Source: Halopelagius longus
GTDB lineage: Archaea > Halobacteriota > Halobacteria > Halobacteriales > Haloferacaceae
Reading direction: 5' to 3'
Length of the DNA: 64,000 nucleotides
Assembly: GCF_900100875.1 (NCBI RefSeq)
Contig: NZ_FNKQ01000005.1
Location: forward strand, 124,001 to 188,000
Part shown: positions 1-64,000 of the stretch, in pieces
How the letters are laid out: each line of letters starts with the position of its first letter
Numbering within the stretch: the stretch's first letter is position 1
Position numbers and translations under genes: made by a program
Notes under the pieces: generated by a model
The model's input: the letters and a program-made list of their open reading frames with translations, nothing else
Database searches by the model: none
What the model was told of the DNA's origin: nothing

Positions 1-346
1 CTCGGCACTGCTCGAACTCGTCTACGACCATCGGGTGACCGAACGGCGTACTCGTCTCCGCGCCGCGTTCGAGTGCCGCCTCGTACAGGCGTCGGGCGTG
101 GTCGAGGAGTCGTTCGTCGCCGCCCATCGCGTACAGCAACGGCCAGTTGTAGAACCCCTCGACGACGTCGTCGAAGCCGTCGACGCCGACGTGGTCCTTC
201 GGCGGCCAGAACGGTTCGTACTCGGGACCGGTGTAGTCCGCGACGAACCGGTCTGCGACGTCCGCCATCAGGTCGAACAACTCCCGTTGTCGGCGCGCCC
301 ACGACGGTACGCTCGACGCGTCGACGGTCGCTTCTACTTCGAACAT
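1..346 (-). CDS. hypothetical protein, partial (possible alpha/alpha-barrel carbohydrate enzyme)
   Basis: An open frame starts at the ATG read from 346 and runs off the left edge, so only about 115 N-terminal residues are visible. A GAGAG purine stretch precedes the ATG. There is no signal peptide or membrane segment. The segment with FWPPKDHVG, then FYNWPLLYAMGGDERLLD and LYEAALERG, resembles the helical repeats of (alpha/alpha) toroid glycosidases and related enzymes, in which a helix pair ends in a GD-hinge. This is a resemblance only and no catalytic residue can be assigned. It lies 114 bp upstream of the DapA-family gene on the same strand and may belong to the same sugar-acid locus. Confidence 0.55.
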   Translation of the reverse strand, partial: MFEVEATVDASSVPSWARRQRELFDLMADVADRFVADYTGPEYEPFWPPKDHVGVDGFDDVVEGFYNWPLLYAMGGDERLLDHARRLYEAALERGAETSTPFGHPMVVDEFEQCR

Positions 347-460
347 GCTCTCGTCGGTGCAGTTCGGTCCGCTGTCTCGGTCGGTATCATTGGGTGGCGG
401 TCAGTTTCCGCGCTCGTTCGGGTGCGGCAGTCGTTCCGGCGTCGCCCTCGTCGCTCCGCG

Positions 461-1399
461 TCAGGCGATGACACGTTCGATGTCGTCGTCGAGTTGCTCG
501 TAGAGTTCCTCGGCGCGGCGTTCGTCCGCGGGCGAGAGCGGTTCGATGGGGTCGCGAACGTCGCCGCCGTGGAGGCCGGCGAGTTCGAGTCCCTTCTTCA
601 CGGCGGAGACGCTTATCGCGCCCTCGATGGTGTTGTTCTCCCCGGTTTCGTCGCGGAAGTTCTGATAGGGGAGGCTGATGTTGCGGATTCGGCGGGCGCG
701 CTCCCACTCCCCCGATTCGAGGGCGTCGTACAGTTCGAGTCCGACCTCCGGCCGGAAGTTGCTGACGCCGGCGGAGAACCCCTCGATACCCTCGTTCCAA
801 AACGAGACGGCGAACGGTTCCGCGAGGCCGTTCATCCACACCACGTCGTCGGGGGAGGAACTGGTCGCCGCGCCGAGTTTCACCGCGTCCTCGATGGCGT
901 ACTTGACGCCGACGACGCCGTCGACGTCCGCGAGGTTGCGGAGGTACGAGACGGACGGGTCGAACCCCTTGACGTACGGGACGAGGGGCGTCTCCGTCGC
1001 GGCGTCGAGTTTCTCGTAGTAGCGGATGAGTCCGCGTTCGTGGATGTAGGTGTGGTCCGGCGGCATCACCATCATCGCGTCCACGCCGATTCTGTCGTAC
1101 GCTCGGATAAGCTCCTGTGCGTCCGGCGTGCTCCCGCCGACGCCGGCGAGGACGCAGGCGTCCGAGGGAAGCGCGTCGACGGCCGTCTCCGTCACGTCTA
1201 CCCGCTCGGTCTGAGAGAGCGAGTGGTACTCGCTGATGTTCGCGGACGCGAGGAACGTCCGGATTCCGGCGTCGTAAAGCGCGTTCGCGTTCGCTTCCAA
1301 TTTAGGGTGTTCGACGAGGAGTTCGTCATCGAACGGGGTGAGGAGTCCGGCAGCGACGCCACGCAGGTGCTGACGCACACCGCTCTTGGAAAGTGGCAT
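461..1399 (-). CDS. DapA-family aldolase/dehydratase (candidate 5-keto-4-deoxyglucarate dehydratase)
   Basis: This 312-residue protein has the usual length and layout of the class I dihydrodipicolinate synthase/N-acetylneuraminate lyase family. The GTTGE-like loop appears as SANISEYHSLS (about 50-60), the tyrosine region as VPYVKG, and the Schiff-base lysine region as GVVGVKYA. The family includes 4-hydroxy-tetrahydrodipicolinate synthase, KDG aldolases and 5-keto-4-deoxyglucarate dehydratase. Nearby galacturonate-type enzymes and a ketoglutarate-semialdehyde dehydrogenase make the last one the favoured guess, forming 2-oxoglutarate semialdehyde with loss of water and CO2. The ATG at 1399 is chosen because a TATA-like box sits about 28 nt upstream. 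The open frame continues upstream but reads as antisense noise. Confidence 0.85.
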   Translation of the reverse strand: MPLSKSGVRQHLRGVAAGLLTPFDDELLVEHPKLEANANALYDAGIRTFLASANISEYHSLSQTERVDVTETAVDALPSDACVLAGVGGSTPDAQELIRAYDRIGVDAMMVMPPDHTYIHERGLIRYYEKLDAATETPLVPYVKGFDPSVSYLRNLADVDGVVGVKYAIEDAVKLGAATSSSPDDVVWMNGLAEPFAVSFWNEGIEGFSAGVSNFRPEVGLELYDALESGEWERARRIRNISLPYQNFRDETGENNTIEGAISVSAVKKGLELAGLHGGDVRDPIEPLSPADERRAEELYEQLDDDIERVIA

Positions 1400-1420
1400 A
1401 TCCGATACAGCGAGTGCTCG

Positions 1421-1432
1421 AACATAAAATCT
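1421..1432 (-). promoter_or_regulatory. TATA-like promoter of the DapA-family gene
   Basis: On the minus strand the element reads GATTTTATGTT and is centred about 28 nt from the ATG at 1399. That spacing implies a leaderless transcript. Confidence 0.55.
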
Positions 1433-1594
1433 TTGGAGGGGGAGACGAAGTCGGCCGGTTTCGGGCGCGTCGGGTCGCTGACGGCGACGCCGCGACGGAA
1501 AGTGGGAGGAGAACCGGAGCGAGAGAATCGGCGGCGAGCGACTCGGCGCGGCAAAACAGTTATTGGTCGGATTTCTGTATGAGTAACCGTTCCC

Positions 1595-2647
1595 ATGGAG
1601 AGCCAGACTGAATCTTCCCCCGTTACAGTCGGACTCGTCGGCCTCGGAAGCCTCGGACGGAGACTCGGCCGCCAGTTCGTCGAACTGCCCCGCTCGGACC
1701 TCGTCGCGCTTTCGGACGTCGACGGCGACAGTCTCGCGGCCGCCGGACGCGAACTCGACGTCCCGGAGTCCGCTCGGTACGAATCGTACGAGAAGATGCT
1801 CGACTCGGAGGCGTTGGACGCGGTGGCGATAGCGACGCCCAACGGACTCCACTACGAGCAGACGACGGCCGCACTCGACCGCGACCTGCACGTGCTCTGT
1901 GAGAAACCGCTCGCGACGAGCGTCGAGGACGGGTACGAGGTCATGCAGCGGTCGGAGTCGAGCGACCGGACGGTGATGGTGGGCTACCAGCGGCATCTGA
2001 ATCCGGCGTACGTACTCGCCCGGAAGCGGTGGGCGTTGGGCGACCGGGAACCGAGGTTCGTCACCGGGGAGATAACGCACGACTGGCGGTCGTGCTACGA
2101 GGAGATGGACGGCTGGCGGATGGACCCCCACCTGAGCGGCGGCGGTCACCTCCTGAACGTCGGGACGCACATCGTCGATGCGATTCTGTGGACGACGGGA
2201 CTCTCCCCGACGCACGTCTACGCGTCCGTCGATTTCCACGACGACGAGCAGGTGTTCGACCGGCAGTCCTCCACCACCGTCGAGTTCGAGGAGGACGCGG
2301 TGGCGAACGTCTCCGACACCGGCGTCGTCGCCCGAACCCGCGAACACGTCCACGTCTGGGACGAAGAGGGGGCGGTCTACCTCGAAGGCCGGGAGTGGGA
2401 CGACCGAACCGGCTACGTCATCGACGCCGAGGGGACCGAAAAGAGCCCGTACCACGGCTACGACCGCCGACTGAGCAAGGGCACCGCGTTCCTCGACGCG
2501 ATAGAGACGGGCGAGGTTCCGCCGGCCACCGCCCGCGACGGACTCAAAGCGCTGGTCGTCACGATGGCCGCCTACGAGTCGGGGCGTCGGAACGAACGCG
2601 TCGCCCTCGACGAACTCTACCCCGCGGCCGCCGATATCTTCGAGTGA
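1595..2647 (+). CDS. Gfo/Idh/MocA-family NAD(P)-dependent oxidoreductase
   Basis: The 350-residue protein starts with a Rossmann fold (VGLVGLGSLGRRLG, residues 12-25). It carries the family EKP motif at 103-105 and a GGGHLLNVGTHIVD segment (182-195) with the conserved histidine of the substrate site. These enzymes oxidise or reduce sugars, inositols and sugar acids. In haloarchaea one member is the xylose/arabinose dehydrogenase of the oxidative pentose pathway. The neighbours make a sugar or uronate dehydrogenase likely, but the substrate cannot be read from sequence. It is transcribed divergently from the DapA-like gene. A TATA-like AGTTATTGG lies about 33 nt before the ATG. Confidence 0.88.
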   Translation: MESQTESSPVTVGLVGLGSLGRRLGRQFVELPRSDLVALSDVDGDSLAAAGRELDVPESARYESYEKMLDSEALDAVAIATPNGLHYEQTTAALDRDLHVLCEKPLATSVEDGYEVMQRSESSDRTVMVGYQRHLNPAYVLARKRWALGDREPRFVTGEITHDWRSCYEEMDGWRMDPHLSGGGHLLNVGTHIVDAILWTTGLSPTHVYASVDFHDDEQVFDRQSSTTVEFEEDAVANVSDTGVVARTREHVHVWDEEGAVYLEGREWDDRTGYVIDAEGTEKSPYHGYDRRLSKGTAFLDAIETGEVPPATARDGLKALVVTMAAYESGRRNERVALDELYPAAADIFE

Positions 2648-2681
2648 GGCGACCGACGCGCCTCGTCGTACCGTACTTCTA

Positions 2682-2727
2682 CCGCCGACAGTGATTTATC
2701 GGCGGCTCGCAACGTTCGTGCCGAACG
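2682..2727 (+). promoter_or_regulatory. promoter region with two inverted repeats
   Basis: CCGCCGA and TCGGCGG (2682-2688 and 2699-2705) frame a TTTAT box. CGTTCG-TGC-CGAACG (2713-2727) directly abuts the ATG at 2728. Either could be an operator or a transcript hairpin. The repeats are seen directly and the role is inferred. Confidence 0.4.
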
Positions 2728-3801
2728 ATGGTCGACCACCAGTTCGACTACGGCGAGTGGACGGGCCACGTCTCCGAGAGCACCACGCAGGTGTGTACGT
2801 ACGGCGGCGAGACCGGGATAACGTTCACCGCGTGGCAGAAGACGTTCCGCGACGAGTTGCGCGAGGTCCTCGGATTCCCGGTGATACGCGACAACGGGGC
2901 GACGGACCTCGACCCGCGACGACGGGAGACGCGGGATGTGGAGGCGGGAGCGGGCCAGAACTACGAGCGACAGACGTGGAGCGTCGAGACGGAACGCGGG
3001 TTCCGCGTGCCGTTCCACCTGCTCCTTCCGAGTTCGGCGGACCCGCCGTACCCCGTCGTTCTCGCCCTCCACGGCCACGCCGAGAGCGGAAAGGACCTCG
3101 CCGCCGGCGTCGTCGAGAGCGACGCCGACCGGCGGCGCGTCTCCGAGGAGCGACGCGACATCGCGCGGCAGGCGGTCGAACGCGGGTTCGCGGCGCTTGC
3201 ACCCGACATGCGCGCGTTCGGGGAGTTGGCTCGGGGGAGAGAGGAAGGCGAAGAGGGAAGCGGTTCGACGGACGGGGGACGGGCGTGCACCCGGTGGCAG
3301 AAGACCGCACAACTGGTCGGGCGGTCGTTGGTCGGAGAGCGAGTCTGGGACGCGCTCAGGCTCGTCGAGTTCGTCGAACGCCGCCCCGAACTCGACGACG
3401 ACCGAATCGCGGTCACCGGTCACTCCGGAGGCGGGATGGTCGCGCTGTTTTCGGCCGCACTCGACGAACGGCTCTCTCCGGCCGCCCCCTGCGCGTCCGT
3501 CTGTTCGTTCGACCACTCCATCGTTCCGATAGACCACTGTCTCTGTAACTACGTCCCCGGCGTTCGGCGACTCGGCGAAATCGGGGACGTTGCCGGCCTC
3601 GTCGCACCGCGACCCCTCTGTGTCGTCGCGGGCGACGACGACCCCATCTTTCCGGAAGCCGGGACGAGACGCGCGTTCGACCGCATCCGCGAAATCTATC
3701 GGGGCGCGGGGGCCGAAGAGCAGTGCAGTCTGTTCGTCGGCGAGGGCGGTCACCGATTCTACGGAGCCGGCGTCTGGCCGTTCGTCGAACGGAACCTCTG
3801 A
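2728..3801 (+). CDS. alpha/beta-hydrolase family esterase (acetyl xylan esterase/dienelactone hydrolase-like)
   Basis: A 357-residue alpha/beta hydrolase. The oxyanion region is LALHGHAESG (112-121). The nucleophile elbow is GHSGGG (231-236) with Ser233. The acid lies in AGDDDPIFP (301-309) and the catalytic His342 in EGGHRFYG. No signal peptide is visible, so it should act in the cytoplasm. Proteins of this architecture remove acetyl or other ester groups from plant polysaccharides or hydrolyse lactones. Here a role on pectin- or xylan-derived oligosaccharides, or as a sugar-acid lactonase, is plausible. It follows the Gfo/Idh/MocA gene by 80 bp on the same strand. Confidence 0.8.
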   Translation: MVDHQFDYGEWTGHVSESTTQVCTYGGETGITFTAWQKTFRDELREVLGFPVIRDNGATDLDPRRRETRDVEAGAGQNYERQTWSVETERGFRVPFHLLLPSSADPPYPVVLALHGHAESGKDLAAGVVESDADRRRVSEERRDIARQAVERGFAALAPDMRAFGELARGREEGEEGSGSTDGGRACTRWQKTAQLVGRSLVGERVWDALRLVEFVERRPELDDDRIAVTGHSGGGMVALFSAALDERLSPAAPCASVCSFDHSIVPIDHCLCNYVPGVRRLGEIGDVAGLVAPRPLCVVAGDDDPIFPEAGTRRAFDRIREIYRGAGAEEQCSLFVGEGGHRFYGAGVWPFVERNL

Positions 3802-3930
3802 GCGTCTCGTCCGATGCCCGAGTAGTCGAGTCCGACGTACCACCTGCGAGCCCGAACCGTTTACTCGCATCTCGATATCTCGCCGCACTAGACCTGTTTT
3901 AGTTATATTAATCGTTATGTATATGTAGCG

Positions 3931-5337
3931 ATGGCGTGTATTTTCCGCTGCATGTCGGAAGACAGCACACGGCACGGTACAGAGAGCGATAGCGCAGAGC
4001 GAACTATCAGTCGACGAAGCGCACTCGCACTGACGGGCGGCATCGTCGTAGGGTCGGCGCTTTCCGGTACCGCGGCCGCCGCCTCGAATCAGACGGTCGT
4101 AACGCCCGACGAACCCCTCGGCGCGGAGTCGCCCGGTTCGGCGGTGAATCCGGTAGACGGGTTCGCCGACACGGACTGGACCGCCGGGACCGACCTGTCG
4201 GTGGTGAAAGTGACGAACCTCGACGCCACCGGCGAGGGGTCGTTCAAGCATGCGATGGAACGCGACGTCGACGGCGACGGGCGCGTCGTCGTCTTCGAAG
4301 TCGGCGGCGTCATCGACCTCTCGGAGGCGAACGGGGAACTCGACCCCGAAGCGAGCAACATGTTCGTCGCGGGGCAGACCGCGCCGGGTCCGGGAATCAC
4401 GCTGATAAAGGGAACCATGGAAATCGACGGCGAGAATATCGTCGTCCAGCACATCAGGTCGCGGGCCGGGACGCAGACGGCCCCGGGTGCGAGCGGTGAG
4501 GGAGACGCCGCCGACTCGATAACCATCGCCGACGAGGCGAAGAACGTCATCGTGGACCACTGCACCGCCACGTGGGGGACGGACGAGAACCTCTCCTGCG
4601 GCGACACCGCCTCGGATATCACCTTCAGCAACAATCTCGTCGCCCACGGCCTCGCGGCGCCGACTCTCCACCCGGACGGCGACGAACACTCGAACGGAAG
4701 CCTCGTCGGCCACGACACCGAGGGGATGGCCATCCTCGGAAACCTCTACGCCCACAACAACGACCGGAACCCGCGTCTGAAAGGCGGCACTCGGAGCATC
4801 GTCGCGAACAACGTCGTGTACAACTACGACACGGCCGTTCGACTGGGCGACGACGCCGAGTCCAACGCGGGCGAGGAGTACCCGACGCAGGTCAGTCTCG
4901 TCCGCAACGTCTACCGGCCGGGCGACAACACCCCCCTCGACGACCCGGTCGTCGGTCTCAATCAGGAGGACGACGTCCTGAAGGCGCTCGTGTACTTGGA
5001 GGAGAACGTGACGCAGGGGTCCGTCGAGATGCTCTCCGAGAGCCCGGACGAACGACTCGTCGTCGCCGACGAACCGCCCGTCCTGCCGTCGGGGTTCGAC
5101 GCGCCGAAGGGGACGTTCGGCAACGTTCTGAACGCCGCCAGCGCCCGTCCCGGCCAACGCGTCTCCTACGACGAGTCCATCGTCCGGCAGACGAAAGCCA
5201 AGGAGGGCGAAGTCATCGACCGGGAGGACGAAGTCGGCGGCTACCCGTCGTTCGGTCCGGTGACACGCGAACTGGACGTTCCGAGCGACGGCTTCGGCGA
5301 GTGGTTGGCCGCCCACACCGAAGCGGTCGAACGGTAA
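3931..5337 (+). CDS. Tat-exported pectate lyase-like protein (PL1-type beta-helix)
   Basis: The product has 468 residues from this ATG or 461 from the in-frame ATG at 3952. A TATA-like TTATATTA at 3903-3910 is 24 nt from 3931, which is why I keep the upstream start. A twin-arginine signal (ISRRSALALTGG, arginines near 28-29) ends at an AAAA-type cleavage site. The mature part has the repeating short strands of a right-handed beta-helix. DHCTATWGTDE (about 200-210) resembles the calcium-site segment of polysaccharide lyase family 1, and NDRNPRLKGG supplies the expected catalytic arginine. It should cleave polygalacturonate outside the cell by beta-elimination, leaving unsaturated oligogalacturonides. 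The pectin substrate is inferred from family and neighbours. Confidence 0.82.
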   Translation: MACIFRCMSEDSTRHGTESDSAERTISRRSALALTGGIVVGSALSGTAAAASNQTVVTPDEPLGAESPGSAVNPVDGFADTDWTAGTDLSVVKVTNLDATGEGSFKHAMERDVDGDGRVVVFEVGGVIDLSEANGELDPEASNMFVAGQTAPGPGITLIKGTMEIDGENIVVQHIRSRAGTQTAPGASGEGDAADSITIADEAKNVIVDHCTATWGTDENLSCGDTASDITFSNNLVAHGLAAPTLHPDGDEHSNGSLVGHDTEGMAILGNLYAHNNDRNPRLKGGTRSIVANNVVYNYDTAVRLGDDAESNAGEEYPTQVSLVRNVYRPGDNTPLDDPVVGLNQEDDVLKALVYLEENVTQGSVEMLSESPDERLVVADEPPVLPSGFDAPKGTFGNVLNAASARPGQRVSYDESIVRQTKAKEGEVIDREDEVGGYPSFGPVTRELDVPSDGFGEWLAAHTEAVER

Positions 5338-5420
5338 CGCCGTCGCGTTTCCGTCGAGACGGCCGGTGAACAGCGCGGAGTCGGAGACCGGCGTGGTGTC
5401 GGTTACCGTAACCCCAACGC

Positions 5421-5427
5421 TATTTAT
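5421..5427 (+). promoter_or_regulatory. TATA-like promoter of the second Gfo/Idh/MocA gene
   Basis: TATTTAT lies about 30 nt upstream of the ATG at 5456. It excludes the 30-codon upstream extension of the frame and fixes the start. Confidence 0.55.
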
Positions 5428-5455
5428 CCCCACACTGCAACGACGTGACACGAAC

Positions 5456-6604
5456 ATGCGAGAGATAGGTATCGTCATGAACGGCGTAACGGGACGGATG
5501 GGAACGAACCAACACCTCATCCGGTCGATATTGGCCCTCCGCGACGAAGGCGGGGTCGAGTTACCGAGCGGAGAGCGGGTGATGCCCAATCCGCTGCTCG
5601 TCGGACGGAACGAGCGCAAACTTCGGGAGTTGAGCGAGGAACACGGTGTCGAGCGCTGGACCGCCGACCCCGACCTCGAATCCTGCTTGGAGGGCGACGA
5701 CGAGATTTACTTCGACTCGCAGGTCACGCCACGGCGACCGGAAGCGCTCCTGAAGGCCATCGAGGCCGGAAAGGACGTCTACTGCGAGAAACCGCTCGGA
5801 ACGAACTTAGACACCGCGCTGGAGGTCGCTCGCGCCGCCGAACGGAGCGGCGTCAAACACGGGATCGTGCAGGACAAACTGTGGCTCCCCGGACTGCAGA
5901 AACTCCGGCGACTGCTCGATCAGGGGTTCTTCGGCGAGGTGCTCTCCGTGGACGTCGACTTCGGATACTGGGTGTTCACCGGGCACGACCAACCGGCACA
6001 GCGCCCGTCGTGGAACTACCGCGCGGAGGACGGCGGCGGAATCATCGACGACATGTTCTCCCACTGGAGCTACGTGCTGGAGAACCTCTTCGGGCGGGTC
6101 GAATCGGTCACCTGCCTCGGGAAGACGCACATCCCCCGCCGCGTGGACGAACAGGGTAACGAGTACGAGGCGACGGCCGAGGACGCGGCCTACGCCATCC
6201 TCGAACTCGAAGGCGATATCGTCGCGCAGATAAACTCCTCGTGGACGGTGCGGGTCAACCGCGACGACCTGCTCGAAATTCAGGTCGACGGGACGGAGGG
6301 AAGCGCCGTCGCCGGACTTCGCGAGTGTAAGACCCAACACCGGGCGAACACGCCGAAGCCCGAGTGGAACCCCGACACGCCGACGGAACACGACTTCACC
6401 GACGACTGGGAACGAGTACCCGACAACGGCGAGTTCGAGAACGCGTTCAAGCGGCAGTGGGCGGAGTTCATCCGCCACGTCGTCGCCGACGAACCGTTCC
6501 CGTGGGACTTCCGAAGCGGAGCGAGGGGGGTCCAACTCACCGAGGCGAGCCACCGGTCGTGGGACGAACGCCGCCGCGTCGAACTCGACGAACTGCCGGT
6601 GTAA
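5456..6604 (+). CDS. Gfo/Idh/MocA-family oxidoreductase, long form
   Basis: The 382-residue protein begins MREIGIVMNGVTGRMG, a Rossmann start reminiscent of dihydrodipicolinate-reductase-like folds. It has the EKPLGTN cofactor motif near residue 110 and the C-terminal beta-sheet domain of the family (GGGIIDDMFSHW, with its histidine). It is longer than the 350-residue neighbour and not a close copy, so the two probably act on different substrates. The position between the pectate lyase and the GH28 gene suggests a role on a galacturonate-derived sugar or acid, such as oxidation or epimerisation. The exact reaction is unknown. Confidence 0.85.
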   Translation: MREIGIVMNGVTGRMGTNQHLIRSILALRDEGGVELPSGERVMPNPLLVGRNERKLRELSEEHGVERWTADPDLESCLEGDDEIYFDSQVTPRRPEALLKAIEAGKDVYCEKPLGTNLDTALEVARAAERSGVKHGIVQDKLWLPGLQKLRRLLDQGFFGEVLSVDVDFGYWVFTGHDQPAQRPSWNYRAEDGGGIIDDMFSHWSYVLENLFGRVESVTCLGKTHIPRRVDEQGNEYEATAEDAAYAILELEGDIVAQINSSWTVRVNRDDLLEIQVDGTEGSAVAGLRECKTQHRANTPKPEWNPDTPTEHDFTDDWERVPDNGEFENAFKRQWAEFIRHVVADEPFPWDFRSGARGVQLTEASHRSWDERRRVELDELPV

Positions 6605-6663
6605 CCGAGACGGCGTTCGCCGCGCGCGGTCCGGCGGTTCTCCGCTCTTTTCCCGACGTAACG

Positions 6664-6669
6664 TTTATG
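6664..6669 (+). promoter_or_regulatory. TATA-like promoter of the GH28 gene
   Basis: TTTATG lies about 28 nt before the ATG at 6694. This supports a leaderless transcript and argues against the upstream in-frame ATG at 6667. Confidence 0.5.
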
Positions 6670-6693
6670 TCCGCACTCCGAAACCATCGATTG

Positions 6694-8244
6694 ATGTCCG
6701 AGTCAGACACGTTCACGTTCGACGTCCGGGAGTACGGCGCCGCGGGCGACGGCGCGGAACTCGACACTGAGGCGATACAGGACGCACTGGACGACTGCGC
6801 CGAAACCGGCGGGACGGTGCGCGTCCCGCCCGGAACGTACCGCACGGCACCGCTACGAGTCGGCGACGACACGACGCTCCACCTCGACGCGGGCGCGACG
6901 CTCCGGTTCGTCCGGGACTACTCGGCGTTTCCGACCGTCGAGAGCCGGTGGGAGGGGTGGAACCAGGTCGGCTTCCACCCTTGTCTGTTCGTCGCGGGCG
7001 CCGAGAACGTCGCGGTCACGGGCCGCGGGACCATCGACGGACAGGGCGACTACTGGTGGGAGTTCTACGACACGCCGGAGTCGGAGTACCCCGACGGACT
7101 CACGGAGCGACTGGCCGAGTTCGAGGCGCGAAACGACAAGCGGGACGACGTGAGTAGCTTCACCCTCCGACCGCCGCTGTTTCAGATTTCTGAGTCGGAG
7201 AACGTCACCGTCTCGGGCGTCACGCTCCGTAACTCCCCGTTCTGGAACACCCACGTCGTCTACTCCGAGAACGTCACGCTACACGACGTGAACGTCGAGA
7301 ACCCCGAAGGGGCGCCGAACGGCGACGGCATCGACATCGACTCCTCGCGCTTCGTCCGAATCAGCGACACGTACATCAACGCCGGCGACGACGCCATCTG
7401 CATCAAGTCGGGGAAGAACGAGGAGGGGCGAACGGTCGGCCGCCCGGCCGCGCAGATAACCGTCACCAACTGCACCGTCGAGGCGGGCCACGGCGGCGTC
7501 GTCGTCGGAAGCGAGATGTCCGGCGACGTGCGCGACGTGACGGTCAGCAACTGCACCTTCACCGGCACCGACCGCGGCGTGCGGATCAAGACGCAACGCG
7601 GCCGCGGAGGCGTCGTGGAGGACCTCCGATTCGACAACATCGTCATGCGGCGCGTCGCGTGCCCGTTCGTCGTCAACGGCTACTACTTCACGGACATCGA
7701 CAGCGACCCGGTGCCCGTCGACGACGGGACGCCGACGGTCAGGAACGTCCACTTCTCGAACGTGACCGCCCGTAACGTGTCGTACGCCGGGTTCTTCGCG
7801 GGCCTCCCCGAACGCTCGTTCGAGGGGATATCGTTCTCGGACGTGCGGATAGACGCCACGCGACCGTTGGACGCCACGGACGTCTCCCCCGCGATGGCGG
7901 AGAACTACGACGCGTCGCACACGTTCTTCTGCAAGTCGCTGGGCGACGTCTCGTTCCGGAACGTCGAGATACGAACGCCCGAGAGTCCCGCGATGGCCTT
8001 CGAGGAAGTCGAGTCGGTCGAACTCGACGGACTGCGGTTCCGCGGCGAGGGGCGCGGTTCGGTCGTGACGGTGACGGACGTGGGGACGACGCGCGTCCAC
8101 GGGTGCCGCGCCCCCGACACCGAGGGCGCGTTCCTGCGGGCGTACGGTCCGGAGACGCGACGAATCTCGCTCTCGGGGAACGACGCCGCCCTCGAAGGAC
8201 GAGTCGAGACGGACGACACCGCGACGGACGTGGTCGTCGAATAG
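6694..8244 (+). CDS. glycoside hydrolase family 28 (polygalacturonase-like)
   Basis: The 516-residue beta-helix protein carries the GH28 hallmarks in order: NGDGIDID (about 208-215), GDDAICIKSG (about 230-239), GHGGVVVGSEMSG (about 266) and RIKT (about 297). These contain the three catalytic aspartates, the histidine and the substrate-binding Arg/Lys. The N-terminus FDVREYGAAGDG is the typical pectate-lyase-superfamily start. There is no signal peptide, so it probably acts in the cytoplasm as an exo-acting galacturonosidase on imported oligogalacturonides. That pairs it with the exported lyase and the transporter downstream. Rhamnogalacturonan activity is an alternative within the family. Confidence 0.9.
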   Translation: MSESDTFTFDVREYGAAGDGAELDTEAIQDALDDCAETGGTVRVPPGTYRTAPLRVGDDTTLHLDAGATLRFVRDYSAFPTVESRWEGWNQVGFHPCLFVAGAENVAVTGRGTIDGQGDYWWEFYDTPESEYPDGLTERLAEFEARNDKRDDVSSFTLRPPLFQISESENVTVSGVTLRNSPFWNTHVVYSENVTLHDVNVENPEGAPNGDGIDIDSSRFVRISDTYINAGDDAICIKSGKNEEGRTVGRPAAQITVTNCTVEAGHGGVVVGSEMSGDVRDVTVSNCTFTGTDRGVRIKTQRGRGGVVEDLRFDNIVMRRVACPFVVNGYYFTDIDSDPVPVDDGTPTVRNVHFSNVTARNVSYAGFFAGLPERSFEGISFSDVRIDATRPLDATDVSPAMAENYDASHTFFCKSLGDVSFRNVEIRTPESPAMAFEEVESVELDGLRFRGEGRGSVVTVTDVGTTRVHGCRAPDTEGAFLRAYGPETRRISLSGNDAALEGRVETDDTATDVVVE

Positions 8245-9019
8245 GTGCCGTCGGCGTCCGAACCCGCGTTCCGCGGGGAGTCGGGCCCAGAACCGAGCGC
8301 TCGTACCGACGGAACCGTTCCCGACTGGAGAACCCGTTCGAGGCCACACGCCGGCCGTTTTCGGACGAATCGACGGTCTGTTTCGGTCGAACGACACGGA
8401 ATCGGCGAACGGTAGTTCCCGTTCGGCCGTCGACCCGCCCCGGACGGTTCGGAGGTCCGGCTCGCGTTTTTCTCTGCGGAACACCCGGATCTCAGAGCCT
8501 GCGTGAAGGTTTTTCGGTATCTTCGACCGACTTCGAGTCCGGAACGTCGGCGATGTTCGGCGTCGGCAGTTTCGTCTCGGACGCTCCGTCTCCGTACGCT
8601 CGCCTCTCCCGAACCATCACAGCAGTATGTCTGTAACGTCTCGCTCGTCCGCACCGCCGCGGTTGGCGTTCGTTACCAGCTGTTATTCCAGCACTACCGG
8701 AACCCGCTTTCCCCGCCCCGTCTGTTCCCCCCTCACGAACGTTCGACGGTCCAACGGTATGACGGGTGTACCGAGGGGAGATCGAGTCCCCGCGGAGAAC
8801 GACGAGAGTCCACGGAAAGCGGCGGCACCCGCGAAACCGTCCGCGGCGGTCCGATGCGACGCACGCGGGAACGGGTGCGAACGAATCACTCGGCGGGGCG
8901 AACGACCACCTCACCCGTCGAGGAACCGTCTCGCGGGCGAGATGCCGGGTGAATCCGTCGCCCCCTCAATAGCATTAACAATAGTTAGATATTTATGGTA
9001 CAACTCGCATTGTCATACC
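8245..9019. other. 775-bp intergenic region
   Basis: No convincing gene was found on either strand. The open frames here have arginine/proline-rich, shadow-like composition. A short T-run (8467-8471) could end the GH28 transcript. AT-rich sequence from about 8965 to 9000 belongs to the promoter of the binding-protein gene, with TTTATGG at 8992-8998. Confidence 0.6.
8992..8998 (+). promoter_or_regulatory. TATA-like promoter of the oligosaccharide/peptide-binding protein gene
   Basis: TTTATGG is centred about 26 nt before the ATG at 9020 within an AT-rich patch. The frame stays open 131 codons upstream, but this promoter marks the true start. Confidence 0.6.
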
Positions 9020-10906
9020 ATGCCAGACTCTAGTGACTGGCGGAGCGATACGAGCAGTAGACGGAGATTTCTGAAAATGGGAACGGTCGGCGGTGCGGCG
9101 CTACTCGCCGGGTGTTCCAACCAGAACACGACTCCCGCACCCGAGGGGGGAGGCGGTGGCGGCGCCGGCACGGCCGGCAATTCGGCCGGGGGCGGTGGGT
9201 CGTCGGGGAACCGCTTCAGGGTCTTCGACCCGTTGACGAGCGGGGCGACGCCGACCGAGCGGCACTTCAACCCGTGGAACCCCTCCCAGACGGGCTGTTG
9301 GCACCCGGGCGCGGCGGTTTTCGACCGCCTCGCCGTCTACAGTCCGACGAAGAACGAGGCCTACCCGCTCATGGCCGAGTCGTGGGAGATGAGCGACGAC
9401 ACCACGCTGGAAGTCACGATAAGCGACCAGTGGACGTGGCACAACGGCGACCAGTTCGTCGCCCAAGACTGGGTGATGCAACAGCAGATCGAACTGGCCA
9501 TCCAAGCCTCCGGCGAGGAGGAGTCGGACCCCCTCGTCAACTCCGTCGAGGCGGTTGACGACCAGCACATCCGAATCAAGCTGAACGACCCGCTCTCGGA
9601 GATTTTCGCCGTCCAGAACACCATCGGCATCTACAACGGCAACCTCGCCCGCGGCGTGTTCACCAAACACGACGACGACCAGTGGAGCGAGTGGCACGAT
9701 AAACTGATGAACGGGTCCGAGGAGGAGAAGTCGACCGTCATCGAGGAGATTACGACGACGAAGTACCCGAAGATAACCGACGATCCGATCGGACACGGGC
9801 CGTTCCAAGTCTCCGAAGTCGGCGACGACGTCGTCGTGATGACGAAGTACGAGGACCACCCCCACTCGGACAACATCAACTTCGAGGAGTTCTCCCTCAA
9901 CCTGTTCTCCACCAACAAGCCCACCCAGCCCTACTCGACGGGGCAAGTGGACGCGGCCCACAAGGGCTTCCCGGTAAAGGACGACGTGAAGAAACAACTG
10001 CCGGAGGGTCACAAACTGTTCCGCGAGGGCCGTTCGAGCAACAAACTGTTCGCGTTCAACTGCGGGCACGGTGTCGAGGGGTACGACACGCCGTTCGAGA
10101 GTCCGAACGTCCGGAAGGCCGTCGCGCACGTCTTCGACCGCGAACAGGTCAAGTCGCTGCTTCAGGGCGTCAATCGGATGTTCGAGTGGGCCCCCTGCCG
10201 CGTCCCCGGCAAGGTGCTCCGAGCGGGCGAGCACGAATCCACCGAGTGGGTCAAAGACTTCACGCTGTACGGCCAGAACAACACCGAACGCGCCACCCAA
10301 CTCCTCGAACAGGAGGGGTACTCCAAGGAGAACGGCACGTGGATGACGCCCGACGGCGAGAAGTTCACCCTCAACATCATGAACGGCGCGGACCGACCCG
10401 ACATCTCGGTGCTGAAGCGGAACCTCACCGAGTTCGGCATCGACGTGACGCAAGAGCAGGTCGACGACGCGACGTTCGACGAACGGCGGATGAACGGCGA
10501 GTACGACATCATGCCGGACGGCTCCTCCGCGAACGGCGTCACCGCGCTGTGGTCGCTCGGCCTCGTCGCGGACTGGGTGCAGTCGATAACGCACTACAAG
10601 CCCGAGCGGGAGGTTCCGATGCCGGTCGGCGACCCCGAGGGCAGTAGCGGAACCAAGACCATCAACGTCGAAGAGCACATCCGCAAGTGGCAGCAGACGG
10701 GCGACTCCCAGTACCACAAAGAGCTGATGTGGTGGTGGAACCAGATTCTCCCCGAGGCGGAGATGATGTACCAACCGGACGCCGGCGCGTACAACTCCAC
10801 GAACTGGAAGATGGACGTCAGAGACGGCATCCTGAACGGCGTCGACGACGCCCTCTACATCGCGCCGAAGATGAAAGACGGGACGCTCCGCTACGTCGGC
10901 GACTGA
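9020..10906 (+). CDS. family 5 (Dpp/Opp-type) solute-binding lipoprotein
   Basis: The 628-residue protein has a Tat signal (SSRRRFLKMG) and lipobox LAGC with Cys32, then a Gly/Ser-rich linker typical of haloarchaeal surface lipoproteins. The mature part fits the SBP_bac_5 fold: VFDRLAVYSP near the start, then LAESWEMSDDTTLEVTI-like and WTWHNGDQFVAQDW segments. It captures the substrate outside the cell for the permease and ATPase genes downstream. Members of this family bind oligosaccharides as well as peptides. Set between GH28, pectate lyase and uronate enzymes, the likely ligand is an oligogalacturonide. Confidence 0.9.
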   Translation: MPDSSDWRSDTSSRRRFLKMGTVGGAALLAGCSNQNTTPAPEGGGGGGAGTAGNSAGGGGSSGNRFRVFDPLTSGATPTERHFNPWNPSQTGCWHPGAAVFDRLAVYSPTKNEAYPLMAESWEMSDDTTLEVTISDQWTWHNGDQFVAQDWVMQQQIELAIQASGEEESDPLVNSVEAVDDQHIRIKLNDPLSEIFAVQNTIGIYNGNLARGVFTKHDDDQWSEWHDKLMNGSEEEKSTVIEEITTTKYPKITDDPIGHGPFQVSEVGDDVVVMTKYEDHPHSDNINFEEFSLNLFSTNKPTQPYSTGQVDAAHKGFPVKDDVKKQLPEGHKLFREGRSSNKLFAFNCGHGVEGYDTPFESPNVRKAVAHVFDREQVKSLLQGVNRMFEWAPCRVPGKVLRAGEHESTEWVKDFTLYGQNNTERATQLLEQEGYSKENGTWMTPDGEKFTLNIMNGADRPDISVLKRNLTEFGIDVTQEQVDDATFDERRMNGEYDIMPDGSSANGVTALWSLGLVADWVQSITHYKPEREVPMPVGDPEGSSGTKTINVEEHIRKWQQTGDSQYHKELMWWWNQILPEAEMMYQPDAGAYNSTNWKMDVRDGILNGVDDALYIAPKMKDGTLRYVGD

Positions 10907-10973
10907 ACGGTCCGCTTTCGGCGTCGTCTCACCCGTTCGGCGTCGAGCCGAATCCACCGAAAGGCGGCTGAAC

Positions 10974-10981
10974 GTTTATTA
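10974..10981 (+). promoter_or_regulatory. TATA-like promoter of the small membrane protein gene
   Basis: GTTTATTA lies about 27 nt before the ATG at 11004. The small gene therefore seems to have its own leaderless promoter inside the transporter cluster. Confidence 0.5.
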
Positions 10982-11003
10982 CGTTCGCACCGCTTGCTCG
11001 TGT

Positions 11004-11201
11004 ATGGGGATACTACAATCCGCATCGCGGACGGTACTCGGGATCGACGTACTCTTCTTGCTCCTGTTGGGGTTCTCGTTTCTCTACCTCGACCCCGGCA
11101 CTCGGTCGTACGTCATGGCTCAACTCACCCTCATCCCGGTGGCGCTCACCTTCCTCGCGAGCGTCGTGCTGATATACACCCAGTGGGACCCCTTCGAGTG
11201 A
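11004..11201 (+). CDS. small two-helix membrane protein in transporter cluster
   Basis: The 65-residue protein has two predicted membrane helices, about residues 14-30 (VLFLLLLGFSFLYL) and 40-58 (LTLIPVALTFLASVVLIY), and ends in WDPFE. It has no known motif. It sits between the binding-protein gene and the first permease gene on the same strand, so it could be an accessory or stabilising subunit of that transporter. The family is not recognised. Composition and its own TATA box argue that it is real. Confidence 0.6.
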   Translation: MGILQSASRTVLGIDVLFLLLLGFSFLYLDPGTRSYVMAQLTLIPVALTFLASVVLIYTQWDPFE

Positions 11202-11329
11202 CGGCCCGTCGGAGGTAATCGGCAGACCGCGCGGTTTCTCCTCCCCTCCATCGTACCGACGCCTCACAACCAGTTAGGTACGCGACCGGTTCCTACCTGA
11301 ACAATGGGCAACATTAATTAGGATGGTAA

Positions 11330-12358
11330 ATGAACCCTATGCGTAAGCATACCATGGCCTCAATGGACTGGCGTGTACGGCGGTTGGGACAAACAGTGTT
11401 CACAGTGTGGGCTGTCACGACCCTCTCGTTCGTCCTGGTGCGACTGATGCCCGGGAACCCGATGGGAGCGATGGTCAGACAGTTAGAGCAACAGGGAGTA
11501 GACCCGGTTCGAGCCCGGCAACTCGTCGAACTCCGGTTGGGCGTCGACCCGACCGAGCCCATTCCCGTCGCGTACGTCGACTACGTGGTCGACGTACTCT
11601 CGGGGAATCTGGGCCAATCGACGTACTACGCGCAGCCGGTCGCCGAAATCCTCGCGCAGGCCATGCCGTGGACGCTGTTCGTTCTGAGTTGGTCGCTCTT
11701 CATCAGCTTCTTCATCGGAATCGTCGTCGGGGCGTTGATGGCGTACTGGGAGGGCGGAAAGCTGGACGTCGGTCTCACCTCGTGGGCCATTCTGATGGGG
11801 TCTATCCCGTACTACGTGTTAGCGTTCCTCCTCTTGATATTCCTCGCGTACCGGCTGAACTGGTTCCCGACGAGCGGGCGCGCGCCGACCGGCGTCCCGG
11901 CCGGGTTCAACTGGCCGTTCATCAAAGGTATCATCGAACACGCCGCGCTGCCCGTCGCCTCGATGCTCGTCGCCTCCGGCGTCGCGTCACTCGGTATGCG
12001 CGGGAACAGCATCCGCGTCCTCGGTGCGGACTACCTCCGCGTCGCGCGCCTCCGAGGGCTCTCCGACGTGACGATTTCGACGCAGTACGTCGCGCGAAAC
12101 GCCGTCCTGCCGATGTACACGTCGTTCCTCATCAGCATCGGCGAGATGTTCGGCGGGTCGGTCGTACTGGAGCAGGTGTTCCAGTACCGCGGACTCGGCT
12201 ACTACCTGCTGTCGGCGATGTACCAGCGCGACTACCCGCTGATGATGGGGGGATTCGTCCTCATCACCGTCGCCGTCGTGACCGCACTGTTCATCGCCGA
12301 CATGACGTACGGGCTCGTGGACCCGCGCGCGGGAGGACAGAACAGTGAATCGTACTGA
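11330..12358 (+). CDS. ABC transporter permease, DppB/OppB type
   Basis: The 342-residue permease has about six membrane helices. An N-terminal helix follows WRVRRLGQTVFTVWAVTTLSFVLVRLMPGNP, the DppB/OppB signature in which RLxPGNP marks the first periplasmic loop. The cytoplasmic EAA-type coupling loop is the VARLRGLSDVTISTQYVARNAVLP region. It forms a channel with the DppC-type partner that follows. Alternative in-frame ATGs at 11339 and 11354 fit the TATA-like ATTAATTA at about 11313 better, so the start may lie a few codons downstream. Confidence 0.9.
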   Translation: MNPMRKHTMASMDWRVRRLGQTVFTVWAVTTLSFVLVRLMPGNPMGAMVRQLEQQGVDPVRARQLVELRLGVDPTEPIPVAYVDYVVDVLSGNLGQSTYYAQPVAEILAQAMPWTLFVLSWSLFISFFIGIVVGALMAYWEGGKLDVGLTSWAILMGSIPYYVLAFLLLIFLAYRLNWFPTSGRAPTGVPAGFNWPFIKGIIEHAALPVASMLVASGVASLGMRGNSIRVLGADYLRVARLRGLSDVTISTQYVARNAVLPMYTSFLISIGEMFGGSVVLEQVFQYRGLGYYLLSAMYQRDYPLMMGGFVLITVAVVTALFIADMTYGLVDPRAGGQNSESY

Positions 12359-12433
12359 GCGTACGGGCGGCCGCAGACCGTCCGATTCGGCGGGACGCAC
12401 GGACCGTCTGCCCGAGAAGAGGAGAGTACAACG

Positions 12434-13534
12434 ATGACCGATCACACCATCGACGACATCTGGAACGAAGACGAACAGTCGAGCGAATCCGACGACGCGG
12501 CGCGAACCGACGGCGGAAACGTCAACTCGCCGTTCGACGTCGTCTCGCAGTACGACGAGACGCGCCGCGAGCGCTACGAGAAACTGTACGACGCGTACGT
12601 GCACGCGCCCATCTCCATCATCTGGCGCGACTGGCGCGCCCGCATCGGGTTCACCATCGTCCTCATATACGTGCTGATGGGTACCGTCGGGACGGTGCTG
12701 GTGGAACCGGCCTACGTCGCGGAGGGGCCGGCCCTCGCGCAACCGTTCGAGAACTGGGCGTACCCGCTGGGCACCGACGACATGGGCCGCGACCTGTTCG
12801 CCCAGACCGTCCACGCGACCCAAGAGATGCTGAAGATGATAGCGTCCGGCGCCATCTTCACCGTGGTCGTCGGGACGTCGGTCGGCGCTATCGCCGGGTA
12901 CAAAGGCGGAATAACCGACACGGTGCTGAGTTCCATCACGGACGTGTTCATCAACATCCCCGGATTCCCGCTGGTGATGGTGTTGGCGCTTCTGCTCCCC
13001 ATCAGCGGCAACCCGTACGTCATCGGTATTCTGCTCTGCGTCGCGTCGTGGGGCGGTCTGGCGCGGGCGATTCGGTCGCAGGTGCTGACGCTCCGGCAGG
13101 AGTCGTTCGTCGAGGCCGCACGCGCCATCGGCGTCCCCACGCCGAAGATAGTGTTCAAGGAGATCGTGCCGCACCTGATGCCGTTCGTCGTCATCAACCT
13201 GACCAACGCCGCCCGGCGGGTCATCTTCGAGGCGGCCGCGCTGTACTACCTCGGCGTCCTCCCGTTCGAGAACCTCAACTGGGGGGTGACGCTCAACTTG
13301 GCGTACAAAGGGGACGCGCACTTCCGGCCCGAGGCCCTGCACTGGTTCATCGCGCCGATGGTCGCCATCGTGTTCATCTCGGTCGGGCTGATACTGCTCG
13401 GACAGTCGCTCGACCGGGTGTTCAACCCCCGCGTCCGGGCGCGCCACGAGAACGTCTCGGACGCGGCGGACGGAGACGAAGAGGACGACGGACAGAGGCC
13501 CAACCTCGCGAACATGGGCGGAGGAGGGATCTAA
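12434..13534 (+). CDS. ABC transporter permease, DppC/OppC type
   Basis: The 366-residue protein has a long acidic N-terminal tail, then the DppC pattern. YPLGTDDMGRDLFAQTV (about 112-128) matches the conserved LGTDxxGRDxxSR segment of the family. Later helices surround the coupling loop EAARAIGVPTPKIVFKEIVPH. An acidic C-terminal tail follows. It pairs with the DppB-type permease 75 bp upstream and with the fused ATPase, whose ATG comes four bases after this stop. The operon order binding protein, permease, permease, ATPase is standard for oligopeptide-type importers. Confidence 0.92.
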   Translation: MTDHTIDDIWNEDEQSSESDDAARTDGGNVNSPFDVVSQYDETRRERYEKLYDAYVHAPISIIWRDWRARIGFTIVLIYVLMGTVGTVLVEPAYVAEGPALAQPFENWAYPLGTDDMGRDLFAQTVHATQEMLKMIASGAIFTVVVGTSVGAIAGYKGGITDTVLSSITDVFINIPGFPLVMVLALLLPISGNPYVIGILLCVASWGGLARAIRSQVLTLRQESFVEAARAIGVPTPKIVFKEIVPHLMPFVVINLTNAARRVIFEAAALYYLGVLPFENLNWGVTLNLAYKGDAHFRPEALHWFIAPMVAIVFISVGLILLGQSLDRVFNPRVRARHENVSDAADGDEEDDGQRPNLANMGGGGI

Positions 13535-13537
13535 TCC

Positions 13538-15730
13538 ATGACGGTTTCACAGACTGAGTACGACCGCGATACGTCGCACAGAGAGACGATACTGGAGATA
13601 CAGAACGCGTCCGTCTCGTTCGACATGGAACGGGGCGACTCGCGCGTGCTCGACAGCGTCGACTTGGACATCCGGCGCAACGAGGTGCTCGGCGTCGTCG
13701 GCGAATCGGGCTCCGGGAAGTCGATGCTCGCGTCCGCGCTGTTGGACGCCATCGTCGACCCGGGCGTCCTGACGGGCGAGGTCACCTACTACCCGAAGGA
13801 CGGCGCGCCGGTGGACGTTCTCGACCTCGACAAACAGGGGCTCAAGGAGTTCCGCTGGGAACAGGTGTCGATGGTGTTCCAAGGCGCGATGAGCTCCTTT
13901 AACCCCGTTCGGAAGATACGCACGCACTTCGTCGAGACGCTGACCGCGCACGACTACAACGTCGAGGAAGGGATGGAGCGAGCGCATCGACTGCTCAGCG
14001 ACCTGTATCTCGACCCCGAACGGGTGCTCGACTCCTACCCGCACGAACTCTCCGGCGGGATGAAACAGCGCGCGCTCATCGCGCTGTCTCTCATCCTCGA
14101 ACCCGAGGTGCTCGTGATGGACGAACCGACCGCGGCGCTGGACCTGCTGATGCAGCGCTCCATCATCTCGCTCCTCCAGCAGATCCAGAAGGAGTACGAC
14201 CTCACCATCGTGTTCATCACGCACGACCTGCCGCTCATCGCGGACTTGACGGACCGAATCGCGGTGCTGTACGCCTTCGAAATCGCCGAGTTGGGGCCGA
14301 CAGAGGAGATTCTGGAGTTCCCCGCGCACCCGTACACGCGGCTGTTGCTGAAGTCGACGCCGAATCTGGAGTCGTCCATCGACGAGATGCGGCCCGTCGA
14401 AGGGAGCGCACCCGACCCGGTGAACGTCCCGGCCGGGTGCTCGTTCCACCCGCGCTGTCCGCTCTCGGACGGGACCTGCGAGACGACGGACCCCGGTCCG
14501 TACTCGGTGAACGACGACCACCACGTCCACTGCCACCACTGGGAGGACTCCGCGGACGCGATTCCGATGACGGAGGAGACGGACGAGGGGTTCGCGGAGA
14601 GTTCGGTCGCGCCGCTGACGGAGGCGACGCGGACCGCGGGAGCGGAACCGCTCGTCTCTTTGGACGACGTCGAGGTGCACTTCGAGAAGGAGAAGGGCTT
14701 CTTCGACATCTTCTCGGACCCCGAGACCGTCAAAGCGGTCGACGGCATCTCCCTCGACATCTACGAGCAGGACGCCGTCGTCCTCGTCGGCGAGTCCGGG
14801 TGCGGGAAGACGACGCTCGGGAAGGCGGCCGTCGGACTCCAGCGACCGACCGGCGGGAGCATCAACTACCGCGGGACGGACATCTGGGACGTTCACGACG
14901 GGAACGGGGACCACGACCTCTCGTGGGGCGAGATACGCCGGTCGCTCCAGATAGTCCACCAGGACCCGGGCAGTTCGCTCAACCCGCACCGACGCGTCAA
15001 GACGAGCCTCGAAGAACCGCTCAAGCGGTGGCACGACGACTTAGACGGCAACGACCGGAAGCAGCGCATCCTCGGTCTCCTCGACCACGTCGGGATGTCG
15101 CCGCCGGAGGACTACTTCGAGCGCTACCCGCACCAACTGAGCGGGGGCGAACAGCAACGCGTCGCCATCATCCGCGCGATGCTGATGAACCCGGACCTCA
15201 TCCTCGCCGACGAACCGGTGAGCGCGCTCGACGTGTCGCTCCGCGTCGAGATGATGGACCTGATGATACAACTGCAGGAGATGTTCGACACGTCGTACCT
15301 GTTCATCAGCCACGACTTGGCGAACGCGCGGTACATCGCCGAGAAGACCGGCGGCCGCATCGGCGTCGTCTACCTCGGCGAACTCGTCGAAATCGGCCCG
15401 CCGGAGCAGATAATCAACAACCCACAGCACCCGTACACGAAGGCGCTCCGCTGGGCGACGCCCGAACTCCACCGCGACGGGTCGGCCGACGAGGTGGACG
15501 ACTCGCCCATCCGCGAGATCGACATCCCGGACCCGACAAACCCCCCGAGCGGATGTCGCTACCACACGCGCTGTCCCGAGGCGCGGGAGGTCTGTCGGTC
15601 CGAGAGTCCCGGCTCCTACGAGGCGTCGGACGAGGAGAGTCACCGAGCGGCGTGCTTCCGCACCCTCGACAACCACGAGTACTGGCACAGCGACCCCATC
15701 ACGGACGAGATGGACCGTCAGAGCGACTAA
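13538..15730 (+). CDS. fused Dpp/Opp-type ABC ATPase (DppD-DppF in one chain)
   Basis: The 730-residue protein carries two complete ATPase halves. The first has Walker A GESGSGKS (55-62), signature LSGGMKQR (about 170) and Walker B VLVMDEPTAALD (about 191-202). The second has Walker A GESGCGKTT (about 418), signature LSGGEQQR (about 533) and Walker B LILADEPVSALD (about 553). After each half comes the oligopeptide-ATPase C-terminal region with its CxFHPRCP or CRYHTRCP cysteine motif, which may bind an iron-sulfur cluster as in related proteins. One chain therefore replaces the usual DppD and DppF pair. It energises the permeases directly upstream. Confidence 0.93.
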   Translation: MTVSQTEYDRDTSHRETILEIQNASVSFDMERGDSRVLDSVDLDIRRNEVLGVVGESGSGKSMLASALLDAIVDPGVLTGEVTYYPKDGAPVDVLDLDKQGLKEFRWEQVSMVFQGAMSSFNPVRKIRTHFVETLTAHDYNVEEGMERAHRLLSDLYLDPERVLDSYPHELSGGMKQRALIALSLILEPEVLVMDEPTAALDLLMQRSIISLLQQIQKEYDLTIVFITHDLPLIADLTDRIAVLYAFEIAELGPTEEILEFPAHPYTRLLLKSTPNLESSIDEMRPVEGSAPDPVNVPAGCSFHPRCPLSDGTCETTDPGPYSVNDDHHVHCHHWEDSADAIPMTEETDEGFAESSVAPLTEATRTAGAEPLVSLDDVEVHFEKEKGFFDIFSDPETVKAVDGISLDIYEQDAVVLVGESGCGKTTLGKAAVGLQRPTGGSINYRGTDIWDVHDGNGDHDLSWGEIRRSLQIVHQDPGSSLNPHRRVKTSLEEPLKRWHDDLDGNDRKQRILGLLDHVGMSPPEDYFERYPHQLSGGEQQRVAIIRAMLMNPDLILADEPVSALDVSLRVEMMDLMIQLQEMFDTSYLFISHDLANARYIAEKTGGRIGVVYLGELVEIGPPEQIINNPQHPYTKALRWATPELHRDGSADEVDDSPIREIDIPDPTNPPSGCRYHTRCPEAREVCRSESPGSYEASDEESHRAACFRTLDNHEYWHSDPITDEMDRQSD

Positions 15731-15731
15731 T

Positions 15732-15794
15732 CGCCGCGTCTAGCGGCGGATGAGTCGTCGCCGTCGTCTCCTCGCCGACGTCTCCTCGCCGACG
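15732..15794 (+). terminator. hairpin after the ATPase stop, followed by a 14-bp tandem repeat
   Basis: CGCCGC-GTCTA-GCGGCG (15732-15748) begins two bases after the stop codon, and TCTCCTCGCCGACG occurs twice in tandem (15767-15794). There is no T-run, so termination is only a suggestion. The position between convergent genes fits a 3' end. Confidence 0.35.
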
Positions 15795-15822
15795 TCCATC
15801 CACCGTCGGCGGAGCCCGCCTC

Positions 15823-16656
15823 TCAGTTCGCGTCGTCGCTCGCCGACGACCCCTCGTACGCCGCCCACGACAACCCCTTACCGACGGCCGCGACGCCGCC
15901 GTCCACGGGGACGTTCGTCGCGGTGACGAACGACGCCTCGTCGGAGGCGAGAAAGCTGACGACGTCGGCGACTTCCCTCGGTTCGGCCGCGCGCTTGAGT
16001 ACGCCCGGGCCGTCGGGATGCGGCGTCGTTCGCTCCTCGAAGAAGCGCCGCGCCTCGTCCTCGTCGTCCGGCAGGTGGTACTCCGTGATGACCCATCCGG
16101 GAGAGACGGCGTTGACCCGGATACCGTCGGCGGCGTGGTCGCACGCCATGTCCTTCGTCATCGAGACTATCGCTCCCTTCGTCGCGTCGTACTGCGACCA
16201 GTTCGGGCGCGCGACGGCGGCGCCGTTAGAGGCGACGTTGACGACGGCCCCGCCCTCGTCCATGAGAGGGACGAGATGCTTCGAGCAGAACGCGACGCCC
16301 ATCACGTTGACCGAGATGATTCGGTCCCAACTCTCCTCGTCGGCCTCCGTGACGGGACGCGGTTCGACGCGTACGGCGGCGTTGTTCACGAGGACGTCGA
16401 CGCCGCCGAACTCCGCCTCGACGGTTTCGGCCGTCCGCCGCACCTGCGCCTCCTCGCTCACGTCCGCCGTGACGGCGAGGGCGCGTCGCCCCGTCTCGGT
16501 TTCGACGGTTTCCGCCGTCGACTCGGCGGCCTCCGCGTCGCGGTCCACCGCGACGACCGAGGCACCGGCCTCGGCGAGTCGCAGACACGTCGCCGCGCCG
16601 ATTCCGTTCCCGCCGCCGGTGACGACGGCGACTCGTCCAGAAAGTCGTTCGGACAT
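15823..16656 (-). CDS. short-chain dehydrogenase/reductase (SDR)
   Basis: A 277-residue classical SDR. The cofactor motif is TGGGNGIGA near residue 11, NNAAVR stabilises the fold near 90, and the catalytic YxxxK is YDATK near 160. A serine in VNVASNG precedes it. The C-terminus has FVTATNVPVDGG, typical of the family. It oxidises or reduces an alcohol or carbonyl on a small substrate with NAD(P). In this locus it is a candidate sugar or uronate dehydrogenase. The ATG at 16656 (MSERLSG) is preferred, and another in-frame ATG lies at 16683. Confidence 0.88.
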   Translation of the reverse strand: MSERLSGRVAVVTGGGNGIGAATCLRLAEAGASVVAVDRDAEAAESTAETVETETGRRALAVTADVSEEAQVRRTAETVEAEFGGVDVLVNNAAVRVEPRPVTEADEESWDRIISVNVMGVAFCSKHLVPLMDEGGAVVNVASNGAAVARPNWSQYDATKGAIVSMTKDMACDHAADGIRVNAVSPGWVITEYHLPDDEDEARRFFEERTTPHPDGPGVLKRAAEPREVADVVSFLASDEASFVTATNVPVDGGVAAVGKGLSWAAYEGSSASDDAN

Positions 16657-16710
16657 GGAGGCGACGACGTTCGCGTCCCACATAGTAGTTCGCCGGTGTG
16701 GCCGACTCGC

Positions 16711-16747
16711 CGCGTCCGTCGCGTCCGTCGCGTCCGTCGCGTCAGTC
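16711..16747. repeat. tandem 9-bp repeat between divergent genes
   Basis: CGCGTCCGT-type 9-mers repeat about four times, the last with one change (CGTCAGTCG). They lie between the SDR gene and the PPC-domain gene, which diverge. They could be a simple slippage repeat or a protein-binding array. Confidence 0.5.
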
Positions 16748-16777
16748 GTATCTGCAACGCGCGCCGACCGGGTGAAG

Positions 16778-16786
16778 ATTTATTCG
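16778..16786 (+). promoter_or_regulatory. TATA-like promoter of the PPC/DUF296 gene
   Basis: GATTTATTC lies about 30 nt before the ATG at 16812. Confidence 0.5.
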
Positions 16787-16811
16787 CGTCCCGTCCGCAC
16801 GGTAGCGTGGA

Positions 16812-17246
16812 ATGGAGACGTTCGAATCCGACGACGGGCACGTACTCGTCCGTCTCGACCGCGGCGACATGGCGCTGGAATCGCTCACCGACGCCTGCGA
16901 GGACCACGACGTCGACACCGGCGTCGTCGTCTCCGGCATCGGGACGTTCAGCAACCTGAACATCCACTACGTGGACCGGACCGACCTCCCGGAGGACCAG
17001 ACCGACCGGAACGCCGACCTGCGACTCGACGGGTCGTGGGAGGTGACGAACGTCGGCGGCATCGTCGCCGACGGCGAACCGCACCTCCACGTGACGGCGT
17101 TCGACGGTGAACGGACGGTCGGCGGCCACCTCGAAGCGGGATGTGAGGTGAACGTCCTCGGGGAGTTCACCGTCAGAAAACTGGACGACCTCTCGTTACA
17201 CCGCGAACCGGGAGAACACGACATCTCGCAGCTTCAGCGCCGGTAG
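16812..17246 (+). CDS. PPC/DUF296-domain protein
   Basis: The 144-residue protein is a single PPC (plant and prokaryote conserved) domain. GVVVSGIGTFSNLNIHY near 37-53, then PHLHVTAFD and GGHLEAGCEV near 105-115, match the family core, where histidines often form a metal site. Bacterial and archaeal single-domain members are trimeric. Their function is little known, although plant versions are joined to AT-hook DNA-binding segments. There is no DNA-binding segment here. It lies divergent from the SDR gene in the uronate locus, so a sugar-linked regulatory or small-molecule-binding role is possible. Confidence 0.85.
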   Translation: METFESDDGHVLVRLDRGDMALESLTDACEDHDVDTGVVVSGIGTFSNLNIHYVDRTDLPEDQTDRNADLRLDGSWEVTNVGGIVADGEPHLHVTAFDGERTVGGHLEAGCEVNVLGEFTVRKLDDLSLHREPGEHDISQLQRR

Positions 17247-17302
17247 TCGGGTATCGGTGTCCAGACGGGGCGACGCACCACGGACGCGACGGAGTCGGCG
17301 CG

Positions 17303-17539
17303 TCACCGTCGCTGCCACCAGATGATCCCGTACGTGGTCACGCCGAAGAGGAACAGCGCCGTCCCCCAGACGGCCAGCATCGCCGCCCAGATTCCGGTGT
17401 TGATGAGGTACCCCCCGAGGAAGAAGAGGAGACCCATCACCGCGATGGTGAGCGTCACCGAGTTGCGAATCGTCCCGACTACGCCGTGCCGTCGGCGACC
17501 CCATCCGCTGGACTCGCCGGAGTCACTAACTGAGCTCAT
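17303..17539 (-). CDS. small two-helix membrane protein
   Basis: The 78-residue protein has a basic, polar N-terminus (GWGRRRHG) and two membrane helices, about 28-48 (SVTLTIAVMGLLFFLGGYL) and 53-73 (WAAMLAVWGTALFLFGVTTYGII). The frame extends 47 codons further upstream, but a TATA-like AATATATGC at 17561-17573 fixes the ATG at 17539. The family is not recognised. It is convergent with the PPC-domain gene and divergent from the aldehyde dehydrogenase gene. Confidence 0.65.
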   Translation of the reverse strand: MSSVSDSGESSGWGRRRHGVVGTIRNSVTLTIAVMGLLFFLGGYLINTGIWAAMLAVWGTALFLFGVTTYGIIWWQRR

Positions 17540-17560
17540 TGGTAGTGTGGTACGGAATGA

Positions 17561-17573
17561 CAGCATATATTGG
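17561..17573 (-). promoter_or_regulatory. TATA-like promoter of the small membrane protein gene
   Basis: On the minus strand CCAATATATGCTG is centred about 28 nt before the ATG at 17539. Confidence 0.5.
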
Positions 17574-17660
17574 TTGGGGTTCGGTCGCCTCCGCGTCGCG
17601 CGTTCGTCGCCGCCGTCACCAAAACATTGGTATGGGTAGCACGGGCAGAGATAGACGCGT

Positions 17661-19112
17661 ATGTCCGCAGAGTACGACATCTACATCGACGGAGAGTGGA
17701 AAGCGTCCGAGTCGGACGAGACGTTCGAGGTTCGGAACCCGGCCGACACGACCGAAGTGGTCGGCGTCTACCAATCGGCGACGAGCGACGACGCCGAGGC
17801 CGCAATCGAATCCGCGGTCGACGCACAGGAGGAGTGGGCGTCGACGCCCGCGCCGGAGCGCGGTTCGATACTGAGCGAGACGTCCGCGATTCTCCAGTCC
17901 CGGAAGGAGGAGTTGACGGAGTTGCTCACGGCCGAGGAGGGGAAGACCCACGGCGAGGCCGGCGGCGAAGTACAGCGCGCAATCGACATCTTCCGGTACT
18001 ACGGCGAGAAGGCGCGCGACCTCGGCGGCACGGTCAAGTCCGCCGGCGCCGAGAACAAACAGCTGTACACCAAGCCGGAACCGCTCGGAACCGTCTCGCT
18101 CATCACGCCGTGGAACTACCCCATCGCCATCCCGGCGTGGAAGCTCGCGCCCGCACTCGCGACGGGCAACACCGTCGCGTTCAAACCCGCGTCGGCTGCC
18201 CCGGGCGTCTCCCGCGCGCTGTTCGAAGCGCTGGAAGAGGCGGGCCTGCCCGCCGGCGTCGCCAACTACGTGACCGGGTCGGGCAGCGAAGTCGGGTCGG
18301 CGCTGGCTAGCCACGAGGACGTTGATGCGGTGTCGTTCACCGGGAGCACGGCCGTGGGGACGTCCGTCGCCCGACAGGCCGCCGAGGACCTCAAGCGAGT
18401 CCAGTGCGAGATGGGCGGGAAGAACCCCACCGTCGTGATGCCGAGCGGCGACTTCGAGACGGCGGTCGATATCGTCGGGAACGGAGCGTTCGGCGTCACC
18501 GGCCAAGCCTGCACCGCCTGCTCCCGCGCCATCGTCCACGAGGACGTCTACGAGGAGTTCGTCGACGCAATCGTCGACTACGCCGAATCGCTCGACGTCG
18601 GCGACGGGAGCGCCGGTGCCGACATGGGCCCGCACGTCACCGAGAGCGAACTCGACGGGACGCTGGAGTACATCGACGTGGCCGTCGCCGACGGGGCGAC
18701 GCTCGAAACCGGCGGCGAACGCCTCACCGGCGACGGGTACGACGACGGCTACTTCGTCGAACCGACGGTGTTCTCGGACGTGACCTCCGAGATGCGCATC
18801 GCACAGGAGGAGGTGTTCGGGCCGGTGTTGGCGGTGATTCCGGTATCGAGTTACGAGGAGGGCGTCGAAGTCGCCAACGACGTGGACTACGGCCTCTCGG
18901 CGAGCATCGTCACGCAGGACATGACCGAAGCCAAGCGCTTCGTCGACGACGTGGAGGCGGGCGTCGCGAAGGTCAACGAGAAGACGACCGGACTCGAACT
19001 GCACGTCCCCTTCGGCGGCTACAAGCAGTCCTCGACGAACACGTACCGCGAACAGGGCGACGCCGGACTCGACTTCTTCACCTCGACGAAGACGGTGTAC
19101 GAGAACTACTGA
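17661..19112 (+). CDS. aldehyde dehydrogenase (candidate 2-oxoglutarate semialdehyde dehydrogenase)
   Basis: The 483-residue ALDH-superfamily enzyme has PWNYP (about 150-155), the conserved CEMGGKNP with general-base Glu250, and GQACTACSR with catalytic Cys284. FGPV-type and PFGGYKQS cofactor and C-terminal motifs are also present. Length and motifs fit the haloarchaeal semialdehyde dehydrogenases that finish oxidative pentose breakdown by oxidising 2-oxoglutarate semialdehyde with NAD(P). With the DapA-like enzyme and acid-sugar dehydratases nearby, the same reaction is expected as the last step of a galacturonate route to 2-oxoglutarate. Succinate semialdehyde is an alternative substrate. 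Confidence 0.9.
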   Translation: MSAEYDIYIDGEWKASESDETFEVRNPADTTEVVGVYQSATSDDAEAAIESAVDAQEEWASTPAPERGSILSETSAILQSRKEELTELLTAEEGKTHGEAGGEVQRAIDIFRYYGEKARDLGGTVKSAGAENKQLYTKPEPLGTVSLITPWNYPIAIPAWKLAPALATGNTVAFKPASAAPGVSRALFEALEEAGLPAGVANYVTGSGSEVGSALASHEDVDAVSFTGSTAVGTSVARQAAEDLKRVQCEMGGKNPTVVMPSGDFETAVDIVGNGAFGVTGQACTACSRAIVHEDVYEEFVDAIVDYAESLDVGDGSAGADMGPHVTESELDGTLEYIDVAVADGATLETGGERLTGDGYDDGYFVEPTVFSDVTSEMRIAQEEVFGPVLAVIPVSSYEEGVEVANDVDYGLSASIVTQDMTEAKRFVDDVEAGVAKVNEKTTGLELHVPFGGYKQSSTNTYREQGDAGLDFFTSTKTVYENY

Positions 19113-19201
19113 CTCCTGTCCCGGCGGCGGCGTCTCGGCGCACCTTCTCCCGCGCCGTCCGTCCGTTCGTCCGTCCACCCGGCGTCTCGTTCGGTCCGCG
19201 C

Positions 19202-19660
19202 TCACTCCATCAGCGTCGTCACCAACCCGTCGAAGTTGAGGATGACGCGTTGGGTGACGTCGCCGAACAGCGCTTTCCCGGTCGGAGAGCGCTTCTGCCC
19301 CACGATGAACACGTGGTCGCACGCCGCCTCCGTCGCCGTTTGGAGTATCGTCTCGCCGAGTTCGTCTTCCTCGATTACCGCGGCGCTGATTTCGTACCCG
19401 ACTGCGCCCTCGCCGATAGTTTCGGCGACGAAGTCGCGCCCGAACCGCCGCGCGGCGTCGAGCGCGCTCGGTTGGCTGTACTTCTCTCCCTCCATGCGCT
19501 CTATCGATTCGACCGCGTCGAGGTTCTCTTCGACTTCCTTCGGCGTGAGATAGGAGAGCAGTACCAACTCCCCGTCGTTCGCCCGCGCCCACTCGGCGGC
19601 CTCTCGGAGGAGCGTTCTGTGCGAGTCACTGTCGTCTACAACCACGAGTCCGCGTTGCAT
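19202..19660 (-). CDS. UspA-family universal stress protein
   Basis: The 152-residue single UspA domain opens with GLVVVDDSDSHRTLL, the family nucleotide-site start. It ends with VGQKRSPTGKALFGDVTQRVI, which corresponds to the G-2x-G-9x-G(S/T) ATP-binding pattern with some departures. It is a cytosolic stress-related nucleotide-binding protein. The ATG at 19660 is favoured over the GTG at 19672 because a TATA-like TCTTTAAC at 19684-19694 lies about 29 nt away. It has no obvious tie to sugar metabolism. Confidence 0.85.
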   Translation of the reverse strand: MQRGLVVVDDSDSHRTLLREAAEWARANDGELVLLSYLTPKEVEENLDAVESIERMEGEKYSQPSALDAARRFGRDFVAETIGEGAVGYEISAAVIEEDELGETILQTATEAACDHVFIVGQKRSPTGKALFGDVTQRVILNFDGLVTTLME

Positions 19661-19683
19661 ACCCACAGTCACCGCGGCGAGAC

Positions 19684-19694
19684 AGTTAAAGATA
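19684..19694 (-). promoter_or_regulatory. TATA-like promoter of the UspA gene
   Basis: The AT-rich minus-strand element ATCTTTAACTG is about 29 nt upstream of the ATG at 19660. Confidence 0.45.
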
Positions 19695-19708
19695 GTCCCC
19701 CGTTCGCG

Positions 19709-20845
19709 CTACCCGTCGGCCCGGTAGCGTTCGAGGGCGTCGTCGTCCACCTCGATGCCGAGGCCCGGTCCCTGCGGAACGTCGAGGACGCCGCCGGAGG
19801 GGTCGAACGGCGTTTCGAGCAGGTCGCTCCTGAGAGGGTTGTCGCTGCGGTCGAACTCGACCATCATCGGTTCCGGGACGTTTCGCGTGTGGGGGTACGT
19901 CGAAATGCTGGCGGCGAACTGGACGGCGGCGGCCATCCCGACCGCACTGTTCCAGATGTGGGGCCGGACGGCGACGTTCTCCGTGGTCGCCATGTCGGCT
20001 ATCCGCCGCGCCTCGGAGAGTCCGCCGCAGCGACCGAGATTCGGCTGCACGATGTCCACCGTCCGGTCGTCGACGAGGCGCTTGAACTCGAAGCGCCCGT
20101 AGTGGGCCTCCCCCGCGGCGATCGGCGTGTCGATTCGGCGCTTCACCTCCCGGTACCCCGTCTCGTTCTCCGGCGGGACGGGTTCCTCGATCCACGTGAT
20201 GTCGTACTCCGCTATCGCCTTCGCCGTCTTCACGGCCTGCTCCGGCCGGTAGTTACCGTTGATATCGACCATGAGCGCGGCGTCGTCGCCGAGTATCTCG
20301 CGCGCCGTCCGAACCCGTTCGACGTCGCTCTCGACGCCCGCGCCGATTTTTATCTTCGCGGCCTCGAACCCCGCTTCGACCGCCTCCTCTATCGGTTCAG
20401 CGATGGGGCGGTCGCGCTCCGTGAAGTACATCGTCGAGGCGTACGGCGTCAGCGTGTGACACGTCTCGCCGCCCAACAGTTTGTGGACGGGCCGGCCGAC
20501 CGTCTTGCCGATGACGTCCCAACACGCCACGTCCACGGCGCTGAGGACGCTCTGGACGAACACGTCGCCGCCGAAGTGGTACGGGTCAGTGTACGAGCGT
20601 TCCGCAAGCGACTCCACCTCGAAGGGGTCCATCCCGACGACATCCTCGCGGAACAGTTCGTCGAACGTCGCCTCGGCGATTCGGCCGGGCGCGAACGCCT
20701 CGCCCCATCCGACCGTCCCCTCGTCGGTTTCGATGCGGAGGAGCGTCGTCTCGCGCGTCCGTCCGAACCCCCGCGCGTCGCCCATCGCCTCGCCCTCGGG
20801 GAGCGTCGAGGAGACGGGAATCGTCTCTGCATCGGTCACTTCCAT
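19709..20845 (-). CDS. enolase-superfamily (mandelate racemase/muconate lactonizing type) acid-sugar dehydratase
   Basis: The 378-residue protein has a complete mandelate-racemase-type active site. KIK at 164-166 is the first base motif, Asp194, Glu220 and Glu246 (in DINGNY, IEEP and GEAHYG) are the metal ligands, and His296 in RPHIWNS is the second catalytic group. Such enzymes dehydrate aldonates or aldarates, or cycloisomerise lactones. In this cluster galactarate, galactarolactone or galactonate are reasonable substrates, which would place it before the DapA-like enzyme. A TATA-like box (20870-20880) supports the ATG at 20845. Confidence 0.88.
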   Translation of the reverse strand: MEVTDAETIPVSSTLPEGEAMGDARGFGRTRETTLLRIETDEGTVGWGEAFAPGRIAEATFDELFREDVVGMDPFEVESLAERSYTDPYHFGGDVFVQSVLSAVDVACWDVIGKTVGRPVHKLLGGETCHTLTPYASTMYFTERDRPIAEPIEEAVEAGFEAAKIKIGAGVESDVERVRTAREILGDDAALMVDINGNYRPEQAVKTAKAIAEYDITWIEEPVPPENETGYREVKRRIDTPIAAGEAHYGRFEFKRLVDDRTVDIVQPNLGRCGGLSEARRIADMATTENVAVRPHIWNSAVGMAAAVQFAASISTYPHTRNVPEPMMVEFDRSDNPLRSDLLETPFDPSGGVLDVPQGPGLGIEVDDDALERYRADG

Positions 20846-20869
20846 GTCCTCTCACTCAGAGAGTGGCGA

Positions 20870-20880
20870 GTTATAGTTTG
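20870..20880 (-). promoter_or_regulatory. TATA-like promoter of the first enolase-superfamily gene
   Basis: On the minus strand CAAACTATAAC is centred about 30 nt before the ATG at 20845. CACTC-TCT-GAGTG lies between it and the ATG and is a weak operator candidate. Confidence 0.45.
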
Positions 20881-20966
20881 GGTCGAGAGCAGGTGTTCGC
20901 GGCGACGACCCGCTCGGTTCCGAATCGGTTCGCGGCGCAGGTGTGACGCAGACGCGCCGCGGTCGG

Positions 20967-22211
20967 TCACTCCCGGTCGTCGTAGCGGAACTCCGTCCAC
21001 GGACCCTCGACGAACGGGTACCGCTCGACCACGTCTAAATCCACTTCGACGCCGAGTCCGGGGTCGTCCGAGAGGGTCAACACGCCGTCATCGACGGCCG
21101 GTACCCCCTCGATGATGTCGAACGCCACGTCGAACTGGTACATTCCGGGGTCGGGTTCGGCGTCGAGTACGGGGTCGTTCTCGAACACCGGGTACTCGAG
21201 GAGTCCCACTTCGGGCGCGGCGGCGACGAGGTGGGCGTTCGCCGCGAGGCCGAGCCACGTCCCGAAGTTGTGCGGGACGAACTCCACGTCGCGCCCGCGG
21301 CAGAACTCGACCGCCTCTCGACAGCCCGTGTACCCCTCGTGGTGACGCACGTCGCCTTGGAGGTACTCGACCGCACCCGTGCGTCCGAGTTCGAGAAGTC
21401 CCGCGGCCGACTCCTCGCTCTCGCCGCCGGCCAACGGCGCGCCCGTCTCCGCGAGCGACCTGTACCCGTCGTAATCGTCGGGTTCGACGGGTTCCTCTAT
21501 CCAGTACGCGCCGCACTCCGCCGCGTGTTTGACCAGTTCGCCGACGGTGTCGTCGTCGTAGGCGTCGCGTATCTTCCACCACGTGTGGACGTCGAGCATC
21601 AGTTCCGTCTCGTCGAGCGTTTCGGCGAGCAGCTCGACCGTCCGCCGGTCGCCGTCGGGGCCGATACCGGGGCGGTACTTGTAGCCTATAAATCCCAGTT
21701 CCTCGATGGTCGCCGCCTGCTCGGCGTACCCCTCCGGTTCCATGTACATCCCGGCGCTGGCGTAGAGGGGTATCTCCGTCGTCGGGTCGCTCCCGTACTC
21801 GTCGGCGAGGAGTTCGTACACCGGCGCTCCGAGTTCACGCCCGCGGATGTCGTAGAGGGCGACGTCTATCGCCGAGACGGCCTCCGTCCGGAGACGACCG
21901 GGGAGTCCGGCGTCGGCGATGCGGTCGTGAGCGTCCGGGATTCGGTCGATGCGTCGGCCTTCGAGTGCGTCGGCCACGTCCCCGTTGACGATATCGGCGA
22001 ACGTGCCCTGCGAGTCGCCCTCGAAGTACTCGCGCATCGCGGAACTACTCGCGCCGGCGGTGGCGACGCCCCGCGTCCCGTCTCTCGTCTCGACGACGAC
22101 GAGGACGACGTCGCGTTTGTGTAATCGGCGGGTGCCGCCGCAGAACGCCCGGTCCTGCGAGGGGTCTATCGGCGAGGAGAGAGCGTACCCTCTCACGTCG
22201 GTTATCTCCAT
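20967..22211 (-). CDS. enolase-superfamily acid-sugar dehydratase, divergent KxR active site
   Basis: A 414-residue member of the mandelate racemase/muconate lactonizing group. Metal ligands are Asp207 (LDVHTWW), Glu239 (WIEEPVEPDDY) and Glu264 (GGESEES), and His314 lies in VPHNFGTW. The usual KxK base motif is K178-Y-R180, so the second lysine is replaced by arginine. With the 378-residue paralogue 121 bp downstream, two different acid sugars may be handled, or one enzyme may act on a lactone. The start at 22211 is set by a TATA-like GATTTATGG at 22235-22243. Confidence 0.86.
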   Translation of the reverse strand: MEITDVRGYALSSPIDPSQDRAFCGGTRRLHKRDVVLVVVETRDGTRGVATAGASSSAMREYFEGDSQGTFADIVNGDVADALEGRRIDRIPDAHDRIADAGLPGRLRTEAVSAIDVALYDIRGRELGAPVYELLADEYGSDPTTEIPLYASAGMYMEPEGYAEQAATIEELGFIGYKYRPGIGPDGDRRTVELLAETLDETELMLDVHTWWKIRDAYDDDTVGELVKHAAECGAYWIEEPVEPDDYDGYRSLAETGAPLAGGESEESAAGLLELGRTGAVEYLQGDVRHHEGYTGCREAVEFCRGRDVEFVPHNFGTWLGLAANAHLVAAAPEVGLLEYPVFENDPVLDAEPDPGMYQFDVAFDIIEGVPAVDDGVLTLSDDPGLGVEVDLDVVERYPFVEGPWTEFRYDDRE

Positions 22212-22234
22212 GCACGAGGTATGCGAACACAGGC

Positions 22235-22243
22235 CCATAAATC
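22235..22243 (-). promoter_or_regulatory. TATA-like promoter of the second enolase-superfamily gene
   Basis: Minus-strand GATTTATGG is about 28 nt before the ATG at 22211. It overlaps the alternative upstream ATG at 22238, which is therefore rejected as the start. Confidence 0.5.
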
Positions 22244-22267
22244 ATTCTCGCGTCCGAGTCGAATCCG

Positions 22268-23041
22268 CTACGAGAACTTCGTGTTGAGTTCGATGACGTT
22301 CGCGGCTCGCTGAACGTAGTCCGCGAGTTCGCCGTGGAGTACGCTCTCGGTGAACCGACTCGACGGGCCGGAGATGCTTATCGCGCCGAGAACCTTGTTC
22401 CCGTCTCTGACCGGCGCGGCGACGCAGCGGAGACCCTCGATGTTCTCCTCGTCGTCCAAGGCGTATCCGCGCTCTCTGATCGCCGCTAACTCCTCGACGA
22501 GTTCCGTCCGCGACGTTATCGTGTTGGGGGTCACCCGCACGAAGTCGATGCCGTCGACGATGGCGTCGCGTTCCTCCTCCGGGAGGAACGCCAGCACGGA
22601 TTTCCCGAGTGAGGTGGAGTGTATCGGCTGTTGGGTGCCGACGCGGGAGGCGGTTTCGACGGCCCGGTCCCCCGTCGCCTTACAGAGGTACGAGACGCGC
22701 CCGAACTCCTCGATACCGAACTGCGCTATCTCGCCGGTCTCCTCGGCCAACGACTCGACTTCGTCCTCGATGACCTCGTAGTTCCCCACTTGGTCGCGGA
22801 CGTAGGTCGCCATGTCGAGAATGCGGAGGCTCAGCCGGTAGCTGTTGCCATCGCGGACGATCATCTTCCGTTCTTCGAGCGTTCGAAGGTGGCTGTGGAC
22901 GGTGCTCTTCGAGTGACCCAACTCGTCGGCCAGTTCCGTCACCCCGACGTCGGTCCGACGTTGGAGCACGTCGATGACGTTCAAGGCGATCTCCACGGAA
23001 CGAATCGTCCGCGACTGTTCGCCAATGTCTTGGCTTGTCAT
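22268..23041 (-). CDS. IclR-family transcriptional regulator
   Basis: The 257-residue regulator has an N-terminal winged helix (about 15-75, with VTELADELGHSKSTVHSHLRTL as helix-turn-helix) and a C-terminal IclR effector domain (about 80-255). The effector domain contains HSTSLGKSVLAFLPEEE and RCVAAPVRDGNKVLGAISISGPSSR. Haloarchaeal IclR proteins control sugar-degradation genes. Lying next to the dehydratase genes and divergent from the ThuA-like gene, it probably senses a uronate or acid sugar for this locus. The ATG at 23041 has a TATA box about 30 nt upstream. Confidence 0.9.
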   Translation of the reverse strand: MTSQDIGEQSRTIRSVEIALNVIDVLQRRTDVGVTELADELGHSKSTVHSHLRTLEERKMIVRDGNSYRLSLRILDMATYVRDQVGNYEVIEDEVESLAEETGEIAQFGIEEFGRVSYLCKATGDRAVETASRVGTQQPIHSTSLGKSVLAFLPEEERDAIVDGIDFVRVTPNTITSRTELVEELAAIRERGYALDDEENIEGLRCVAAPVRDGNKVLGAISISGPSSRFTESVLHGELADYVQRAANVIELNTKFS

Positions 23042-23464
23042 AGCATAGGTGTGCACCTCGCACCACTTAAGTATATTTTCGTCGGGGGAACGAACCGGAC
23101 GACGGAGACGCCACCCACCTGCGACGAATGCACCGGCCGGCGCGAGGGCGAGTATCGGGGACGGGGTACCTCCTCACCGCCGAGAGGCGGACCGTTCGTT
23201 CCCCTCACGGGAACGGCGTTCGACGGGCGTTCGTCGTCCGCCGGGCGGCCCACGGAGACGAATTTCGCGGATTGAGCCCCAGGAAACCGCTACGAGACGA
23301 GCGATGGTCGGACGGAAGGCCACGTTACAGCAGTAGAATCGTAACGGGGCGTTCGGCTAGGAGGAACGAATCGGCGCGGAATCGGCACTCGGACGTCCTC
23401 GTCCGTCGACCGAACCGCGCTCGTTTCCACCAATCCTTATACATTCCCGCCGAGAGGTGCCGAT
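23042..23464. other. 423-bp divergent promoter region
   Basis: It holds the IclR promoter (minus-strand AAAATATACTTAAG, 23066-23079) and the ThuA-like gene promoter (CCTTATACA, 23436-23444), each 25-30 nt from its ATG. CGTTAC (23323-23328) and GTAACG (23341-23346) form an inverted repeat that could be an operator. No gene is seen in between. Confidence 0.55.
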
Positions 23465-24190
23465 ATGACGGTTCGAGTCACCGTGTGGAACGAGAACGTC
23501 CACGAACGAGAGGAACCGGACGTCGCGGAACGCTACCCCGACGGAATCCACGGCGCGATAGCCGAGATTTTCGAGGGGGACGGCTACGAGGTGCGGACGG
23601 CGACCTTACAGGAGGAGGAACACGGCCTCACGGAGGACGTCGTGGAGTGGACGGACGTTCTCGTCTGGTGGTCCCACTGCGCGAACGACGAGGTGCGCGA
23701 CGACGTGGCAGAACGGGTCGTGGAGGCCGTCCACGACGGCACGGGGTTCGTTCCGCTCCACTCCGGGAAGAACTCCAAGCCGTTCAAGCGACTGATGGGG
23801 ACGACCTGCCGCATCAAGTACCGCCACGGCGGGGAGACCGAACGGGTGTGGGTCGCGGACCCCGGCCACCCCATCGCCGACGGACTCGGGGAGAGCTTCG
23901 AGATTCCCTCGACCGAGATGTACGGCGAACCGTTCGACATCCCCGAACCCGACCGGACGGTGTTCATCTCGTGGTTCGAGGGCGGCGAGGTGTTCCGCTC
24001 GGGCGTCTGTTACCGCCGCGGGCGCGGGCGCATCTTCGCGTTCCGCCCCGGCCACGAGGAGTATCCGATATTCTACCAGGACGAGGTCCGGCGGGTCGTT
24101 CGAAACGCCGTGGACTGGGCCGCCCCGAACGAGGGAGCCACGGTGAACTGGGGGGAGGTAGAGCCCGCAGAATCGGCTCGCGAGCAGTAG
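23465..24190 (+). CDS. ThuA-domain protein (trehalose-utilisation-like)
   Basis: The 241-residue protein is a single ThuA domain with a glutamine-amidotransferase-like fold. VTVWNENVHE at the start, DVLVWWSHCANDEV (about 64-77), GFVPLHSGKNSKPFKRLMG (about 98-116) and AFRPGHEEYPIFY near the C-terminus match the family. ThuA proteins occur with Gfo/Idh/MocA oxidoreductases in disaccharide and sugar-acid loci, where they are thought to help convert 3-keto sugars. The exact reaction is unsettled. Two Gfo/Idh/MocA enzymes in this locus fit that pairing. Confidence 0.88.
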   Translation: MTVRVTVWNENVHEREEPDVAERYPDGIHGAIAEIFEGDGYEVRTATLQEEEHGLTEDVVEWTDVLVWWSHCANDEVRDDVAERVVEAVHDGTGFVPLHSGKNSKPFKRLMGTTCRIKYRHGGETERVWVADPGHPIADGLGESFEIPSTEMYGEPFDIPEPDRTVFISWFEGGEVFRSGVCYRRGRGRIFAFRPGHEEYPIFYQDEVRRVVRNAVDWAAPNEGATVNWGEVEPAESAREQ

Positions 24191-24310
24191 TCGGACGCGG
24201 TGTCGTTCACGACGTGGCACTTCGTGTACGGTTCGCCTCATCCGACGAGGCCGTCGCTTGAACGTCGGTGCGCGAAGCGTCGACGACCGGCGATCGAACC
24301 GTCACGAACG

Positions 24311-24341
24311 TTTAAATACTATCTCCGCGCACGTTCGAACG
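24311..24341 (+). promoter_or_regulatory. promoter of the LLM oxidoreductase gene with a palindrome
   Basis: TTTAAATA (24311-24318) is about 32 nt from the ATG at 24346. The perfect palindrome CGTTCGAACG (24332-24341) lies just before the start codon and may be an operator. Confidence 0.45.
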
Positions 24342-24345
24342 AGCG

Positions 24346-25332
24346 ATGAAGTTCGGAATCTTTCCCGTCGAAGGCGGCGACAGTTGGGACGGCGTCGTCG
24401 AACAGTGTCGAGTGGCGGAACGGGTCGGCTTCGAGACCTGCTGGGTGAACGACCATCAGGCGACGGAGGGCGACAACTACTGGCCGTCCCCGCTGACGCG
24501 ACTCACGAGCATCGCGACGGGGACGGAGACGTTGGAGTTGGTCACGTCCGTCCTCATCCTCCCGCTCTACCATCCGCTGCACGTGGCACAGCGAGCGGCG
24601 ATGTTGGACAACATCTCCGACGGGCGGTTGACGCTCGGCGTCGGCCTCGGCTACGTCGAAAAGGAGTTCGACGCCTTCGACGTGCCGATGGACGAACGCG
24701 CCGGGCGGATGATAGAGGGCATCCAGTTCATCGACGAGTTCCTCTCGTCCGACGAGCCGATATCGTTCGAGTGTCCGTTCTTCGAGGTCGAAGACTGGCA
24801 ACCGCTCCCGCAGACCGTCCAGTCGCCCCGGCCGCCGTTGTGGATCGGCGGGTGGGGTGACAAGCAGATTTCTCGGTCGGTGAAGTTCAGCGACGCGTGG
24901 GTACCGGGCGTCGTCGCGGACCTCGAAACCGTCGAGGACCGCAAGCGACTCCAACGGGAACACGTCGAACGCTCCGAGCAAGACTGGGAGTCGATGGATC
25001 ATCCGCTGATGCGGGAAGCGGTCATCGCCGAGACGGAGGAAGAGGTGATGGAACGGAAGGAGTACCTCCACCGGACGTACATCGACGAGTACGGCGGCGA
25101 GTTCTCCCACCCGTTGATGACCGCCGACTCCGTCGAGGAGTTCGAGGAACTCGCCGACGACCGGTTCATCTACGGGACGCCCGAGCAGGTAATCGAGCAG
25201 ATAGAGTCGATGCGGGAACGGTTCGCGCTGAACCAGTTGACGCTTCGGTTCCACCACTCCGGGATGCCGAAGGAACTCGTCGAAGACCAGATTCGACTGT
25301 TCGGAGAGGAGGTCATTCCGGCGTTCGAGTGA
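24346..25332 (+). CDS. LLM-class (luciferase-like) flavin or F420-dependent oxidoreductase
   Basis: The 328-residue TIM-barrel protein starts MKFGIFPVEGG, has CWVNDHQATEGDNYWPSP near 30-47, RLTLGVGLGYVEKEFDAF near 100, and RPPLWIGGWGD near 163. These are typical luciferase-like monooxygenase features. The group includes F420-dependent enzymes such as sugar-6-phosphate dehydrogenases, and haloarchaea make F420. Whether it uses F420 or FMN, and its substrate, cannot be told from the sequence. It lies 155 bp after the ThuA-like gene and ends the GATC-poor catabolic region. Confidence 0.85.
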   Translation: MKFGIFPVEGGDSWDGVVEQCRVAERVGFETCWVNDHQATEGDNYWPSPLTRLTSIATGTETLELVTSVLILPLYHPLHVAQRAAMLDNISDGRLTLGVGLGYVEKEFDAFDVPMDERAGRMIEGIQFIDEFLSSDEPISFECPFFEVEDWQPLPQTVQSPRPPLWIGGWGDKQISRSVKFSDAWVPGVVADLETVEDRKRLQREHVERSEQDWESMDHPLMREAVIAETEEEVMERKEYLHRTYIDEYGGEFSHPLMTADSVEEFEELADDRFIYGTPEQVIEQIESMRERFALNQLTLRFHHSGMPKELVEDQIRLFGEEVIPAFE

Positions 25333-26081
25333 CGGGCGGTTCGCGGCGACGTTCTACCCGCGTGACGGACGACGCTCGGTCGGCGTTCGAGAGACGGGAA
25401 CGCCGGACGGACTCCCAAAATCGAGAGACGGAGGTGCGGCTACACGACCTATCGCACGCTAATCCACGTGCGAGGCCACCGTTTTGTACAAATGTTTTTG
25501 GACAGAAGGTGTAGATGCCGGGTTTCGACCCTTCGTCGAGGACCCCCGAATCCTCTACAGGACGGAATCCGCGTTCGATCGCTTCCTGTAACCGCCGAGT
25601 CGTACATCGATCGTATCCGCTGTTGATCGGGCCTCGGTCGTACTTATTCTGTCAGCTCCACAATTCATAATGTACTCCTGGATTATAAGTTTAGCACGCC
25701 GACCATTCGACAGAATACGGTTAGAGCAACTGCAGGTCAAATACAGACGACAACACTCCGGACTCCGGTCCGGAAACACAGATTTAAATACGTGAATCGA
25801 GAGAAGCACGTTATCGAATCTAACGTCGTCTGATCGCCAACCGAATACAAGAAGAAATGTTTATCACGTCCTGAACTAACCGGGAGGTTCCCTGTAGGGA
25901 CATCGGATTCCGTAAGGTACGTCTGTCGAGTCCGCCGAAGTCCGAGCGAAGCGACTAGTGCACGAGTCGATGCGGCCACCCTGTTCCATCGGATGTTCTC
26001 ACCGGGAGACGATCAGCGACGGTGATGGCACTTCTTCCCGATGACCCGTCCGTTTATTGGTCGACCGGACGAGGAGTGCGT
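25333..26081. other. 749-bp low-GC gap at the junction of two gene regions
   Basis: No convincing gene was found. The gap is AT-richer than its surroundings and holds several symmetric elements: ACGTTA-TCGAATC-TAACGT (25808-25826) and TCCCTGTAGGGA (25889-25900). TATA-like boxes occur near 25780 (TTTAAATA) and 25858 (GTTTATCA). Small open frames on the minus strand (25555-25809, 25737-25979) lack recognisable features. It separates the GATC-poor left region from the GATC-rich arabinoside region and looks like an old insertion border. Confidence 0.5.
26047..26071 (+). promoter_or_regulatory. promoter of second IclR gene, TATA box inside an inverted repeat
   Basis: CGTCCG (26047-26052) and CGGACG (26066-26071) flank TTTATTGG (26053-26060), about 27 nt before the ATG at 26082. 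Such an arrangement would suit self-repression. The upstream ATG at 26022 is rejected because it precedes this promoter. Confidence 0.45.
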
Positions 26082-26873
26082 ATGACCGCAGACGACCCCA
26101 CCACTCTGCAGTCGAGCGAGAAGTCCTTCGCTATCCTCGGTGCGCTCGTCGAACTGGGGGAGGCCGGGGTGACCGAACTCGCCGAGTATACGTCGTACCA
26201 CAAGAGTACCGTGTACGTCCACCTGCGGACGCTACAGGAGCTTGCGTTCGTCACGAAATCCGGCGATCGGTATCGGCTGACGTTCAAACTCGTAGAGTAC
26301 GGCGAGCGGATAAAGCGCGGGACGGATGCGTACGTCAACGGACGCGACGAGGTGGACGCGCTGGCCGAGAAGACGGGAGAACTCGCGAGTTTGGTCGTTC
26401 CGGAGGGCGAACGCGTCGTGGTCGCCTACTCGAAGCGAGGCGAGAAGGTCGCTCGGGACTTCACTCCGGAGGTGACGGTTCCGATGCGCTCGACCGCGGC
26501 CGGGAAGGCGATACTGGCGTACCTCCCCGACGGCCGCGATGCCGAGGCCGCCTCGACCGGCGCTCACGTCGATGCCGAGGCGGCGGACCTCGGGGAGATA
26601 CGGCGCGACGGGTTCGCGGTGACGGACGACCGGACCGGCGCGAACGCGAGCTCGGTCGCACCGCCCCTCCGGAAGAGCTCCCGCGCCGAGTCTCGGCGAG
26701 TGCCGGTCGACGTCCGGTCCGTCGCGGCGCCCGTCCTGCGCGGGGGCGCCCCCGTCGGCGCCGTGAGCATCACCGGTCCTACCAAACGGATCGAAGGCCA
26801 GTATCTGAACGACGTTCAGCGGCAAGTCGTCGCAACCGCGGAGCGTATCGAAACGAAGCTGCGATACGAGTGA
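26082..26873 (+). CDS. IclR-family transcriptional regulator (arabinoside region)
   Basis: The 263-residue regulator has a winged helix at about 10-70 (GVTELAEYTSYHKSTVYVHLRTL) and an IclR effector domain behind it (RSTAAGKAILAYLPDG, RSVAAPVLRGGAPVGAVSITGPTKR). An insert-like, Ala/Ser/Arg-rich stretch (GANASSVAPPLRKSSRAESRRVP, about 180-205) is longer than in the other IclR here. It is convergent with the first GH127 gene. It is the natural candidate to bind the GTTTAA palindromes upstream of that gene, which is inference. Confidence 0.88.
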   Translation: MTADDPTTLQSSEKSFAILGALVELGEAGVTELAEYTSYHKSTVYVHLRTLQELAFVTKSGDRYRLTFKLVEYGERIKRGTDAYVNGRDEVDALAEKTGELASLVVPEGERVVVAYSKRGEKVARDFTPEVTVPMRSTAAGKAILAYLPDGRDAEAASTGAHVDAEAADLGEIRRDGFAVTDDRTGANASSVAPPLRKSSRAESRRVPVDVRSVAAPVLRGGAPVGAVSITGPTKRIEGQYLNDVQRQVVATAERIETKLRYE

Positions 26874-26931
26874 CGCGGGTTTCGATATAAGTGCACTGAG
26901 GGCGGCACCTCCGTCAGAGCTCGGGACGGCG

Positions 26932-28890
26932 TCACGCGTATCGCATCCAGACGGTCATCGCGCCGGGGTCGCGGTTGTCCCACGCGTAGTAGGGTACTGC
27001 CCTGAACGCGGTCGCTTCGCGGTCGATCTCCTCGATCGGTCGATACAGTTCCGTCCGCCACTCCTCCATTCGCTCGGTCGCGGCCTCGCCTTCGAGGACC
27101 GTCACACCCCCGAGCAACTCCGGACAGTGTACGGCTCGGACCGACTCGGCGCCCGCGAGTATTAGTCGGTGGACCGGTTCAGCGTTGTCTGTCGCCTCCA
27201 GACAGTAGACGATCGGTCCGCGCCGCAGAGCGACACGGCCGACGTCGTCCCGAACGTCCGGATGTGCTCTGAGTACTTCGACCGTCGGGGGGAACGTCGC
27301 GTCGACGCGGTCACCGTCGCACCAGACACGTTCGATCGAGACGTACCCGTCGGTCGCTTCGGTGTCGATCGGCTCCCCGTTTACCGCCACTCGCGCCTCG
27401 TCGGACCACTCGGGCACGCGGAGGTTGACCGTGAACTCCACCGGTTCCGCGACGGACACGTCGAGGGCGACGTCGCCGGCCCACGGCAGTTCGCTTTCCT
27501 GTGTCAGGGCGACGGGTGTCTCGGCAAGCGACGTCTCGACCGCGCCCCCGACGTAGAGATTCACGTACAGCGATTCAGAATCGTTCGATCTGGCGTAGAC
27601 GAACTTCCCGAGCGACGCGAGCAGTCGAGCGACGTTCGGCGGACAGCACGCGCAGTAGAACCACTGCTCGCGGTGGGTATCTCCTCGCGTCTCCAGCGGA
27701 TTCCGGTAGGAGAACTCGGTCCCGTCGAGCGAGACGCCCGAGAGAACGCCGTTGTACAGCGTCTGCTCTACGAGGTCGACGTACTTCGCCTCGCCCGTGA
27801 GTTCGAACATCCGCTGACTCCAGAAGACGCTCCCGACGGCGGCGCACGTCTCGGCGCAGGTGGACTCGTTGGGCAGGTCGTAGTCGGCGGTGAACGCCTC
27901 GCGCTCGAAATCGGAACCGAGGCCGCCGGTGACGTACGTCCGTCGCGTCCTCAGGTTCGTCCACAGGCGCTCCAGAGCGTCGAACAGTTCCGGGTCGGCC
28001 GATTCTCGCAGCAGCGCGGCGGCGCCGGCGTAGAGGTACGTCGCGCGGACGGCGTGCCCCTCGACGGCTTCCTGCTCTCGCACGGGGGTGTGATCTTGGG
28101 CGTACCGCCCGTCGTACGCGCCCGTGTCGTCGCAGTACGTCCGACGGACCGACTCGATCGAGTCGAGGTTACGCTCGTAAATCGTCGGGTCGGCGAGTTC
28201 TTCGAGGCGGCCGAGTTCGCCCGCCAGCGGAGAAGGGTCGCGCCCCCGACGATTGACGAAGTACTCGGCGAGGTCGAGGTATCGGCGCTCGCCCGTGACG
28301 CGGAACAGCCTCACGAGGGCGAGTTCGATCTCCGGGTGGCCGGGGATCCGATCGGCGCCGTCGGGACCGAACCGATCGTCGATGTGGTCCGCGACCCGGC
28401 GAGCGACGGACAGAAGGGAATCCTCGCCGGTCGCGGAGTAGTGGGCCACGGCGGCCTCGACGAGGTGGCCGGCGCAGTACAGTTCGTGCATAACCGTGAA
28501 GTTCGTCCACCGCGTCGCGGAGTCCGCGAGCAGAAAGTAAGTGTGGAGGTAACCATCCGGCGCCTGTACCCGATCAATGAGCTCGATGAGTTCCTCCACC
28601 CGCCGTTCGAGGGTGGGCGCTTCGCGAGTCGCGAGCGTGTAACTCGCTGCCTCCAGCCACTTGTACGCGTCCGAATCGATGAACATCTGCCCCTCGAACT
28701 CCCCGCCCGCCTCCCCGACGACCCGACGGAAGTTGTCGAAACACCCGTTAGTCTTGAGGTGATCGTACACGCGTTCGAGCGTGATCACCCGATTCGTGTC
28801 GAGGCGAGGGCTCCAGAACTCGTCGTCGATCGTCACGTCAGCTAACGGAATCGGTCGGAGAGTCTCGTGCGTGGGTCGAGGGGCGTCCAT
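26932..28890 (-). CDS. glycoside hydrolase family 127 (beta-L-arabinofuranosidase-like), copy 1
   Basis: The 652-residue enzyme has an N-terminal segment DDEFWSPRLDTNRVITLERVYDHL and an (alpha/alpha)6 barrel with HELYCAGHLVEAAVAHY and YAQDHTPVREQ. It carries CACCPPN near residues 412-418. In GH127 those cysteines hold zinc and one is the nucleophile of a retaining mechanism. C-terminal beta domains end in PYYAWDNRDPGAMTVWM. There is no signal peptide, so it acts inside the cell on imported arabino-oligosaccharides. The ATG at 28890 is chosen because the upstream extension begins at TTG inside the palindrome. Confidence 0.9.
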   Translation of the reverse strand: MDAPRPTHETLRPIPLADVTIDDEFWSPRLDTNRVITLERVYDHLKTNGCFDNFRRVVGEAGGEFEGQMFIDSDAYKWLEAASYTLATREAPTLERRVEELIELIDRVQAPDGYLHTYFLLADSATRWTNFTVMHELYCAGHLVEAAVAHYSATGEDSLLSVARRVADHIDDRFGPDGADRIPGHPEIELALVRLFRVTGERRYLDLAEYFVNRRGRDPSPLAGELGRLEELADPTIYERNLDSIESVRRTYCDDTGAYDGRYAQDHTPVREQEAVEGHAVRATYLYAGAAALLRESADPELFDALERLWTNLRTRRTYVTGGLGSDFEREAFTADYDLPNESTCAETCAAVGSVFWSQRMFELTGEAKYVDLVEQTLYNGVLSGVSLDGTEFSYRNPLETRGDTHREQWFYCACCPPNVARLLASLGKFVYARSNDSESLYVNLYVGGAVETSLAETPVALTQESELPWAGDVALDVSVAEPVEFTVNLRVPEWSDEARVAVNGEPIDTEATDGYVSIERVWCDGDRVDATFPPTVEVLRAHPDVRDDVGRVALRRGPIVYCLEATDNAEPVHRLILAGAESVRAVHCPELLGGVTVLEGEAATERMEEWRTELYRPIEEIDREATAFRAVPYYAWDNRDPGAMTVWMRYA

Positions 28891-28998
28891 CTGCTCGGAC
28901 GTAGTTCGATCCCCTGTCTCATGAAGGTGTCTGTCGCAGTCAAACGGGCGAACCGGGAGGTGGACCGCACCATAATCGTCACCTCTGCCGCCACATCC

Positions 28999-29015
28999 GT
29001 TTAACAAGGTTAAAC
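28999..29015. promoter_or_regulatory. 17-bp palindrome, candidate operator 1
   Basis: GTTTAACAAGGTTAAAC has perfect 7-bp arms around AAG. It sits about 25 nt downstream of the minus-strand TATA-like box, so it would cover the transcription start of the first GH127 gene, the usual place for a repressor site. Confidence 0.6.
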
Positions 29016-29190
29016 ACGATCGCGGTGAGATATCTAAATACGTCTCACTGTTTCAGACGGGACCTGACGAGAACCGCCATCGACTCGCCCGGAGACGGAT
29101 CGGCGGACTTGTGCTTTACACTACTATAACTGTAATCTCCTTCCCAGAGAGACGATGACGTCGGGGCCCGGAACGCTCAGCCGCCCGATA

Positions 29191-29207
29191 GTTTAACCTG
29201 ATTAAAC
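29191..29207. promoter_or_regulatory. 17-bp palindrome, candidate operator 2
   Basis: GTTTAACCTGATTAAAC has 6-bp perfect arms and matches operator 1 at 14 of 17 positions. The centre-to-centre spacing is 192 bp, which would permit looping by a dimeric or tetrameric regulator. Confidence 0.55.
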
Positions 29208-29345
29208 GACCGGCGCAGTCGGTCCGGAGTTATCGAGCGTTTCGAGAAGGGCACTACGCGCGGCGGTTGCGGGGCACGCGACGGTTCAGTAAAAGAGGAG
29301 TAGTCGGGCGATTCCCCAGTCCGTCCGGTGAGAGCGTCTGTCCCG

Positions 29346-31283
29346 TCACCGGTCGGTTCGCAACCAGACGCGCATCGCACCGGGGTCGCGGTTGTCCCAC
29401 GCGTAGTAGGGAACCGCGGTCAGCATCGCCGTCTCGGTGTCCGTCCGTTCGACCGGCAAGTAGAGGTCGTCGCCCCACTCCGAAAGCGTCGGAACGTCCG
29501 CCGGGCCCTCGATGGTCACCACGCCGCCGAGGAGGTCCTCGCGGCGGTCGGTCTCCAGATCGGCGTCCGTCCGGAGGAGATACTGGTACACCGGCCGGTC
29601 GTTGTCGGCGTCTTCTACGCAGTAGACGAGTGGTCCGCGAACGAGTGCGACCCGCCCCGCGTCGGCCTCCACTTCCGGGTGCGCCACCATCCGCTCGACG
29701 GACTGTTCCAACGAGAGCGCTACGCGGTCGTCGTCCCACTCGCGACGCAACTCGACGTACTCGTCGCTCTCCGCATCGACTGACTCCCCGTTCACCGTGA
29801 CGCGGACGTTCTCGCACCACTCCGGCACGCGCAGGTACACCGAGAGCTCGGTCGGTTCGGGTGCGGTCACGCCGAGTTCTACCTCACCGTCCCACGGGAG
29901 CGAACTCCGCTGTGTGAGTTCGACCTCGGCTCCGTCGACCGTCACGGACACCGAACTACCGATGTACTGGTTGACGTACACGCCGTCGTCGCCGCGCGCG
30001 TAGAGGTAATTTCCGAGCGACGCGAGCAGTCGAGCGACGTTCGGCGGACAGCACGCGCAGGTGAACCATCCCTTCCGGTGGTGGTCGCCGCTACTTTCTA
30101 AGGGGTTCTCGTAGAAGAACTCGGCCCCGTCGGCCGAGACACCGGCGAGGAACCCATTGTACAGCGTCCGCTCCACGAGGTCCGGGTACTTTGCCTCGCC
30201 CGTGAGTTCGAACATCCGCTGATTCCAGAAGATGCTCCCCACGGCGGCGCATGTCTCTGCGTAGCTGTCGTTCCTGAGGTCGTAGTCCTCGGTGAACCCC
30301 TCGTGGGCGTGTTCGGGGCCAATCCCGCCGGTGATGTACATCCGCTTTTCGGTCATGTTGCGCCAAAGACGTTCGAGCGGTTCGACGAGGGAGGAGTCGT
30401 CCGTCTCGATGGCGAGTTCGGCCGCGGCCGCGTACAGGTACATCGCGCGGACGGAGTGGCCCTCCACGTACTTCTGGTCGCGAAGCGTCCGATGCGCCTG
30501 CGCGTACCGCCCGTCGTACGCCCCGTTCTCGTCGAAGAAGACCCCCTCGGGCGATTCCGAGTCGGGAATTAACGCCCCGTCGTCGTACTCGTACCCTCCG
30601 ATCTCGTCGGGATGGGTCAGTTCCCACTCCAGTCGGTCGTCCCCGCCCCGGCGATCGAGGAAGTACCTCGCGAGGTCGAGGTACCTGTCGGTCCCCGTCA
30701 CGCGGTAGAGCCGAATTAGCGCCAGTTCGATCTCCTCGTGACCGGGGACGCCGTCGACCTCGTCGCCGAACACGTCGTCGATGTAGTCGGCGAAATCGAT
30801 CGCAACGTCGAGCAGCGAACGTTCGCCGGTCGCGCGGTAGTGGGCGACCGCGGCCTCGACGAGGTGGCCAGCACAGTACAGTTCGTGCATCATGTGGAGA
30901 TTCGTCCACCGATTGTCGGGCTCGACTAGCGAGAAGTAGGTGTTCAGGTAGCCGTCCGCCTGCTGAGCGCTCGCCACGAGGCCGATCACCTCGTCGACCT
31001 TCTCTTTCAGGGCGGGATCGTCGCGTTTCGCAAGGACGTAGCTCGCCCCTTCGATCCACTTGTAGGCGTCGCTGTCTTGGAACCACATCCCCCGAAATCC
31101 GCCCGACTTCCCGTCGGCGACCCGCCGGAAGTTCCCGAGCGTGCCCGACTCTTCGAGTTGGTCGTACTGGTACTCGATCGTAACGTTTCGGTTCGTCTCG
31201 ATCCGCGACGACCAGAACTCGTCGTCGATCTCCACCTCGGCGAAATCGATCGGGGTAGCGGCTGCCCCACTACGGTCTGTCAT
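29346..31283 (-). CDS. glycoside hydrolase family 127 (beta-L-arabinofuranosidase-like), copy 2
   Basis: The 645-residue enzyme has the same architecture as copy 1: VEIDDEFWSSRIETNR near the start, HELYCAGHLVEAAVAHYRATGERSL, and the zinc/nucleophile motif CACCPPNVARLLASLGNYLYARG near 408-430. The C-terminus is PYYAWDNRDPGAMRVWL. The copies are clearly paralogous but diverged throughout, so different linkages or chain lengths are likely. No signal peptide is present. The ATG at 31283 follows a TATA-like AACATATCC near 31315. It lies upstream of copy 1 on the same strand and just downstream of the transporter ATPase gene. Confidence 0.9.
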   Translation of the reverse strand: MTDRSGAAATPIDFAEVEIDDEFWSSRIETNRNVTIEYQYDQLEESGTLGNFRRVADGKSGGFRGMWFQDSDAYKWIEGASYVLAKRDDPALKEKVDEVIGLVASAQQADGYLNTYFSLVEPDNRWTNLHMMHELYCAGHLVEAAVAHYRATGERSLLDVAIDFADYIDDVFGDEVDGVPGHEEIELALIRLYRVTGTDRYLDLARYFLDRRGGDDRLEWELTHPDEIGGYEYDDGALIPDSESPEGVFFDENGAYDGRYAQAHRTLRDQKYVEGHSVRAMYLYAAAAELAIETDDSSLVEPLERLWRNMTEKRMYITGGIGPEHAHEGFTEDYDLRNDSYAETCAAVGSIFWNQRMFELTGEAKYPDLVERTLYNGFLAGVSADGAEFFYENPLESSGDHHRKGWFTCACCPPNVARLLASLGNYLYARGDDGVYVNQYIGSSVSVTVDGAEVELTQRSSLPWDGEVELGVTAPEPTELSVYLRVPEWCENVRVTVNGESVDAESDEYVELRREWDDDRVALSLEQSVERMVAHPEVEADAGRVALVRGPLVYCVEDADNDRPVYQYLLRTDADLETDRREDLLGGVVTIEGPADVPTLSEWGDDLYLPVERTDTETAMLTAVPYYAWDNRDPGAMRVWLRTDR

Positions 31284-31416
31284 GTATGTACACTCCAAAC
31301 TCACTGTCGTGCCGGATATGTTTTTTGCAGGGGGCAACGGACGGACGCGGACGGTCGACAGAGAGTACACACGGAGACGGAACGGTGACGGTCGCCCCAG
31401 CAGGATCGGAACGGCC

Positions 31417-32508
31417 TCAGACGGACGCCTCGGGCGCCCGTTCGTAGAGGGGCGGGTTGTATATCGCGTCTCCGGTTCGGTCGAAGAGGTGCACGCGCTC
31501 GGTGTCGACCGAGACCCCGACCGTGTCACCGGGTTCGAGTTTCATCGAGGCGCTGGTCTCGGCGACGACGCTCTCCTCGTGTCCGTCCACCTGCAGATAG
31601 ACGATGTTCGACGAGCCCACCTGCTCGAACACCTCGACGGTCGCGGACGCCTGCGCGTCCGACGGATCGTAGTCGACGGTGAGATCCTCCGGACGGACGC
31701 CCAGTTCCGTGACGTCCTCCGAGTCGAGGGGCGACTCGAAGGCGAACGGGTCCGCGACGATGCGTCCGTTTCGTAGGGTCGCGTCGAGGAAGTTCATCGA
31801 CGGGCTGCCGATGAACCCGGCGACGAACCTGTTGGCGGGCTGGTTGTACGCCACCTCCGGGGGGGCGACCTGCTGGAGCGTCCCCTTGTTCATGATCGCG
31901 ATGCGATCAGACATCGTCATCGCCTCCTCCTGGTCGTGGGTCACGTAGATCATCGTCGTCTCCAGATTCTGGTGGAGCGACTGTAGCTCGGCGCGCATCT
32001 TCATCCGGAGCTTCGCGTCGAGGTTCGACAGCGGTTCGTCCAGCAGAAACACCTTCGGGTCCCGGATAATGCTCCGTCCGAGGGCGACCCGCTGTTGCTG
32101 GCCGCCCGAGAGTTCGCCGGGCCGTTGGTCGAGTTGCTCGTCGATACCGAGCATCGTCGCCGTCTCCTCGACCCGGCGCTCGATTTCGTCTTCCGGCACG
32201 CCCTCGTCCTCGAGTGCGAACGAGAGGTTCCGCTTCGCGGTCATGTGGGGGTAAAGGGCGTAGTCCTGGAAGACGAACGCGATTTCGCGCTCCTGCGGGG
32301 AATCTCCCGTCACGTCGCGGTCTCCGAAGTAGATGCGGCCGTCCGTCGGCTCTTCCAGTCCCGCTATCATGCGGAGGGAAGTCGTCTTTCCACAGCCACT
32401 CGGCCCGACGAGTACCAGGAACTCACCGTCTTCGATCGTCAGGGAGAGGTCGTCGACCGCCACGGTATCCCCGAATCGCTTATTGATAGCATCTAACGTG
32501 ACTCGCAT
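31417..32508 (-). CDS. sugar ABC transporter ATPase (MalK/UgpC/MsmX type)
   Basis: A 363-residue ATPase: Walker A GPSGCGKTT (about 37-45), Q-loop FVFQDYALYPHM (about 79-90), signature LSGGQQQR (about 134), Walker B VFLLDEPLSNLDAKLR (about 154-169) and switch THDQEEAMTMSDR. The regulatory OB-like domain follows GFIGSPSMNFLDATL. It energises a MalF/MalG-type importer. The matching binding protein and permeases are encoded divergently from 32676 on, so the transporter is split across two divergent transcripts. Confidence 0.93.
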   Translation of the reverse strand: MRVTLDAINKRFGDTVAVDDLSLTIEDGEFLVLVGPSGCGKTTSLRMIAGLEEPTDGRIYFGDRDVTGDSPQEREIAFVFQDYALYPHMTAKRNLSFALEDEGVPEDEIERRVEETATMLGIDEQLDQRPGELSGGQQQRVALGRSIIRDPKVFLLDEPLSNLDAKLRMKMRAELQSLHQNLETTMIYVTHDQEEAMTMSDRIAIMNKGTLQQVAPPEVAYNQPANRFVAGFIGSPSMNFLDATLRNGRIVADPFAFESPLDSEDVTELGVRPEDLTVDYDPSDAQASATVEVFEQVGSSNIVYLQVDGHEESVVAETSASMKLEPGDTVGVSVDTERVHLFDRTGDAIYNPPLYERAPEASV

Positions 32509-32675
32509 AGTTCCAGTTCACACGCGCATTCTACATGTATTTTTCGTAAGGGTTAGGCACGGACCCTCTATCGTCGGCGTCTCGGCCCGGAGCCCCCTAC
32601 GAAACCGGGCCCAATCGAGTCAGACGAATGATTTATCCCGGATGATATCCATGTTAATTTGTGATGGAGGAACAG

Positions 32676-33962
32676 ATGACAGACGGCTACCCCCGGCGCC
32701 GACTACTGCAAGCGGTCGGCGCTGGGGCGATGGTCGGGACCTCGGGGTGTATCGCGAGGGCGATCAGGAAGCAGAACGCGGCGAGCACGATCACCTACGG
32801 CGACCGAGAGGACACCGCCGACCTGTACGCCGAAAACTACAACAGCGCCACAGACGGGCTAGACGTCGATTTCACGCTGACGGACAGCCGGTACAGAGAC
32901 ACCATCACCAAGGTCAAAGCCGGCGCACGGGTTCCGGGCGTGTTGGGACTCGACGTCGTTCGGTTCCCCTACTTCGCGGAGATCGAGGTTCTCGAGGATC
33001 TCTCGGGGTTCTACCAGTCGCTCCCCTACCGGAAGGATTTCCTCGGCGACGTCGCCGAACTGTACGGCATGTACGACGGGAAACGACAGGGGGTCCCGTT
33101 CTGGCTCGACACCAGCCTCTACTTCTACAACAAGCGGCACTTCGAGCGGGCGGGGCTGGACCCGGAGAACCCGCCTGCGACGTGGGGAGCGTTCCGCGAC
33201 GCGCTCGAAACGCTCGACGAGGGGCTCGACAAGAACCGTCCCCCCCTCGGAGCGGCGTTCACGACCGGTCTCGCCGGCTTCTTCGGCTATCCGTTCGTGT
33301 GGGCTAACGGGGGCCGGATAGTCAACGAAGCGCGGACGGAGGCGATGTTCGACGAGACGCCCTCCGTCGAGGCGCTCGAATACTGGGTCGACATCAACGA
33401 CAGCGGGCTGATGACCGACCCGCTGTCGACAAACTGGACGGACTGGCACAGCATGTTCTCGAACGGCCAGTTGTCGATTATCTTCACCGGAGGGTTGGGG
33501 CTGAACAACATCGCGGATTCCAACCGAGAACTGTTCGAGAACGACCTCGGCACGGCGATGCTACCGAAACCGGAAGGCGGAACCCGTTCGAGTTTCCTCG
33601 GCGGCAACAACCTCGCGATTACGACGTCTCTCCCCCAAGAGGACAGGCGAGCTGGCGAGAACTTCCTTCGATGGGTGAACTCCGAGGAGGGGATGAAGAC
33701 CACGTGGGAGCTCGGGTTCATGCCCGGGCGCAAGCGCGGTTTCGAAGTCGGCCTCGCCACCGAGGAACCGTACGACACGCTTCTTGAGGGGTATCGAAAG
33801 ACGCTCGAACAGGGGAACACGCCGAAGTACCCCAACTACGAGGAGATCGACCTGATCTTTACCAACGCGTGGTCGCGGGCGCTTAGCGGGAGCGCGACCC
33901 CGAAACGGGCGCTCTCGGCGGCCGCGACCGAAGTGAACAACGAGGTATTCGACGATGTATAA
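32676..33962 (+). CDS. family 1 sugar-binding lipoprotein (MalE type)
   Basis: A 428-residue extracellular solute-binding protein. The Tat-like start MTDGYPRRRLLQAVG leads to lipobox GTSGC with Cys25. GDREDTADLYAENYNSAT, GVPFWLDTSLYFYNKRHFE and WTDWHSMFSNGQLSIIFTGG are typical of sugar-binding family 1. The ATG at 32676 is chosen because GGAGG (32666-32670) sits five bases upstream. The ATG at 32664 is an in-frame alternative, supported by a TATA-like ATTTATCC at about 32631. Neighbouring GH127 enzymes suggest arabino-oligosaccharides as ligand. Confidence 0.9.
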   Translation: MTDGYPRRRLLQAVGAGAMVGTSGCIARAIRKQNAASTITYGDREDTADLYAENYNSATDGLDVDFTLTDSRYRDTITKVKAGARVPGVLGLDVVRFPYFAEIEVLEDLSGFYQSLPYRKDFLGDVAELYGMYDGKRQGVPFWLDTSLYFYNKRHFERAGLDPENPPATWGAFRDALETLDEGLDKNRPPLGAAFTTGLAGFFGYPFVWANGGRIVNEARTEAMFDETPSVEALEYWVDINDSGLMTDPLSTNWTDWHSMFSNGQLSIIFTGGLGLNNIADSNRELFENDLGTAMLPKPEGGTRSSFLGGNNLAITTSLPQEDRRAGENFLRWVNSEEGMKTTWELGFMPGRKRGFEVGLATEEPYDTLLEGYRKTLEQGNTPKYPNYEEIDLIFTNAWSRALSGSATPKRALSAAATEVNNEVFDDV

Positions 33963-34048
33963 CCGAATACGGACCCGACGCGTCGAGGAATCGAGCCGAC
34001 GAAGCGATCGAATGCCCGGCCGACCGGACCCCGAACGGAGGTGGGATC

Positions 34049-34954
34049 ATGGCTGACGGCGTCGGTCGCGAGACGGGGGAGCTCGATCACCGCCTTACAC
34101 TCATGCGGGAGGTCGACTGGAAACCGTACGTGTACGTCCTCCCGATGATCCTGATCTACCTGACGCTCGTCCTCTACCCGGTCGCCTACTCGCTGTGGAT
34201 GAGCTTCACCGACTTCACGACGGTGACGCAGGTCGAGTGGGTCGGAATCAAGAACTACGCGAACGTGCTCACCGAGGGCCGTTTCTGGAACGCGCTCGTT
34301 AACTCAGCGGTCTACTCGCTGGGGACGGTGGTCTCCATCTGCTTCGGACTGCTGTTGGCGTTGATCTTGAACTCGGAAGAGATCCGCGGAAAGACGCTCT
34401 TCCAGAGCGTCATTTTCCTGCCGTACGTCCTCCCTATCGTCGTCGCGTCGGTCCTCTTCAGTTGGATGTTTACCGAGTTCGGGATCGTAAACTCGTTCCT
34501 GATGGAGATCGGAGTCATCGGAACTCCGATCGGATGGCTGAGTTCGCCGACGCTGGCCATGCCGACGGTCATCGTCGTCACGGTGTGGAAGAACGTCGGA
34601 TTCAACATGCTGATATTCATGGCGGGACTCCAGTCGATTCCGGACGGCGTCTACGAGGCCGCTCGGATCGCGGGCAAGACGCGGTGGCAGACGTTCCGTC
34701 ACGTCACCCTGCCACTGCTGAAGACGCCGTTGGTCATCACGACTATCCTCGGGATGATCGGCGCGATCCGCGGCTTCGACGCGATCTGGGTCATGACCGA
34801 AGGTGGGCCCGGCAACGCAACGGAGACGCTGGGCGTGTACTTCTACCGCGTCGCGTTCGCATCCGGCGATTTCAGTAGCGGGGCGGCGATCGGCGTGCTC
34901 ATGTTCCTGATATCGATCGCACTGAGCGGTGCGGTGTTCTGGTACTCGAGGTGA
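34049..34954 (+). CDS. sugar ABC permease, MalF/UgpA type
   Basis: A 301-residue permease with about six membrane helices. The first is VYVLPMILIYLTLVLYPVAYSLWMSF, the classic MalF-family start. The coupling loop is GVYEAARIAGKTRWQTFRHVTLPLLKTPLV near 194-223, matching the EAA motif. A strong GGAGGTG ribosome-binding sequence precedes the ATG. It follows the binding-protein gene and overlaps the region of the next permease start, so they are one operon. Confidence 0.93.
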   Translation: MADGVGRETGELDHRLTLMREVDWKPYVYVLPMILIYLTLVLYPVAYSLWMSFTDFTTVTQVEWVGIKNYANVLTEGRFWNALVNSAVYSLGTVVSICFGLLLALILNSEEIRGKTLFQSVIFLPYVLPIVVASVLFSWMFTEFGIVNSFLMEIGVIGTPIGWLSSPTLAMPTVIVVTVWKNVGFNMLIFMAGLQSIPDGVYEAARIAGKTRWQTFRHVTLPLLKTPLVITTILGMIGAIRGFDAIWVMTEGGPGNATETLGVYFYRVAFASGDFSSGAAIGVLMFLISIALSGAVFWYSR

Positions 34955-34959
34955 TAACG

Positions 34960-35823
34960 ATGGCAACAAGCGATAACTCGAAATCGCGGTTCAGCGAACG
35001 ATTGGACGTCGACTTGATCGCGAAGTATGCGGTTCTGATCGCGACCACCCTCCTAATCGCCTTTCCCCTGCTGTGGATGGTCTCCACTGCTCTCAAGACG
35101 AGTCAGGCGCTCTCCGCCTTCCCGCCGGAGATCATCCCCAGCGATCCGACCCTCCAGCCGACGATAACGGCGCTCACGTCCGGCCCGTGGGTCCAGTGGT
35201 TCGTCAACACGTTCGTCGTCGTGACGGGCACGGTGATACTGGAGCTGGCCGTCGCGACCCCCGCGGCGTACGCTCTAGCGCGCCGGGACTTCCTCGGGGA
35301 ACGGCTAATCTACGTCTCGATCACGGCGTTCCTGATGATCCCCCCGCAGATCCTGATCCTGCCGGTGTTCATACAGTTCGCTCAGCTCCACCTCACGGGG
35401 ACCTTCGTCGGTCTGATGGTCGCGTACACGCTGCTGTTCTCCGCGTTCGTCACGTTCCTGTTGAGCGGGTTCTTCCAGACGCTCCCGAGTGACGTCGAGG
35501 ACGCGGCCCGAATCGCGGGAATTCCGGAGTGGAAGATCTTCCTCAAAATCGTCCTCCCGCTGGCGAAGCCGGCAATCGGCATCGCCGCCATCTTCGTGTT
35601 CGTCTTCGCGTGGAACGAGTTCTTCTGGGCGCTGGTCTTCCTCGACGACCGAGTGCTCTACACCATTAGCATCGGCCTCACCACCTTCGAAGGAACGCAG
35701 GGACAGTTCGCGATGAATCGACTGATGGCGATGAGCATCCTCACCTCGCTTCCGGTGTTGATCCTGTTCGCACTCACCCAAGAACGCTTCATCCAAGGAA
35801 TCACGACCGGCTACGATTTCTGA
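34960..35823 (+). CDS. sugar ABC permease, MalG/UgpE type
   Basis: The 287-residue permease has about six helices and ends in RFIQGITTGYDF, close to the typical MalG C-terminus. The coupling loop is DVEDAARIAGIPEWKIFLKIVLPLAKP, an EAA motif. The ATG at 34960 lies just after GAGGTGAT (34947-34954), which overlaps the stop codon of the preceding permease gene. A GTG at 34951 is open in frame but less likely. It completes the transporter with the ATPase encoded divergently at 31417-32508. Confidence 0.93.
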   Translation: MATSDNSKSRFSERLDVDLIAKYAVLIATTLLIAFPLLWMVSTALKTSQALSAFPPEIIPSDPTLQPTITALTSGPWVQWFVNTFVVVTGTVILELAVATPAAYALARRDFLGERLIYVSITAFLMIPPQILILPVFIQFAQLHLTGTFVGLMVAYTLLFSAFVTFLLSGFFQTLPSDVEDAARIAGIPEWKIFLKIVLPLAKPAIGIAAIFVFVFAWNEFFWALVFLDDRVLYTISIGLTTFEGTQGQFAMNRLMAMSILTSLPVLILFALTQERFIQGITTGYDF

Positions 35824-37277
35824 ACCGTGCGTCAGAGAGGCAGACGCTCGGCTCTCGATCTCGTGCCTTTGCTGCTCTTTCCGAACAGTACTCCGGGTTC
35901 GGTCCCAGTCTCGGATTCTAGTAGTACTGCTGTCAGATTGTGAGTCTCTCCGACTGCCGAGACGCCCTCGGTGTCCGGTGACGGGTCGTACAGCACAACG
36001 CACCGAAGGTGTATCGTCACTGGCAGCGTTTGACTGAAGCGAGCGTGTTCATGCAACTCGGATATCTTCCCGAAGACAGTTCAAACGCGTCTCCGCTGGA
36101 GCGAGGATCGACGTGACCACGATCACAATTCTGGATCTAGTATTGAGTATAATATACAATAGTATCGGTATAATAGCCGTCCGTGACGTCCAAATTTCGT
36201 ACACCACTGAACTAACCTAGGAGCTGCGTTTCGTTATGGATTCACCGAATCTCACATCTATTGAGTGTAGATTTTGGACCGATTCTATATGGTTCGATCT
36301 GCCGTCCTTCGAGTGGAATCGAACGCTCTGATCGGCTATATAGCTCGAAAGCTACCAAAAGTGGTTTCACACGTGAAGACGGTCAGCGGTTTTACATCTC
36401 AGTGGTGAGGAGTCGGCGAGTTACTTGTCGATGGATTGCGTTATTTTCCCAATATTGGAGACGGTTCTGCGAGCGAATCGTCCAACGACCTGAGGACAGT
36501 CCGCTCGCCTACTCGACGGCTTCGTCGGTCAGTCGGTTCATCTCATCAAGAGGACGCGGGGTGGTCGTTCACCTCGACGGTCCATTCGGCGAGTTCCTCG
36601 AACGGTTCGCGTGTCGCCTCGATGCGGTGAGTAGCTTCAGCAAGTGAGAGGTTAACGTATCTCCTCGAAGACTTCACAACGTCTGCTACGGATCTCGTCA
36701 TCGTTCTCATCGGAGTTGCTCCGTTCGCAATCGGGGGGTCTGGATACGCCGACCGGAGGGGAGTCGGATCAGAAAACTTCGATTTACGTTCTCGATGCTG
36801 GCCTACGCATCAAGGCTGTGACTGTTCGGTCTCTTTCGCCGTTGGACGGTTTCCTCCCGGGTCGACACGGACGTCTTCTGGCTGATGGGGCTATTTCTCG
36901 CTCTGAGTCTTCTCTGCTCTCTTCGACTCAGAAGAGCTTCCGTTTGACTACCGACTATCGGTGAGCACGTCTACCGATCGGTCGATTCGGTCTGTCGCGT
37001 TTCGGACGAAACCTCGGGAGTAGGATTCAGATCGTCTGCATCGCGAGCGCTAGTCTGATCTTCTGACGGACGCCACTTTCGAGGGTACCCTCGGATTTCA
37101 GCGGCAAAACGCAGGTTCTACGTTCGCCACAGCGTTAACTGATCCAGCATCGGCCCAAATCCAGTTGCTCACCGAGCGAAGGACGCCGTTAGGGGTATTC
37201 GACGAACCGTTTCGTGGTCTCAGCCGTCGAAGAGAGGGACAGCGGATAATAAAAAGCGTATCTACCCCATCAACACG
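35824..37277. other. 1.45-kb AT-richer gap with degraded coding traces
   Basis: No intact gene of clear kind was found apart from the doubtful 51-codon frame listed separately. The stretch is visibly poorer in GC than the flanks. It has AT-rich symmetric elements (GTATAATATAC, 36147-36157) and short readable peptide segments broken by stops, for example 36749-36947 on the plus strand (LRFTFSMLAYASRL, stop, LFGLFRRW). These could be remnants of a mobile element. The plus-strand frame at 36261-36647 has no usual start or motif and is not called. Confidence 0.45.
36546..36701 (-). CDS. doubtful 51-residue protein or gene remnant
   Basis: An ATG-initiated frame encodes 51 residues with an acidic, helix-forming middle (SLAEATHRIEATREPFEELAEW) of haloarchaeal composition. 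After its stop another frame continues with PRPLDEMNRLTDEAVE, as if a longer protein had been broken by a frameshift. There is no recognised family and no clear promoter. It could be the remains of a larger gene in a degraded region. Confidence 0.25.
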   Translation of the reverse strand: MTRSVADVVKSSRRYVNLSLAEATHRIEATREPFEELAEWTVEVNDHPASS

Positions 37278-37496
37278 TTGGGAACTGCAGAGTGCTATGG
37301 ATGGGTCGTCTGCGGAAGCGGATTGGTCGGCATTATATCGTTGGTCTACCGAGGTACGCCGTTGCTTTCACTCCGGAATATCAGTAGCTTTGGATACTAT
37401 CCCGCAGCGTTGGGATACCTATTTTACAGCCTCGTTTTCGGGGGTGGACTCGTATTGCTCGTGTTACATCGAGAGGCTATTCACGGATCAGGTTAG
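37278..37496 (+). CDS. possible small membrane protein with TTG start
   Basis: The 72-residue frame encodes two hydrophobic segments (CGSGLVGIISLVY and AALGYLFYSLVFGGGLVLLVL). A TATA-like ATAATAAAAAG at 37246-37256 lies about 27 nt before a TTG at 37278, consistent with a leaderless TTG start, which is rare. No family is recognised. It is 70 bp upstream of another small membrane protein gene. The start and even its reality are uncertain. Confidence 0.4.
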   Translation: MGTAECYGWVVCGSGLVGIISLVYRGTPLLSLRNISSFGYYPAALGYLFYSLVFGGGLVLLVLHREAIHGSG

Positions 37497-37566
37497 AGGA
37501 GGGAGAAGGAAACAGAACCGTCCAGTACGGGAAAAACTATCACGTACGGCGGAGGTAGAACAGACC

Positions 37567-37758
37567 ATGGATACCGAACGACTGTTGAACTACCTGTTCG
37601 GTGCGTACATGGTCGTTGTACTCGTCGTGTGGAGACTGGGAGGTGGGTCGTCGGCATTTCCGGAAGTGTACGGACTAAATAGCGTCAATCTCGGACTTGT
37701 GGTAGCTCTCGTCGTCCTCTTGTACGCGTACATCTATCAGCAACTCTCCGAGACGTAA
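37567..37758 (+). CDS. small two-helix membrane protein
   Basis: The 63-residue protein starts MDTERLLNYLFGAYM and has helices at about 12-27 (AYMVVVLVVWRLG) and 40-56 (VNLGLVVALVVLLYAYIY). A short linker joins the helices and a polar tail QQLSET ends the chain. The family is not recognised. It is the best supported of three short membrane frames in a row. Confidence 0.6.
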   Translation: MDTERLLNYLFGAYMVVVLVVWRLGGGSSAFPEVYGLNSVNLGLVVALVVLLYAYIYQQLSET

Positions 37759-37852
37759 ACGCCCCTCCCGAGTGACTGATTCGCTTCGGCGGGTACAGGG
37801 GGAAGGCGCTCCAATTGAGTATTTTCTTGTGATCGATATCGGTAGTGGTCAT

Positions 37853-38071
37853 GTGCTCCGAAGCGCCCTCCCGTCGGGAAGCGTATCGAACATCCACCCC
37901 GGCTACGCCGCTACGATCGTGATGGTCGTACTCCCGGTCGGCCACATCATCGGCGGAACCGTCGTTTCCCACTTCGCTCCGTCGGAGTTCGCAGCCGTCC
38001 ACCTGACGACGAGTACGCTCGTAACGGTGGCGCTTTTCGGGTGCGGTCTGCTGTTCGATTTAGAGCGGTAG
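37853..38071 (+). CDS. small two-helix membrane protein, start uncertain
   Basis: From the GTG at 37853 the product has 72 residues and two hydrophobic segments (YAATIVMVVLPVGHIIGGTVV and LTTSTLVTVALFGCGLLF). The frame is also open from a GTG at 37772, giving 99 residues, but GTATTTTCT at about 37818 is placed for the shorter form. The ending FDLER is basic/acidic and cytoplasmic-looking. The family is not recognised. Confidence 0.45.
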   Translation: MLRSALPSGSVSNIHPGYAATIVMVVLPVGHIIGGTVVSHFAPSEFAAVHLTTSTLVTVALFGCGLLFDLER

Positions 38072-38153
38072 CGACTCGGTACCGAGAATCCTCGTCGTTC
38101 GTACCGCCACTCGCGTACTGGAACCGGGACTCGACACCGCGAACGTGACCCCT

Positions 38154-38162
38154 AGATTAACT
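38154..38162 (+). promoter_or_regulatory. TATA-like promoter of the Yip1-type gene
   Basis: AGATTAACT lies about 30 nt before the ATG at 38188. Confidence 0.4.
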
Positions 38163-38187
38163 TTCTCGTCGGGTGAACCGGTTAGCG

Positions 38188-38769
38188 ATGCCCTCCACAC
38201 CGTTGTTCGAGCCGCGAGAGTTCTTCGCGGAGCGGTCGCCGTCCCTGAGTAGCGCCGCGATGATCCTGCTTCTCACCGGAATCGTCGCCGTCGCGAGTGC
38301 GGTACCCTACGTGGACCAGTTCAGTCCGGTCGAGTTCACGACCGAGATGCTCGTCTTCTCGGTTCTGTTCGGGGGACTGCTCGGTGCCGTCACAATCTGG
38401 GTCGCTTCGACGACGATAGTGTACGTACTGTCGGCCCTCGCGGGCGGGTCCGGACCCCTCTCGCGAGTCGCGGCGAACATCGGCTGGGCGCTGTTACCGC
38501 TCTTGCTGATGAACGCGGTTAAGACGACTTCGTCGTGGATTCTCGCGCTGGTCGGCGGACCGGCGACCGTGACGCCGACTCAGATGCAACTCCCGTTCTG
38601 GATGGTCGCGTTCAACGCGATAGTCGGCGTCGCGGGGTACCTCTGGATCGGATATCTGCTGACGTACGCGATACGCGACGCTCGGAACCTCGCCGTGTGG
38701 CGGTCGGCGCTTATCGCGGGACTCGTCGTTCTCGTCCCGGTTCTCAACTCCCTGACGAGCCTGTTGTAA
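38188..38769 (+). CDS. Yip1-domain-like multi-pass membrane protein
   Basis: The 193-residue protein has about five membrane helices after a short amphipathic start (LFEPREFFAERSPSLSSAAMILLL). It has the Yip1-family layout of alternating Gly/Pro-containing helices, including NIGWALLPLLLMNAVKT near 100. Yip1 members in archaea are common and of unknown role. The ATG at 38188 is favoured over the GTG at 38173. It lies upstream of an ABC export pair but 236 bp apart. Confidence 0.72.
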   Translation: MPSTPLFEPREFFAERSPSLSSAAMILLLTGIVAVASAVPYVDQFSPVEFTTEMLVFSVLFGGLLGAVTIWVASTTIVYVLSALAGGSGPLSRVAANIGWALLPLLLMNAVKTTSSWILALVGGPATVTPTQMQLPFWMVAFNAIVGVAGYLWIGYLLTYAIRDARNLAVWRSALIAGLVVLVPVLNSLTSLL

Positions 38770-38963
38770 GCCCCACCGAGAAGAGACAGCAACTCCGAAA
38801 CGGATGCGAAGCCCGAACCGTGCGTCTCGGTACCGCGTGAGTGGCAACAGTCGAGATTCTACTCTCGGCGACAGCCCTACGTCGCGACGGTGAGACTCGG
38901 ATATCCACGATTCGAGTCGAGCGTCGGCGTCGGGAGGACGCCGATAAGTGAAAGCTCACCGAC

Positions 38964-38972
38964 AAATATATG
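38964..38972 (+). promoter_or_regulatory. TATA-like promoter of the ABC-2 export operon
   Basis: AAATATATG lies about 38 nt before the ATG at 39006, implying a short leader of about 12 nt. Confidence 0.45.
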
Positions 38973-39005
38973 GTCCCTCCAGCACCCTCTTCTCGGAAGA
39001 GAACG

Positions 39006-39980
39006 ATGGCGCTCACGGAGACAGTCACGGACTCGGTGCCGGCTATCGCGGTGGAGGACCTGCGGAAGACCTTCGAGAGCGAAGACGGAACGGTGACCGC
39101 CATCGACGGAGTCTCGTTCACCATCGAACCGGGGTCGGTCGTGGGGCTACTCGGACCGAACGGCGCGGGGAAAACGACCACCACGAAGTCGATACTCGGC
39201 CTCGTACGGCCCGACTCGGGAACGGTTCGTATCGACGGAACCGACATCTCGGAGCACCCGCGGAAGGCGCTCGATAGGGTCGATGCGATGCTCGAAGGTG
39301 CCCGGAACGACTACTGGCGACTCACCCCCAGAGAGAACCTCCGCTACTTCGCGACGGTCGGCGGCGACGACCCGAAAGCCGTCGCGCGTCGGCACGAAGA
39401 ACTCCTCGAGACGTTCGACTTGGCCGAGAAAGCCGACGAACCGGTCCGGGACCTCTCCCGGGGGATGAAGCAGAAAGTCTCGCTTGCGAGCGTACTCTCC
39501 GCCGACGTGTCCGTCGTGTTCCTCGACGAACCGACGCTCGGGTTAGACGTCGAGAGTTCGGCGACGCTTCGACAGGAACTGAACCGTATCGTCGACGACC
39601 GGGGACTGACCGTCGTGATTTCGAGCCACGATATGGACGTCGTCGAGGACGTCTGCGACCGCGTCATCATCATGAACGACGGTCGGATAATCGTCGACGA
39701 CGACGTCGAGAACCTGCTCGAGCAGTTCGAGACGCAGGAGTACCGTCTCGAAGTCGGCGGTGCCGACAGAGAGGTGGTGGAACGGTTGCGTGACCGCTAC
39801 GGCGTGAGCGACGTGGCGCGGTTCGACCGCCGGGTACAGTTCCGTCTCACCGCGGACAGCGCCACGTTTTATCGGTTGATGGACGAGCTACGGTCGGCGG
39901 GCGTCACCCTCAACTCCGTCGACACGGTACAGCCGGAGTTAGAGGATATATTCCTCGAAGTAACGAGCGAGGAATCGTGA
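39006..39980 (+). CDS. ABC-2-type export ATPase (DrrA/CcmA-like)
   Basis: The 324-residue ATPase has Walker A GPNGAGKTT (about 54-62), Q-loop near GARNDYWRLTPRENL, signature LSRGMKQK (about 151), Walker B VVFLDEPTLGLD (about 171-182) and switch SSHDMDVVEDVC. The C-terminal region (EVTSEES end) matches drug, antibiotic or polysaccharide exporters of the DrrA type. Its stop codon overlaps the ATG of the permease gene. Substrate unknown. Confidence 0.92.
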   Translation: MALTETVTDSVPAIAVEDLRKTFESEDGTVTAIDGVSFTIEPGSVVGLLGPNGAGKTTTTKSILGLVRPDSGTVRIDGTDISEHPRKALDRVDAMLEGARNDYWRLTPRENLRYFATVGGDDPKAVARRHEELLETFDLAEKADEPVRDLSRGMKQKVSLASVLSADVSVVFLDEPTLGLDVESSATLRQELNRIVDDRGLTVVISSHDMDVVEDVCDRVIIMNDGRIIVDDDVENLLEQFETQEYRLEVGGADREVVERLRDRYGVSDVARFDRRVQFRLTADSATFYRLMDELRSAGVTLNSVDTVQPELEDIFLEVTSEES

Positions 39981-40774
39981 TGCGCTCTTCGTCCGGCGGG
40001 GGTGCGAGCTACTCCAATCTCGCGTACGCGGTGTTCTACCGCGAAGTTGTGAACTGGCTCCGCTACCCCGTCAACGCGGCCGGCGTCGTAATCGGTCAAC
40101 TTCTCATGTTCGCGTTACTGTTCTTCGGCGGGCGGGCCGTCTTCGGAGAGGCGTTCGCAGGGTCGATAGGGAGCGTCGTCGTCGGCTACTTCCTCTGGTC
40201 GCTCGCCGGACAGTCGTACGAGGGCATCGTGAGCATCATCAGCCAAGAGGCGTCCTGGGGAACGCTCGAACGTCACTTCCTCAGTCCGTTCGGCTTCGAG
40301 CGCGTCCTGCTGATGAAGGCGTTCGCGCGAGTGGTGCGGTCGTTCGCGGTGTCGGTGTTGATATTCGGGGTCATGCTTCTCGTCACCGGAATGCGACCGA
40401 CGATTCCGGTTTTGACGGTCCTCGTGATACTCGCGTGTACGGTACTCTCTGTGGTCGGCGTCGGATTCGTCATGGGAGGGTTGGCGGTGCTCTACAAGCG
40501 AATCAGCAGCTTCGTGCAACTGTTCTCTCTGGTCATCCTCGGCCTCGTCGGGGCCCCGGTACTCGAAGTTCCGTGGCTACGGTACCTCCCGGTCGTCCAA
40601 GGCAGTACGATGCTACAGCAGTCCGTCCGAGGTGGTATCCCGCTCTGGGAGTTCGGCCCTCAGTCGCTCGCGATTCTCGTCGCCGTCGCGGGCGGGTACT
40701 TCGCTCTCGGACTCGCCGGTTTCCACGTCATCCAGCGCAGAGCCCGCCGACTGGGCGTCCTCGGCGACTACTGA
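39980..40774 (+). CDS. ABC-2-type permease
   Basis: The 264-residue protein has about six membrane helices of the ABC-2 type: VIGQLLMFALLFFGG, SVVVGYFLWSLAG and the C-terminal LAILVAVAGGYFALGLAGFHVI. The start ATG overlaps the stop of the ATPase gene (TGATG), which points to translational coupling. The two proteins form an exporter for an unknown lipid, drug or sugar polymer. Confidence 0.9.
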   Translation: MRSSSGGGASYSNLAYAVFYREVVNWLRYPVNAAGVVIGQLLMFALLFFGGRAVFGEAFAGSIGSVVVGYFLWSLAGQSYEGIVSIISQEASWGTLERHFLSPFGFERVLLMKAFARVVRSFAVSVLIFGVMLLVTGMRPTIPVLTVLVILACTVLSVVGVGFVMGGLAVLYKRISSFVQLFSLVILGLVGAPVLEVPWLRYLPVVQGSTMLQQSVRGGIPLWEFGPQSLAILVAVAGGYFALGLAGFHVIQRRARRLGVLGDY

Positions 40775-40789
40775 CGGCGGGGCGCGGAA

Positions 40790-41038
40790 CTACCGACCGC
40801 CGCCCCGTTCGACGACGAGATGCTCGGACAGCGACTGTGCACGACTCGCGGGAATCACGAGGTAGCCGTCTCCGTTCCGTTCGAACGAAGTGGGCCGTTC
40901 GGACTCCGAATCGACGAGGAACTGCCGCAGTTCACCCGTTCGAACGTCCATCGTGACGCTCCGTAAGGTTCCTACCTTCGACCCGTCGGACCCGACAACC
41001 GGAGTTCCCAGCAGATCCGTTCTCAGTACACCAGTCAT
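40790..41038 (-). CDS. PRC-barrel domain protein
   Basis: The 82-residue protein is one PRC-barrel: LRTDLLGTPVVGSDGSKVGTLRSVTMDVRTGELRQFLV, then YLVIPASRAQSLSEHLVV. Such small barrels occur in RNA-processing, photosynthetic and cell-division proteins, and in archaea are often linked to division or ribosome work. It is convergent with the ABC-2 permease gene, with only 15 bp between the stops. Confidence 0.8.
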   Translation of the reverse strand: MTGVLRTDLLGTPVVGSDGSKVGTLRSVTMDVRTGELRQFLVDSESERPTSFERNGDGYLVIPASRAQSLSEHLVVERGGGR

Positions 41039-41136
41039 ACACCCTGATACTCTCGGTTAGTGATAAATAATTCGGAGGCTCAGAGCGCAGTTTCAGTCAC
41101 GGCGGTCCCGCAGTTCGAACGAGTGCCGTCGGCGAC

Positions 41137-42054
41137 TCACTCGACGACGGACTCGACGACAGTCCCGGCGGCGTCCAGCGTCAGCGTCAGCGACGCATCG
41201 TCCCTCTCGACGGTTAGTTGCAGCCGGAGGGGGTCTTCCGCGAGCGGGGTGACGGCGTCGTCGCCGAAGACGTCGAGATTCCACGCGCGCTCTTCTCGGA
41301 CGTCCACGCCGCAACGCCAGTAAAACGAGACGACGGCGGGGTGGCGAACGACGGCCGCGCCGACCGGAACCTCGAACAACGGACCGCACTCCGGGCAATC
41401 CGCGACGAAGCGATACGTCCACCGCCCGTCGGCGGCGACGACGGACCGTTCGGGCGGGGCGTGACAGTAAGGGCAGACGCCATGCTGTGTGCTCGCTATC
41501 GCTTCTTCGAGCAGGCCGGACATGACGTCGACGAGTCCGGGCACGTCGCGGTGCGTCGCCCCGGCCGGCCTGACCGCTATCTGGAACACCGGGTCGCCGT
41601 CGGGCGGATGGACCCGAACCAGACTGTCCTCGTAGGTCGCAACCAAGGGGTCGCCGTCGACCAGCGGCGAGGAGCGCGCGATTTCGACGGGGCCGCGGGA
41701 CTCGTGACTGCGCCACGCGCTCGCGCGGAGCATCTTCGCCGTCTCGAAGCCCGAAAACGTCAGTCGGTACTCGTCACCGGCTTTCTCGACGAACCCGTTT
41801 CGCAGCACGTCGAGGTGGTAGTTGAAGTTCCCCTTGTCGGCCACCGCCGCGCGCGTGCGGAGCGTCGAGTACGAACAACCGTCGGCCAGTCCCGTCGCGT
41901 TCGTCTGCTCGTACAGCGTATCGAGGATTCGGAGACGCGTTTCGTTGCTCAGTACGGAAAACGGGTCGGCGTCGACCGACTCGTCAGTGCCGGCCGCCGA
42001 CTCGTCGGCGCGTGCGGAGGGTCCGGGCGAATCGTCGCCGTTACCGTCGGTCAT
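41137..42054 (-). CDS. winged-helix regulator with C-terminal zinc ribbon (ArsR-like)
   Basis: A 305-residue protein. An N-terminal winged helix (about 30-105, VLSNETRLRILDTLYEQ, then NFNYHLDVLRNGFVEKAGDEYRLT) is typical of haloarchaeal ArsR-like regulators. It leads to a sensor domain with a four-cysteine zinc ribbon, CPYC (near 197) and CPEC (near 220). The C-terminal part is beta-rich and acidic. It is divergent from the serine-hydrolase gene, 94 bp away, and may control it. Confidence 0.82.
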   Translation of the reverse strand: MTDGNGDDSPGPSARADESAAGTDESVDADPFSVLSNETRLRILDTLYEQTNATGLADGCSYSTLRTRAAVADKGNFNYHLDVLRNGFVEKAGDEYRLTFSGFETAKMLRASAWRSHESRGPVEIARSSPLVDGDPLVATYEDSLVRVHPPDGDPVFQIAVRPAGATHRDVPGLVDVMSGLLEEAIASTQHGVCPYCHAPPERSVVAADGRWTYRFVADCPECGPLFEVPVGAAVVRHPAVVSFYWRCGVDVREERAWNLDVFGDDAVTPLAEDPLRLQLTVERDDASLTLTLDAAGTVVESVVE

Positions 42055-42148
42055 GACTCCCCGATGTCACCGAAGCGACATATAATCCGCGGAAGAGTAA
42101 TTCTCTGCTCCGAAGGTACTTCCCGTCGGCAGGTGAGCCACAGACACG

Positions 42149-44101
42149 ATGCGACAGTCCCTCTCCCGCCGGCGGTTTCTCGCCGGGGCCGGTGCGGGGT
42201 GCACCGCCGTCGCCGGGGTCCCCGCGACGGCGTCAGCCGACGCCCGGTCGACATCCGCGGCCGACGGAGCGGTCCAGTCCGAACTCGAACCGCTCGTCGA
42301 CGACGTAATGGAGTCGAGCTTAGAGGAGTACGATATCCCCGGAGCCAGCGTCGCCGTCGTGACAGACGGGGGCGCCGCCCTGACCAAAGGCTACGGAGTC
42401 GCCGACCGGACCGACGGGACGGCCGTGGACCCGAACGCCACGCCGTTCCGCATCGGGTCGGTGTCGAAACCGGTCGTCGCGACGGCGCTTGCGGAACTGG
42501 TCCAACGCGGCGACGTCGACCCCGACGCCGGCGTCGCCGAGTACGTCGACGTCCCCATCGACGGGGACGACGAGGAGCCGGTCACGCTCCGTCAACTCGT
42601 CACCCACCGAGGCGGGTTCGAGGCGACGAACCGCGGGATGTGGATTCCGGACGCCGAGAAACTCCGATCGCTGGAGTCGTATCTCCGCGACGACGCCCAG
42701 AAACGCGTACGACCGCCGGGTACCGCCGGCTCCTACTCGAACTACGGGTACGCGCTCGCCGGGCAGGTACTCGCCGCGACGGCGGACGAGCCGTTTCACC
42801 GCGCCATCGACGACGCGCTCCTGACGCCGGCCGGCATGTCGCAGAGCAGTTTCCGACAGCCCCTCCCCGAACCCCTCGCCGACGCGCACGCGGCGGGCTA
42901 CGGCCCGACCGGAACGTATCGCGGGGGCGAGTTTCCGCTCCTCGGACTCAGACCGGCCGGAGCGATGTCGGCGACCGCGGCCGACATGGCGCGGTTCCTC
43001 GAACTCCAGTTGAACGACGGCGTGGTGGGAGGCGAACGGGTTCTCGAACCGGGGACGATAGACGCGATGCACGACCGATGGGCGACGCACCACGAGCAAC
43101 TGTCCGGGATGGCGTTCGGACTTCTCGAGGAGTTCCGCGGCGACGTTCGCACGCTCTGGCACAACGGGGCGACGATGTCGTTCTACAGCCACCTCGTACT
43201 CGTCCCGGAGTACGACTTCGGCCTGTTCGTGTCGTTCAACGCCCCGGCCGGGAGCACCGCCGCGGGCGACGTCGTCGACCGCGTGCTCGGCGAGGTGCTC
43301 CCGGACCCGGAGGAGTCGTCGCCGTCACCCGACGGGACGCCGTCGCGCGCCGACGCTATCGAGGGGACCTACCGGTCGCTGCAACGATCGTTCACGTGGC
43401 ACGACCGAGTGACCTCCGTCCTGAACGCGCCGACGGTCGACGTTCGCGTCGAGTCGGACGGGACGCTCGTTACGGAACAGGGAGACACCGCGCGGCGGTG
43501 GGTCGAAATCGAGCCGCTCGTCTTCGAAGCCGTCGAGGGAGGGCAGCGACTCGCGTTCGGCGAACGCGACGGGGAGATTCGGTACCTGTTCTTCGGCGGC
43601 AGCCCGACGGCGTACGACCGCGTCGACGGCCTCGAACGGCTCCGGCTCCACGGGATACTCGCGCTCTGTACGGTCCTCGGAGTGCTCTCTGCGGTCGTCG
43701 GGTGGCCCGCGGCCGCGTTCTACCGGTATCTTCGCGCGGACCAGGACGCCGTCGCCGGAGGCGGGTGGCGAACGCTCCTCGGACGCCGCACGACGCGGGC
43801 GAGACTCGTCGCCGGTGGCTCCGCGGTGGTCATCTTCGCGGCGTTGGCGCTGATAGCGGGCCACTTCCTCGCGACGCCGCTCGCGGTGCTCTCGGACCCT
43901 CCGCTCACGTTTCGTGCGCTGTTCGCCGGTCCGATACTCGGAGCGCTCGGGACGCTCGCGGCGGTCGGAGTCGGCGTTCGGGCGGCGAGCGCCGGGGAGT
44001 GGAGTCGGACGAGCGGAGTCCACTACGCGCTCGTCGTCGTCTCGCTGCTCGGACTCTGCTGGGAACTGTGGTACTGGAACCTGCTGTTCCCGCCCGGCTG
44101 A
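42149..44101 (+). CDS. class C beta-lactamase-related serine hydrolase with membrane C-terminus
   Basis: The 650-residue protein starts with a Tat signal (SRRRFLAGAGAG). Its catalytic domain (about 45-400) has S104-V-S-K107, YSNYG near 195 and HNG near 336. These correspond to the SxxK, YxN and KTG-like motifs of penicillin-binding/esterase proteins. A beta-rich linker is followed by about four membrane helices (505-650). The enzyme therefore sits outside, anchored to the membrane. Haloarchaea lack peptidoglycan, so an esterase or D-amino-acid peptidase role is likelier than cell-wall work. Confidence 0.88.
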   Translation: MRQSLSRRRFLAGAGAGCTAVAGVPATASADARSTSAADGAVQSELEPLVDDVMESSLEEYDIPGASVAVVTDGGAALTKGYGVADRTDGTAVDPNATPFRIGSVSKPVVATALAELVQRGDVDPDAGVAEYVDVPIDGDDEEPVTLRQLVTHRGGFEATNRGMWIPDAEKLRSLESYLRDDAQKRVRPPGTAGSYSNYGYALAGQVLAATADEPFHRAIDDALLTPAGMSQSSFRQPLPEPLADAHAAGYGPTGTYRGGEFPLLGLRPAGAMSATAADMARFLELQLNDGVVGGERVLEPGTIDAMHDRWATHHEQLSGMAFGLLEEFRGDVRTLWHNGATMSFYSHLVLVPEYDFGLFVSFNAPAGSTAAGDVVDRVLGEVLPDPEESSPSPDGTPSRADAIEGTYRSLQRSFTWHDRVTSVLNAPTVDVRVESDGTLVTEQGDTARRWVEIEPLVFEAVEGGQRLAFGERDGEIRYLFFGGSPTAYDRVDGLERLRLHGILALCTVLGVLSAVVGWPAAAFYRYLRADQDAVAGGGWRTLLGRRTTRARLVAGGSAVVIFAALALIAGHFLATPLAVLSDPPLTFRALFAGPILGALGTLAAVGVGVRAASAGEWSRTSGVHYALVVVSLLGLCWELWYWNLLFPPG

Positions 44102-44512
44102 GGCGCGAGACCGGTTCGGCGGGCGCATCGTCCCTTCCTCTGTCCGCCCGCGTCGTTCGGTGGGGCGTCGGCGTCTTCCCCCGGCCCTCGGCGCGTCGGC
44201 CGCCTCGGCCGACGGAGTCGAATCGACCCGACGACGACGGCGACGCTCAGCTCCGATTTTCCGCCCGCGGATAGCGCACCAACTGCCCAATTCGAGAGAG
44301 GTAGCCCCTCAGAACCGCCGTCGGGTGCCTACAGGGCCATTATCACGAGAGATATTCGCACCCGCGACGTTATATGTGAGATATAATACTGGGTATCTAG
44401 TGCGCGACTCAGATACGATTCCGGGCGACGAGTCGACCGATGCGGTCACAGCGACCAGCATCCGAGATATCCGATTCGGACGTCGGACGAACGGCGGGAA
44501 ACGGGAGAAGAC
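44102..44512. other. 411-bp intergenic region before the transducer gene
   Basis: The left part is GC-rich without a convincing gene. The right part has an AT-rich promoter with the inverted repeat TTATAT-GTGAG-ATATAA (44370-44386), overlapping likely TATA sequence. The start of transcription would be near 44400, leaving a leader of about 110 nt before the ATG at 44513. Confidence 0.5.
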
Positions 44513-47461
44513 ATGAAGATACAAACGAAGCTCATCGCACTCTGTCTGGCCATCTCGCTGATTCCGGTTTCAGTCGTCGGCGGAACCGGGATATACGAGA
44601 TGCAGGAGATAGGGTCGTACGCCCAAGAGCAGAGTACGACCCACATGGAAGAACAGGTCACGGGCGAACTGAACAACACGGTCAGCGCGCGGCAAGAGCA
44701 GATTCAGAACGTCATGGACGTGCGACGCGTGGACGCGCGTTCGCTCGCGGACTCCTCGCCGGTGCAAAACTATCAGGCGGCGAAAGCCGGCGAGTGGGAC
44801 CTCGTCCAACGGCAGAGTCAGACCCAGCTCGGTCACATGGCGCTGCAGATGCACAGCACCGTCGAGAGTACGAAGCAGACCGTCCTCGAAGAGCAGTACG
44901 ACGGCAAGCGGTGGGAGGAACTCACCCCCGAGCAACAGCGACAGGTCGAGCAGAAAGTCGAGCGGATACTCACCGGGACGAACGGCGACGGAGTGCAGTC
45001 GTCCGGCACCCTCTCGAAGATGTTCCACCCCGGCTACATCGGCGACACCGGGTACGCCTACATCACCGACCGAGACTCGAACGTCGTCGCTCACCACAGT
45101 CTCCGCGACGGGTACAACCTCAGAGAGGACGCCTCACTGACGGTCTTCGAAGGCGTCGACTCGACCATCGAGTCGAACTCCGGCGTTCGGAACGGCGAGG
45201 AGTGGGGAATCGCCGAGTACGACTGGGAAGACACCACCCAGCAAGGGAACCCCCTCGAACGGAAGTTCATCGCCTACACCTACCACGAGGACTTCGACTG
45301 GGTGCTCGCGCCGAACGTCTACTACTACGAGCTCCAGACGACCGCACGAGAGAGCGCGAAGGATAGGATCAACGCGTCGTTCCGGAGCTACCTGAACACC
45401 CGTTCGGTCTCTATCGACGGCGGCGAAGTGCCCGCGTACGAGGAGATCGTCCTGACCGACGAGAGCGGCGAGGGCGTCATCCGCGCCCACAGGGAGAACG
45501 GAGAGGTAGTCACCGAATCGGTCGAGGGCGTCTCGTACGCCGACTCCGACTGGTTCACGGAGAGCAAGAACCTCGCGAAAGGCGAGGTTCACGTCGGAAG
45601 CGTCCAGACGATAGACGGCGAGCAAGCGATGTACCTCTCGACCCCGGTGTACCAAGGCGGGGAGTTCGCGGGGTCCATCGCGCTCCGGTTCAACTACAGC
45701 ATCCTCTCGACGCTCACGAACGGCGTCACCGTCGGCGATAGCGGCCACCTGAGCATCGTGAACGACGACGGACGGGTTCTGAGTCACCCGAACGAGTCCG
45801 TCGTCGCGTCGGGGTCGAACATCGCGAACGAGCAGTACGCGGGGTCGCTCGCCGGCGTCGCGCAGTCTCGGATACTCGCCGGAGAGCGAGGTCTGAGCAC
45901 CTACGCGAAGCAGGGAAGCGACGGTGAGGAGAACTACTACGTCGGGTACGCGCCGCTTCAGTTCGGCGACAAGCAGTTCGCGCTCCTCGCGACGGTTCCC
46001 GAGGAGGACGTGACGGCCCCCAGCGTCGCCCTCGGGAAGGAACTGAGCGACAGAACGTCCTCGGCTCGGAACATCTTCCTCCTGCTTATCGGTGGCATGG
46101 GCGTCGGCGTCGTCGCCATCGGATACCGGGCGGCGACGTACTTCTCCCGGCCAATCGTGCAACTCCGAGACCGGGCGACGGCGCTCGCGGAGGGTCGCTT
46201 CGACGAGGACGAGAGCGAAATCGAGGCGTCCGACGACGAAATCGGAGACTTGGTCGAGGCGTTCTCCGAGATGCAACGGAACCTCAGACAGCAGGTGGCC
46301 GAACTCCGGACCGTCAGCGAGAACCTCGGCGACGGGAAGTTAGACCGCGACATCCGGACCGACCTCCCCGGGGAGTTCGGGGCCATCATGTCCGACATCG
46401 ACGACGGCATCGAGAAGGTCCGACAGAGTCTCGTGGAAGTCCACGAGGTCGCAGACGAGTTCGCGCAGGTCAGCAACGAGACCGTCGCGAGCGCCGAGGA
46501 GATAGAGTCCGCGAGTCAGGCGACCGCCGAATCCGTCGAGGAGATCGCCCACGGGGCGCAACAGCAGACGGAACAACTGCAGGCGGCGTCCGACGAGATG
46601 AACAACCTCTCGGCGACCATCGAAGAAGTCGCCGCGTCGGCCGACGGCGTGGTCGATACGGCGAACGAGGCGGTGTCTTTGGCCGAACGCGGCCGGGAGC
46701 ACGCCGCCGACGCCACCGACGAGATTTCGGCCATCGAGACGGAGACGTACGCCGCCGTCGAACAGGTCGAGGGTCTCGAATCGCGCATCGACGAAATAAA
46801 CGACATCGTCCAGCTGATAACGGACATCACCGAACAGACCAACCTCCTCGCACTCAACGCGTCCATCGAGGCCGCGCGCGCGGGCGAGGTCGGAAAGGGC
46901 TTCGCGGTGGTCGCAAACGAGATAAAGACGCTCGCGAACGAGGCGGAGGACGCCACCGAGGACGTCGAAGAGCTCATAAGCGAGATTCAGGAGGACACCG
47001 ACGAGACGGTCGAAGACATGCAGTCGATGCAGGAGCGCGTCGAAACCGGCGCCGAAACCATCGAGAACGCCATCGAGATGTTCGACGACATCGCCGACGC
47101 GAGTCAGCGAGCCGAACACGGCGTCAAGGAGATATCCGAATCGACGGAGGCGCAGGCGACGTCCACGGAGGAAGTCGTCTCGATGGTCGACGAGGTGTCG
47201 AGCGTGAGCGAGGAAACCACCTCGCAGACGAGCACCGTCTCGGCGGCGACCGAAGAGCAGACCGCCTCGATAAACGAAGTCAGACAGAACATCCAGAACG
47301 TGTCCGCCTCGGCGCAGTCGCTCCAAGAACTTGTGAATCAGTTCGACGTCGGCGAGCACGACGGAAGTGCGACGCAGGGAGAAACAGAAGCGGACGTTAC
47401 GGAGCGCGAGGCGGGAGAAAATCCCGGAAGTGAGGAGGTCCAGGCCAACGTGAACGACTAA
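44513..47461 (+). CDS. methyl-accepting chemotaxis transducer with large extracellular sensor
   Basis: The 982-residue transducer has an N-terminal helix (about 7-27). An extracellular region to about residue 518 appears to hold two Cache-type modules. The first contains [21 protein letters not shown], the second [21 protein letters not shown] second helix (about 519-540) is followed by HAMP segments (541-600 and beyond). The long coiled-coil signalling domain has its tip [19 protein letters not shown] near 774-792 and glutamine/glutamate-rich methylation helices. It steers motility through CheA/CheW. Position next to sugar loci suggests, but does not show, a sugar or acid ligand. Confidence 0.95.
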
Positions 47462-47874
47462 TCTCGAATCGTCGTTCGTCCTCGGACGCCGTACTTTTCG
47501 AATTCGATCTTTTCCGAGTTTTAGACGGCTGTATCGGAGGTTTTTCATTCCGTCCCGACGAGAGCCGACTGTCGAACGGAGCAAACGTCTGAGTCCGGTT
47601 TTATACAATATCGGTTGTACTAAACGAGGGAGGAGAGACGCCGCAGACGCTCGCGTCGTTTCGCGAGTTCGACTCCGTCGTGTCCGCTCGATGCCCGTCT
47701 CCTGTGAGATGCAACGGTCGCCGAAACTGGCCGGGTGCCTGTACCCGGCCGTCGGGAACGGCGCGACTGGCCGAACGTCACTACGTACGAGAACGACCAG
47801 ACGACGGCGACGGTCGTTCCCGAGGTCGTCCGGACCGTTCTCTTTATCCCGGGAGACGACGATACCCGGGACGA
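47462..47874. other. 413-bp intergenic region
   Basis: Beyond the T-rich 3' end only GC-rich sequence without a convincing gene is seen. A TATA-like TCTTTATCC (47841-47849) serves the next gene. The 65-codon in-frame extension upstream of 47875 is therefore rejected. Confidence 0.5.
47485..47552 (+). terminator. T-rich possible terminator after the transducer gene
   Basis: Several T-runs (ACTTTTCG, ATCTTTTCC, GAGTTTTAG and GGTTTTTC) follow the stop codon within about 90 bp, the usual form of archaeal intrinsic termination. Confidence 0.45.
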
Positions 47875-48549
47875 ATGTCGGAGTCCTTGCCGAGTCCCGT
47901 CGCGACGGCGACGACGGTCATCCGCGTGCTCTACGCGGAACTGCTCACTATCGTCGTTGCGAGCCTGCTGACGGCGGTGGCGTCCCTGCCGCTCGTCACC
48001 GTCGGTCCGGCGATACTGGCCGCCGTCGAGGTGCTGACGACAGTCGTCACCCGTCGCGACACCGGCGCGCCGCCGACGGAGCGCGGACGAGTTCGTCTGT
48101 TCGTCGAGGCCTTCCGCCGGAATCTGAAGACGGGTCTCCCGTTCAGTCTCCTCTTGCTCTCGGTCGGCGGAGTGACTGCGTTCTACTACGTCGTCGGGAC
48201 GGCGCGAAACGACGGCGGCCTCCTGTTACTCGCGCTCCTCGGCGCGTACGGCGTCGTCGGTGCACTAGCGGTGACGCTCCGGGTCGGTAGCTTTCGCGCG
48301 CGGACGTCGCCGCCGCCGTCCGCGGTTCGTGCGCTTCGGCTGACCGGACAGTCCTTCACCGAGTACGTCTCGTACACCGTCCTCTGGCTCGTCTCGCTCG
48401 CCGGTCTCCTCGTGGTCGCGAGGTACGTTCCGGTGACGGTGCCGATGCTTTTGGTGGGCGTCCTCGGCGTGATAGAGGTCGTCGCGTTCGAGGCGGTGGT
48501 CGGCGACGGCGCGGCGGCCGTCGCCCCGGACGCGGACGTCGAATCGTGA
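47875..48549 (+). CDS. YesL/DUF624-like membrane protein
   Basis: The 224-residue protein has about five membrane helices, starting with LYAELLTIVVASLLTAVASLPLVTVGPAILAAVEVLTTVV. A conserved-looking cytoplasmic loop FVEAFRRNLKTGLPFSLLLLS follows. This pattern of polar FxxxFRxNxK after two helices is characteristic of the DUF624/YesL group, often found beside sugar ABC transporters in bacteria. Its function is unknown. It is convergent with the sugar-transporter operon that ends at 48560, only 10 bp away. Confidence 0.72.
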   Translation: MSESLPSPVATATTVIRVLYAELLTIVVASLLTAVASLPLVTVGPAILAAVEVLTTVVTRRDTGAPPTERGRVRLFVEAFRRNLKTGLPFSLLLLSVGGVTAFYYVVGTARNDGGLLLLALLGAYGVVGALAVTLRVGSFRARTSPPPSAVRALRLTGQSFTEYVSYTVLWLVSLAGLLVVARYVPVTVPMLLVGVLGVIEVVAFEAVVGDGAAAVAPDADVES

Positions 48550-48559
48550 CGTCGGCCCG

Positions 48560-49420
48560 TTACCCCTTCATGCCGCTGAGCGTCATCCCGCGGATGAAGT
48601 ACCGCTGGGCGGACATGAAGACGACGATGACGGGGAGGACGATGACCGCCGCCGCGGCCATCACCAGTCCCCACTCGGTGAAGTACTGATTCCGCACCGC
48701 GAACAGCGCCACCGGCAGCGTATACATCGACTCGTCGCTCGCGATGATCAGCGGCCACTCGAAGTTCTTCCAGGTCGTCACGAACGTGTAGATGCCGAGC
48801 GTCGCCAGCGCCGGCTTGGCGAGCGGGAGATAGACCTTGTAGAAGGTCTGGAACTCGTTACAGCCGTCTATCTTCGCCGCGTCGCCCAGCGAGGACGGGA
48901 GGTTCATGAAGTGCTGGCGGAGCAGGAAGATACCGAGCGGGTTGGCGATCATGGGCGCGATCAGCCCCTGGTAGGTGTTTACCCACCCGAGGTTCGACAG
49001 GAGGATGTACACCGGGATCAGCGTCACCATCGCCGGGACCATGATCGTCGCGACGAACAGCAGGAACAACTTCTCGCGACCGACGAACTCGATCTTTGCC
49101 AGGGCGTACCCCGCGAGGCTGTCGAACACGAGGTTGAACGCCGTGACGCTGCCGGCGAAGACGATGGTGTTGAAGAACCACCGGCCGACGGGCTGGGTCG
49201 CGAACAACTCCTCGAAGTTCGCGAGCGTCGTCTGCTCGGGGACGAGCGACACGGACCCGGCCGTGGGGTTCGCGCTGAGCGCGGTCGACAGCATCCACCA
49301 AAACGGGAGGGACCAAAGCAGCGCGCCGAGCGTGATGCTTCCGTACAGCAACGCCGTCTTCGACCAGTAGCGGGCACCTGCTCGCTCGTATCCGGGGTAG
49401 TCGTAGCTCGATTTGGACAT
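48560..49420 (-). CDS. sugar ABC permease, MalG type (galactoside system 1)
   Basis: The 286-residue permease has about six helices. The coupling loop SSLGDAAKIDGCNEFQTFYKVYLPLAKPAL (about 185-215) matches the EAA motif, and the chain ends in the family RYFIRGMTLSGMKG. The start at 49420 overlaps the stop of the MalF-type gene (TGATG). The frame reads much further upstream only because it crosses that gene in another phase. Confidence 0.93.
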   Translation of the reverse strand: MSKSSYDYPGYERAGARYWSKTALLYGSITLGALLWSLPFWWMLSTALSANPTAGSVSLVPEQTTLANFEELFATQPVGRWFFNTIVFAGSVTAFNLVFDSLAGYALAKIEFVGREKLFLLFVATIMVPAMVTLIPVYILLSNLGWVNTYQGLIAPMIANPLGIFLLRQHFMNLPSSLGDAAKIDGCNEFQTFYKVYLPLAKPALATLGIYTFVTTWKNFEWPLIIASDESMYTLPVALFAVRNQYFTEWGLVMAAAAVIVLPVIVVFMSAQRYFIRGMTLSGMKG

Positions 49421-50445
49421 CAGTAAGCCACCTCGTCCTGTTGTTCGATCCGGTAACGGTAGTAGCTGAACACGAACACGACGGCGAACAGGAAGAACGC
49501 CATCGCGCTCGCTCGTCCGAAACTGCTCTTGACGAACGCCGTCTCGTAGATGAGGACGACGACCGTCGTCGTGGCGCGGGCCGGGCCACCCTCCGCGAAC
49601 GCCAGCGCGATGCCGAACACCTGGAACGTGCCGATGATGGCAAGCACAGTGACGAAGAAGTGGGTGTTCCGGAGGTTCGGCCAAGTCACGTGGCGGATCC
49701 GGTCCAGCCCGTCGGCGCCGTCGATCCGAGCCGCTTCGTACAGTTCGTCGGGGATGTTCTGGAGGCCGGCGAGGTAGAGGATCATGTTGAACCCGATGCC
49801 GCCCCACAGGCCGATGAGCATCAACGCGCCCAGCGCCGTGTTCGGGCTGTTCGCCCAGCCGTAGGCGAGGCCCACCGGGCGGAGGAACTCGTTGACGACG
49901 CCGTTCTGCGACAGGATCCAGCGCCAGATGACGCCGCTCGCGGCCGCAGACAGCATCACCGGGAGGAAGTACGCGGCGCGGTACACCTTCTTGCCGCGGA
50001 TGCGACTGTCCAGGGCCAACGCCACGAGGAACCCTCCGATGATCTGGACGGGGACCACGACCGCCGTGTAGGCCACCGTGTTCCGGACGGCGAACCACCA
50101 GAGATTGAACGACGGGCTCCGCAGGGAGGCCCAGTTGTTCTCCCACGGGAGCGGTTGCAGTATTTCGACGTAGTTCCCCACGGGGAGGCGCAGACCGAAC
50201 ACCTCCGTCCAGGCCGGTTTCCCGGTTCCGAGGAACAGGTTCCACTCCTGGAAGGAGAGGACGAAGGCGTACAGTATCGGCCCGAGCAGGAACACCGAGA
50301 ACACCACCACGTTAGGGATGACGAAGAGGAAGCCGGCGAGGTTGTTCTCCTCGGTCGGCCGATCGACGACACGGCCCGCGACCGAACGGACCGCCGATCC
50401 GGCGCGCCGGAACGACGACCGGATGGACTCGGTAGGCGTGCTCAC
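49420..50445 (-). CDS. sugar ABC permease, MalF type (galactoside system 1)
   Basis: A 341-residue permease. A cytoplasmic N-terminal tail is followed by GFLFVIPNVVVFSVFLLGPILYAFVLSFQEW as the first helix. The coupling loop DELYEAARIDGADGLDRIRHVTWPNLRNTHF lies near 233-263. The ATG overlaps the ATPase stop by four bases, so ATPase, MalF and MalG genes are translationally coupled in that order. Confidence 0.93.
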   Translation of the reverse strand: MSTPTESIRSSFRRAGSAVRSVAGRVVDRPTEENNLAGFLFVIPNVVVFSVFLLGPILYAFVLSFQEWNLFLGTGKPAWTEVFGLRLPVGNYVEILQPLPWENNWASLRSPSFNLWWFAVRNTVAYTAVVVPVQIIGGFLVALALDSRIRGKKVYRAAYFLPVMLSAAASGVIWRWILSQNGVVNEFLRPVGLAYGWANSPNTALGALMLIGLWGGIGFNMILYLAGLQNIPDELYEAARIDGADGLDRIRHVTWPNLRNTHFFVTVLAIIGTFQVFGIALAFAEGGPARATTTVVVLIYETAFVKSSFGRASAMAFFLFAVVFVFSYYRYRIEQQDEVAY

Positions 50446-51638
50446 GGTCGATCACCAGTGTTCGTCTCGCCCGCCCCGTCGGCGAGCGTATCGCCGTCCG
50501 ACCTGGTCGACGTCCCCACGACGCCCGGTGCGGTCTCCTCGGTCCGCGTCCGGTTGAAGACGGCCTCCCCCGTCTCACCGTCGAACGCGTGGACGTGGTC
50601 GACCGGGAGAGACACTCGGACGCGGTCGCCCTCGCGGACGCGCTGGCCGCCCGAAACGGTGGCGACGATTTCGCCCATCTCGTGGCGCAGATGGAGGACG
50701 TTCTCGCTCCCCATCGGTTCGACGATGCTGGCGACGAACTCCGTCGTCCGCGGCCCGGGTTCGTCGGCGAGGACGACGTCCTCCGGTCGGACGCCGAGCG
50801 TCACCGAGTCGCCGCCGAGGTCCGCGGACAGTGCCTCGCGCTGGGCCTCGGTCAGTTCGTACGTGTACCCGGGGAGTTGCAGGTGTTCGCCGTCGAACGT
50901 CGCGTCCAGTGTGTTCATGGAGGGGGAGCCGATGAACGTCGCGACGAACTCGTTGGCCGGTTCGTAGTACATCTCCATCGGCGTGCCGACCTGCTGGAGT
51001 TGCCCGGATTCGAGGACGGCGATGCGGTCGCCCATCGTCATCGCCTCCGTCTGATCGTGCGTGACGTACACCGTCGTGGCCTCGAGTTCACCGTGAAGCT
51101 CCTGGAGTTCCGTCCGCATCTGCGTCCGGAGTTTGGCGTCGAGGTTCGAGAGGGGTTCGTCCATCAGGAACACCGCCGGGTTCCGCACGATAGCCCGACC
51201 GAGAGCGACGCGCTGTTGCTGTCCGCCGGAGAGGGCCCGCGGACGCCGGTCCAGTAACTCCGTGATATCGAGCAGTTCGGCGGCTTCCTCGACGCGACGC
51301 GTGATCTCCTCGTCGTCGAGGTCGGTCGTCATCTCCAGCCCGAATCGCATGTTCCCCGAGACCGTCTTCTGAGGGTACAGCGCGTAGTTCTGGAACACCA
51401 TCGCTATGTCGCGGTCCTTGGGCTTTACGTCCGTGACGTCGCGACCGTCGATACGGATTTCGCCCTCGCTGACCGTCTCGAGCCCTGCGATCGTTCGCAG
51501 CGTCGTCGACTTCCCGCACCCGGACGGGCCGACGAGGACGAGGAACTCCCCGTCGCGAATTTCGAGCGACAGGTCGTCGACGGCGACGATGTCGTCGCCG
51601 AACCGCTTCGTCACGCCGTCGAGCGTCGTTCGTGCCAT
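50442..51638 (-). CDS. sugar ABC transporter ATPase, MalK type (galactoside system 1)
   Basis: A 398-residue ATPase: Walker A GPSGCGKST (about 38-46), MVFQNYALYPQKT, signature LSGGQQQR, Walker B VFLMDEPLSNLDAKLRTQM, THDQTEAMTMGDR. The C-terminal domain is TOBE-like, and a Thr/Asp-rich tail extends beyond typical MalK length. It follows the binding-protein gene by only one base between stop and start, and precedes MalF with a four-base overlap. All four parts of the importer are thus in one operon. Confidence 0.94.
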   Translation of the reverse strand: MARTTLDGVTKRFGDDIVAVDDLSLEIRDGEFLVLVGPSGCGKSTTLRTIAGLETVSEGEIRIDGRDVTDVKPKDRDIAMVFQNYALYPQKTVSGNMRFGLEMTTDLDDEEITRRVEEAAELLDITELLDRRPRALSGGQQQRVALGRAIVRNPAVFLMDEPLSNLDAKLRTQMRTELQELHGELEATTVYVTHDQTEAMTMGDRIAVLESGQLQQVGTPMEMYYEPANEFVATFIGSPSMNTLDATFDGEHLQLPGYTYELTEAQREALSADLGGDSVTLGVRPEDVVLADEPGPRTTEFVASIVEPMGSENVLHLRHEMGEIVATVSGGQRVREGDRVRVSLPVDHVHAFDGETGEAVFNRTRTEETAPGVVGTSTRSDGDTLADGAGETNTGDRP

Positions 51639-51639
51639 T

Positions 51640-52953
51640 CTAGAGTTGTTCGTTGATCTGCCGTTCGGCGGCGGTCATGGCGGTTTCGGGGTCCTTGTTG
51701 CCGGTCAGTACGGCCTCCGCTTCGTTCATGATGGTGTCGAGGATGGTCGACGTCTTGGGACCGAACACCATCGGACGGCTGGCGTCGCCCAGGTCGCCGA
51801 GTCCCGAGAGCAGGGGGCGGTCGTTGTAGAAGTCGCGGTCGAGCAGCGACTGGCGCGAAGGGAGTGCGGTCCCGGTGCTGGCCCACTCCCACATTCCCTC
51901 TTTGTTCGTGAGCGCCTTGATCAGATCGACCGAGGCACCGGGAGCGTTCGTTTTCGCAGACGCGGACCAGGCCGTCGTGAACGAGATGGTCACTTTCTCG
52001 CCGCCCTCCGGGGTCGGCATCCCGACCTCCGTCGCCTCGTAGATGTCGCCGTAGTCCTGTTCGAGCGTAGACACCGACCACGCACCGGTCATCGCCATGC
52101 TGATGCTTCCGTCGCCCATCGCAGGCGGCGCCCACGTCGCTTCGATGTCGTCGCCGTAGATACCCGCGAGGTCGTCCTCGACGAGTCCGTTGAGGAACTG
52201 CATGGCTTCGACGGCCTCCTGGGAGCCGACGACGGCTTCGCTCCCGTCCTCGGAGAGCACGTTGCCGCCGTTCTGCCAGATGAGCTGTATGAGCGTGTTC
52301 CGCGGCTGACTCCCGACCGCCATCGGAAAGTCGACGTCGGTCGACTCGCCGATAGCTTCGAGCGCGCTCCGGAGTTCGCTCCACGTCGTCGGTGCCGACA
52401 CCCCGGCGGTCTCGAGGTGGTCGGTGTTGTAGAACAGGCCGACCGGCGTGAAGTCCTTGGGGATGCCGTACACCGTCCCCTCGTACGTGAACGGTTCGAG
52501 CAGGTTGTCGAGGATGTCGTCGAAGTTGTACTCCTCGGCGTCTTTTAGCTCGGACCCGACGCCGAGGAGCGCGCCGTTTCGCATGAATTGGGGCGCCTCG
52601 TCGGCGATCATGTAGAAAACGTCGGGCTCCTTGCCGCCGGCGAACTGGGTCTGAAGGTTCTGATAGAACTGCTCGTTGGGCGTGTTCTGGTACTTGACCT
52701 TGACGCCGTCCGTCGACTCCTCGTAATCGTTTAGAATGCCGGTCACGATCTCTCGTTCGAGTCCCTCGCCCCAACTGGCGACGGTCAGCGTGGTCGTCTC
52801 GCCCGAACCACCGTCGGTGGATTCACCGCCGCCGGTGCCCGCGGTGCCGCCGCCACCGTCGCCGCTACAACCGGCGATGCCGACGGCCGCGCCGACGCCG
52901 AGTGTTTTCACGAGCGAACGTCTACTGAGGTCTGGCGGATATGACTCTGTCAT
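51640..52953 (-). CDS. sugar-binding lipoprotein, MalE type (galactoside system 1)
   Basis: A 437-residue protein. Its Tat signal is LSRRSLVKTLGVG and its lipobox IAGC has Cys29, followed by a Gly/Ser/Thr-rich linker. The sugar-binding family 1 pattern includes LTVASWGEGLEREIVTGILNDYE, PDVFYMIADEAPQF and YGIPKDFTPVGLFYNTDHLE. It delivers its sugar to the MalFGK part downstream. It lies divergent from the GH4 alpha-galactosidase gene, so alpha-galactosides such as melibiose or raffinose are the likely ligand. Confidence 0.93.
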   Translation of the reverse strand: MTESYPPDLSRRSLVKTLGVGAAVGIAGCSGDGGGGTAGTGGGESTDGGSGETTTLTVASWGEGLEREIVTGILNDYEESTDGVKVKYQNTPNEQFYQNLQTQFAGGKEPDVFYMIADEAPQFMRNGALLGVGSELKDAEEYNFDDILDNLLEPFTYEGTVYGIPKDFTPVGLFYNTDHLETAGVSAPTTWSELRSALEAIGESTDVDFPMAVGSQPRNTLIQLIWQNGGNVLSEDGSEAVVGSQEAVEAMQFLNGLVEDDLAGIYGDDIEATWAPPAMGDGSISMAMTGAWSVSTLEQDYGDIYEATEVGMPTPEGGEKVTISFTTAWSASAKTNAPGASVDLIKALTNKEGMWEWASTGTALPSRQSLLDRDFYNDRPLLSGLGDLGDASRPMVFGPKTSTILDTIMNEAEAVLTGNKDPETAMTAAERQINEQL

Positions 52954-52970
52954 GGGTCGCTCCTTGTCAT

Positions 52971-53001
52971 TGGGGAAGGACTATCCCCATTTATAATTTA
53001 C
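52971..53001 (-). promoter_or_regulatory. promoter of the transporter operon with inverted repeat
   Basis: A minus-strand TATA-like TAAATTATAAATGG (52988-53001) is followed by TGGGGA-AGGACTA-TCCCCA (52971-52989). The repeat would cover the transcription start near 52970. An AGGAG ribosome-binding sequence precedes the ATG at 52953, so this transcript has a short leader. Confidence 0.5.
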
Positions 53002-53040
53002 CCACCATTAATGAATAGAGATAGACAGTTCGAACGAGAT

Positions 53041-53048
53041 TTTATTAG
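53041..53048 (+). promoter_or_regulatory. TATA-like promoter of the alpha-galactosidase gene
   Basis: TTTATTAG lies about 29 nt before the ATG at 53073. It shares one 119-bp divergent region with the transporter promoter, so one regulator could control both. Confidence 0.5.
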
Positions 53049-53072
53049 CTTCTATCTACGAGAGGAGACCGA

Positions 53073-54380
53073 ATGGTGAAGATTACCTTCATCGGAGCGG
53101 GTAGTATGGTGTTTTCCACGAAGCTCGTGGGCGACATCCTCTCGTTTCCGGAGCTCGACGACAGCACGATCGCGTTGATGGACATCGACGCGGACAGCTT
53201 AGAGAAGACGACGCGGGTCGCCGAGGCCATGGTCGCTAACGAGGGGCTCGAGGCGACGGTCGAGTCGACCACCGACCGAGTCGAGGCGCTCGACGGAGCC
53301 GACTACGTGCTGAACATGATCAACGTCGGCGGAACGGAGCCGTTCGAGAACGAGATCCGCATCCCGGAGAAGTACGGCGTCGAGCAGTCCATCGGTGACA
53401 CGATCGGGCCGGGCGGTATCTTCCGCGGGCTCAGGACCATCCCCACGATGCTCGACATCGCGAGCGACATCGAAGAGGTGTGTCCCGACGCCCTGCTGTT
53501 GAACTACACGAACCCGATGTCCATCCTCTGTCAGACCATGTTCGAGGCGACGGACGTCGAGACAGTCGGGCTCTGTCACAGCGTCCCCCACACGGTGGAG
53601 GCTATCGCCGACTACGTCGACGTTCCCCAGGAGGACCTCGACTACTGGGTCGCGGGTATCAACCACGTCGCCTGGTTCCTCGAAGCCACCCACGAGGGAG
53701 AGAGCGTCTATCCGGCGCTCCGCGACGCGATGGAAGACCCCGAGATATACGAACGCGACACGGTCCGCTTCGAGATGATGGACCACTTCGGCTACTTCCC
53801 GACCGAGTCGTCCCACCACATGTCGGAGTACGTCCCTTACTTCCGGACCGACCCGGAAACTATCGAGGAGATGACCGGCACGGACTACGCCGAGCGCATG
53901 CCCACCGCGACCTACCTCGAGGGCTGGCAGGAGCGCTCCGAGCGCCGCGACGACCCGGACCTCGACGTCGACTTGGACGAGGTTTCGGTCGAACGCTCCG
54001 AGGAGTACGCCTCCCGGCTCATCCACTCCATCGAGACGGACACGACCCGCCGGCTGAACCTCAACGTCAGCAACGCGACCGACGCGATCACGAACCTCCC
54101 GTCGGACGCCTGCGTCGAGGTCCCGGTGCTCGTCGACGGGACGGGCCTGCACCCCTGTTCCGTCGGCGACCTCCCAGCCTCGGTCCGGACCTTCCCCCAG
54201 CAACACGTCGCCGTCCACCGCCTCGTCGTCGAAGGCGCTCTGAAGAACGACCGCGAGAAGATCCACCGCGCCGTCAAGCAGGACCCGCTGACGGCCGCCG
54301 CGCTGAGCCTCGACGAGATTCACGAGATGACCGAGGAACTGCTCACGGCCAACGAGGAGTACCTGCCGGAACTGAACTGA
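53073..54380 (+). CDS. glycoside hydrolase family 4 (alpha-galactosidase, MelA-like)
   Basis: The 435-residue enzyme has the GH4 NAD site at its N-terminus (ITFIGAGSMVFS, residues 4-15). NYTNPMS (144-150), CHSV (168-171) and GINHVAW (195-201) supply the cysteine and histidine that bind the divalent metal. CHSV is the motif of the alpha-galactosidase branch, as opposed to the glucuronidase or phospho-glucosidase branches. GH4 enzymes cleave by oxidation at C3 and elimination, needing NAD+ and Mn2+. There is no signal peptide, so it acts on imported alpha-galactosides. Confidence 0.9.
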   Translation: MVKITFIGAGSMVFSTKLVGDILSFPELDDSTIALMDIDADSLEKTTRVAEAMVANEGLEATVESTTDRVEALDGADYVLNMINVGGTEPFENEIRIPEKYGVEQSIGDTIGPGGIFRGLRTIPTMLDIASDIEEVCPDALLLNYTNPMSILCQTMFEATDVETVGLCHSVPHTVEAIADYVDVPQEDLDYWVAGINHVAWFLEATHEGESVYPALRDAMEDPEIYERDTVRFEMMDHFGYFPTESSHHMSEYVPYFRTDPETIEEMTGTDYAERMPTATYLEGWQERSERRDDPDLDVDLDEVSVERSEEYASRLIHSIETDTTRRLNLNVSNATDAITNLPSDACVEVPVLVDGTGLHPCSVGDLPASVRTFPQQHVAVHRLVVEGALKNDREKIHRAVKQDPLTAAALSLDEIHEMTEELLTANEEYLPELN

Positions 54381-54527
54381 AGGTTCGTTTCGGCTCACTG
54401 CGCCGATATCTCACCGCCCGTCTAGCTCGTGGCGTCCCACGTCTCTGACAGGGGGGAGTACCGGCTTCGGTACCAGGACGGATCGAGAGCGAACACATTT
54501 TTGGTGGTCTCTCTCGGAGGTCGAACC

Positions 54528-55181
54528 ATGACGAGAAAGCAGGCGGTCCAGCGACAGCTCGTAGAGAGCGGAGTCGTCGCGGTTCTGCGCGGCATTCCGC
54601 GGGAGAAAGTCGTCGACGTGGCGAGCGCGATTCACGAGGGGGGCGTCACCGCCCTCGAAATCACGGCCGACGCGGAGCGGTATCCGGAGATGATTTCGGC
54701 GGTCGCCGCGGCGCTCGACGGGACAGACGCCGTCGTCGGCGCCGGAACCGTCACGGACGCCGCCACCGCGCGAAACGCCATCGACGCCGGCGCGGAGTTC
54801 GTTCTCGCGCCCGACCTCAGCGAGAGCGTCGTCCGCGTCTGCAACCGCGAGGGCGTCGTCTCCGCGCCGGGCGTCACGACGCCGACGGAGGCCGTCACCG
54901 CGTTGGAAGCGGGGGCGGACATCCTCAAGATGTTCCCGGCCTCGACCGTCGGTCCCGACCACGTCAGCGCGTTGCGCGGACCGTTGGGCGACGTACCCAT
55001 CATGCCCACCGGTGGCGTCTCGGCCGACGACGTGGCCGACTACTTCGAGGCCGGTGCCGTCGCCGTCGGCGCGGGGTCGGCGCTCGTCGACTACGAGGCC
55101 ATCGAAGACGACGACATGGACGCCGTCACGGCGCAGGCCGCCGAGTTCGTCGAGGCGGTCGAAGCCGCCCGGTCGGACTGA
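54528..55181 (+). CDS. KDPG/KDPGal aldolase (class I, Eda/DgoA-like)
   Basis: The 217-residue TIM-barrel aldolase has catalytic Glu44 in ALEITADAE, the Schiff-base Lys134 in DILKMFPAST, and the C-terminal phosphate-binding GGVSADDV and AVGAGSAL loops. It cleaves 2-keto-3-deoxy-6-phospho-gluconate or -galactonate to pyruvate and glyceraldehyde 3-phosphate. GGAGG lies about eight bases before the ATG at 54528, and the in-frame ATG at 54429 is rejected. It pairs with the kinase gene that is convergent with it. Confidence 0.9.
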   Translation: MTRKQAVQRQLVESGVVAVLRGIPREKVVDVASAIHEGGVTALEITADAERYPEMISAVAAALDGTDAVVGAGTVTDAATARNAIDAGAEFVLAPDLSESVVRVCNREGVVSAPGVTTPTEAVTALEAGADILKMFPASTVGPDHVSALRGPLGDVPIMPTGGVSADDVADYFEAGAVAVGAGSALVDYEAIEDDDMDAVTAQAAEFVEAVEAARSD

Positions 55182-55244
55182 ACCGTCGCGGGGGTCGAGA
55201 GGAGCCGAGAGTTCGACGGTTCTCGTTCCGCTTCCGGCGGCGCC

Positions 55245-56201
55245 TCACCGGTCGATTTCGCTCGCCCGTTCCGCTCTGACGCTGGCTACCTCCTCGGGCG
55301 TCACGACAGCGAGGTCGCCGTCTATCGTTCGTTTGACGGCCGCCGTCGCCGCCGCCGTCTCCAAGGCGTCGTCGACAGCGCTCCCGTCGAGTCGCGCGGC
55401 GACGTACCCGCCGACGAACGCGTCGCCGGTACCTATCGGGTCGAGCGTGTCCGCCTCGAACGCAGGTTGTTCGAGCACCGCCTCGCCCGTCGCGGCGACG
55501 GCCCCCTCGGCCCCCCGCGTGAGTATCACCGTCTCGTGGCCGCCGTCGCGCCTGAGTTCCTCGGCGACGGACGCCGCGGTTCCGCTCCGGTTCAACACCC
55601 GTTCCGCGTCGCGCCGGGCGACGACGAGAACGTCCACGTGCGGGAAGAGGTCGGTCAGCGTCTCGCGGGCCTCCGCGGGCGACCAGAGTTTCTCTCGGTA
55701 GTTCACGTCGAAGTAGGTCGTGAGACCCTCGTCGTTCGCTCGGCGGAGCAACGCCGCCGTCGTCTCGCGGAGGCGCGGCGAGAGCGCGGGGGTGATCCCG
55801 CTGGTGTAGAACGCGGCGGCGGCGGCGAACAGGTCCTCGACCGGGAACTCCTCGGGCGTCGCGGTCCGGACGGCGGCGTCCTCGCGGTCGTAGATGACGG
55901 TCGTCCCGCGGGGGTCCCCCCCTCGTTCGATGTAGTACGTCCCCATCCGACCGTCGTCGCTCCACGAAATCTCCGTCTCGACGCCGTGCGCGGCCACGTC
56001 GCGGACCGCCCGCCGACCCAACGCCGAGTCGGGGAGTTTCGAGAGCCAGCACGCGTCCGCGCCGAGTCGCGCCGCCGCGACGGCGACGTTGCTCTCCGCG
56101 CCCGCGGTGCGGAACGCCAGTTCGCGGGCCGTCTCGATTCGCTCGCCCGCCTGCGGCGACAGGCGGAGCATCGTCTCGCCGAATGTGAGCAGTGAAGCCA
56201 T
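55245..56201 (-). CDS. kdgK: 2-keto-3-deoxy-sugar-acid kinase (PfkB family, KDG kinase-like)
   Basis: The 318-residue ribokinase-family protein opens LLTFGETMLRLSP and has the GAESNVAVAAARLG motif near 35. The C-terminal signature DPIGTGDAFVGG near 253-264 contains the catalytic Asp. Sequence type and neighbours fit a kinase that phosphorylates 2-keto-3-deoxygluconate or -galactonate, making the substrate of the aldolase encoded next to it. The open frame extends far upstream but only as antisense of the GH42 gene end. The ATG at 56201 is used. Confidence 0.88.
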   Translation of the reverse strand: MASLLTFGETMLRLSPQAGERIETARELAFRTAGAESNVAVAAARLGADACWLSKLPDSALGRRAVRDVAAHGVETEISWSDDGRMGTYYIERGGDPRGTTVIYDREDAAVRTATPEEFPVEDLFAAAAAFYTSGITPALSPRLRETTAALLRRANDEGLTTYFDVNYREKLWSPAEARETLTDLFPHVDVLVVARRDAERVLNRSGTAASVAEELRRDGGHETVILTRGAEGAVAATGEAVLEQPAFEADTLDPIGTGDAFVGGYVAARLDGSAVDDALETAAATAAVKRTIDGDLAVVTPEEVASVRAERASEIDR

Positions 56202-56353
56202 CTTTGTCACTCGTCTCGCTACGTCACGCGACGACGGATGCGACTGTAAGCGTTCCGAACGACGCCGTAGGGTCCGTTCGAACGTCCGCGCGAAGCAACT
56301 CCGGAGAGGTGACCGAACTATCCGTGGGGTCGCTCCCCGACGGAGAGCGCCGA

Positions 56354-58384
56354 TTACTCCTCGGCCGGCGAGAGAGACGAGAGGTTCGCGTCCGTGACGG
56401 CGACGGCGGCGGGGCCGACGGTCGGACCGCCGAGCACCCACTCGGCGTCGTCGGGCGCGTCCACGGACAGCGAGTCGCCGCCGAAGTTCGCAATCCACGT
56501 CAGGCCGCCGCGGCGCGAGGCGCGAACCTGCGCCGGGAACGCGTCGGTGGTTTCGACCCCGGCGCGGTCCAACAGGTCGCCGACCACCGCGCCCGTGAGG
56601 TCCGAGTCCGGCCACGTGCCGACGTAGGTGACGGATCCGTCGCCGACGGCGTTGCGGACGATAGCCGGACTCCCGTCGGCCATCGACCCCTCGTACCGAC
56701 CGACAACCTCGGCTCCCTCCTCGGTCGGCGAGAGCCACTCGTTCCAGACGCGACAGCCGAACTCCCGCCCGCCGTACGTGAGGCGGGATTCGAGCGACTC
56801 GGGGACGCTCTCGTGTTGCTCGACGCGAGCACCGACGAGAGAGCGAAGGGGGCCGGGTTGGGCGTCGTCGTGGAGTTTGTTGTGGGCGTCCTTCACGCCG
56901 GACCGCATCGTCACGAGCAGTTCCCCGCCGCCCTCGACGTACGCGGTCAGCGTCTCGGCGAGTTCGTCGGTAGCGAGGTACAGCGTCGGCGCGACCACCG
57001 CGTCGTACGCCGCTAACTCCGCGGTCGGCGGCACAACGTCCACGTGGACCGAGCGCTCCCGCAGGGCCGCGTAGTACGTCTCGACGTGCCGCCAGTAGTC
57101 GAAGTCGGGCGTCATCGGTTCGATCTCCGACGCCCAGAGGTTGTCGTAGTCGTGGAGGAGAGCCACGTCGGCGTCCGGCGACGCAAACGACCCGTCTGCG
57201 TCGCCCGCGGCGACCGAGGCGAGTTCGTCGAGGTCCGACGCGGCGGCGACGGCGTCTCCGTACCCGCGGTCGGGGGTGCCGTCCTCCGCGAGCAGACCGC
57301 TGTGGTACTGCTCTTGGCCCATCCGGCACCGACGCCACCGGAAGTACGAAACCACGTCCGCGCCGCGAGCGACGGCGTAGAGCGCCCACAGGCGCATCGC
57401 GCCCTCGGCGGGTTGCGGCGAGTACGGCGGCCAGTTGATGTCGCCCGGTTGCTGTTCCATCACCCAGAAGGGCGCGTCCGCCGCGCTCCTGTACAGGTCG
57501 TGGTCGAGTCCGACGTTGTCCGGGTCACCCGCGCGCAGTTCCTCGTCCGATACCGCCTCGTGTTGCACCTGCACGTGCCCCGTCGGGTAGGAGTCCCACG
57601 ACGCGAAGTCCAAGTCGGCCGCCACGTCGTAGGCGTCGAGGTCGTCGTGCGACATGAAGTTGTGCGTGACGAACCACTCGTCGTTCGCCTCGCGGAGGAT
57701 ATCGACCTGCAACCGGTTGTACTCCGCGACGCTGTCGCTGCTGAAGCGGTAGTAGTCGAGCAACCGGGAGGGGTGGTGCCCGGCGGCCGCGTGCCGCGGC
57801 GGGTCGACTTGGGCGAAGGAGTTCAGCGTCTGACTCCAGAACTCGGTGCCCCACGCCTCGTTGAGCGAGTCGATGTCGCCGTACGTCTCCCGAAGCCAGT
57901 CCCGAAACGCGCTCGCGCAGTCGTCGCAGTAACACCGAAGCGTCCCGTGACAGCCGTACTCGTTATCCGTCTGCCAGCCGGCGACCGTCGGGTCGTCGGC
58001 GTACCGGTCCGCCAGTTTCTCCGTGATTCGACGACTTTCCCGCCGGAACTCCTCGGAGTTGTAGCAGTAGTGACGCCGGCCGCCGTAGTGTCGGGTCGTC
58101 CCGTCGGCCTCCTCCTGCAGTATCCCCGGATACTCGTCTACCAACCACTTCGGGGGCGCGGCCGTCGGCGTACAGAGCACCGCTTGCATCCCGTGGTCGC
58201 CGATACGCGAGACGGCGCGGTCCAACCACTCGAAGTCGTACGCTCCGGGTTCCGGTTCCATCCGCGACCACGCGAACTCGCCCATCCGGACGTACTCCAG
58301 TCCGGCGTCGGCCATCCGTTCGACGTCCGCCTCCGTCCGTTCGTCCGGCCAGTGCTCCGGGAAGTAGCACACACCTATCGACAT
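56354..58384 (-). CDS. glycoside hydrolase family 42 beta-galactosidase
   Basis: A 676-residue GH42 enzyme. GVCYFPEHWPDERTEADVERMADAGLEYVRMGEFAWSRMEP-type start (split here: GVCYFPEHW at 4-12, GEFAWSRMEP at 35-44). The acid/base is Glu142 (DNEYG) and the nucleophile Glu310 (WVMEQQPG). Cys107, Cys151, Cys153 and Cys156 match the zinc-site cysteines known in GH42. A trimerisation and a C-terminal beta domain follow. There is no signal peptide. A TATA-like box (58405-58414) gives it its own leaderless promoter after the transporter genes. Confidence 0.94.
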   Translation of the reverse strand: MSIGVCYFPEHWPDERTEADVERMADAGLEYVRMGEFAWSRMEPEPGAYDFEWLDRAVSRIGDHGMQAVLCTPTAAPPKWLVDEYPGILQEEADGTTRHYGGRRHYCYNSEEFRRESRRITEKLADRYADDPTVAGWQTDNEYGCHGTLRCYCDDCASAFRDWLRETYGDIDSLNEAWGTEFWSQTLNSFAQVDPPRHAAAGHHPSRLLDYYRFSSDSVAEYNRLQVDILREANDEWFVTHNFMSHDDLDAYDVAADLDFASWDSYPTGHVQVQHEAVSDEELRAGDPDNVGLDHDLYRSAADAPFWVMEQQPGDINWPPYSPQPAEGAMRLWALYAVARGADVVSYFRWRRCRMGQEQYHSGLLAEDGTPDRGYGDAVAAASDLDELASVAAGDADGSFASPDADVALLHDYDNLWASEIEPMTPDFDYWRHVETYYAALRERSVHVDVVPPTAELAAYDAVVAPTLYLATDELAETLTAYVEGGGELLVTMRSGVKDAHNKLHDDAQPGPLRSLVGARVEQHESVPESLESRLTYGGREFGCRVWNEWLSPTEEGAEVVGRYEGSMADGSPAIVRNAVGDGSVTYVGTWPDSDLTGAVVGDLLDRAGVETTDAFPAQVRASRRGGLTWIANFGGDSLSVDAPDDAEWVLGGPTVGPAAVAVTDANLSSLSPAEE

Positions 58385-58404
58385 ACGAACAGTATCTCCG
58401 CGCC

Positions 58405-58414
58405 GCTATAAGAA
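58405..58414 (-). promoter_or_regulatory. TATA-like promoter of the GH42 gene
   Basis: Minus-strand TTCTTATAGC is centred about 26 nt before the ATG at 58384. Confidence 0.5.
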
Positions 58415-58464
58415 CGTGCGGGAATCCACAACGAACGATTGTGAGTGTCGGGTCGGGAGAAGGG

Positions 58465-59595
<1,131 letters not shown>

Positions 59596-59603
59596 TGTTT
59601 TTC

Positions 59604-60440
59604 CTATTGTTTGACCGAGCCCGAGAGGATTCCCTTGATGAAGTACTGCTGCAGGAAGATGAACGTCAGGAAGATGGGGATGATCCCCAGCGAGGTGGCA
59701 ACCATCACTTGGTCGAAGTACACCCGCTGTTGCCCCACGAGTTGCGCCAACGCGAGGGGGATGGTGAACATCTCCTCCTCCTGGAGGATGACGAGCGGGT
59801 AGAGGAACGCCTGCCACTGGTTGAGAAAGAGGATGATCGCGAGCGCCGCCAACGACGGAAGCATCGTCGGCAGCGCTATCTTGTAGTACAGTTGGAACTC
59901 CGTCGCGCCGTCCATCCGCGCCGATTCGAGCAACGCGTCGGGGATGGCTTTCATGTTCTGCCGCATCAGGAAGATTCCCAGCGGGTTCGCCGCCCACGGG
60001 AGAATCACCGCGAGGTACGAGTTCGTCCACCCGAGTTGCGTCATCAACAGGAACAGCGGGATGATGAGCAACTGAATCGGGAGGACGAGCGTCGCCAGTA
60101 TGAAGTAGAACAGCGGCTCTTTGAACTTGAAGTCGTACTTCGCGAAGGCGAAGCCCGCCATCGAACAGAGGACGAGCGACAGCGCCGTGTACGAGACGGA
60201 GATGATGAGGCTGTTGCCGATGCTCCGAACGAAGTCTACGTTCTCCTGCAACGCGCGGAAGTTTTCGAGGTAGTGGATCCCCGGAAGGAGGCGGGGCGGC
60301 CACGAGAAGAACTCCGACTGCGGAATCGTCGCCGCCACGATCATCCAGTAGATGGGTATCATCACGAGCGCCGTGATAGTCAACAGGAAGATGTAACCTC
60401 CGAACTTCCACAGCGCCTCTCTCTTGGTTTCTTGCCGCAT
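59604..60440 (-). CDS. sugar ABC permease, MalG type (galactoside system 2)
   Basis: The 278-residue permease has about six helices and the coupling loop DALLESARMDGATEFQLYYKIALPTMLPSLAAL (about 181-213). Its C-terminus QQYFIKGILSGSVKQ is typical for MalG. The ATG at 60440 overlaps the last base of the MalF-type stop codon (TAATG), so the two are coupled. Confidence 0.93.
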   Translation of the reverse strand: MRQETKREALWKFGGYIFLLTITALVMIPIYWMIVAATIPQSEFFSWPPRLLPGIHYLENFRALQENVDFVRSIGNSLIISVSYTALSLVLCSMAGFAFAKYDFKFKEPLFYFILATLVLPIQLLIIPLFLLMTQLGWTNSYLAVILPWAANPLGIFLMRQNMKAIPDALLESARMDGATEFQLYYKIALPTMLPSLAALAIILFLNQWQAFLYPLVILQEEEMFTIPLALAQLVGQQRVYFDQVMVATSLGIIPIFLTFIFLQQYFIKGILSGSVKQ

Positions 60441-61459
60441 TATTCGGTGCCTCCGTACTGGATCTGTATTATCGACATGATGCTCACGAGGACGACGAGC
60501 GCGACCGAGACAGCGCTCGCGTATCCGAGGTTCAGTTGGAGGAACGCCTGCCTGTAGATGTACTGTACCATCGTGATCGTCGCGTTGGACGGGCCGCCGC
60601 CGGTGATGACGAACGGTTCCGCGAATATCTGGAACGTCCCGATGGTCGAGGAGACGACCACGAACAGAAGCACCGGCCGAAGCTGCGGGAGCGTCACGTA
60701 GCGGAACTTCTGCCACCGCGTCGCGCCGTCGACTTCGGCCGCTTCGTACAGCTGTTCGGGGACCGTCTGGAGGCCGGCCAGCAGGATGATCATGTTGTAC
60801 CCGAGCCAGCGCCAGGTCACGGCGATGACGAGCGTGATTCGCGCCCACCACGCGTCGCCCAGCCACGGAATCGCGTCGGCGCCGAGGCTCTGGAGGACGT
60901 AGTTCACCAACCCGACGTCGCCGTTGAACAGCAACAGGAAGATGGTGGAGTACGCGACCAAGCCCGTCGCCACCGGCAGGGCGATGAGCGTCCGGAACAG
61001 CCCCTTCGCTCTGATGAACTTCGCGTCGAGCACGAGCGCCGTCGCGAGGCCGAGTACGACCATCAACGGCACTTGGATTAAGAAGATGAACGAGGTGTTG
61101 AACAGGGACTTGTGGAACAGCGAGTCTTGGAACAACAGCCGCTCGTAGTGGCTGAGTCCGACGAACTCCAACTCGGCTATCTGCGGTATCGCTATCTGGA
61201 GTACCCCCAAGTCGACGGTCAAGAGCACCGCGTTCGACGACCCGAGGTACTCGAAGAACGAGAGGTACAGCGTGTACGCCGTCGGGAACAGCAGGAATAT
61301 CCCGAACAGGACGAAGAACGGCGAGATGTACAGGTACGGAAGGGCCGGTATCCGCGGAACGACGTCGGAGACGCGCTGGCGACGGTACCGGAACTGGTCG
61401 GCGAGCCGCCGGTACGCGCCCGACGAGCGAACTCTCGATTGAATCGCGTTCAGTACCAT
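60440..61459 (-). CDS. sugar ABC permease, MalF type (galactoside system 2)
   Basis: The 339-residue permease has a long cytoplasmic N-terminal tail with basic residues (RRLADQFRYRRQR), then YLYISPFFVLFGIFLLFPTAYTLYLSFFEYLG as its first helix. The coupling loop is EQLYEAAEVDGATRWQKFRYVTLPQLRPVLLF. It follows the binding-protein gene by 78 bp on the same strand. Confidence 0.93.
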   Translation of the reverse strand: MVLNAIQSRVRSSGAYRRLADQFRYRRQRVSDVVPRIPALPYLYISPFFVLFGIFLLFPTAYTLYLSFFEYLGSSNAVLLTVDLGVLQIAIPQIAELEFVGLSHYERLLFQDSLFHKSLFNTSFIFLIQVPLMVVLGLATALVLDAKFIRAKGLFRTLIALPVATGLVAYSTIFLLLFNGDVGLVNYVLQSLGADAIPWLGDAWWARITLVIAVTWRWLGYNMIILLAGLQTVPEQLYEAAEVDGATRWQKFRYVTLPQLRPVLLFVVVSSTIGTFQIFAEPFVITGGGPSNATITMVQYIYRQAFLQLNLGYASAVSVALVVLVSIMSIIQIQYGGTE

Positions 61460-61537
61460 TCGGTCACACCTCCGTCGTCGCTGGCGCGTTCGTCCGGTTC
61501 ATGGTGGTGGCTCCGGGTCGGGGCGCGTGGAGACGCA

Positions 61538-62890
61538 TTATGCTACGTCGCGGTCGGTTCGGCTGGCGACCGTCTCCGCGGCGCTTTGCATGGCCTTCTC
61601 CGGAGACTTGCCGTCCAGCATGTTCCCGATTTCGGTGTTGATGGCGTCGATGACCTCCGGCGTATCGACCGTGTAGCGGTACGGCTCTATCTCCGTCGCC
61701 ACCTCCGCGAACAGGCGGAACACCGCCTGCCCGCCGTAGAAGTCGAGTTCCTCGTCGTAGATGTCGGACTCGTACGCGGAGGTGAGCGACGGGAACAGCC
61801 CGTACTCTTCGAGCATCATGTTCTGGACGTCGGGCGTCGTCATCGCGTACTCGATGAAGTCCCACGCGCGTTCGACGGTCCCCTCGTCGTCGATTTGGGA
61901 GGGAATCGCCATGTTCGAACCGCCGCGGTTCGACGCTCGGGTGCCGCCCTTCTCGAACGCCGGGAGTTTGTACACGCCCCAGTTTCCGGCGGTGTCCGGA
62001 AGCTCCGCGCGGAGGGTGCCGTCCATCCACGCGGCGGTGGGGATGGAGGCGAGCGTTCCCTCGGAGAACGCGGTGAACCACCCGCCGGACCACATCTCGA
62101 TGCGCTTCGTGATTCCGGCGTCGTGCATGTCCTTGATGAGCTGGGCGGCGCGGACGCTCTCTTCGCTGTTGATGCTCACTGCGCCGTCCTCGGTGAACGG
62201 TTGCCCGCCGAGTTGACGGAACAGCATCCGCCACATCTGCGGCACCGCCTGCGTCGGGATGTTCACCATCGCCACGTCGTCGGGGAGTTGCTTTCCGGCC
62301 TCGATGAAGTCGTCCCACGTCTCGATCGACTTCGGGTCGATGCCGGCCTCCTCGTAACGGTCCCGCTTGTAGAACACGCCGGTCGGGCCGATGTCCCACG
62401 GGAGCGCGTAATCCTTCCCGTCGACGCTGACCGTCTGCCACTTTCCCTCCACGATGTCCTCGCGGACGCCCGCCTCGTCGATGCGGTCGGTGAGGTCCAT
62501 CAGGCCGTTCTTGCTCCCGTAGGCCGTCACGTCGTAGTTCTGAATGGACGAGAAGTCGGGCGCTCCCTTTCCGCTCGTAATCGCGGTCTGGAACCGCTGT
62601 TCCCACGTGGTGCCGCCCATCTCCTCGACCGAAACGTCGGCGTCTTTCTCCTCGTTGTAGGATTCGGCGGCGGAGGCGAGCGCTCTAGCGGCGATGTTCC
62701 AGGCCCACCCGTTAGCCGAGGACGCCATCGACGCCGTGGACTCCCCGCCGGTTCCGGTGTTCGATCCGCCGTTACCTCCGCCGTCGCTTCCGCCGGTGCT
62801 GACGCAGCCAGCCACTCCAGCGGCACCCGCTATTCCGAGCGCGTGCACGAACTGTCGACGGCGTACACTAGGGTCTGCAGAGTCTTTCAT
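61538..62890 (-). CDS. sugar-binding lipoprotein, MalE type (galactoside system 2)
   Basis: A 450-residue protein. RRRQFVHALGIAG and lipobox VAGC with Cys29 form a Tat lipoprotein signal, followed by a Gly/Ser/Thr linker. The mature part has family 1 features such as WEQRFQTAITSGKGAPDFSS and YALPWDIGPTGVFYKRDRYEEAG. The frame runs far upstream, but the ATG at 62890 gives the normal signal. It is divergent from the GH2 beta-galactosidase gene and in line with the GH42 gene, so beta-galactosides are a likely ligand. Confidence 0.92.
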   Translation of the reverse strand: MKDSADPSVRRRQFVHALGIAGAAGVAGCVSTGGSDGGGNGGSNTGTGGESTASMASSANGWAWNIAARALASAAESYNEEKDADVSVEEMGGTTWEQRFQTAITSGKGAPDFSSIQNYDVTAYGSKNGLMDLTDRIDEAGVREDIVEGKWQTVSVDGKDYALPWDIGPTGVFYKRDRYEEAGIDPKSIETWDDFIEAGKQLPDDVAMVNIPTQAVPQMWRMLFRQLGGQPFTEDGAVSINSEESVRAAQLIKDMHDAGITKRIEMWSGGWFTAFSEGTLASIPTAAWMDGTLRAELPDTAGNWGVYKLPAFEKGGTRASNRGGSNMAIPSQIDDEGTVERAWDFIEYAMTTPDVQNMMLEEYGLFPSLTSAYESDIYDEELDFYGGQAVFRLFAEVATEIEPYRYTVDTPEVIDAINTEIGNMLDGKSPEKAMQSAAETVASRTDRDVA

Positions 62891-62929
62891 GGTTAACCCA
62901 TCGAGACCATCTATGTGAAAATGCATTAA

Positions 62930-64000
<1,071 letters not shown>

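Follow-up and report, generated by a model that had tools for sequence, protein, structure and literature searches.

Does a GH4 gene of the haloarchaeon Halopelagius longus encode an alpha-galactosidase, which pathway would its product serve, and how did the gene come to lie where it does? These questions are raised by an open reading frame in the 64,000-nucleotide stretch of DNA analyzed here (the window), which the original prediction had read as a complete CHSV-type GH4 alpha-galactosidase, divergent from its own importer in a GATC-rich block and perhaps gained by transfer. Our reading, held with considerable confidence, is that the gene specifies a cytoplasmic MelA-type alpha-galactosidase that would act on importer-supplied alpha-galactosides and feed the De Ley-Doudoroff pathway and that the block containing melA and the importer was acquired and joined to an older locus. 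The features are collected in Table 1.

Table 1. Predicted features in and next to the melA block (coordinates of the window)
Feature	Coordinates	Strand	Basis
DUF624/MusI-like small membrane protein	47875..48549	+	PF04854, 26.5 bits vs cutoff 24.2
ABC importer permease b	48560..49420	-	PF00528
ABC importer permease a	49420..50445	-	PF00528
ABC importer ATPase, MalK/UgpC type	50442..51638	-	PF00005, PF17912, PF08402
Sugar substrate-binding protein SBP1, divergent importer	51640..52953	-	PF13416, PF01547
Divergent promoter region (putative)	52954..53072	.	119 bp, GC 42%
melA-type GH4 alpha-galactosidase (predicted)	53073..54380	+	Pfam, NCBIfam, motifs, predicted fold
KDPG/KDPGal aldolase	54528..55181	+	PF01081; TIGR01182, 177.8 vs cutoff 156
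KDG/KDGal kinase	55245..56201	-	PF00294; NF041332 haloarchaeal equivalog, 476.4 vs cutoff 440
GH42 beta-galactosidase	56354..58384	-	PF02449, 500 bits; PF08532
Second sugar ABC importer	58465..62848	-	ATPase, two permeases, SBP
Second importer ATPase	58465-59595	-	PF00005
Second importer permeases	59604-60440 and 60440-61459	-	Gene call only
Second importer SBP	61538-62848 or longer	-	PF13416/PF01547
GH2 (LacZ-type) beta-galactosidase start	63065..64000	+	Extends beyond window

The MelA protein and its active site

The melA reading frame starts with ATG, contains no internal stops, and encodes a complete protein of 435 aa. Residues 3 to 407 are covered by PF02056 (190.5 bits; cutoff, 23.2) and PF11975 (185.1 bits; cutoff, 24.1), and the protein passes the NCBIfam alpha-galactosidase model PRK15076 with 551.7 bits against a cutoff of 486. 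The hallmarks of GH4 are present, namely, an N-terminal GxGS nucleotide-binding motif and Cys and His residues of the metal type, and G8, G10, S11, D109, C168, H169, N197, and H198 are invariant in a 34-row alignment. CHSV occupies residues 168 to 171 and GINH residues 195 to 198; the Mn2+ ligands of GH4 enzymes are presumably the Cys and His equivalent to C168 and H198. The tetrapeptide CHSV, which we take to be a mark of alpha-galactosidases and which Escherichia coli MelA has also, aligns with CHEV in LplD and CHGH in AglA; the phospho-glycosidases have CNVP (1s6y, a phospho-beta-glucosidase) or CDMP (GlvA) at this position. A complete CHSV-type GH4 protein was thus confirmed, and the alpha-galactosidase (MelA) subtype holds at the sequence level. 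Two other identities were considered and rejected: an AglA alpha-glucosidase, for which the NCBIfam model alpha_gluc_AglA gave 177.6 against a cutoff of 650, and a phospho-glycosidase, against which models, motifs, and context speak.

No alpha-galactosidase is named among the 14 distinct matches in the PDB, the closest of which are GH4 phospho-beta-glucosidases, LplD, and AglA. An AlphaFold model built from 34 aligned sequences (mean pLDDT, 93.1; pTM, 0.92) had GH4 chains as all of its best 49 Foldseek matches in the PDB, the 50th being a malate dehydrogenase. The protein is acidic (20.0% Asp plus Glu; pI 4.22), compared with 12.9 to 16.0% Asp plus Glu in seven non-haloarchaeal relatives, and would thus be suited to a high-salt cytoplasm. 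The GH4 mechanism described in the available text of PMC10628242 consists of NAD+ oxidation, elimination, water addition, and reduction. By this established chemistry, bound NAD+ would oxidize C3 of the substrate, Mn2+ coordinated by Cys168 and His198 would assist the elimination of the aglycone, and the addition of water followed by reduction back would yield galactose.

The importer and the galactose locus

As had been claimed, melA is divergent from an importer of its own. The importer is complete, with the genes for the SBP, the ATPase, and two permeases all on the minus strand (48560 to 52953), and begins 119 bp from melA, which lies on the plus strand. Its ATPase passes PRK11650 (455.1 bits; cutoff, 432), and the sequence GVRPED within it agrees with G[IV]RPE[DH], the CUT1 motif in the available text of PMC11519228; the same text notes that sugar pathways of haloarchaea have activators of the IclR type, among them GacR, which acts on galactose use. 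The importer would bring in unphosphorylated alpha-galactosides. The DUF624 gene adjoins the same importer in 4/49 related loci. Reading of the intergenic region by eye found a TATA-like TTTTATTA at 53040 to 53047, 26 to 33 nt ahead of the melA ATG, and, on the SBP1 side, a ATTTATAATTT element that is exact in three of eight relatives and has one or two changes in two more.

The genes downstream of melA continue past the window edge, where positions 186001 to 206000 of contig C5 (L059) were read to extend the view. The GH2 gene runs on there (L059:1065-4208; PF02836 among its domains; NF052611, 1032.9 against a cutoff of 999), and the next genes are for a dehydrogenase of the SDR family, a galactonate dehydratase (PRK14017, 672.1; cutoff, 311), and an IclR regulator. 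The galactonate dehydratase, the KDGal kinase, and the KDPGal aldolase all exceed NCBIfam cutoffs, although for the aldolase the model passed is only the general KDPG one; the SDR protein exceeds that of a glucose 1-dehydrogenase subfamily model (229.2; cutoff, 215) and is assigned to the galactose dehydrogenase step by family only. Domain searches were run on 54516 to 55181 for the aldolase and on 55245 to 56210 for the kinase, and the starts of both in Table 1 are those of the gene call. These assignments make up a galactose locus of the De Ley-Doudoroff type that has both alpha- and beta-galactosidases and in which galactose would pass in turn to the SDR protein, the galactonate dehydratase, the KDGal kinase, and the KDPGal aldolase.

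Uronate pathways too use KDG kinase and KDPG aldolase. The presence of both in the locus, and of LplD among the closest solved structures, would also fit a GH4 uronidase, of the LplD or alpha-glucuronidase type, that feeds these two enzymes. However, the motif of the window protein is CHSV, not CHEV; uronate isomerase was found in 0/69 MelA-like loci (neighborhoods of ∼9 kb); and another GH4 protein of the genome, with CHEV and 31% identical, is encoded one gene away from glucuronate isomerase, so the uronidase role looks taken. We consider a uronidase very unlikely and retain the alpha-galactosidase. The second GH4 gene (L060:12193-13674; contig C5, ∼262.2 to 263.7 kb, outside the window), with uxaC as the near neighbor, fails PRK15076 (236.7; cutoff, 486) and is probably a uronidase. 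Elsewhere in the window, we observed a beta-L-arabinofuranosidase-like GH127 protein (29346 to 31283; PF07944) and a protein with a beta-lactamase-type serine hydrolase domain (42149 to 44101; PF00144) adjoining an HTH protein (41137 to 42054).

Distribution, phylogeny, and probable transfer of the block

Matches to MelA at an E value of 1e-3 were found in 11/60 relatives and, patchily, in 87/391 Halobacteria genomes belonging to 37 of 86 genera, with the host counted in each case and 4 of the 87 being weak (E 1e-6 or worse). In a phylum sample, 6/294 genomes (host counted) matched at 1e-20. The idea that such an enzyme is unusual for haloarchaea is not supported, given these counts and a description from 2011 of an alpha-galactosidase in a haloarchaeal De Ley-Doudoroff cluster (available text of PMC3102087). 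Whole-length matches of at least 56% identity (at least 53% by tblastn) occur at 69 loci, which are spread over 53 genomes other than the host's, the window's own copy being excluded. They divide into a closer group of at least 70% identity (49 loci, 45 genomes) and a second group of 56 to 62% (20 loci, 20 genomes), with both groups present together in 12 genomes; the remaining whole-length matches are at most 35% identical. The 69 loci leave out partial matches on the host's own contig C6, on G083:C1, and on G100:C6. On contig C6, L061:8368-8577 encodes 70 aa that are 71% identical to MelA residues 57 to 126; the remainder of the gene is absent from that 18-kb stretch, and the fragment looks like a decayed second copy. 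One genome (G281, contig C2) carries identical melA copies ∼357 kb apart on one replicon (L186 and L187).

Neighborhoods of ∼9 kb on either side were compared, with score thresholds set per query. In the closer group, galactonate dehydratase was found at 27/49 loci (and was missing within 9 kb at 22/49), a related importer ATPase at 37/49, GH42 at 17/49, an IclR gene at 32/49, and a sulfatase at 21/49. The corresponding counts for the second group were 3/20 (all in L195 to L197, which overlap closer-group neighborhoods), 11/20, 0/20, 10/20, and 0/20, the last serving as a control, and an arabinofuranosidase was present at 4/20. The IclR matches are 26 to 64% identical to the query and may regulate other pathways; contig ends truncate the neighborhoods of L156, L173, and L187, and that of L184 is also shortened. 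As judged from gene content, these counts tie the closer MelA group to galactose. The full pathway is seldom all beside melA, since KDPG aldolase was near it at only 7/49 closer-group loci and KDGal kinase at 1/49.

Phylogenies were obtained for 115 rows with FastTree, using 36 of 37 loci chosen from 80 (L073, with an internal stop, was dropped), and more carefully for 51 rows and for the closer group. The haloarchaeal MelA-like copies form one clade, of 77 rows in the FastTree phylogeny and of 15 rows with 100/100 support in the 51-row tree; one long branch, L020_G047x, falls outside the clade and was left uninterpreted. The 51-row tree joins the clade to sequences from Bathyarchaeota, Dehalococcoidia, Zipacnadia (Armatimonadota), and one uncultured archaeon in a wider set supported at 97/92, from which the MelA proteins of E. 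coli, Enterococcus, and Microvirga are separate. Given this place in a mixed set, bacteria and other archaea are both possible sources, and the haloarchaeal clade may have an old origin in either. A direct, recent gain of the window melA from a bacterium would accord with the predominance of bacteria among the non-haloarchaeal GH4 relatives found and with the surroundings of the clade in the trees, which are bacterial and, in a few cases, archaeal. Against it, the closest bacterial sequences found are 45 to 50% identical and haloarchaeal ones up to 89%, the 15 haloarchaeal rows, L020_G047x aside, are a single fully supported clade, and the protein is salt adapted in its composition (20% D+E; pI 4.2). 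In the collections searched, no match from a bacterium was closer than those from haloarchaea. Recent transfer from bacteria is not supported, and we regard it as extremely unlikely.

A further alternative to an acquired block is an ordinary vertical haloarchaeal gene, for which the GATC contrast described below would be chance or local codon use. In the closer-group tree, the 14 host-family copies show at least five label changes on well-supported branches, and an AU test rejects a single clade for them (p 2.4e-64). Vertical distribution is thereby contradicted; the wide distribution that had been named with it as evidence against transfer is real (87/391 genomes). Window MelA groups with Halomicrobium (family f4) and with G019 (family f1) with support of 97/95, and the group is nested in a set of 13 rows (100/97), 9 of them from f4; a caveat for transfer is that G019, one of the two nearest copies, comes from the host's own family. 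The importer is rare and has the same two nearest genomes as MelA: at an E value of 1e-60, permease a was found in 10/194 genomes (host counted), with best matches of 91% in G019, 90% in Halomicrobium (G083), and 84% in G107, others being at most 62%. In G001, the one genus-mate genome compared, neither MelA nor permease a was found.

The neighboring genes have other distributions. At an E value of 1e-150, galactonate dehydratase was present in 109/194 genomes (host counted), with the genus-mate (92%), G019 (88%), and one f4 genome (86%) as best matches. GH42 was present at the same threshold in 35/194 (host counted), the best four being from the host family at 71 to 73% and others at most 63%. 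GH42 was not found in G001 at this cutoff, and it may therefore be mobile too. Some f4 MelA loci hold an SDR gene and a galactonate dehydratase at 81 to 87%; together with the 86% f4 match, these indicate that the neighbor genes are not strictly family bound.

The host genome avoids GATC, with 482 sites in 300 kb (observed/expected, 0.26) over 15 sampled 20-kb stretches and ratios of 0.05 to 0.22 in eight stretches from contigs C1 to C3. These fixed stretches were used in place of a whole-genome paired-GATC pattern, which gave eight sites and was uninformative. The block from 47875 to 54380, whose limits were drawn from synteny rather than from GATC, has 29 sites in 6.5 kb, compared with 38 in 37.5 kb of flanks (38001 to 47874 and 54381 to 64000 of the window plus 18 kb past it; odds ratio, 4.4; Fisher p 1.9e-8). 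The supposed GATC richness therefore holds relative to the genome but not in absolute terms, since the observed/expected ratio of 0.62 is below neutral expectation and high only for this genome. The Halomicrobium 20-kb locus has 9.1 GATC per kb. No GATC occurs in the DUF624 gene, which lies within the block, and the permeases of the second importer, outside it, are intermediate (2.9 to 4.8 GATC/kb). Equally rich windows number 23 of 405 overlapping 6.5-kb windows from the 15 stretches (23/189 on contigs C4 to C7 and 0/216 on C1 to C3), so the GATC sign is weak taken alone, and their frequency on smaller contigs is what a vertical gene has in its favor. The patchy distribution, the conflict of the tree with families, the rarity of the importer, and the absence from the genus-mate argue against it, and we judge vertical descent quite unlikely.

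For an acquired block, tree, rarity, genus-mate absence, and GATC density all point the same way, for one block whose edges are set by synteny. Of the suggested origin by transfer, the part that stands is transfer between haloarchaea, which is well supported by these sequence comparisons; a recent bacterial source is not supported, at identities of 45 to 50% versus 89%. The melA-importer block was probably gained from another haloarchaeon and joined to the older galactose locus. The window contains no tRNAs, and an integration site was not found in it; repeats at 47000 to 55500 are imperfect, are scattered through GC-rich coding DNA, and mark no integration site. In most haloarchaea, GATC is overrepresented, according to the available text of PMC6471742, and a 2018 study of H. 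volcanii reported low GATC with local patches and asked whether these were acquired from a donor of other composition (available text of PMC5867850). The block supports, for one case, the view that GATC-dense patches are acquired DNA. A second, larger GATC-rich stretch lies at 24001 to 38000 of the window (95 GATC in 14 kb; observed/expected, 0.89), where GC falls to 0.54 around 36 to 38 kb; it is another candidate for acquired DNA.

Sulfatase neighborhoods and comparison with known systems

A neighborhood of melA, an IclR gene, and a sulfatase gene recurs in relatives, as at L053:15001-19153 and 20 other haloarchaeal loci, and is absent at the window. The sulfatase lies 1.1 to 7.1 kb from melA at the 21 closer-group loci, two of which are identical copies on one replicon, and the IclR gene is nearer in 20/21. 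The Halomicrobium sulfatase matches PF00884, contains CAPFR, which fits the C-x-P-x-R motif, and has no evident signal sequence (read by eye), and it looks like a formylglycine-type enzyme of the cytoplasm; the others, from families f1, f4, f6, f7, and f14, are 61 to 86% identical to it. A control set of 20 host-genome stretches held one weak sulfatase relative (25%), and a close copy was not found in the host genome, where the best match is 32% over residues 5 to 324. Sulfatase presence changes nine times on the MelA tree, so the gene was apparently gained or lost often. The neighborhoods suggest that sulfated galactosides are substrates in many haloarchaea, not necessarily in the host. A further idea is that haloarchaeal MelA evolved largely to act on sulfated alpha-galactosides and that the window module lost its sulfatase and IclR genes while moving as a GATC-rich cassette; we offer it tentatively and think it rather unlikely. 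If it were true, sulfated galactosides would lose their sulfate after import, be hydrolyzed by MelA, and be broken down through the De Ley-Doudoroff pathway, and a GATC-rich cassette would have entered a genome that avoids GATC and had an older pathway for galactose. Among the 15 matches listed of 332 in a literature search mostly outside subscription journals, none dealt with a MelA-sulfatase unit of haloarchaea, and separate searches found nothing on GH4 motif rules.

The GH4 family, its presence in haloarchaea, and its link to galactose breakdown are not new, given earlier papers and annotated plasmid copies. The De Ley-Doudoroff pathway in Haloferax volcanii is reportedly the subject of a 2020 study by Taestensen et al. 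The available text of PMC3102087 described the pathway in haloarchaea in 2011 and includes a GH4 protein among gene clusters common to soil and sediment haloarchaea, and the available text of PMC13260240 (2026) tabulates one cytoplasmic GH4 alpha-galactosidase for each of two Haloarcula genomes. In a plasmid collection, 18 haloarchaeal records from 13 genera were among the 50 matches listed of 688, and all but 3 of the 18 already bear a melA or alpha-glucosidase/alpha-galactosidase annotation.

E. coli MelA (GH4) is 38% identical to the window protein and has the CHSV, DT, and GINH motifs in common with it, but it is less acidic (pI 5.5), and its gene adjoins that of a melibiose symporter, whereas the window melA adjoins an ABC importer. 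In Halorubrum lacusprofundi, Hlac_2860-2870 include, as in the window, a probable alpha-galactosidase near a beta-galactosidase, together with galactonate dehydratase, KDG kinase, and KDPG aldolase; the available text of PMC3102087 does not state the GH family, and the likeness is in the gene content described. Plasmid pBNX82-3 of Haloferax alexandrinus has a melA product 73% identical to that of the window; all on this plasmid, melA is accompanied, as in the window locus, by beta-galactosidase, eda, kdgK, SDR, and dgoD genes and by those of an ABC importer for sugars, but the gene order differs and a sulfatase and an IclR gene adjoin melA. The closest of these systems is plasmid pLC1Hm-01 of Halomicrobium sp. 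LC1Hm, whose MelA (WP_153554994.1) is 89% identical and whose importer, likewise divergent from melA, has proteins 78 to 93% identical to those of the window. Unlike in the window, melA is followed there by IclR and sulfatase genes, a DUF726 gene stands between melA and the SBP gene, and KDPG aldolase, KDGal kinase, SDR, and galactonate dehydratase have no match within ∼9 kb.
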